IMG/VR virus record: IMGVR_UViG_3300013006_000118
Coordinates: 1-25,681 of that record
Reading direction: 5' to 3' (one strand)
DNA: 25,681 bases
DNA from: a virus
Shown: positions 1 to 25,681 of the stretch, piece after piece
Numbering within the stretch: position 1 is the stretch's first letter
Layout of the letters: the number at the start of each line of letters is the position of its first letter
Position numbers and translations under genes: made by a program
The notes under the pieces: model-generated
What the model saw: the letters and a program-made list of their open reading frames with translations, nothing else
What the model was told of the DNA's origin: nothing
The model's database searches: none

Positions 1-5
1 CGCGT

Positions 6-85
<80 letters not shown>

Positions 86-113
86 TTCAATAACTTAGCG
101 AAGGCCGCCAGCG

Positions 114-134
114 GCGGTTTACACGCGGTTTACA
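114..134. repeat. tandem 10-bp repeat GCGGTTTACA, 11-bp spacing
   Basis: GCGGTTTACA occurs at 114-123 and again at 125-134, one base apart, so the period is 11 bp, about one helical turn. It lies in the non-coding stretch between the tRNA and the first ORF. Just downstream, gcgga (142-146) and tccgc (155-159) form a short inverted repeat. Such in-phase repeats can be protein-binding sites: an operator, integrase arm-type sites, or a ParB/iteron-like site. The sequence alone does not decide. Apart from these repeats I see nothing definite in 83-168. Confidence 0.5.
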
Positions 135-168
135 AGGCCGTGCGGATTCGTGCGTCCGCGGTGCCCGC

Positions 169-345
169 ATGATGCAGCACATTCGCGTCCTGCACGCGCT
201 CGGCGATGCCTTCGAAGGCCAAGCCGCGCTCAACTCGGACACCACCTCCGCGCTCCTGCTGATGTCGATCGCGACCGCTTACCGCGCCGCCGCCGACCAG
301 CTCGATTCTGAAGACCGGGCGGCGCTCGCCGCGCCGGCCGCCTGA
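169..345 (+). CDS. small hypothetical protein (58 aa)
   Basis: This is a short ORF starting ATG-ATG (M1 at 169 or M2 at 172) and stopping with TGA 28 bp before the ParB-family gene. Codon third positions are overwhelmingly G or C, as in the neighbouring genes, which supports coding. The product is mostly helical and Ala/Leu-rich with an acidic stretch (DQLDSEDR) near the end. It has no Cys, no signal peptide and no membrane segment. No clear Shine-Dalgarno precedes it. Its position suggests it is the first gene of the PRTRC operon. I do not recognise a family. Confidence 0.5.
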   Translation: MMQHIRVLHALGDAFEGQAALNSDTTSALLLMSIATAYRAAADQLDSEDRAALAAPAA

Positions 346-360
346 CCACGTCATCTCGAC

Positions 361-366
361 AAGGAG
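361..366 (+). promoter_or_regulatory. ribosome binding site fixing a TTG start for the ParB gene
   Basis: AAGGAG lies 7 nt upstream of TTG at 374. No ATG or GTG in the same frame lies near this site, so the Shine-Dalgarno supports TTG as the initiation codon of the ParB-family protein. Confidence 0.7.
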
Positions 367-373
367 ACCTGCC

Positions 374-1765
374 TTGAACCCCACCCCGACCCCCAGCAGC
401 GTGCCGCTTGCCAAGATCCGGCCGGGCGATAACCCTCGCCGATATTTCGACCCGAAGAAGCACGAGGATCTCGTTGCCGGCATCCGCCAGCGCGGTCTGC
501 TTCAGCCGCTGCTGCTCCGCCCCGCACCCGACGCCGCCGACATCTTCCTCATCGTTGCCGGTGGTCGCCGCTACCGCGCGGCCATGGAGGTGTTCGGCAC
601 CGATGGGGAGGTGCCGGCCATCGTCCGCGATATGACCGAGCAGGAAGCGCTCGAGGCCGCGATCGATGAGAACGACAATCGGGCGGACGCTTCCGAAACC
701 GAGCAGGCCGACGCCGCGGTCCGCGTGCTTGCCGCTTGCCAAGATGATCGTGCCGAGGCGGCGCGGCGGCTGGGCTGGTCGACGAGCAAGCTCGATCGAC
801 GCCTGGCGCTCGCCGAGCTTTCCGACACGGTCAAGGTCGCGCTGGACGAGCGGCGCATAAAGGTCGGCCACGCCGAGCTGCTCGCGGCCGTGCCGAAGGA
901 TAAGCAGGAGCGTGCCCTTGAGAACATCCTGACCGCCGGGCTCGACGTGGGCCAGACCCGCGCAGCGCTGATGCGAATGACGCAGGACCTCGGCGCTGCG
1001 GCTTTCGACAAGACCGATTGCACGACCTGCCCTTACAACTCGGCGTCCCAGCGCGCGCTGTTCGAGACGCATGTCGACGATGGGCACTGCACCAGCCCGG
1101 GGTGCTTCCAGCTCAAGGTCGAAGGGCACGAGGCAGCGAAGAGGGAAGCGGCTGAGCGCGAGGCTGAGGTAGCGAACACCGCGGCGCCGGCGGTCGAGCA
1201 GGTTGCGGCGCCGAGCACACCGGCTCCGGCGCCTGCTCCAGCGGCAGCGGCCAAACCGGCCCCCAGCGCGAGCGCGTCCAAGACCAACGTCACGGCCAAG
1301 ACGATTGCGGTGCGAGCGCGCACCGCTCGCGAAGCGGCATGGCGCAGCGCAGTGAGCCGTGCGCTCATCGGCGACTTGCATCTGAACGAAAAGTCACAGC
1401 TAGGGCTCCGTGCCTTCGCCTGCTCGGTCATCACGCTTGGCGACGACTTCACCCACGTTGCCACGCTGGCCCGGGCGCTCGAGGTGGACCTCCGCGATAC
1501 CTGGGTCGTCGACAAGGCTTTCCTCGACCGCTTCGACAAGGACGAGCTGAAGATCATCGCCATGGAGTGCGGCTTGGTCGCCCACATGGGGGAGAAGGTC
1601 TTCGCGCGCCTGCTCAAGTCCCGGACGACGGACATCATCGCCGGGATGCTGAAGGCGACCGGCTTCGACTGGTCGAGGCGCTTGCCGAGCTCGATGACGC
1701 TCGACGGGAAGTACGGCGCGCCGCCGGCACCACCGGTCGTCGAGGCCGAACCGGCCGCCGCCTAA
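374..1765 (+). CDS. PRTRC system ParB-family protein
   Basis: This 463-aa ParB/Spo0J-family protein is the first member of the PRTRC cassette. Residues about 8-100 form the ParB N-terminal domain, with NPRRYFD near residue 20 and VAGGRRYRA near 62-70, a variant of the GERR motif that binds CTP in ParB proteins. A helix-turn-helix region follows (about 125-165, AARRLGWSTSKLDRRLA). A Cys cluster, CTTCPYN...HCTSPGC (about 217-245), could bind zinc and is seen in this subfamily as I recall it. An Ala/Pro-rich linker (about 270-310) leads to a helical C-terminal domain. Translation probably starts at TTG 374. No ParA gene is adjacent, so a classical plasmid partition role is not shown. Family assignment rests on the domain plus the six other PRTRC genes downstream. 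Confidence 0.9.
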   Translation: MNPTPTPSSVPLAKIRPGDNPRRYFDPKKHEDLVAGIRQRGLLQPLLLRPAPDAADIFLIVAGGRRYRAAMEVFGTDGEVPAIVRDMTEQEALEAAIDENDNRADASETEQADAAVRVLAACQDDRAEAARRLGWSTSKLDRRLALAELSDTVKVALDERRIKVGHAELLAAVPKDKQERALENILTAGLDVGQTRAALMRMTQDLGAAAFDKTDCTTCPYNSASQRALFETHVDDGHCTSPGCFQLKVEGHEAAKREAAEREAEVANTAAPAVEQVAAPSTPAPAPAPAAAAKPAPSASASKTNVTAKTIAVRARTAREAAWRSAVSRALIGDLHLNEKSQLGLRAFACSVITLGDDFTHVATLARALEVDLRDTWVVDKAFLDRFDKDELKIIAMECGLVAHMGEKVFARLLKSRTTDIIAGMLKATGFDWSRRLPSSMTLDGKYGAPPAPPVVEAEPAAA

Positions 1766-1792
1766 CCAAGCTCCAGAGACAAGGACCACACC

Positions 1793-2209
1793 ATGCTGAT
1801 CACCAGCCTCACGCCGCTGCTCGCCCGCTACTCGCTCGGCCTCGACCTCGTGGCCGGGCCCGACGGGGCAGTTACCCTGACTATCATCCCGCGCAAGGCG
1901 GAGGGCAGTTCGCACAAGCCGGGCGCGGACGAGCTGCGCCCCATCTCCATTACCGCGCCCGCCGAGGAGATCGACGCGGAGCTGGCGAAGGGTGAGGAAG
2001 GCGCGCTCGGGAAGCTGATCGTCACCCGCAAGGCGCTGGCCGACCAGCTCGCGGAGCAGCTGCAGGCGACCGAGTCCGCCAAGGCGGCCGCGAAGCCCAA
2101 GCCGCCGGCAGGAAAGGCGCCGACCCCCGCACCCGCGGCCAAGCCCGAATCCAAGGCCACCCCGCCGGCCGCCCAGGCAGGAGCGGGCGAGCCCGCACCC
2201 CTCTGGTGA
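1793..2209 (+). CDS. PRTRC system protein E
   Basis: This is a 138-aa protein between the ParB-family gene and protein C, the usual place for PRTRC protein E. The N-terminal 85 residues are compact, with an LRPISITAPAEEIDAEL segment typical of the family. The C-terminal 50 residues are a low-complexity Ala/Pro/Lys tail, probably disordered. There is no signal peptide or membrane segment. A weak AAGGA lies 8 nt before the ATG. The molecular role of protein E is unknown. Identification rests on gene order and the N-terminal pattern. Confidence 0.85.
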   Translation: MLITSLTPLLARYSLGLDLVAGPDGAVTLTIIPRKAEGSSHKPGADELRPISITAPAEEIDAELAKGEEGALGKLIVTRKALADQLAEQLQATESAKAAAKPKPPAGKAPTPAPAAKPESKATPPAAQAGAGEPAPLW

Positions 2210-2244
2210 CCGGCGCGACCGGCACCACCCTCCAGGAGACGACC

Positions 2245-2451
2245 ATGCAGATCAACGAACTCACCCGCGTCTATCGGTACGACGGCATCGACCTTCCGGT
2301 CCCGCCGCACCTCGCCAACGACCCGCAGGGCCTGCGCGCCTATCACGCCACGCTCTACCCGGCGATCACCACCGCCGAGGCCGTCGACGCCGGCGTGGTG
2401 AATGGCGCGCTGGTCACCGAATACCGCCGCGCGGTCGGCACTAAGGGCTGA
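2245..2451 (+). CDS. PRTRC system protein C (ubiquitin-like, terminal Gly)
   Basis: This is a 68-aa protein. The start is ATG 2245, set by AGGAGAC 5 nt upstream; an upstream in-frame ATG at 2206 overlaps the gene E stop region and has no such site. The N-terminal pattern VYRYDGIDLPVPP followed by a helix and LYPAITTAEA is the PRTRC C signature, which from memory falls in the prokaryotic ubiquitin-like (Prok_Ub) beta-grasp family. The protein ends in VGTKG, so Gly68 is the last residue, as a conjugatable ubiquitin-like protein needs without processing. An E1-like, an E2-like and a JAMM protease gene lie in the same operon. Family membership is firm; actual conjugation is inference. Confidence 0.88.
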   Translation: MQINELTRVYRYDGIDLPVPPHLANDPQGLRAYHATLYPAITTAEAVDAGVVNGALVTEYRRAVGTKG

Positions 2452-2517
2452 CCATGCCCTCGGGAACGAAGGCGGCAATTCCAGCCGCTCCCCGCAAGAC
2501 GCTCCTCGAATGGATCG

Positions 2518-3648
2518 ATGAAGACGATGGCGACACGACCGGCGGACCGCCCCCGTGCGGAGCGAAAGACCAAGCACTCCACGCGCGGATCCTCACCACA
2601 GAGGGTACCGAGAGCGAACCGCTCCAGCCGCCTCCCGGCCTTCGGCTCGCGCCCCTCGGTTGAACTGGCCGGCCGGGCGGTCGCGATATCGCGCGATGTG
2701 CCGTGGTGCTTCGACAGCGCGCCGCTCGCGCCGCACCACAAGGTCATCGGCCGTTGGGCTGCATCGCGCGCGGCAAGCGAAGACCGCTTCACCCGGGCAG
2801 AGGCGCGGCGGCATATCGAGCGCGTCTTCAACCGCGCGGTGTTGGAGATCCTCAGGCCGTTCAAGCTCGCGGAGCTCCGGACGGTGGTCCTGCTCGGCAG
2901 TGAGGAACGCCCCCCTGCGATCGCCATCATCTGCGACACCATTGGCCAGATCGAGCTCGGCTGGATCGAGGAGACTAGCGGCCTGCTGTCTGCGGTGTTC
3001 GCCAAGCCTGACGGGCGTGTCGCGCCCGCAAGTTGGGGGGCAGCCGCTTATGCCGCGCTCACTGGCACGCTCGGCAATGTGCTCCCGATCTTCAACTATC
3101 AGGACCTCATCGAGGAGTTCTCGAACTACTATTGGGATGGGGAGACCGATGATGTCGCGGCCTCGAAGGCGCTCATTGAATTCCATGGCATGGATCCAGA
3201 TGAAGTCGATGAGGAGACACTTCCGTCGGCGGTGAATGGCAAGCGCCCTCCCTGGATGCTCGCGGAGAACGCCGCGCTGATCCAGCACTTGCCGACAGGC
3301 CTACGCGCTCGAATCCGCAGGCTGCGCAAAGCGCACAAGGCGTTCATGCGCGACGGGCTTTCCCGCGCCGCCTGGCTCTTCGATTTCGATGCGCTGATCG
3401 AATATGCGCCCGATTACGAGGATCGCGCGCACCTGCCGGGCCTGACCCTGGTGCCAGCTGACAAATTCGGCCGCGAGCTCGACGAGATGGGGCGGTGGGG
3501 CATGGAGCAGGGCTTCATGGACATCGCCGGCCTCTGCCCGCTGGGCGACCCGAACCAGATCGATGCGTGGTTCGACTCATTGCGGCTCGGCGCCGAGGTC
3601 CTGCTCGCCGCCCAAGATCTCATCCAATCCGACCCCACCAACGACTGA
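2518..3648 (+). CDS. PRTRC system protein F
   Basis: This 376-aa protein sits between C and B, the usual slot for PRTRC F, and its length fits. The first 50 residues are Arg/Pro/Ser-rich and probably disordered; the rest is a soluble globular protein with no membrane segment and a very acidic middle (about 200-245). ATG 2518 is the first start in this frame after the gene C stop, but it has no good Shine-Dalgarno, and a downstream start such as ATG 2527 or GTG 2698 is possible. A second reading frame is open over 2454-2663, but its third-position G+C is lower (about 71% against 81% here). The function is unknown. Confidence 0.78.
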   Translation: MKTMATRPADRPRAERKTKHSTRGSSPQRVPRANRSSRLPAFGSRPSVELAGRAVAISRDVPWCFDSAPLAPHHKVIGRWAASRAASEDRFTRAEARRHIERVFNRAVLEILRPFKLAELRTVVLLGSEERPPAIAIICDTIGQIELGWIEETSGLLSAVFAKPDGRVAPASWGAAAYAALTGTLGNVLPIFNYQDLIEEFSNYYWDGETDDVAASKALIEFHGMDPDEVDEETLPSAVNGKRPPWMLAENAALIQHLPTGLRARIRRLRKAHKAFMRDGLSRAAWLFDFDALIEYAPDYEDRAHLPGLTLVPADKFGRELDEMGRWGMEQGFMDIAGLCPLGDPNQIDAWFDSLRLGAEVLLAAQDLIQSDPTND

Positions 3649-3656
3649 GGCCGCAC

Positions 3657-4427
3657 ATGTTCGCCCACACCACCCAGTTTGAAGCGACGGCGGGAGATCT
3701 GCCGTTGACGAACGCGATCCTCCTTTACCGAGGAGCTGCGAGGGCAGGTGCCCCCGCCTTTGCCAGCCTCCACCCGGTCGATGACCAGGACGGCCAGCCG
3801 ACGATCGGCGCCGGGGCTCCACTCACCCGCGCACATCTCCGGCAGTGGACCGCGGCCCTCGGGCGGACCGCGAAGCCCGAGCTGCTTCCCGACAATGTGC
3901 TCGTCGCGCACCCCGACATGCTCGCGTGGTGGGTGCCGGAACAAGTGCGGTCGGCCTTCTTCGCGCTCTCGAGGCCATCCGCCGACCTCAAGGCGCTGAA
4001 GGAGCGGACGACGCTGCCGTTGCCGTACCCCGCGCACTTGTTCATCGCCACGCGGACCCGCCTTGGCGTCTTTGCCCTGGCGGAGAACAGGCGTCCAACC
4101 GCCGACACGGTCGCCCTATATTCCCCGGTGCTGAACGTCTTCATCGAAGGGCACCTCTGCTGGGGCAACATCGCAAAGCCGAAGGCCCTTACCATCTCGG
4201 CGATGGCGGAGTTCGAGCGGGCGGTGTTCGACTCGTGGTCGACGCACGCCAATCCCGGGCAGGAAAACTCGGTCACCGGGAAGGGCGGACTGGTCCGCCT
4301 CTGGGATGACCTCGCAGCGCGCAAGGCGAAGCGGTTCCCAGTCAAGCGCTTGAAGCCCTTCGGTTCCCGGTTGAAAGGGGCCAATCCGATCACGGTGGGC
4401 CAGCTGATCGCGGGGGCTACGCGATGA
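3657..4427 (+). CDS. PRTRC system protein B (E2-like)
   Basis: This is a 256-aa protein. ATG 3657 is preceded by TGAGG at good spacing. It is recognised by its slot and by the central block around 124-171: YPAHLFIAT, LGVFAL, LYSPVLNVF, then EGHLCWGN. From memory PRTRC B belongs to the prokaryotic E2 family D fold, where the segment after the beta-sheet carries the active Cys; Cys168 in HLCWGN is the obvious candidate here. The C-terminus is basic. The stop overlaps the start of protein A (ATGA), implying translational coupling. If the E2 reading is right, it would accept the ubiquitin-like protein C from the ThiF-family protein. Activity is not shown by sequence alone. Confidence 0.85.
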   Translation: MFAHTTQFEATAGDLPLTNAILLYRGAARAGAPAFASLHPVDDQDGQPTIGAGAPLTRAHLRQWTAALGRTAKPELLPDNVLVAHPDMLAWWVPEQVRSAFFALSRPSADLKALKERTTLPLPYPAHLFIATRTRLGVFALAENRRPTADTVALYSPVLNVFIEGHLCWGNIAKPKALTISAMAEFERAVFDSWSTHANPGQENSVTGKGGLVRLWDDLAARKAKRFPVKRLKPFGSRLKGANPITVGQLIAGATR

Positions 4428-5083
4428 TGGAGGCGCTTGCCGACGATCCGACCGCGGCCGCGATCCTCGCCACGATCCCCTGCTATCCGGTGCCTCCGAC
4501 CGGCCGATCGCCGGGCATCGACGCGCTTCGCGCCGCTCGCGCCGGCCATGGCCTCGCCATCGGCCAGGACGGCGTGATGCTGGTGCTGCGCCGCCCCTGG
4601 CTGGCGCTTGATGCGCGGTTGGCGACGCCGCTGCCGGCTTATCTGCCCTTCGGGAGCGTCGGCCGGCCCGGCGCAATCCTGCGCTGCGGACTGATCCCCG
4701 CTGAGCTCCTCGATCGCATCGTCGATCACTTCGCCGCCGCGCTCCCCAATGAGGCGGCCGCCTTCGTCATCTGGAACGAGGAGACCCGAGTGTTCGCGGT
4801 TGAGTTTCCCGACATCGGCGAAGCGACGCCGTCGCGGCTGGTCTACCGCCCGCCGGTCCTCGCGCCTGGCTGGCATATCGTCTGTGACGTCCATAGCCAT
4901 GGGAATGGCCGCGCATACTTCAGCAGCACGGACGACGCTGACGACGCGCATTCGACCAAAATCGCGGTGGTGATCGGCCAGCTCGCGCATGAGGGCGGCC
5001 CCGAGTTGGTGGGCCGCATCTGTGCTGGCGGCATGTTCATCATGATGCCCCGCAGCCCCTTCGCCGGAGACTATCGTGCCTGA
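4424..5083 (+). CDS. PRTRC system protein A (JAB/JAMM metalloprotease)
   Basis: This is a 219-aa protein. Its C-terminal half carries a complete JAMM zinc-protease motif, H157-S-H159-x7-S167-x2-D170, with HSHGNG and FSSTDD easily visible. A candidate general-acid Glu lies upstream in ALPNEAAAF (E110). The N-terminal 90 residues form a separate domain with no recognised motif. JAMM enzymes cleave isopeptide or C-terminal peptide bonds of ubiquitin-like proteins, so here it could remove protein C from targets. It overlaps B by 4 nt and the ThiF gene by 8 nt. All metal ligands are present, so it is probably active. Confidence 0.9.
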   Translation: MMEALADDPTAAAILATIPCYPVPPTGRSPGIDALRAARAGHGLAIGQDGVMLVLRRPWLALDARLATPLPAYLPFGSVGRPGAILRCGLIPAELLDRIVDHFAAALPNEAAAFVIWNEETRVFAVEFPDIGEATPSRLVYRPPVLAPGWHIVCDVHSHGNGRAYFSSTDDADDAHSTKIAVVIGQLAHEGGPELVGRICAGGMFIMMPRSPFAGDYRA

Positions 5084-5849
5084 CCAGTCGAATCGCCATT
5101 TCCTGAGCCGCGCGCTCGACGGCCGCGCCATCGATGTCCTCCTCGTCGGCTGCGGCGGGAACGGGGCTCAAATGCTGATGGGGCTCGCGGCGCTGGACAC
5201 CGCAATGCGCGCGATCTCATCGCGGGCGCTGAACGTCACGGTCGTCGACGATGATATCGTGACCGAGGCGAACCTGGGCCGTCAGCCATTCTATCGCTGC
5301 GACCTCGGCAACTCGAAGGCGCGAACGCTCACCGAGCGGATCAACCTTGCCCATGGTCTGGCCTGGCGGGCAGTCCATGGGCGCGCGCCCGATGACATCG
5401 GAGTCGACGGGATCGATCTGCTCATCACCTGCGTGGACACCGCCTCGGCACGCCGGGCGATCGGCGCGGCCCTGGGGTATACCGAGCGATGCCCCGCCTA
5501 CTGGCTGGATCTGGGCAACCGCGCCACCGACGGGCAGTTCGTGATTGGAAACCCGAGGGAGTGGGCCGGCGACGGGCCGGGCCGTCTCCCGACCGTGCTC
5601 GAGCATTTCCCCGAGCTGGCGGACGAGAGCGTGCCCGAGGACGATGCGCCCAGCTGCTCGGTCGCCGAGGCGCTCGAGCGGCAATCCCTGTTCGTCAATA
5701 GGGTGGTGGCCAGCAGCGCGCTCGCGCTGCTGTTCGACCTGCTCGGCCGCGGCTCCATCGGTCACGCTGGCGCCTTCATCAATCTGGCGAGCGGCCATGC
5801 GGTGCCGATCGCGCTGCCGGCTAGGGCGGCAGAGAAGGCGAGCGCATGA
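5076..5849 (+). CDS. PRTRC system ThiF-family (E1-like) protein
   Basis: This is a 257-aa adenylyltransferase of the ThiF/MoeB/E1 superfamily. The GTG 5076 start is preceded by GGAGA. The nucleotide-binding loop is VGCGGNGAQM (G25-x-G-G-x-G30). VVDDDIV and NLGRQ (66-70) supply the acidic residue and Arg expected at the ATP site, with K81 after them. D121 lies in TCVDT, the second acidic position of the fold. There is no CxxC zinc knuckle pair as in MoeB. Cys194 in PSCSVAEAL, after the crossover region, is the best candidate for a catalytic thioester Cys. It would adenylate the C-terminal Gly of protein C. It closes the seven-gene PRTRC set. Confidence 0.9.
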   Translation: MPDQSNRHFLSRALDGRAIDVLLVGCGGNGAQMLMGLAALDTAMRAISSRALNVTVVDDDIVTEANLGRQPFYRCDLGNSKARTLTERINLAHGLAWRAVHGRAPDDIGVDGIDLLITCVDTASARRAIGAALGYTERCPAYWLDLGNRATDGQFVIGNPREWAGDGPGRLPTVLEHFPELADESVPEDDAPSCSVAEALERQSLFVNRVVASSALALLFDLLGRGSIGHAGAFINLASGHAVPIALPARAAEKASA

Positions 5850-6055
5850 CGCAGACGCGCGAGCAACTCGCGGCTGAGATTGCCGCAGCGATCGGCGCGG
5901 CCGTGCTCGGTGCCAAGGCCATCGATCCGGACAAGGTCCGCGCAGCGTGGCGCTCACACCTTCCGGTTCCGACCAGCGACGAGATCGCGAGGGCTTTGAA
6001 AAGCCTCGGCTGGCGTCGAACCAGTGGCGGCTCCTTCAAGGCACCCGGCGTATGA
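5846..6055 (+). CDS. small hypothetical protein (69 aa)
   Basis: This ORF is translationally coupled on both sides: its ATG overlaps the ThiF stop (ATGA) and its TGA overlaps the MT-A70 start (ATGA). The product is a basic, helical protein, with an Ala-rich helix in the first 25 residues and a segment TSDEIARALKSLGWRR that could be a short helix-turn-helix. There are no Cys residues and no membrane segment. Because of its position it is probably expressed with both the PRTRC genes and the methyltransferase. It may be a DNA-binding partner, but I do not recognise a family. Confidence 0.72.
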   Translation: MTQTREQLAAEIAAAIGAAVLGAKAIDPDKVRAAWRSHLPVPTSDEIARALKSLGWRRTSGGSFKAPGV

Positions 6056-6609
6056 CCTGGCCCTTCGGCGAACTCGGCATGTTCGGCTATCGCTTCCTCC
6101 TGATCGACTTCCCGTGGGACTTCGAGGGTGGCGGCGACCGAAACGCGCGCAATCACTATCCCTGCATGTCGCCGGAGGAGGGCGCGCGCTTGCCGGTGGG
6201 CCAGCTCGCCGGGCGCGATTGCGGCCTTGGACTATGGGTGACCGATCCGTTCCTCGAGAAGGGGATCTGGCTGATGCGCCAGTGGGGCTTCGACTATGTG
6301 TCGGTGCTCTTCAACTGGGCGAAGACAACGAAGACCGGGAAATGGCATTTCGGCACCGGCTACGGCACGCGCGCGAACCCCGAGCTTTGCCTCCTCGGCA
6401 TGACCGGGAACCTCGGTCGGCCGAAGGACCGCGCCGTGCGGCGCCTGCTGGTGGAGCCGGTGCGGGAACACAGCCGCAAGCCGGATCGCGTCCACGCCGA
6501 TATCGAGCGGCTATGGGACGGCCCATATGCAGAGTTGTTCGCGCGATCGCGCCGGGCGGGCTGGGACGCCTGGGGCAACGAAGTCGGGAAGTTCGGAGAG
6601 GCGGCATGA
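6052..6609 (+). CDS. MT-A70 family adenine-N6 methyltransferase
   Basis: This is a 185-aa protein. LLIDFPWDF (16-24) corresponds to the catalytic DPPW motif of MT-A70 enzymes, here as DFPW with Phe replacing the first Pro. It is followed by the usual HYPCMSPEE and a Gly-poor beta/alpha core ending in an Asn-Pro-Glu segment (TRANPELCLLG) and HSRKPDRVH, a conserved MT-A70 C-terminal pattern. The likely role is SAM-dependent N6 methylation of adenine in DNA without a partner nuclease, as in many phages, perhaps to evade host restriction. ATG 6052 overlaps the previous stop. The DFPW change is unusual, so activity is likely but not certain. Confidence 0.88.
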   Translation: MTWPFGELGMFGYRFLLIDFPWDFEGGGDRNARNHYPCMSPEEGARLPVGQLAGRDCGLGLWVTDPFLEKGIWLMRQWGFDYVSVLFNWAKTTKTGKWHFGTGYGTRANPELCLLGMTGNLGRPKDRAVRRLLVEPVREHSRKPDRVHADIERLWDGPYAELFARSRRAGWDAWGNEVGKFGEAA

Positions 6610-6675
6610 TCAGCCGCATGCTCCGCCGGGACACCTGACTTGCCGACTCGGCGGTCAACGGCATAGGCTCCGGGG

Positions 6676-6882
6676 ATGGCAGACGAGATCAGCGTGGGCA
6701 CCCAGGTCCAAATCCCCCCCGGTCCGGGGCGCCCTCACGTCGTCGTCGCGACAGTCACGCGCATCGATGGCGAGCGGGTCTGGGTGGAGCGCTTCGGCAC
6801 GAAGAAGATCGAAGGGCCCTTCGCGAAGTCGGAGCTCAAGATCGAGCCGCCGAGTGGTCCAATTCGAGTGCTTTTCCCGTGA
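6676..6882 (+). CDS. small hypothetical protein (68 aa)
   Basis: This 68-aa soluble protein is beta-rich. Its core VVVATVTRIDGERVWVERFG resembles a small SH3-like or barrel fold of the kind in short phage proteins, but no specific family is recognised. The stop overlaps a GTG start (GTGA) for the next small ORF, so the two are probably translated together. Only a weak purine stretch precedes the ATG. It lies 66 bp after the methyltransferase gene in the same direction, consistent with one transcript. Confidence 0.65.
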   Translation: MADEISVGTQVQIPPGPGRPHVVVATVTRIDGERVWVERFGTKKIEGPFAKSELKIEPPSGPIRVLFP

Positions 6883-7058
6883 GCGAGCAGCCTCATCCGA
6901 ACAGCGGCAATGCCAAGCTCCGCGCCGCGCGCGAGGCGGCAATCGACGCCATCGCCGCGGCGACCAGCGGTCGCGCCTCGATCGAGGTTCGCCACCTCCA
7001 GTACCTCGTCGGGGTCACCGAGTATCTGAACATGGGCAACAGTGCCCCTCCCGCCTGA
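6879..7058 (+). CDS. small hypothetical protein (59 aa)
   Basis: This ORF starts with GTG at 6879, overlapping the previous TGA (GTGA). The product is a helical Ala-rich peptide (KLRAAREAAIDAIAAATSG) followed by a short conserved-looking segment IEVRHLQYLVGVTEYL. It has no membrane segment. Its third-position G+C matches the neighbours. Coupling to the upstream gene makes it more credible than its length alone. I recognise no family. Confidence 0.55.
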   Translation: MSEQPHPNSGNAKLRAAREAAIDAIAAATSGRASIEVRHLQYLVGVTEYLNMGNSAPPA

Positions 7059-7149
7059 ACCCGTCGCTTGGCGGCGCATCGCTCAGGCGGCGTTGATGGC
7101 CGTCGCGATCGCGCTTTTCGCCGCCAGCATGCCGGGCTTCGACGGTTAG
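7042..7149 (+). CDS. very small putative membrane peptide (35 aa)
   Basis: This is a GTG-initiated ORF overlapping the previous gene by 17 nt. The peptide has one likely membrane helix (AALMAVAIALFAAS) after a short positively charged N-terminus (WRR), giving a cytoplasmic N-terminus by the positive-inside rule. The codon bias fits coding. Its stop (TAG 7147-7149) overlaps the stop of the convergent minus-strand gene. It could be a chance ORF, so confidence is modest. Confidence 0.4.
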   Translation: MPLPPEPVAWRRIAQAALMAVAIALFAASMPGFDG

Positions 7150-7415
7150 CGTTTGGCCGGAGTGATCTCGCACCATCCCCGGCGATTGCATCTCGAGCAG
7201 CGCAGGCGATTGGTGAAGTCCCGATAGGTCACACACCCGGGCAACTTCTTATACAGATCCTCGGTCATCCATATGGCCTCGCGCCCGCATCGCCTGTCGT
7301 TCACAGGGGGCGTGCATCGGATCACGATGTGGGTCGCAAAGCCCACGGCCTCGTCGAGCGGGAGGTCCAGGCGTCCTTTGCCGAGAAGACGAGGGTTGGG
7401 CATTCGCGAGAACAT
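7146..7415 (-). CDS. small Cys-rich (zinc-ribbon-like) protein
   Basis: The protein carries RCTPPVNDRRCGRE and RLRCSRCNRRGWCE, two Cys pairs about 30 residues apart plus one further Cys, a plausible zinc-binding site. The reading frame opens at GTG 7466, but that codon sits against the T-run of the terminator at 7467-7501 and has no ribosome site. ATG at 7415 or 7403 is more likely, giving 85-89 residues; the start is therefore uncertain. It lies downstream of the tail-operon terminator, so it probably has its own promoter or is read by leakage. Such small Cys-rich proteins are common in sphingomonads and their phages, but no function is known. Confidence 0.65.
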   Translation of the reverse strand: MFSRMPNPRLLGKGRLDLPLDEAVGFATHIVIRCTPPVNDRRCGREAIWMTEDLYKKLPGCVTYRDFTNRLRCSRCNRRGWCEITPAKR

Positions 7416-7466
7416 GGCGAGAACAACCGAGTCGAGGCAAGCCCCAACCTCCAGAATTCCGGGCAC

Positions 7467-7501
7467 AAAAAAAGCGCCCCAGGCCGTGAGGCCCGGGGCG
7501 C
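7467..7501 (-). terminator. intrinsic terminator of the tail/lysis operon
   Basis: On the minus strand a hairpin with arms GCGCCCC/GGGGCGC (7474-7480 with 7495-7501) continues through one A-C mismatch into GGCC/GGCC (7482-7485 with 7490-7493), around a 4-nt loop. It is followed directly by seven T (plus-strand A7467-7473). It lies 21 nt after the stop of the SGNH hydrolase gene and fits a Rho-independent terminator for the long minus-strand operon. Confidence 0.9.
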
Positions 7502-7522
7502 GGAATACGATGGGAGCGGAGG

Positions 7523-9145
7523 CTAGGCGGTGAGGGTGCCTGCCGTCAGCGGAGGGTTGACCTTGGCGGCAATCACCGGCTCGGCCATCGCGCGGTGCAT
7601 GGCGTCGGACATGTGAAGGCCGTCGACGCTGTACGAACTGGAGACGGCCGCGCCGATCGCGTGGGCCTTCGTGAAGTTCTGGTTCGCACCGTTCGCCGCG
7701 GCTTTGCCATAGGCGGTGTAGCTGCCGCTGCCGTTATCCGTCAGGCGGACAATCGATATCGTTTCCGCATTCGAGGTGCCGGCGTCGATCACCAGGTAAT
7801 TGCCCACCACCGGCGCTGCGGCCGCCGTGAATGTAATCCCGGTGGCGCTGGCGCTGGTCGAGGTTGTAACCGCGGTCGTGACCGTGCCGCCGCCGGCTGC
7901 GGCCATTGCGGGGACCTTCCACTTCGGGATCCCGGAACCATCGTCGCTCGCGCGGACAACGCTGGCCCCGTCGACCACGAGGGACACGGGCCCGGGCTTG
8001 GTGGCCAGCCAGGCGTTGACGAGATCCAGACTGTTGCCGATCTCGCGGTTTGTCTGCCCGGCAATGGTCGTCCAGCCGTCCGAAGAGTTGCTCTTCACGG
8101 TGATCGTGTTCTGAACGATCGGCACGCCAGGATATCGGGCCTGCAGCCAAGCCCACCACGACGTCATCCGGGCTTGCATCGCGGCGAAGACTGCCGTGTC
8201 CGTGGGGGAGCCGGCGAGGCCCAGCGCAGCGCCGGCCAGGTCGTTGCGCCCGAGCTCGCTCCAGATCGCGGTGAAAGGCCACATGCGGCCGCGGTTCAGA
8301 ACGTTGCGGGCATAGTCGATGATCGCCTGGCGGACGTAGAAATATCCGGTGGTGGTCTCCATGAAGTCGAGAGTGACCGAGCCGTGGTTGGTGAAGTTGC
8401 CCACGCCGACGGCGCCGTTCGTGCTCGAGTCGAGGCCGCGCGGGATATAGCCCACCATCCCGTGCTCGGCCGCGCTCGTGTACCAGTCCCGGTCATCGTC
8501 CTGCTGGCCCAGGCTATCGGCGAACAGCACGACGCTCGCTTGCCCGGTCCAAGGAACGAGCAGCTGGAAGACGCCGCCATATCCGCCGCGGCCGAAGATC
8601 GCCGTGCCGGTCAGCGCGCCGCCCGTCTTCTCGCTCGCGCTGAAGGTGGCCTTCCATTTTCGCTGGTCGCCCAGGCCGTTGCCGATCGTCGGATACGAGA
8701 TGTTGCGAGACTGCGGCCGCTTGCCGCCCGACGGTGTGGTGATCGAATAGCGCAGCCAGCCGCCGGCGGGCAGCGGCGGCACCCAGAGGAGGGCAAAGCC
8801 GTCGCTGGCAATGACGGTGCTGGCTTTGCCATCGGCGAACAGGCAGTCGACTCGCGTGCCGCTGCCGTCGACCCCCGTGAAGGTCACAGCATAGTCGATC
8901 GTGTTGGTGTTGCCCGGGTACTGCTCGTGGGGCGCCGGCGTCGCGGCGCCCGTACCGTTCGTGGTCAGGGCAAAGTTGGTGAACACCACCCAGGCGCCGT
9001 TCGGAAGCGGCGGCAGGTATTGGTCGACCGTCTCGTTGAGCTGAGACGCGGACGGGGAAAAGAAGCCGTTGATTGCCTGGCCGAACGGCGAGGCGGCGAA
9101 GACGAAGCGCTGCGCGCCGCCGCCGATATAGGCGAGCACGCTCAT
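7523..9145 (-). CDS. SGNH/GDSL-type hydrolase, phage tail-associated
   Basis: This is a 540-aa protein with SGNH hydrolase blocks. VVLFADSLG places nucleophile Ser211 in a GDS-like block I, WSELGRND (295-302) gives the oxyanion Asn301, and VDGLH (507-511) gives the Asp508-x-x-His511 pair. The N-terminal 200 residues are beta-rich, probably attachment or carbohydrate-binding. A Thr/Ala/Val-rich beta insert (about 410-503) separates the oxyanion block from the catalytic Asp-His. Such phage enzymes deacetylate surface polysaccharide; the substrate here is unknown, though sphingomonads make acetylated exopolysaccharides. There is no signal peptide. It overlaps the preceding gene by 4 nt (ATGA) and is the last gene before the terminator. 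Confidence 0.85.
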   Translation of the reverse strand: MSVLAYIGGGAQRFVFAASPFGQAINGFFSPSASQLNETVDQYLPPLPNGAWVVFTNFALTTNGTGAATPAPHEQYPGNTNTIDYAVTFTGVDGSGTRVDCLFADGKASTVIASDGFALLWVPPLPAGGWLRYSITTPSGGKRPQSRNISYPTIGNGLGDQRKWKATFSASEKTGGALTGTAIFGRGGYGGVFQLLVPWTGQASVVLFADSLGQQDDDRDWYTSAAEHGMVGYIPRGLDSSTNGAVGVGNFTNHGSVTLDFMETTTGYFYVRQAIIDYARNVLNRGRMWPFTAIWSELGRNDLAGAALGLAGSPTDTAVFAAMQARMTSWWAWLQARYPGVPIVQNTITVKSNSSDGWTTIAGQTNREIGNSLDLVNAWLATKPGPVSLVVDGASVVRASDDGSGIPKWKVPAMAAAGGGTVTTAVTTSTSASATGITFTAAAAPVVGNYLVIDAGTSNAETISIVRLTDNGSGSYTAYGKAAANGANQNFTKAHAIGAAVSSSYSVDGLHMSDAMHRAMAEPVIAAKVNPPLTAGTLTA

Positions 9146-9546
9146 GCGCGAACCCGCGAGATCGTCACATAGGCACCCGTGGTGCTGGTCAGCGCCACGT
9201 CAACGATCGCACCGGGGCCGACCTTGAAGTCGCCGTACACGCCGTTGGCGGAGAAGGTGTAGGCGGTGACCATCGTCACCCCGTCCGGCCCGCGCTTGCG
9301 CAGCGTGATCGTGCCCCAGGCGCCGGAGACCGCTTCGACGATATAGGTACCGCCGTAGAGCGTTGCGGGCGTCGCTGCCGTGTTCGCGGTGGCGAGGGCG
9401 AAGGTCTCGGTGAACTTGTCGGCATCCGGGTCGCGAACGGGCAGGGGCGTCGAGCTGCTGACGACCTTCGCGTCGTCACCCTCCGCGCCGAACGCGAGCA
9501 TGCGCGTGGCGATATTGCCCCAGAGGTTCTGGAAAGGGATCTTCAT
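9142..9546 (-). CDS. beta-rich putative virion protein (134 aa)
   Basis: ATG 9546 is preceded by CGGAG. The N-terminus contains NLWGNIATRML. After about residue 60 the sequence alternates beta strands and Gly turns (GTYIVEAVSGAWGTITLR, GVYGDFKVGPGAIVDVAL), as in small jelly-roll or tail-decoration proteins. It has no Cys, signal peptide or membrane segment. The stop overlaps the SGNH hydrolase start, so the two are translationally coupled and may act together on the virion. I do not recognise a named family. Confidence 0.7.
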   Translation of the reverse strand: MKIPFQNLWGNIATRMLAFGAEGDDAKVVSSSTPLPVRDPDADKFTETFALATANTAATPATLYGGTYIVEAVSGAWGTITLRKRGPDGVTMVTAYTFSANGVYGDFKVGPGAIVDVALTSTTGAYVTISRVRA

Positions 9547-9581
9547 GTCAGGGAACTCCGGCTGGAATGATATGGCAGTCG

Positions 9582-9905
9582 TCAGGGACTGGGCGCGGTG
9601 CCGTCGCAGATTGGCTCGCGCAGGCGACGACGCGGCGTCATCGCGGCGGCGTGCTGGGCCATGAGATCCGCCGACGCGCCGAACCGGACATATTCGCAGA
9701 GCTTCGCTGCGAGCAGGTCGGCGGCCGAGCGCGCATCCTCCGGGCGCGCGGGGAGCGGGGCAGGCGCCGGGTTGTCCAGCACCTGCCTCTCGGTGACGGC
9801 CCGCTCGACGTGCGTGACCGCGACTTCCTGGGTCTCGATGCCGCGCGTGGTGGTGCCGGCGCAGCCCGCGAGCGCGGCGCAGGCGAGCAGATAGAGCAGC
9901 TTCAT
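9582..9905 (-). CDS. Rz1-like outer-membrane spanin lipoprotein
   Basis: This is a 107-aa lipoprotein. The signal MKLLYLLACAALAGC ends in the lipobox LAGC with Cys15, followed by a Pro-rich segment (PAPAPLPARP) typical of o-spanins. ATG 9905 overlaps the Rz-like stop. Rz1-type proteins sit in the inner leaflet of the outer membrane and join the inner-membrane spanin to disrupt the outer membrane at lysis. It is somewhat longer than lambda Rz1, with a soluble C-terminal extension. Confidence 0.75.
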   Translation of the reverse strand: MKLLYLLACAALAGCAGTTTRGIETQEVAVTHVERAVTERQVLDNPAPAPLPARPEDARSAADLLAAKLCEYVRFGASADLMAQHAAAMTPRRRLREPICDGTAPSP

Positions 9906-10381
9906 CGCCAAATCTCCTTGAGCGTGGGTGAGGGTTCGCAGGCGCCCGCCGGCGGGCGGGGCGCGTTGGCCGCGCTCCGGAGCAGTCGGTCGACGGTGGC
10001 GCGCTGCGCATCGCCCGCCGAGCCGATCGCCGCCAGCTGCTGCTCGAACTCTGCCTGCCGGGCCTTGTCGTTCGCCTCGGCCGCCTTTGCGGTCGAAGTG
10101 CAGGTCTGCAGGCCGGTGCGCAGCTTCGTCACGGCGTTTCCAAGAAGCGTGATCTGGGCGGCCGTGTCGCGCCGCGCGAGCCGCAGGTTGGGCACCGCCG
10201 CCTTGGTGGCCTCGTAGACCGCGTTGCCGAACGCGATCTCCTTGGCCAGGTGCGACCGCGCGTCGTTGAGCTGCCAGCGCAGCACGAGCAGCGCGATCAG
10301 CAGCAGAGGGGTGGCCCACCAGCACTTCTTGAGCAGCGCGAGCAGGCCGCGGCCGATCGCCGCGAAGGTGAGTGGGCTCAT
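9902..10381 (-). CDS. Rz-like inner-membrane spanin
   Basis: This is a 159-aa protein with a short cytoplasmic N-terminus, one membrane segment (about residues 20-36, WWATPLLLIALLVLRW), and then a long periplasmic helix rich in Ala, Gln, Lys and Glu (coiled coil about 85-130). That is the i-spanin layout. It overlaps both the upstream nucleotidyltransferase-like gene and the downstream Rz1-like lipoprotein by 4 nt (ATGA). The adjacent lipoprotein and lysozyme genes support the assignment. Confidence 0.75.
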   Translation of the reverse strand: MSPLTFAAIGRGLLALLKKCWWATPLLLIALLVLRWQLNDARSHLAKEIAFGNAVYEATKAAVPNLRLARRDTAAQITLLGNAVTKLRTGLQTCTSTAKAAEANDKARQAEFEQQLAAIGSAGDAQRATVDRLLRSAANAPRPPAGACEPSPTLKEIWR

Positions 10382-10752
10382 TCTTGCTTCTCCGTGGCGA
10401 TCGACGGCATGAAGCTGATGTCGAGGTGTGCGATGCTTTCCCCGCACCATGCGATGAGACCCTTCGCCATCCGACCGTGCGGCTTCGTGGTCCATTCGCC
10501 GTGAAGGCTGCAGCGGCCGGTTACGCCCCGCACCGCGCCGTTCAGCGATTCGAGCAGCGCGTCGCGGGTCCAGACGTTGTGCTCCCGCCAGGGGACCGCA
10601 ACGAGGTCGATGTCACGATTGAGCGAACCGTGAACGGTGAGGGCGTAACCTGCCTCGGTGGCAGCGCGGCGCATGGAGGGCAGGATCAGCTCGAGCAGCG
10701 CCCGGTTATAGGCGCCCTGGACGATATCGTCCGCGTCGGTGCGCTCGCGCAT
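10378..10752 (-). CDS. nucleotidyltransferase-like protein in the lysis cassette
   Basis: This is a 124-aa protein. HGSLNRDIDLVAVPW contains the GS-x3-D-x-D motif of the polymerase-beta-like nucleotidyltransferase fold (G42-S43, D47, D49). A third acidic residue, Asp111 in HLDISFMP, completes the metal triad. ATG 10752 shares one base with the lysozyme stop (TGATG). Similar small proteins occur between phage endolysin and spanin genes, but their role is unknown. It is shorter than classical MNT enzymes, with only a short helical N-terminus. Confidence 0.75.
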   Translation of the reverse strand: MRERTDADDIVQGAYNRALLELILPSMRRAATEAGYALTVHGSLNRDIDLVAVPWREHNVWTRDALLESLNGAVRGVTGRCSLHGEWTTKPHGRMAKGLIAWCGESIAHLDISFMPSIATEKQE

Positions 10753-11435
10753 CAGCTCACCGCCGCGACGCGAGCCGCATAGTTCGCCGGCGTCTTGCCG
10801 GGCAGGAGGTTGGTGACGCAGCCCTCCCACTCCCGCGCGCGGCGCCGCACGAGGCCGCCGATCACGCGGCCGCCGGCCTTGTTCCAGAGCTTGAAGGCAT
10901 CGCAGCCCGCAACCCACTGGCCTGCCTCGAAGCGGCGCCGCGCCGTGGATCCACACCAGCCCTTGGCCCCGGCACCGATGTTGTAGGCGAGGGAGACCGC
11001 GGCGAACCGCTGGAAGTCGCGGCCGGGGCGATCAAGGCGCAGCGATGGCGTGCAGGCCAGCACCGCCTGGGCGTGGACGACCAGCGCGTCCTCCAGCATC
11101 ACGGTGCACTGCTGCTCGGTGAACACCTTGCCGGTGCGCCTCGCAGCGTTGATCTCGGCGCCGGTGAGGCCGTCGCAGGCCGTCGCCACGCCCACGATAT
11201 CGAGATAGGTGCGCAGGTACTGCGGCCCCGAGATGTGGGTGATCGTGGCCTGGCCGGTAGCCTCGTCCACCTTGACGTCGACCTTTCGGCCGCTTTCCTC
11301 GTGCGGGGTGCTGGTGAACAGCAGCGTCGCGGCGATCGCGCCCACGACGCCGACCAGCGTCATCCGTCCAGGCTTGGCGGGCTGCTTCGCGCCCCACTGC
11401 GTCGGCGGCAGCGGCCGCCCCGTATCATTCCCCAT
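10752..11435 (-). CDS. phage lysozyme, GH24-type endolysin (SAR-like N-terminus)
   Basis: This is a 227-aa endolysin. Residues about 25-42 form a weakly hydrophobic segment (MTLVGVVGAIAATLLF) that could be a signal-anchor. The lysozyme domain follows with YLDIVGVATACDGLT (77-91), AVSLAYNIGAGAKGWCGST and AGGRVIGGLVRRRAREWE. In the usual E-x8-D-x5-T catalytic set, Asp79 and Thr85 are present but the Glu position (70) is Gly. Enzyme activity is therefore uncertain or uses another acid. Several Cys suggest disulfides after export. It overlaps the holin-like gene by 11 nt, and its start has GGAGA. Confidence 0.82.
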   Translation of the reverse strand: MGNDTGRPLPPTQWGAKQPAKPGRMTLVGVVGAIAATLLFTSTPHEESGRKVDVKVDEATGQATITHISGPQYLRTYLDIVGVATACDGLTGAEINAARRTGKVFTEQQCTVMLEDALVVHAQAVLACTPSLRLDRPGRDFQRFAAVSLAYNIGAGAKGWCGSTARRRFEAGQWVAGCDAFKLWNKAGGRVIGGLVRRRAREWEGCVTNLLPGKTPANYAARVAAVS

Positions 11436-11730
11436 CGGTCTTCTCCTTCTGCTTGACGAAGGTGACCAGCAGGACCGCGAGGTTGAGCGCGAGCGGCACG
11501 ACCATCGCGATGCCGCGGGGGAGGTGCGCCACGATCTCGGGCGGGAGCTGGTACCAGATCTGCTGGACCGCGCCCGGCGCCGCGAGGGCGTAGGCAGAGA
11601 GCGCGGAATTGAGGACGGTCAGTTGCACCGACCAGCGGCGCCACACGCATCGGCACTCGTCCAGAAGACGGGCGCGGACGCGCGTAATGAAGCCGCGCCA
11701 TCGCTGGCACAGCGCGGTGAGCATGAACAT
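11425..11730 (-). CDS. holin-like membrane protein
   Basis: This is a 101-aa protein. CRCVWRRWSVQLTVLNSALSA (split here around residues 27-47) is followed by a region with WYQLPPEIVAHLP and a second membrane helix (about 70-90, AMVVPLALNLAVLLVTFV) ending in KQKEK. Two membrane segments with a charged C-terminus, and a position just upstream of the lysozyme gene, fit a class II-like phage holin. GGAGA precedes the ATG. It controls lysis timing if the assignment is right. Confidence 0.7.
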   Translation of the reverse strand: MFMLTALCQRWRGFITRVRARLLDECRCVWRRWSVQLTVLNSALSAYALAAPGAVQQIWYQLPPEIVAHLPRGIAMVVPLALNLAVLLVTFVKQKEKTDGE

Positions 11731-11754
11731 CGATGTCTCCGGTTGTGGTGGCCG

Positions 11755-11955
11755 CTACCCGCGGTCGTAGGTCGTGGCGATGCCCACGAGGGTCGGGCTT
11801 TCCTCGAGCTGGCAGAGTTTTTCGATCGCGCGCTGCATAGCCGCGTCCGCCTCCTGTTCCTCCGGGTAGGCGAGGCGGAGTGCCTCACCGATCGCCGGCG
11901 CTGCCGGCGGGACGGCGACCGGGCGATGGAGGAAGCGGAGGACGGTCGCGATCAT
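11755..11955 (-). CDS. small hypothetical protein (66 aa)
   Basis: This is a small acidic protein with a short hydrophobic N-terminus and a helical acidic centre (AYPEEQEADAAMQRAIEKL). Its start overlaps the stop of the preceding gene (ATGA). It lies at the head of the lysis cassette, before the holin-like gene. No family is recognised, and a lysis role is only suggested by position. Confidence 0.6.
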   Translation of the reverse strand: MIATVLRFLHRPVAVPPAAPAIGEALRLAYPEEQEADAAMQRAIEKLCQLEESPTLVGIATTYDRG

Positions 11956-12296
11956 TGATCAGCTCCCCGGGTCAGGGCACGCTCCAGGATGCCGCGCGCG
12001 CGTGCGATCACCTCGGGCTGCTCGTCGGGCGCCAGGCTGAAGGCCAGCAGCAGCAGTTCGAAGGCCGTGGACCAGGCGTTTTCGCGCCGTCGGCCCCGGT
12101 CGAGCGCAACCCTGAGCAAGCGGATTTCCTCCTCCAGCTTGCCCGCGCGGGCCCACCCCTGTTCGTGGAGTCGGTCCGTGCGTGCGGGAGAGAGCCAGTC
12201 GGAGAGGAGCTTGCCGCCCCAGCCGCCACCGAGGAGACCGGTGGCGAGCAGGGAAACCCCGGCGAGCAGGGGGTTGGACGAGATCAAATGAAGCAC
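11952..12296 (-). CDS. membrane-anchored coiled-coil protein, unknown function
   Basis: This is a 114-aa protein starting at GTG 12296 after a G-rich stretch. Residues about 8-30 are hydrophobic and Gly-rich (LLAGVSLLATGLLGGGW), and residues 45-75 are a charged helix (KLEEEIRLLRVALDRGRRR). It has a single N-terminal membrane segment and a soluble helical body. It could be a lysis accessory or membrane-associated phage protein. Two small genes of this kind before the holin are common, but I cannot name it. Confidence 0.6.
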   Translation of the reverse strand: MLHLISSNPLLAGVSLLATGLLGGGWGGKLLSDWLSPARTDRLHEQGWARAGKLEEEIRLLRVALDRGRRRENAWSTAFELLLLAFSLAPDEQPEVIARARGILERALTRGADQ

Positions 12297-12328
12297 CGGG
12301 CCCCCTATGAGGTGCGAGGAAAACGGGA

Positions 12329-13261
12329 TCAGGAAATGGGGTGGACGTCGGCCGCCTCAAGCGCCGCGAGGCGTGCCTCCTGCGCGGCGATCAGGAACAG
12401 GGCCAGCTGGTCGACGCGGATCCCGTAGCGATCCGCCGCCTCGATCCCGAGCTCGGGGTCAACCTCCCATTGATTGTAGCAAAGGAACGCGTGCCGGAAT
12501 GTCGGCGGCGCATCCTGATGCGATTCCTCCAGACCCTCTTCGATCATGATCGCCGCGACGCGCTGCGCGCGCACGCCGATATGAATGCGCGCACCCAGCT
12601 CGCCCTTCTCGGCCACAGCGTCGAGGAACTGGTAGCAGCCGATCTCGGCAGCGATCCGCCGTGCCGCCCGCATATGGGCCGGGGATAGCTCGCCCAGCCA
12701 ATTCTTCTCGCGCTCGTCGGAGGTGTTGATGGTGCCCGTGCCGGCGTAGACCACCGAAAAGCGGAGGCTGGAGAGGCCGAGCGACCTGGTGTTGTCCGTC
12801 CACGGCGAGAAATCCGCAGAGCTGCCCTGCACGAGGATTTGCCGCCAAGTGCTCCAGGTGCCACCAAAGCGGCCGCGCACCCCCATCAGTTCGGGATTGG
12901 AGCTATAGGGGATCGCAAACTGGGTGACGTTCCCGGCCCCGGTCTTCGTGGCATATTCGAAATTGAAGGGATGGAAGTACCCGCTTCCACCGGGCCCATT
13001 GGTCGCCGAGGGCTGCATCAGGGTCCTCCCGGAGCCGGAGGTGCTGTTATCGACGTGGTTCCAGTCCGTCGAGCCAACGGTCGTCTTGGCACCGAAACCG
13101 CCGGACATGCTGCCCCCGATCCCAAAATTGCCGTCTGCATCCATCACCGGCATCGGGCCGGTGAAGCGATGCGGCACGCCGGCGTCATCGACGAAGACGA
13201 AGCTGTAGTTGACCGCAGTGTAATTGCGCGCGTCAAGCGAAGCGAAGGGGGTTTCGGCCAC
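12329..13261 (-). CDS. tail fibre with S74 intramolecular chaperone
   Basis: This is a 310-aa protein starting at GTG 13261 with GGAGAG upstream. The N-terminal 180 residues are beta-rich, with phage-fibre-like repeats (YFHPFNFEYATK, GGTWSTWRQI). At Ser181 the sequence SDEREK begins the Peptidase_S74 domain, with Ser181 and Lys186 forming the S-x4-K dyad; family members cleave themselves just before that Ser. The remainder (182-310) is the chaperone that trimerises the fibre and is released. Its place between DUF4376 and the lysis genes fits a receptor-binding side or tip fibre. Confidence 0.85.
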   Translation of the reverse strand: MAETPFASLDARNYTAVNYSFVFVDDAGVPHRFTGPMPVMDADGNFGIGGSMSGGFGAKTTVGSTDWNHVDNSTSGSGRTLMQPSATNGPGGSGYFHPFNFEYATKTGAGNVTQFAIPYSSNPELMGVRGRFGGTWSTWRQILVQGSSADFSPWTDNTRSLGLSSLRFSVVYAGTGTINTSDEREKNWLGELSPAHMRAARRIAAEIGCYQFLDAVAEKGELGARIHIGVRAQRVAAIMIEEGLEESHQDAPPTFRHAFLCYNQWEVDPELGIEAADRYGIRVDQLALFLIAAQEARLAALEAADVHPIS

Positions 13262-13263
13262 GG

Positions 13264-13854
13264 TCAGCTCTCCGGTTCAGCAGGGGGATCGCCGGCGCCA
13301 GGCGCGCCCGGATAGCCGGCGGTGATGTCGATTTCGTCGATGGCGGCAACAGTGGCGCCCGCAGACAGTGCGTCGTCCAAGGCTCTGCGCACGCCGCGCA
13401 GGGCGTTGTCGCAAAGCCCGCTGAAGGCCGCGACGCCAAGCCCGAGCGCGATCGTCTGGTCGGCGTCGATGGTCGTTTCCTGCCCGGCCTCGTCGTCGAA
13501 CGTGAAGGAGAACGGCAAACCCTCGCCCTTCATGAGGGTGGCCATCTGGACGGCGCCGGCGATGGTCAGCCGGCTTTCTACGTCCATCTTCGCCACGACG
13601 GCGCGCTCGGCGAAAACCCCCCAGACCGGAAGAGGCGCGTTCCGGCGCCGCTCCCGATATGCCTGCGCTGCTTGCCAGCGAGCATCTCGCGCTCGCTGCG
13701 GACTCGCCACCCATTCGCCGCCAACTAGCGCCAGATTATCCACGTTGCTGCCATCGGGCAGCTCCGGTCCGATCTGGGTCCAGTTCTCGTCGTAGCCGTT
13801 GAGACTCTCCACACACTGGCGGTCGCCAGTGGAGTTGTGCTGGATCAGGATCAT
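13264..13854 (-). CDS. DUF4376-type tail protein
   Basis: This is a 196-aa protein. The start at ATG 13854 overlaps the end of the 1200-aa tail gene (ATGA); an in-frame GTG at 13860 is also possible. A helical RWQAAQAYRERR segment leads to KMDVESRLTIAGAV, an Asp/Ala-rich region and a Pro/Ala tail, matching the phage DUF4376 pattern found beside tail fibres. Its role is unknown; it may be a structural or assembly component. Confidence 0.72.
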   Translation of the reverse strand: MILIQHNSTGDRQCVESLNGYDENWTQIGPELPDGSNVDNLALVGGEWVASPQRARDARWQAAQAYRERRRNAPLPVWGVFAERAVVAKMDVESRLTIAGAVQMATLMKGEGLPFSFTFDDEAGQETTIDADQTIALGLGVAAFSGLCDNALRGVRRALDDALSAGATVAAIDEIDITAGYPGAPGAGDPPAEPES

Positions 13855-16800
13855 GCCCACGCCACCGCCATTTCGCCTGTTACTGTTACAGTCACACCGC
13901 CGTTCACCGTCTTTCGGACCAGCACCTGCACGTCGATCGTCGCGTCGGCCGGGATCGAGCCCGACGACAGCGATCCAGAGATGTCGACGGAACCCAGGTC
14001 ACTCGCAGTCGCGATGTTCCCGGTCGCTTCGCTACCGGTGAAGTCGGTCCAGGTGCCTCCGTTGATGCGATACTGCGCCTTGGCGACGCAGGTCGCGCTT
14101 CCGGACACCACACCGTAGCTGACCGTCGCGCTGAACTGGATGCCGGCACCGGCAGAAGTCGGCATCCCGGCGATCGAGCCGGAGACCTGATAGACGTTCG
14201 TGTTGAAGGTGTTGGAGATCGGGCCGGTCTTCGAATACGCGGCCGAGCCCTGCTTGTTCTTGGAGACGCTCACGGCGAGATCGTAGTCCTGCCCGCCAAA
14301 TGCCGCTCGGAAGGTGAAGGAACCGCTGTCGATCGTGCAGCTCGTGATCGCCCAAGCGCCAGCGGAGTCGATGGTTGCGGTGATCCCGGTCGGACTCGAG
14401 CCCTGCGCAGAATAGGTGACGCCGGTGGCGATCACGGCCGACCCCTGCAGGAGCTTGAGCGTCCCAATTGCGTTGGTTAGGGCCCCCGATTTGAGGGTTC
14501 CATTCGCGAAGGCGTCCAGCTGAACCGCAGGCTTGCTCAGCACCGGGGTAATCCCAGGGGCACCCGCAGCGCCGTCTTCGCCGACCACGCGCACCGCAGC
14601 CGACCACGTTGCCCCGCCGTCAGTCGATTGCCGCTGATACAGGTCCCCGGGCGTGGCGGTGTTGTGCCAAGCCGTTGAGCCATCGACCGACCATTGGGTC
14701 AGCAGCGTGGACGCCGTGATCGCCACATCAAGCGCGGCATAGGCGGCATAGAAGTCAGTCCACTTGGTCTTGAGCGCGGCGCCCCCGCCCGTACCGAGAG
14801 GACTGTCCTGCGATTTGTCCGAATAGGCGGGAGAAATGGCCGCGATCGCGGTGCCCAGCGTGGTGTACTTAGAGGTCAGCGCCGCCCGTAGCGACGAGAC
14901 GCCGCCGAAGGCCGCGGCCCGCGCGTCGAGCGCCGCGAACTTCGCCTGACCTTCGAGCCACTCCCGCTCAAACTGAGGCTTCTCACCTCGCGACAGGATG
15001 TCGTCATCGACGATGGTCGCGATCGCGGCGGTGCTGGCGGCAATGGCGGAGGCCTCCGCCGACGTCGCACCATAGGTAGCAACGAAATCCCAGGTGGTGC
15101 CGCTCCATCGGCTCAAGGTCTTGGTGCTAGGCTTGTACCAAAGATCGCCGACGCCCTCGGCGGTCGGCGTCGATTCCTGGTTGAAGGTTTCGACCTTGCC
15201 GTCCGCGGTCGCCTGCGCGCCGGCTGCGTCGAGCAGTGCCTGGGCGATCCGCTGGTCCGGTGCCGGGGCCCATGGTGGATAGACGATTGCTCCGTACCCG
15301 GGGAAGGTCACGACCGTGCCGGCGTACGATATTCGGCCGTCGCCAGCGATCCGCTTGTACTCGAGGTTCCCCGCGTCCTCATCGACCCAGCGGTCGTTCA
15401 CGCTGCTTTCCGCGGCGGTTGGTGGCGTCGCCTGGTAGAAGATCGTGCTTTTGCCGGCCGCGAGTTCGCTCGCTGCTTCGGCCGCCCCGGTCGCCAAAGT
15501 ATAGCGCGACTGCGCATCCGAGAGCGAGATGGTGTAGGCGGTGACGTCGGCCAGATCCTGCAGCGCGCGGCCGTAGACGTTGAACGAGGCCAGCTTGATG
15601 TAGAGCGTGTCACCGACGTTGAGGTCGGTGTAGTTGAGCTTGAAGATTGCGTCATCGATCCGGACGAAGGGCTGTCCGATCGCGTGCGAGATCGCCGCGC
15701 TGCCGTGCAGGCCACGCCGCAGAGGGCTCAGGTTGTAGCGGTGCGCGCCGGTCAACGTCGCGTTCTGGTAGGAGATCAGCTCGTTGCCGACGAGCGCCAG
15801 CGTCGCGCCGGCGTTCATGTCCGCGGCGGAGCCCCCGGTCAGCTCGCCCAGGCTGACGCTCAGGTTGACCGCGAGCATGTTCACATTGTCGGGGTCGGCG
15901 TGGAACGGCAGCGCCGCGGTGATGGTCCCGTACCGAGCTGGTCCCTCGATTCGGCCCGCGCGGCTGTAATTGCTCCCGTCCGCGCTGATCCAGACCTCGG
16001 CGCCGCCCCATGTGGCCGACGTCGATGCCGCAGCAATCCAGACCTCCGGATCGAACCCGGTCAGCTCGACCGGGGGAACGAACAGTGCCGGCACCGATGC
16101 CGCGCCGGGCGCAACGTCGGTGTTCGGCACGTAGCCGTCGCTCGAGTGCGAACTGTACTGGGCGGCCGAGGCGGTCCCGGCATCGACACCCTCGCAGGTG
16201 AAGCTCAGAAGGCCGTCCTCGTCTTCCTCGATCTCGGTGATCCGCACCAGAACTCGATCGAGCTTCAGCTCGTCGGTGGTCGTCGTGAGGGTGAGGAGGT
16301 CCATCGGCTCCAGGAGCACGAAGTTCCAGGGCAGGCGGTGATTGTAGGTCTCGCGCACATAGAGGGTGCGCTGAAGCAGCAGCTGGGCGCTCTTCGCGGC
16401 GATCGCGCCGTCGCAGATGCAATGCAGGGTCGTCGGATCCTGCTTGCGCGCGCCGAACTCGACGATGTTGGCGAGATCCTGGGCGGGCTGGATCGCGATG
16501 TTGTAGGCGTTCGAGCGGTCGAGATATTCGACCTGCACGATGTTGTAGGCGTCCGACTGGTCCTTGATCGTCTGGACGACCGGCGCCTCGCCGTCCTCGG
16601 CGATGAAGTCGTCCTCGTTCAGCCCATACCGGGGCGTCAGGTCCGGGGTCCAGGTGACACCGTTCGCGGTCGCAGCGGCATCGCCGTAAGGCTTGATCTT
16701 GAGCACGCCCTCCGACCAGAACGCGGCCGAGTTGGTGGCGAGCGTCCACTCGCCAAGATAGGAGGCAGCGCTCGCCTGGGACTCAAGCACCGGCGACAGC

Positions 16801-17453
16801 AGCAGATTGTTGGCCCGGCAATAGGCCGACCAGTCGCTGAGGTCGCCGAGCAGGCCGGCGGCCCAGCCGGGCACGCCATGCGAGGTGCTCTGCAGGAAGT
16901 CGGTGACGATGTCCTTGGGATCCGCATCGCAGACACCGCCGCCCAGCTGGATCGCGAAGTCGACCTCGAAGGAATGGTTAGCCAGCGTCGCGCTGTCGCC
17001 GAGGGCGTAGTCCTGCGCGTAGACATAGGCGATGCCGGAATAGGCCATCGCCTGCGCGGGGAAATAGGACTGCAGGTAGCCCCAGACTGGCTGATCGACG
17101 GCGCCATTCGCCAGCGAGAGCCCCGCCTGGGCCAGCGCGGAGGTACCGCCGGCCACGAACACGGACGTGTCCTTGTAGACGGTGCGGACGCCGCCGAGCT
17201 GGCCCTCGCTGAGCGCCATGATCACCGAGGCGGTGTAGGTGTAGGTGGTGCTCTTCGACGCGCCGCCCATGCCCTTGCCGCCGGCCGACTGCTTCGTGGT
17301 GTGCGCGATCGCCTTGAAGGCGTTGTACCAGATCAGGTTGCACTTGATCCGGCCGCGGCCCCAGCCGATCGTCAGCGGAAGCCCGAGCGTCGAGGTCTGG
17401 ACCGCGATCTGATTGAGCCTCGCTGCGCTGGTCGAGGTCGTCTTGCCGCCCAA
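13851..17453 (-). CDS. tail tip / central fibre protein (1200 aa)
   Basis: This is the large distal-tail protein. The probable start is TTG 17453, preceded by GGAGATCTGACC. The N-terminal half resembles the Phage-tail_3 hub region, including CDADPKDIVTDFL, an EDDFI segment, and the Cys pair LHCICDG at about 340. Fibronectin-like or tip-attachment modules follow. Around residues 740-850 there is a GDLWYKP / SRWSGTTWDF pattern and a helical stretch seen in host-specificity proteins of siphoviruses. The C-terminal 350 residues are beta-rich (KNKQGSAAYSKTG) and probably bind receptor. It follows NlpC/P60, as in rcGTA, but lacks the N-terminal TIM-barrel hydrolase of the GTA protein as far as I can see. 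Confidence 0.82.
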   Translation of the reverse strand: MGGKTTSTSAARLNQIAVQTSTLGLPLTIGWGRGRIKCNLIWYNAFKAIAHTTKQSAGGKGMGGASKSTTYTYTASVIMALSEGQLGGVRTVYKDTSVFVAGGTSALAQAGLSLANGAVDQPVWGYLQSYFPAQAMAYSGIAYVYAQDYALGDSATLANHSFEVDFAIQLGGGVCDADPKDIVTDFLQSTSHGVPGWAAGLLGDLSDWSAYCRANNLLLSPVLESQASAASYLGEWTLATNSAAFWSEGVLKIKPYGDAAATANGVTWTPDLTPRYGLNEDDFIAEDGEAPVVQTIKDQSDAYNIVQVEYLDRSNAYNIAIQPAQDLANIVEFGARKQDPTTLHCICDGAIAAKSAQLLLQRTLYVRETYNHRLPWNFVLLEPMDLLTLTTTTDELKLDRVLVRITEIEEDEDGLLSFTCEGVDAGTASAAQYSSHSSDGYVPNTDVAPGAASVPALFVPPVELTGFDPEVWIAAASTSATWGGAEVWISADGSNYSRAGRIEGPARYGTITAALPFHADPDNVNMLAVNLSVSLGELTGGSAADMNAGATLALVGNELISYQNATLTGAHRYNLSPLRRGLHGSAAISHAIGQPFVRIDDAIFKLNYTDLNVGDTLYIKLASFNVYGRALQDLADVTAYTISLSDAQSRYTLATGAAEAASELAAGKSTIFYQATPPTAAESSVNDRWVDEDAGNLEYKRIAGDGRISYAGTVVTFPGYGAIVYPPWAPAPDQRIAQALLDAAGAQATADGKVETFNQESTPTAEGVGDLWYKPSTKTLSRWSGTTWDFVATYGATSAEASAIAASTAAIATIVDDDILSRGEKPQFEREWLEGQAKFAALDARAAAFGGVSSLRAALTSKYTTLGTAIAAISPAYSDKSQDSPLGTGGGAALKTKWTDFYAAYAALDVAITASTLLTQWSVDGSTAWHNTATPGDLYQRQSTDGGATWSAAVRVVGEDGAAGAPGITPVLSKPAVQLDAFANGTLKSGALTNAIGTLKLLQGSAVIATGVTYSAQGSSPTGITATIDSAGAWAITSCTIDSGSFTFRAAFGGQDYDLAVSVSKNKQGSAAYSKTGPISNTFNTNVYQVSGSIAGMPTSAGAGIQFSATVSYGVVSGSATCVAKAQYRINGGTWTDFTGSEATGNIATASDLGSVDISGSLSSGSIPADATIDVQVLVRKTVNGGVTVTVTGEMAVAWA

Positions 17454-17455
17454 GG

Positions 17456-17899
17456 TCAGATCTCCGGAAACAGCGTGAAGAAGCGGACCGGGCGGGAGCG
17501 GAGCTCTTCGTCCCGGTCGATGTTGGCCCGGGTGACGCCGCCGCCGATGATGACGGCGTGGATCACTTCGGGCAGGTCGATGATGATGGCGCCGTGCGAG
17601 AAGCAGCGGCCGTATTTCCAGATCGCGAAATCGCCAGGCTCGGCTTGGGCTCGATCGATCTCGCGGGCGTACCGCGTCACCCAGCCCAAGTACTGCTCCT
17701 CATCGCGGTGAAGCATCCACTGGGGCGAATACTCCGGGTCCAGGTGAGGGATCAGGCCGACGAATTCGTAGACCGCCGCGGGATATTGAGCGCAGTCGAC
17801 GCCCACCCCCTTCACGCGGGCGCGGTGGTGATACGGCGTGCGCTCCCAGGTCAGCGCCTCCCGGACCACGTCTGCCCGGGTGACGCTGACAAGCGTCAT
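17456..17899 (-). CDS. NlpC/P60 family cell-wall peptidase, tail-associated
   Basis: This is a 147-aa protein. GVDCAQ places catalytic Cys36 and SHGAI places His102 of the NlpC/P60 fold. It is of the size of rcGTA gp14-type peptidases, which ride the tail tip and cut peptidoglycan during DNA entry. The upstream gene overlaps it by 4 nt, and it lies 2 nt from the tail-tip protein. The canonical GxDCxG is slightly altered (GVDCAQ, with Gln at the last position). Confidence 0.88.
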   Translation of the reverse strand: MTLVSVTRADVVREALTWERTPYHHRARVKGVGVDCAQYPAAVYEFVGLIPHLDPEYSPQWMLHRDEEQYLGWVTRYAREIDRAQAEPGDFAIWKYGRCFSHGAIIIDLPEVIHAVIIGGGVTRANIDRDEELRSRPVRFFTLFPEI

Positions 17900-18756
17900 C
17901 CGAAGGCGGTCTCAGGAACCGGCACGAAAGGCGTCGATTTCAGCCGGCCGAGGTTGTTGAAGCGGGCGATGCAGCGCGCGCGGGTGAGGTCGCAGCCCGG
18001 GTACGCGATGAAGGTGTCACCAGCGGCCGGGGAAGCGGGCAGGGACCGGATGAGGGCGAAATTGCCGGCGCCGTCGTTCGATCGCACGGTCGCGGTCAGG
18101 CCGTTGTTGGCCCCCGACGTGAATACGATCCGGCCCTGAGCAAAGTCATTGGCCGCGGTGGAAAGTGTCGAGGCGAACGCCGCCGCGGTGGGCGTGCCGG
18201 CGACAGCGCCCGACACGGCGAACAATGCCGGGTTCAGTCCACAGCCGGCGTCGTAGACCGTATGCACGCAGGCGGTCTGGTACAGGTTCGCCGGCATGTT
18301 GACGTTGAGCAGCACTGCCCAGGAGGAAATGGTGACGCTGGCGGTCGAGCCCTTGATGCCATCCACGGACGTCACGCGCCCGGCGAACCGCAGCACTGTG
18401 CCGGTCGCCGGATCTCCCCACTTCGGAAAGAAGGCACGTTCCAGGCGCACGGTTGCGCCGTCCAGCCCGCGCTTGCGGATGAACTGGATCACCGGCACGC
18501 CGTTGATCAGATCGTTCGAATCGGCGGTGACCTCCATGGGGAGGCTGGCCACCTCGAGCCCGACCTTCTCGCTGATAGGCCCACGCTTGATCGCGGGGCC
18601 GAGCAGGAAGCGCTGAGAATTCGCCGTGATCTCCAGGTCTGCTCCCGACCAGCGCACCACGGCGCCGCCGTTGAGCGTGATCGTCCAGATATCCGCCATC
18701 TCGAAGTTTTCGCCACTGTTCAGCAGCTCGATCAGGGCAGGGTTGGCGGCCTTCAT
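17896..18756 (-). CDS. DUF2163 / BR0599-type baseplate hub protein
   Basis: This is a 286-aa protein. ATG 18756 shares one base with the preceding stop (TGATG). The N-terminal two thirds (DLEITANSQRFLLGP, RGPISEKVGLEV) match the DUF2163 hub domain. The C-terminus has the conserved YPGCDLTRARCIARFNN motif with its Cys pair, followed by the TPFVPVPE ending. In rcGTA this protein is gp13, a hub component linking distal tail and peptidase. Gene order here (DUF2460, DUF2163, NlpC) is the same. Confidence 0.88.
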   Translation of the reverse strand: MKAANPALIELLNSGENFEMADIWTITLNGGAVVRWSGADLEITANSQRFLLGPAIKRGPISEKVGLEVASLPMEVTADSNDLINGVPVIQFIRKRGLDGATVRLERAFFPKWGDPATGTVLRFAGRVTSVDGIKGSTASVTISSWAVLLNVNMPANLYQTACVHTVYDAGCGLNPALFAVSGAVAGTPTAAAFASTLSTAANDFAQGRIVFTSGANNGLTATVRSNDGAGNFALIRSLPASPAAGDTFIAYPGCDLTRARCIARFNNLGRLKSTPFVPVPETAFG

Positions 18757-19397
18757 CAGCGTTTCACCGAGATCAGTTCGAGGCCCGACAAGGCCCAGAG
18801 CTTCGCCATCAGCTGCTCGGGGTCGAGTTGGTCCTGGTTGAAGCGAACGAGGAACATGAACTGCCCGGACCAGGTGAGGACCTGGCCGGAGGCTGGCGCC
18901 GCGGTGAAGGTGATCGCCCCGCGCGGGCCGAGCGTGAACGCCGTGGTGTCCGTGGCGCCGACCGACACTTTCGGCGTCCCCAAGACCGAGCGCACCGGCT
19001 CGAGGAAGGTCATTGCCCCAACACCGCCTTGGCGGATCAGCTGGAAGGTCTTGCTGGCCCCGTCGCCGACGCCGAAGGGGCAGTTCGTCGCCAGATTGTC
19101 GTCCGGGTCGAAATACGAGAACTGTATCGCCCTGCCGGCGTGCGAATTGAAGAACCCGAACAGGCGGGCGAGCTCCGGCGCAGCGACGTTGTCGCGAAGC
19201 ACCTCGTACTTCAGCTTGAACAGCCACTTCGGATAGGACCAGTTCTGCCGGCTGCGCTCGCGGCCGGAGGTCGCGGTGGCGATCGCCGTCGACCACATGG
19301 GCGACTTGCTGGATAGGAAGCCTTGCCCAGGCAGGAAGGGGAATACCGACCCGTCGTTCGTCAGATCCGGCAGGATCGGCGTGTACGGTGCGGTCAT
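18756..19397 (-). CDS. DUF2460 distal tail protein
   Basis: This is a 213-aa protein. The start at ATG 19397 follows GGAGG about 11 nt upstream. The N-terminal half carries FKLKYEVLRDN, an AGRAIQFSYFDP segment and FGVGDG, all typical of DUF2460 (rcGTA gp12, a distal tail protein forming the ring below the tube). The second half is a beta-rich domain with TAAPASGQVLTWSG. It is the first gene of the downstream sub-block of the tail operon after the + strand insert. Confidence 0.85.
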   Translation of the reverse strand: MTAPYTPILPDLTNDGSVFPFLPGQGFLSSKSPMWSTAIATATSGRERSRQNWSYPKWLFKLKYEVLRDNVAAPELARLFGFFNSHAGRAIQFSYFDPDDNLATNCPFGVGDGASKTFQLIRQGGVGAMTFLEPVRSVLGTPKVSVGATDTTAFTLGPRGAITFTAAPASGQVLTWSGQFMFLVRFNQDQLDPEQLMAKLWALSGLELISVKR

Positions 19398-19450
19398 ACA
19401 GTTCTATTCCTCCATTGCGCGCGGTCGCCCGGGTCGGGACATTGCCGACG

Positions 19451-19750
19451 ATGCGACTCGGACCGGAATCGATGGGCCAACTCCCCCCTGGCGAGGAGGA
19501 TTACGTTGAGCGCGCCATTGCCGCCTGGCGGGCGTCTGGTGCTGTTTCTTATGTGGAGATCCTGGGGGCTTGCCCAGAATCGTACGCGTATGAAGGCATG
19601 CTCTTCCCCTTGGACAAGCCGCCGGTATTGCCCTTCCCCGGTTGCACAAGGTCACCGTGCTGCGGGTGCGCGCTCATGCCCATTGCAGATGACGAGGACG
19701 GTGAGCACGCTGTCCGCCGCCTCGTTGAAAACGGCGATGCCCAAGGCTAA
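19451..19750 (+). CDS. hypothetical Cys-rich protein, antisense insert gene 1
   Basis: This + strand ORF lies opposite the tail operon. A downstream segment (PGCTRSPCCGCALMP) has four Cys in 9 residues (C-x4-C-C-x-C), suggesting metal binding. The start is uncertain: GTG 19388 (overlapping the DUF2460 start region), ATG 19451 or ATG 19472 are possible, with no strong Shine-Dalgarno for any. It is followed 22 nt later by a second + strand gene. Together they look like a moron unit. No family is recognised. Confidence 0.5.
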   Translation: MRLGPESMGQLPPGEEDYVERAIAAWRASGAVSYVEILGACPESYAYEGMLFPLDKPPVLPFPGCTRSPCCGCALMPIADDEDGEHAVRRLVENGDAQG

Positions 19751-19772
19751 CCTACTGGCCGGAGGGACATCA

Positions 19773-20069
19773 ATGCGACTCAATCTTCTCTATGGCGGCG
19801 CCTTCTTCTGCGCCCTGCTTGCGCCGCTGTTTGCCTATCGCGGGCTCACCATGGATGTCGCTGTCGCGACGCCCATCACTCCATTTTCTGAGGGCGGCTC
19901 CGTCGCGAATTTGCAGCTGCTATTCACTCAGCAAGCTTGCATCGCTGCTGCGATTGGCTTCGCGGTCGTCGGAGCAATTATGTTCGGCTGTGGTGCGATC
20001 GTACAGAGTCTCGAAAAGACGGCCAGCCGAGAGAATTCCGCTGACCCTTCAGAAGGCTCTAAAGGGTAA
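19773..20069 (+). CDS. two-helix membrane protein, antisense insert gene 2
   Basis: This is a 98-aa protein. ATG 19773 has a good GGAGG site 7 nt upstream. There are two likely membrane helices, residues about 4-22 (LLYGGAFFCALLAPLFAY) and 55-78 (ACIAAAIGFAVVGAIMF). The C-terminus is acidic and Ser-rich. Its stop overlaps the 3' end of the convergent tape-measure gene by 11 nt. Codon usage is less G+C-rich than the tail genes around it. It may be a superinfection-exclusion or other moron membrane protein; that is inference. Confidence 0.7.
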   Translation: MRLNLLYGGAFFCALLAPLFAYRGLTMDVAVATPITPFSEGGSVANLQLLFTQQACIAAAIGFAVVGAIMFGCGAIVQSLEKTASRENSADPSEGSKG

Positions 20070-23000
20070 TTCCGGTCCCCACGAACGCGCCCTCACGGTG
20101 GGCTTTAATAAGCGCCTTCGCGATGGATGAGCGATTGGACATGATCTGCTCGTGGGTCATCCCGCGAGCGGTGTGGTCGTGGTAGTTGAGCGTCATGCCG
20201 CTCGGCGTATCGTTTGCCGCCTCGGGAGCGTTGGTGTTGGCCGCTGGCAGGGCCGAGGCAAGCGAACCACTCAGATTGTCAGGCAGACCGAGGCTCGGGA
20301 TCGAGGCAAAAAGGGCCATGATATTGCGCCACCCTCCAGCTTCCGCGGCAGGGATAATAGTTTCGCCCTTGTGAACGAACGCCAACTGGTCCTCGGAGAG
20401 GTTCTGTGCGCCCTGGGCATAAGGCGCGACGGCAAGCATTCCCATGAAACTCATCGTGCTGGCCACAGCCCCGGCGGCGGCCGCAGGCGCAAGGGCAGGA
20501 CCCACGACGGGAATGGCGGCGGTTGAGGCGAAGGCATTCGCACCCGCAACCGCGGCGGCGGAGGTAATCTCTGCCGCCTTCGCGGCCTTGTCCATGGCGC
20601 CGCCAAGGATGACGGCGGTCAGTTTCGTCGTCAGCCACTTCTCAATAATGCTCGCCAGCACGTTCCCGACGATGGACGCCATACCGGTATAGAGACCGCG
20701 GATGGTGGCGACAAAACCCTGCTGCAAGGTGAGCAGGCGACCGATCTGCTGTCCCCACAGCTGCGACACCGAGGCGATGGCCTGACGCTGGATTTGCGTC
20801 CGAGCAAGGGTCGCTTGGCGATCGATCTGGGTGAGCCGGGTCTGGTGCTGGGAACGGAGCTGCTCGACCTGCTTGTCTAGAGCCGCGGCGGCTGCGAGAT
20901 CGCCCGGACGCACGTTGCTCCTGCTTGTGTCCAGCCGGGCCATAGTCGCAGCGTATCGCTTGTTCTCACCGTCGCGCAGAATCGCGAGTAGCTGCGCCTC
21001 GGTGCGCAGGCCCAGGTCCGTCCTCAGCCGCGCGACGTCCTCTTCGGCATCGAGCTGGCGGAGGCGGATTTCCTCCACGCGCCGGGCGTTCTCTTCCTCG
21101 ATGCGGCGCCTCTCCTCCGCACCCTCGCGAAGGATTTGCGTCAGTTGCCGCTGGGCGGCCTGATACTGGGTGGACTGGGCACCATACTTGCGGAGCACGA
21201 ACTCGGCTTCCTCCGTCGCGATCCGCTTGCGCTCTTCGGTGTTGCCCTTGGCCTCGTCGAGCTCCGTCTGGTACTTCGCGATTTGCTCGTCGATGGACTG
21301 CTTGGTCAGTTCCGAATGCGCGGCGAGATAAGCCTTGAGGACCGACAGGCGCTCCTCCTTCGACATCTTCTCGCCATCGAGGATCTTCTGCCAATAGTCG
21401 GCCTCGGCCTTGGCGGAATATTCGATCGCGGAGCCTTGCGCATCCTGCGCCTGGGCCCAGGCGAGCTTCAGCTCCTCAAGATCCTTTTCCCAATCCCCGA
21501 AGCGTGATTTCGCCGGCGTGTTGGTGCCGCCACCACTGGAGATGCCGCTGGTGGTCCCGAAGCCACTCGCGATCTCAGGAGCCTTGATCGCCGTCTCCAT
21601 GACGGCGATCTGCTGCTGAAACGACAGCGCGGTGGCGTTCGCGGAATTGAGGTTGGCCTCAGCGCGGGCCTTGGCCGGATAGGTCGCCTGCGCGCCATAG
21701 GAGCCGCCTAAGCCTGGCTGTGCCTTCGCCCTGTCGTAATCATCTGAAGCGGTCTGGTAGTTGCCGAGGGCCTCGCGATACTTGCCCTGTGCTTCGGCGG
21801 CCATGGTGCGCAGGTTGACAAGGCGGGCCTGCGCCTCGGCGAGCAGCGCTTCTCGGACCTTGCCATGCGAGGTGGCGAGACGGTCGGCTAGGTCGGCCGA
21901 TTTCTTGTACTCATCTTGCGCGCCGGCTTCTGCGCGGGCGAACTCCTCAGAAGCATGCGCGGCATCGCCGGTGGCAGCGACCAGCGCGATCATCCCGACG
22001 GTCAGGACTGCGAGCGCGATTCCTACAGGGCCGCCCAGCGCCGCCAACAGGGTCCGGCCGGTGGTAGCCGCGATGAGCCCCAGAGCTTCCATCGTGGTCG
22101 CGGCACCGATCGCTCGCGCCTGCATCGCAAAGATGGCGGTTTCGGCCAGCGCCGTCGATGCGGCTGCCGCGACCATGCCTCGTACAAAATCCACGGCCAT
22201 CAGCGTGGCGAGCAGGCTGGCGATCGCCATCAACGTCTGGATGTTCTCCGCGAGCGCCACCACAATCGGGCTAAGGGCGGTGACGACCGCCATGGCAACC
22301 TGGCCCGACGCGACAAGCATGTCGAAGACCTGCTTCACCGTACCGCCGGCGTGGTACGAATCGACCATCGCTTTTACGAGGCCGTTGAAGCCTTCCACCG
22401 CCTGGGTGAGCAGCGGGGCGAGGGCTTCGGTTAGCGCGTTCTCGAGACCACGCATGGCGAGCGTGTTATCGTCCCAGGCGTCGGCAAGATCGTTGCCGGC
22501 CGCTACTGCTTGATCCGAGACGACGCCGTAGGTTGCCAGCTTGCCATTGAGCTCGCTGAGCTGGTCCTGCGACAGCGAGAGGATCGGGATCAGCTCGGCA
22601 CCGGTGCGGCCGAAAAGCTGCATCGCGAGCGCAACCTTGCTCGGCCCGTCCGCCATCTCGGCGAATTTGGCCATAGCGGTCTGGAATAGCTCCATCTGCG
22701 TGTAGGAGCCGTTGAGGTCGACGCCGATCTGGCTGAAGGCCGCCGCCGCTTCCTTGCCGCCACCCTTCGCAGCCGCGAAGGACTTGTCGAGCTTAGCCAT
22801 CGCGCCGGCCATGGTGTCGACGTTGCTCTGGGTCACATCCGCGATCGCCCCCAGCCGCTGCACGTCGGCGGTTGCGATGCCGAGGCGCTGAGAAAGCAGC
22901 TGCGTCTTTTCGGCAGCGTCGCCCATGCGCTGCGAGAAGTCGATCGCCTCTCGGCCGCTGAGGTAGACCAGCATGCCCTTGATGGCGCCGGTGACCGTAT

Positions 23001-23256
23001 CGAAGGTTCCGCGCATCGCTTCGCCGTTACGGCGAACCTCGCTCGATACCTCGCTGATCTGTGCCTCCATCGCGCGCGCGGCATTCGTGCCCGCGGTGAA
23101 GGCGTTGCGCATCTCGCCGGCGAGAACGTCGAAGCGCTCGTTGAGCTGCTGGAGCAGCGGCACGAGCTCCGACATTTCCCCTTTCGCCTTGTCCACCCCG
23201 GGCTTCACAGCGGTGGCGTCCGCTACGACGCGGATCTTGGCTTCATTGTCAGGCAT
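20059..23256 (-). CDS. tape measure protein
   Basis: This is a 1065-aa protein, the longest after the tail-tip gene, in the expected position after the tail assembly chaperones. ATG 23256 has GGGAGG 7 nt upstream. The N-terminal 100 residues are charged and helical. A central hydrophobic stretch (about 320-440) contains several membrane-like helices (VAMAVVTALSPIVVAL, IALAVLTVGMIALVA). Long charged coiled coils (about 600-850, rich in E, R and Q) follow. A second hydrophobic Ala-rich segment lies near 930-960. Length sets tail length. Confidence 0.9.
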   Translation of the reverse strand: MPDNEAKIRVVADATAVKPGVDKAKGEMSELVPLLQQLNERFDVLAGEMRNAFTAGTNAARAMEAQISEVSSEVRRNGEAMRGTFDTVTGAIKGMLVYLSGREAIDFSQRMGDAAEKTQLLSQRLGIATADVQRLGAIADVTQSNVDTMAGAMAKLDKSFAAAKGGGKEAAAAFSQIGVDLNGSYTQMELFQTAMAKFAEMADGPSKVALAMQLFGRTGAELIPILSLSQDQLSELNGKLATYGVVSDQAVAAGNDLADAWDDNTLAMRGLENALTEALAPLLTQAVEGFNGLVKAMVDSYHAGGTVKQVFDMLVASGQVAMAVVTALSPIVVALAENIQTLMAIASLLATLMAVDFVRGMVAAAASTALAETAIFAMQARAIGAATTMEALGLIAATTGRTLLAALGGPVGIALAVLTVGMIALVAATGDAAHASEEFARAEAGAQDEYKKSADLADRLATSHGKVREALLAEAQARLVNLRTMAAEAQGKYREALGNYQTASDDYDRAKAQPGLGGSYGAQATYPAKARAEANLNSANATALSFQQQIAVMETAIKAPEIASGFGTTSGISSGGGTNTPAKSRFGDWEKDLEELKLAWAQAQDAQGSAIEYSAKAEADYWQKILDGEKMSKEERLSVLKAYLAAHSELTKQSIDEQIAKYQTELDEAKGNTEERKRIATEEAEFVLRKYGAQSTQYQAAQRQLTQILREGAEERRRIEEENARRVEEIRLRQLDAEEDVARLRTDLGLRTEAQLLAILRDGENKRYAATMARLDTSRSNVRPGDLAAAAALDKQVEQLRSQHQTRLTQIDRQATLARTQIQRQAIASVSQLWGQQIGRLLTLQQGFVATIRGLYTGMASIVGNVLASIIEKWLTTKLTAVILGGAMDKAAKAAEITSAAAVAGANAFASTAAIPVVGPALAPAAAAGAVASTMSFMGMLAVAPYAQGAQNLSEDQLAFVHKGETIIPAAEAGGWRNIMALFASIPSLGLPDNLSGSLASALPAANTNAPEAANDTPSGMTLNYHDHTARGMTHEQIMSNRSSIAKALIKAHREGAFVGTGITL

Positions 23257-23271
23257 GGTGCCTCCCGGGGT

Positions 23272-23652
23272 TCATATCTGGGCGAGCTTGGCGAGGATGG
23301 CCTTCGACGCCTCAAGGGTGTCTGCGCCGGCGGCGACGGCATGATCCGCCGCGAGAGCGGCGATCGAGGGGGCATTCGGCGGGGGCGCAAGTTCGACGCG
23401 ATCGTCGGCGTCAGATTCGCCGGTGAGCTTGGCGCCCCACGCTGAGGCCAGCATTGCCACCGCGATGTGGACCGGTGGACCGCACGCCTTCCAGTGACGA
23501 CGGAGATGTTCGACATCGTTGAGATGCCAATGCTCTTCGATCGCCCGCTTGGATCCTCCCTCGATGCCGGCAGCGATCAGCTCGAAGAGGAGGGTTAGGA
23601 GGCTGCGCTCGAGTCCACCGGCAGTTCCTCCACCGCTACCGGTGCGGGCTCT
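23272..23652 (-). CDS. tail assembly chaperone T part, expressed by -1 frameshift
   Basis: This frame has no ATG, GTG or TTG before GTG 23460, yet it is open and protein-like well upstream of it. It contains LERSLLTLLFELIAAGIEGG and HWHLNDVEHLRRHW. It is in the -1 frame relative to the upstream gene G (23595-24038) and ends just before the tape-measure gene. This is the G/G-T arrangement of lambda-like tail assembly chaperones, so the likely product is a G-T fusion of about 255 residues. Boundaries assume slippage at the GGGGGAA run. Confidence 0.7.
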   Translation of the reverse strand, partial: RARTGSGGGTAGGLERSLLTLLFELIAAGIEGGSKRAIEEHWHLNDVEHLRRHWKACGPPVHIAVAMLASAWGAKLTGESDADDRVELAPPPNAPSIAALAADHAVAAGADTLEASKAILAKLAQI

Positions 23653-24038
23653 TCCCCCGAAATGAGGCCTCCCGCTCCGAGCACGGCCGTCATGGCGGTG
23701 AGCAACTGTGCGTATGCGCCTGCGGTGGGATCGACCTCATCCAGCAGCTGATCCATCGTGACCGAGGGATCGATTTTGACGATCCCCACGTGCAGGACGC
23801 CCAAGGCATCCTTCATCGTCAGCATCATCTCGGCCTTGGTCATCTTCTGCACGATGAGGCTCGAGATACGCGCGACATCTTCGGGCGTCTCGGTGCCGAC
23901 GATCTGCAGGCCGGTCCTGTGCATGATCTCAGCCATGCGCTCCTGCTGGGCGTCGACGAAGGGGGCGGCGCTGATCATCGCGCCGAGCTTGTAGGGCGCG
24001 ATCTCCCAATCGCGCCCGAGGAGGGTGATCGTGACCAT
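23595..24038 (-). CDS. tail assembly chaperone G
   Basis: This is a 147-aa protein between the tail tube and tape-measure genes, the standard place for gpG. The product is helical with an acidic Pro-rich C-terminus (GEEPAPVAVEELPVD). The ATG at 24038 is immediately after the tail tube stop. Its final 20 codons overlap a second frame, which continues as the T part. Tail assembly chaperones coat the tape measure during tube assembly and are absent from virions. Confidence 0.8.
   Translation of the reverse strand: MVTITLLGRDWEIAPYKLGAMISAAPFVDAQQERMAEIMHRTGLQIVGTETPEDVARISSLIVQKMTKAEMMLTMKDALGVLHVGIVKIDPSVTMDQLLDEVDPTAGAYAQLLTAMTAVLGAGGLISGEEPAPVAVEELPVDSSAAS
23652..23658 (-). promoter_or_regulatory. 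candidate -1 frameshift slippery site (GGGGGAA)
   Basis: On the minus strand the gene G codons read TCG GGG GAA GAG. The P-site codon GGG can re-pair perfectly after a -1 slip, but the A-site GAA to GGA does not pair well, so this is only the best candidate in the overlap. The lambda G-T site is GGGAAAG, which is similar. A slip here gives 129 residues of G fused to 126 of T. Confidence 0.45.
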
Positions 24039-24040
24039 GA

Positions 24041-24796
24041 TCAGTTCGCCGTCGACCAGGTGCCGACGCGGCCCAGGCCATCAGCGAACGCCGAGCCGTC
24101 GAGCTCGGGGATCATGAAATCGTCCTGCTTCGAGGCCAGGCTCAGCTTGCCGGACAGGCAGTTGAACAGCGACAGCGACAGGCCCTTGCCGCCGAAGCCA
24201 TGGGAGAGGTCGAGGCGGAAGGTCGGCGCTGCGCCCATCTGGAGGTTCATGATGGTGGACTTCTGAGCCACCGTGGACGTCGCGGTGTACTGGAAGCTGA
24301 TGAAGACCGTCTTCCCGGTGTCGGCCGCCGCGAATAGGTAGGCGCCGGCGGTGACGCTGTACTGCCCGGTGGTTGGGGTGCCGCTGACGCAGGTGTAGAG
24401 GTTGCCGTTCGAATCGGTGACGCCGAGGTCCTTCGTCCAGGTGCCCGAGCCCGGTACGGTCGGCGTGACGGTGAAGGGCGTCGCGGGGATCGCCGAACCG
24501 ATCACGTCGAACTGGTCGAGGATCGCGCCGGCCGCGACGGTCTGGCCGAAGAACAGAGAGTTGAGCAGCGCGCCGTTGATCTGGCCCATCTTGGCCTTCC
24601 AGTCGATCTTGCCCTTGCCGCGCGCCAGGGCGACCGGGAACTGGTTCTGGCCATAGAGCTGCTTCGTATCGAAGCTGATGTCGACGCTGATGTCCTGCAG
24701 CGTGCCGACGAGGACGGGGGTCGGGACCGCGATCGCGGCGCCGTTGGCGTCAGTCGTGGGGGTGCCCCAGACGACGCCAGAACCGAAAACGTGCAT
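24041..24796 (-). CDS. major tail tube protein
   Basis: This is a 251-aa protein. ATG 24796 is preceded by TGGAGAAAG; the frame is open further upstream but that part looks like out-of-frame sequence (Ser/Arg/Pro-rich) and overlaps the tail terminator gene. The sequence is beta-rich with VGTLQDISVDISFDT, KIDWKAKMGQING and a central insertion (about 125-180) rich in Thr/Gly/Ser that could be a surface domain. C-terminal FRLDLSHGFGGKG fits the conserved tail tube fold. Confidence 0.82.
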   Translation of the reverse strand: MHVFGSGVVWGTPTTDANGAAIAVPTPVLVGTLQDISVDISFDTKQLYGQNQFPVALARGKGKIDWKAKMGQINGALLNSLFFGQTVAAGAILDQFDVIGSAIPATPFTVTPTVPGSGTWTKDLGVTDSNGNLYTCVSGTPTTGQYSVTAGAYLFAAADTGKTVFISFQYTATSTVAQKSTIMNLQMGAAPTFRLDLSHGFGGKGLSLSLFNCLSGKLSLASKQDDFMIPELDGSAFADGLGRVGTWSTAN

Positions 24797-24833
24797 GGTT
24801 CTTTCTCCAGATAAGCCGGCGATGCCGGGGGTG

Positions 24834-25271
24834 TTAAGCGGTGAGGATTCGGACGGGGATGAGGGCGACTTCGCGGTCGCCCAGAGTGCCCTCGGAGGTT
24901 TCGATGCTGCCCTCGATGCGGGCCCACTCGACGAGGCCGCCGAGCGTCTGCGGCTGGCTGCGGGCATTCGCCTCGAGCTTGCCGCTGATCACGTCGAGGA
25001 TCGGGTTGATCACCTCGCCGGGCGAGCGATCGCCCTCGCGGATGACGTAGACGTAGAGAGTGGCCTCGAGCAGCCACTTGGTCGGGAGGCCATTGACCGC
25101 CGTCGTCGCGACGGTCTCGCGGCCCTGCGCCATGAAGAGCGCGGGGTGCTCCTCGGGCGGCACGTCGTTCCAGTGGCGCAGGGTGCGGGCGGTCTCTTTC
25201 GGGTTCTTGAAGGTCGCCTGATCCCAGACGAGCTCGAAGAGGGCGCCGTAGATGTTCTCGCGCACGATCAT
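24834..25271 (-). CDS. tail terminator-like protein
   Basis: This is a 145-aa protein directly downstream of the HK97 gp10-like gene and overlapping it by 4 nt. ENIYGALFELV begins it, followed by LRHWNDVPPEEHPALFM and a conserved KWLLEATLYVYV segment, as in tail completion/terminator proteins of siphoviruses. It would cap the tail tube to join it to the head. No membrane segment or signal peptide is present. Family assignment rests on position and pattern. Confidence 0.72.
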   Translation of the reverse strand: MIVRENIYGALFELVWDQATFKNPKETARTLRHWNDVPPEEHPALFMAQGRETVATTAVNGLPTKWLLEATLYVYVIREGDRSPGEVINPILDVISGKLEANARSQPQTLGGLVEWARIEGSIETSEGTLGDREVALIPVRILTA

Positions 25272-25681
25272 TCGACGGCCCTCCCGAGCGCAGCGTTGAT
25301 TTCCTGCAGCGGCACGCCAGCGGCCTCCAGCTCGCGCAGGGCAGCGCGGAGGAAGGAGCGCTCCGGAAGCTTCATGCGCATCTGGTGCGCGCTCACTGTG
25401 ATCGACTTCGGCGAGATAGGCCGGCCGAACGCCTGCTTGATCTGGCGCAGGTGCGCGCGGACATCGACGGTGCCCTTGAAGCCATATTCGTGGGGCGGCG
25501 CATATTTGACCGGCGTGGACACCACGCCAGCCACGATGTTGGTCGAGACCTCGACCACCTGGCCGATGGATCGCCGCAGGCGACCGGTGCGAACGTTCAG
25601 CACCTGGCCGCTCAGCTTGTCCTTCATCACATTGCGCTGAAGGCGGATTGCGATGCGGGTGATGCCGATGACCAGCTCGTC
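25268..25681 (-). CDS. HK97 gp10-like head-tail completion protein (5' end cut)
   Basis: The reading frame remains open to the window edge, so the start lies beyond 25681. Residues include DKLSGQVLNVRTGRLRRSI and YAPPHEYGF, the signature of HK97 gp10-type minor head-tail joining proteins. An internal ATG 25630 is possible, but the residues before it (VIGITRIAIRLQRNV) look like the normal N-terminal helix of the family. It overlaps the next gene (ATGA). Upstream head genes are expected beyond the window. Confidence 0.8.
   Translation of the reverse strand, partial: DELVIGITRIAIRLQRNVMKDKLSGQVLNVRTGRLRRSIGQVVEVSTNIVAGVVSTPVKYAPPHEYGFKGTVDVRAHLRQIKQAFGRPISPKSITVSAHQMRMKLPERSFLRAALRELEAAGVPLQEINAALGRAVE

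Follow-up and report, generated by a model that had tools for sequence, protein, structure and literature searches.

The window, the whole 25,681-nucleotide stretch analysed here, covers the IMG/VR virus record IMGVR_UViG_3300013006_000118, and its features are listed in Table 1. A preliminary description, made from the sequence, had claimed seven PRTRC genes in the order ParB, E, C, F, B, A and ThiF on one strand; all seven were identified in that order and orientation, and positions 374–5849 represent a standard PRTRC operon. The genes are tightly packed, with overlaps of 1 base between B and A and 8 bases between A and ThiF, while the remaining gaps measure 8–66 bases. Five of the seven proteins (ParB, E, B, A and ThiF) exceeded their NCBIfam cut-offs. 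C (41.5 vs 45.95 bits) and F (22.7 vs 58.4 bits) scored below theirs, but their identity is secure, as both are found in the expected position and are 49–85% identical to their counterparts in about 20 other PRTRC operons. The F slot was filled in 168 of 168 PRTRC operons, always between C and B.

Table 1. Features identified in the window, with their family assignments
Feature	Position	Strand	Evidence
tRNA-Pro (TGG) with CCA	6..82	+	ARAGORN
PRTRC ParB-family protein, TTG start	374..1765	+	TIGR03734 342.6 bits (cut-off 278.6); ParB_N and HTH_ParB
PRTRC protein E	1793..2209	+	TIGR03741 60.9 bits (cut-off 37.95)
PRTRC protein C, predicted 68-aa ubiquitin-like modifier, end ...VGTKG (Gly68)	2245..2451	+	Prok_Ub PF14454 1.6e-18
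PRTRC protein F, fast-evolving, mixed alpha/beta	2518..3648	+	TIGR03742 weak, 22.7 bits
PRTRC protein B, E2-like; Pro157, Asn160, Cys168	3657..4427	+	Prok-E2_D 5.5e-30; TIGR03737 172.6 bits
PRTRC protein A, DUF2016 and JAMM peptidase (HSH...SSTD)	4427..5083	+	Pfam Prok-JAB; TIGR03735 146.9 bits
PRTRC ThiF, single-domain E1-like; GxGGxG, Arg69, Lys81, Asp121, Cys194	5076..5849	+	TIGR03736 263 bits; Pfam ThiF 4.6e-13
MT-A70 family DNA methyltransferase	6052..6609	+	PF05063 1.8e-20; phrog_359
Siphovirus tail module	13851..25681	-	PHROGs and Pfam; syntenic with 64.8-kb contig G012

The tail module includes gpJ-like, NlpC-type, tail assembly, tape measure and Neck1/tail completion genes, and other minus-strand neighbours of the operon include a holin and a lysozyme. 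The operon thus lies beside genuine phage tail genes, as had been proposed, and the carrier is a phage. Since the IMG/VR record ends where the window ends, the window, being a fragment, lacks head genes and an integrase. The preliminary description had also raised the concern that a junction between 5849 and 7149 might assign the operon to a different element. This was answered by the single element represented by contig G012, in which these tail genes and this operon recur in an identical convergent arrangement, accompanied by a terminase and a portal. The methyltransferase located 3' of the operon was found in some relatives only, with similarity in loci L009, L017 and L020. At the left end, positions 1–86 are 96.5% identical to the tRNA-Pro locus of viral contig G015, where another integrase is located directly downstream of the tRNA 3' end. 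The tRNA-Pro gene is a probable host attachment site marking the left prophage edge, and the window probably represents the left portion of a temperate siphovirus with a sphingomonad-type host.

Active-site residues and the tail of protein C

The residues previously named as catalytic or as the conjugation site are all present, namely Gly68 of C (gene start at 2245), Cys168 of B (start at 3657) and Cys194 of ThiF. Through alignment analysis, the reading of these proteins as a ubiquitin-like modifier (Ubl), E2, E1 and JAMM protease proved sound at the residue level, with active-site residues kept across 143–174 relatives from phage, plasmid and genome loci, among which related operons are non-independent samples. 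The ATP-site residues and Cys194 of ThiF were retained in 174 of 174 relatives, and the JAMM motif of A in 143 of 143. In B, Pro157, Asn160 and Cys168 were invariant (171/171), a downstream His was kept in 167/171, and the E2-type spacing P-x2-N-x4-G-x-[hydrophobic]-C in 156/171. Nearly all relatives of C have the C-terminal Gly, and Gly68 shows no variation among the aligned C proteins that lack a tail.

Profile comparison of ThiF with the PDB gave ubiquitin E1s as the best matches, and Cap2 was also matched; for B, C and F, the same type of PDB search yielded no relative. The AlphaFold2 model of B reached a pLDDT of 90, and no solved E2 was among its Foldseek matches. An E2 fold is therefore predicted for B from its sequence family and motif, and a beta-grasp fold for C from the Pfam Prok_Ub match and a 2006 analysis (PMC1779556). 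F, the fastest-changing member of the operon, was modelled as a mixed alpha/beta fold (pLDDT 83.5), for which Foldseek returned nothing significant in the PDB or BFVD.

As ThiF and MoeB are homologous, ThiF could instead thiocarboxylate C, in the manner of ThiS/MoaD, for a small-molecule or tRNA reaction. We would be very surprised by such a sulfur-carrier role, given that ThiS/MoaD pathways do not include the invariant Cys194 of ThiF, an E2-like partner with its own invariant Cys or a JAMM peptidase, and that no sulfur or metabolic genes were found near the operon.

A consistent relationship was observed between protein A and the C-terminus of C. Whenever C carried residues after the Gly, the JAMM protein A was present (79 of 79 operons, including the L085/L152 pair, with a frameshifted C copy; 77 of 77 without the pair). 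Conversely, C ended at Gly in all 28 operons without A. One locus in these tallies, L068, was read by eye. Across the ThiF tree, about 9 changes in tail state and about 5 in the presence of A were counted, none of which produced a tail without A. A is an optional operon member, an optionality newly described here, and its presence with every tailed C, together with the Gly-ending C of operons without A, suggests that A probably matures C. A comparable exposure of the BilA C-terminal Gly by BilC has been reported for the Bil system (PMC11354881). The relationship between A and the tail offers a simple first biochemical test.

PRTRC operons in temperate phages

PRTRC operons were detected in more than 100 viral contigs with several head and tail types. 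They are common in many unrelated temperate phages, and this phage carriage is a new observation. Among 62 PRTRC records, a portal was found in 34 and a GpA terminase in 11 others, and many had an integrase; the portal (PF04860) and GpA (PF05876) families served this purpose better than the terminase families PF03237 and phrog_38, which recognise few of these phages. The preliminary description had suggested looking for capsid and integrase genes on one element with PRTRC, and both were encountered in relatives of the window. Contig G017 (62.9 kb, with a 127-bp terminal repeat) encodes an integrase, terminase, portal, capsid, tail and PRTRC, with the integrase adjoining ParB and a baseplate gene also present. 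The cultured, circular Burkholderia phage BgVeeders33 carries an unannotated PRTRC operon, and G017, G012 and BgVeeders33 all combine integrase, packaging, capsid and tail genes with PRTRC. The annotation of BgVeeders33 lists no integrase, but a profile search located one at 31776–32204; the ideas that this phage is without an integrase and that PRTRC replaces integration, implying a plasmid-prophage, were consequently dropped.

BgVeeders33-like phages with 93–95% identical head and tail genes exist both with and without PRTRC. In the relatives without it, the major capsid protein (MCP) is 98–100% identical and the late regions 93–95% identical, and a ParB-like gene occupies the PRTRC slot, together with xis and an integrase. 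PRTRC is thus a swappable cassette, and these phages do not need to have their own virions modified. The presence of PRTRC and tail genes on one element had pointed to the virion as the target, with C being attached, as virions assemble, to the tail or capsid proteins of the phage itself, and Bil is said, in work of 2024 by Hor and by Chambers, to tag a phage tail protein. However, these near-identical phages lacking PRTRC argue against such self-modification, as does the occurrence of PRTRC with Mu-like myovirus tails, GTA-like siphovirus tails and several unrelated packaging types, and also on plasmids without virions. The proposal of a virion target was therefore unsupported, and we consider it improbable.

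In the few phage genomes where position could be assessed, PRTRC is located in the early/lysogeny arm, next to regulatory genes, xis and integrase and opposite the late genes. This position and the optional nature of the cassette indicate that the targets are most likely proteins other than those of the phage's own virion.

A predicted conjugation pathway and its targets

Most likely, PRTRC is a Ubl conjugation system of the early region whose targets are proteins of the host or of rival elements. More broadly, the best explanation of the data, to which we assign a probability of roughly 60%, is a working Ubl conjugation pathway whose targets are host, rival or replication/partition proteins and not the virion. 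C would be the modifier. A would trim any C-terminal extension of C, exposing the terminal Gly, and may later remove the tag. ThiF would adenylate C and then hold it on Cys194 as a thioester, from which B would take C onto Cys168 and hand it to target proteins. The best candidate for a factor that sets target specificity or acts as a ligase is F, which changes faster than any other member and occurs between C and B in every operon. Modification of host or rival-element proteins, or of replication/partition proteins, could help the element to establish itself or hold its ground. A literature search found no experimental report of PRTRC conjugation.

Superinfection exclusion, in which a prophage PRTRC would tag the proteins of incoming rival phages, as Bil does on behalf of its host, is possible although rather doubtful. 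It would suit temperate carriers, a swappable accessory position near the integrase and the same four activities as Bil. On the other hand, the Burkholderia phage operon is located in the early arm beside replication and control genes and is not an isolated moron, and PADLOC gave nothing over the operon beyond weak ThiF-domain matches to E1-E2 models.

A role in replicon maintenance, through modification of element or host proteins for partition or replication (its own ParB or the sliding clamp), appears unlikely. ParB heads the plasmid and sphingomonad phage operons, and the ParB-like gene of the PRTRC-less relatives would also fit such a role, as would the dnaN found near PRTRC in four plasmids, two viral loci and two genome loci. 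However, PRTRC ParB is absent from most Burkholderia phage operons, and of 180 loci examined, only about 8 had dnaN nearby. The dnaN linkage, seen in 4 of 8 plasmids but in few other loci, was kept as a hint.

Returning to conjugation as the preferred reading, we tentatively propose, at slightly less than even odds, that temperate phages of several host groups run their own complete Ubl conjugation machine, directed at proteins of the host or of competing elements; F, with a novel fold, would be the specificity factor, and A would serve as an optional protease for maturation. PRTRC has so far been an annotated but unexplained plasmid cassette, given in one paper as a plasmid partition locus, and it is shown here to be frequent and swappable in temperate phages. 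BgVeeders33, isolated on Burkholderia gladioli, makes its role testable, with a small tractable genome and natural relatives that lack PRTRC. Should the conjugation reading hold, phages themselves would run Ubl tagging, a chemistry hitherto tied in bacteria to antiphage defence.

Comparison with known systems

The Ubl toolkit reading of PRTRC is prior art, since Iyer, Burroughs and Aravind predicted C-F-B-A-ThiF as a Ubl pathway in 2006 (PMC1779556, row 6d). Their type 6d comprises Prok_Ub, Prok-E2_D, JAB-N with JAB, an E1-like protein and a helical protein, and C, B, A, ThiF and F of the window agree with it feature by feature, including the E2-like downstream conserved His. The type 6d carriers given there are bacteria, some on mobile elements; phages and ParB are not listed.

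CBASS Cap2/Cap3 has an E1-like adenylation domain related to PRTRC ThiF, whereas PRTRC lacks a cGAS-like target gene and encodes its E1 and E2 as separate genes. Bil (BilABCD) and PRTRC both contain a Ubl, E2, JAMM and E1, and the JAMM protein of Bil uncovers the C-terminal Gly of its Ubl (PMC11354881). However, the window operon is not a Bil system as defined by BilB, BilC, a BilA with two Ubl domains and a BilD with two adenylation domains: PRTRC has a single 68-aa Ubl and a single-domain 257-aa ThiF, the additional proteins E and F (and ParB), and a different E2 family.

Also among the closest counterparts is plasmid PRTRC (NCBIfam TIGR03734–TIGR03742), such as that of Novosphingobium pLA4, which displays the same seven genes in the same order and orientation, with 78% identity between the ThiF proteins of pLA4 and the window. 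The window ParB is 463 aa long, compared with 547–645 aa in seven sampled plasmids, and the window operon differs from its plasmid counterparts in being carried by a phage.

The PRTRC operon and its phage setting

The preliminary description had named seven PRTRC genes in the order ParB, E, C, F, B, A and ThiF, and all seven were confirmed in that order. Five of the proteins scored above the NCBIfam cut-offs, with C and F below; C matched Prok_Ub in Pfam, and C and F shared 49-85% identity with their counterparts in about 20 other PRTRC operons of viral contigs. The operon is compact, with overlapping B/A and A/ThiF genes, and the minus-strand block of the window encodes a siphovirus tail module, a lysozyme and a holin. 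The window spans 25,681 bases of an IMG/VR viral contig and shares its ends. Because a tRNA-Pro locus 96.5% identical to the window's is closely followed by an integrase gene in viral contig G015, the sequence suggests that the window start is a prophage attachment site at tRNA-Pro.

Coordinates of features in the window and in related PRTRC loci
Feature	Record	Position	Strand	Remarks
tRNA-Pro (TGG), complete	window	1-82		contig edge; 290 bases ahead of PRTRC ParB
Seven PRTRC genes	window	374-5849	+	NCBIfam/Pfam matches, position, identity to other operons
MT-A70 adenine methyltransferase	window	6052-6609		downstream of operon; also near PRTRC in loci L009, L017, L020
96-aa Cys-pair protein	L002 (BgVeeders33)	25640-25927		just upstream of E
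96-aa Cys-pair protein	L172	6192-6479		just upstream of E
C with conserved tail	L002 (BgVeeders33)	26515-26901		Burkholderia-type phage
Tyrosine integrase, unannotated	L002 (BgVeeders33)	31776-32204	-	adjoins excisionase-like gene; GenBank record shows no integrase
Frameshifted C	L085	7194-7568		same gene in L152

Whether one element holds PRTRC with capsid and integrase genes, a question raised earlier, was answered by the related contig G017 (62.9 kb). The 127-bp repeat at its termini fits a complete genome that is either circular or circularly permuted. Its genes include those for terminase, portal, protease, capsid, tape measure, baseplate and DnaB, and an integrase gene immediately precedes PRTRC ParB. 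In contig G012 (64.8 kb), counterparts of the window's tail genes, most of them 46-75% identical, accompany the PRTRC operon in a matching convergent layout; terminase and portal are also encoded. Since G012 and G017 carry phage genes and PRTRC together, PRTRC is part of the phage. The window operon is assigned as a PRTRC member, and its phage setting is the new part.

The database search for the gene set proposed previously found PRTRC in many viral contigs. A profile-like scan of IMG/VR identified at least 133 stretches encoding a PRTRC ThiF relative, the best 80 of which were retained, and the operon was examined in 88 distinct viral loci. Among 62 records (PRTRC-bearing phage records and the window), 34 matched an HK97-type portal and 11 further records a GpA-type terminase; contig G013 gave a third kind of match. 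A tyrosine integrase was matched in 50 of 65 viral records, a set of 65 that takes in four PRTRC-less relatives. Within GenBank phages (50,697 records), clear PRTRC ThiF matches were confined to one faecal contig and the cultured Burkholderia phage BgVeeders33; the predominance of virulent phages among those in culture may explain this. Plasmid records matched PRTRC in 376 of 72,556 cases. PHROGs gave no strong match to any PRTRC protein except ParB.

The E, C, F, B, A and ThiF proteins of BgVeeders33 each exceed the NCBIfam cut-offs; their existing annotations read "hypothetical" or "dinucleotide-utilizing enzyme". PRTRC was looked for in contigs with a major capsid protein (MCP) 98-100% identical to that of BgVeeders33; it was present in G024 and absent from G023, G025, G026 and G027. 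G026 matches BgVeeders33 at 93% identity over 23 kb, tail genes included; the similarity ends at the PRTRC operon, in place of which G026 has a ParB-like gene, an AlpA-type gene and an integrase. Near-identical phages thus exist with and without PRTRC, and therefore the virion genes do not need it. The suggestion that the system modifies its own virion was not upheld, as G026 keeps its tail genes at this identity without PRTRC.

Active sites and accessory proteins

In ThiF (n=174), the four Gly of GxGGxG, Asp58, Asn66, Arg69, Lys81, Asp121 and Cys194 are all invariant, and its profile has ubiquitin E1 enzymes as best solved relatives. In B (n=171), Pro157, Asn160 and Cys168 never vary, 167 proteins retain His197, and the motif P-x2-N-x4-G-x-hydrophobic-C occurs in this form in 156. 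Eukaryotic E2 enzymes carry HPN...G-x-[IV]-C, with the same spacing. The predicted B structure is confident (pLDDT 90); a Foldseek search with this model found no E2, so the proposed E2 fold rests on sequence. H-[ST]-H-x(6-9)-S-x2-D is kept in all 143 A proteins.

The C-B slot, that of F, is filled in 168/168 operons by an open reading frame of 250 aa or more. Mean identity is 23% for F versus 45% for ThiF, and this universal yet fast-changing presence fits a role in target recognition; F was previously thought of as an enzyme (Iyer et al. 2006, PMC1779556). The core of the F structure is predicted confidently, yet the model matched nothing in PDB or BFVD. Just upstream of E, 36 Burkholderia-type viral loci encode a 96-aa protein with zinc-ribbon-like Cys pairs and no Pfam match, probably an extra operon member there; counted over all loci, it was noted in L172 and 38 others. 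A dnaN (sliding clamp) homologue adjoins or lies near PRTRC in L067, L068, L070, L071, L138, L143, L005 and L218; this proximity occurs in plasmids, Acidobacteria and phage contigs.

Function and the C-terminal tail of C

Ubl transfer and processing were predicted for the type 6d operon, for which an addiction or anti-invader role was also raised (Iyer et al. 2006, PMC1779556); one paper on the cassette under the name PRTRC regards it as a partition-type locus of plasmids. The features that appear new are its broad distribution among temperate phages, the existence of a carrier in culture, the A/tail rule described below and the swap between near-identical phages. PRTRC is proposed to be a working Ubl conjugation pathway, with a probability of roughly 0.8 for the chemistry, and it very probably targets something other than the phage's own virion. 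Its early-arm position in BgVeeders33 and its optional carriage favour a benefit through host takeover or exclusion of rivals; ParB and the occasional dnaN neighbours favour replicon maintenance.

Automatic scoring of 166 C genes identified a tail beyond the conserved Gly, of 1 to about 100 residues, in 79. A was scored from 10-kb flanks, so that it may lie elsewhere in some genomes; it was present in 79/79 operons with a tailed C, and C ended at Gly in all 27 operons lacking A (28 with L068, added by eye). Fisher's exact p for this association, with kinship ignored, is 3e-9. On the ThiF tree, tail state changes about 9 times (at least 4 on starred branches) and A presence about 5 times (at least 1 on starred branches), with no tailed C lacking A. 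Two of the 79 tailed genes are one frameshifted C met twice, disrupted ahead of its C-terminal motif with the rest of the operon intact. In Burkholderia-type phages the tail, about 60 aa long with an end like IGALFxHYGS, is conserved too, and A may release it as a functional peptide in its own right. A parsimonious reading of these sequences is that A would expose the Gly of C and that a tail-less C could work without A; such a role would parallel that of BilC in the Bil antiphage system, which is reported to expose the Gly of BilA (PMC11354881).
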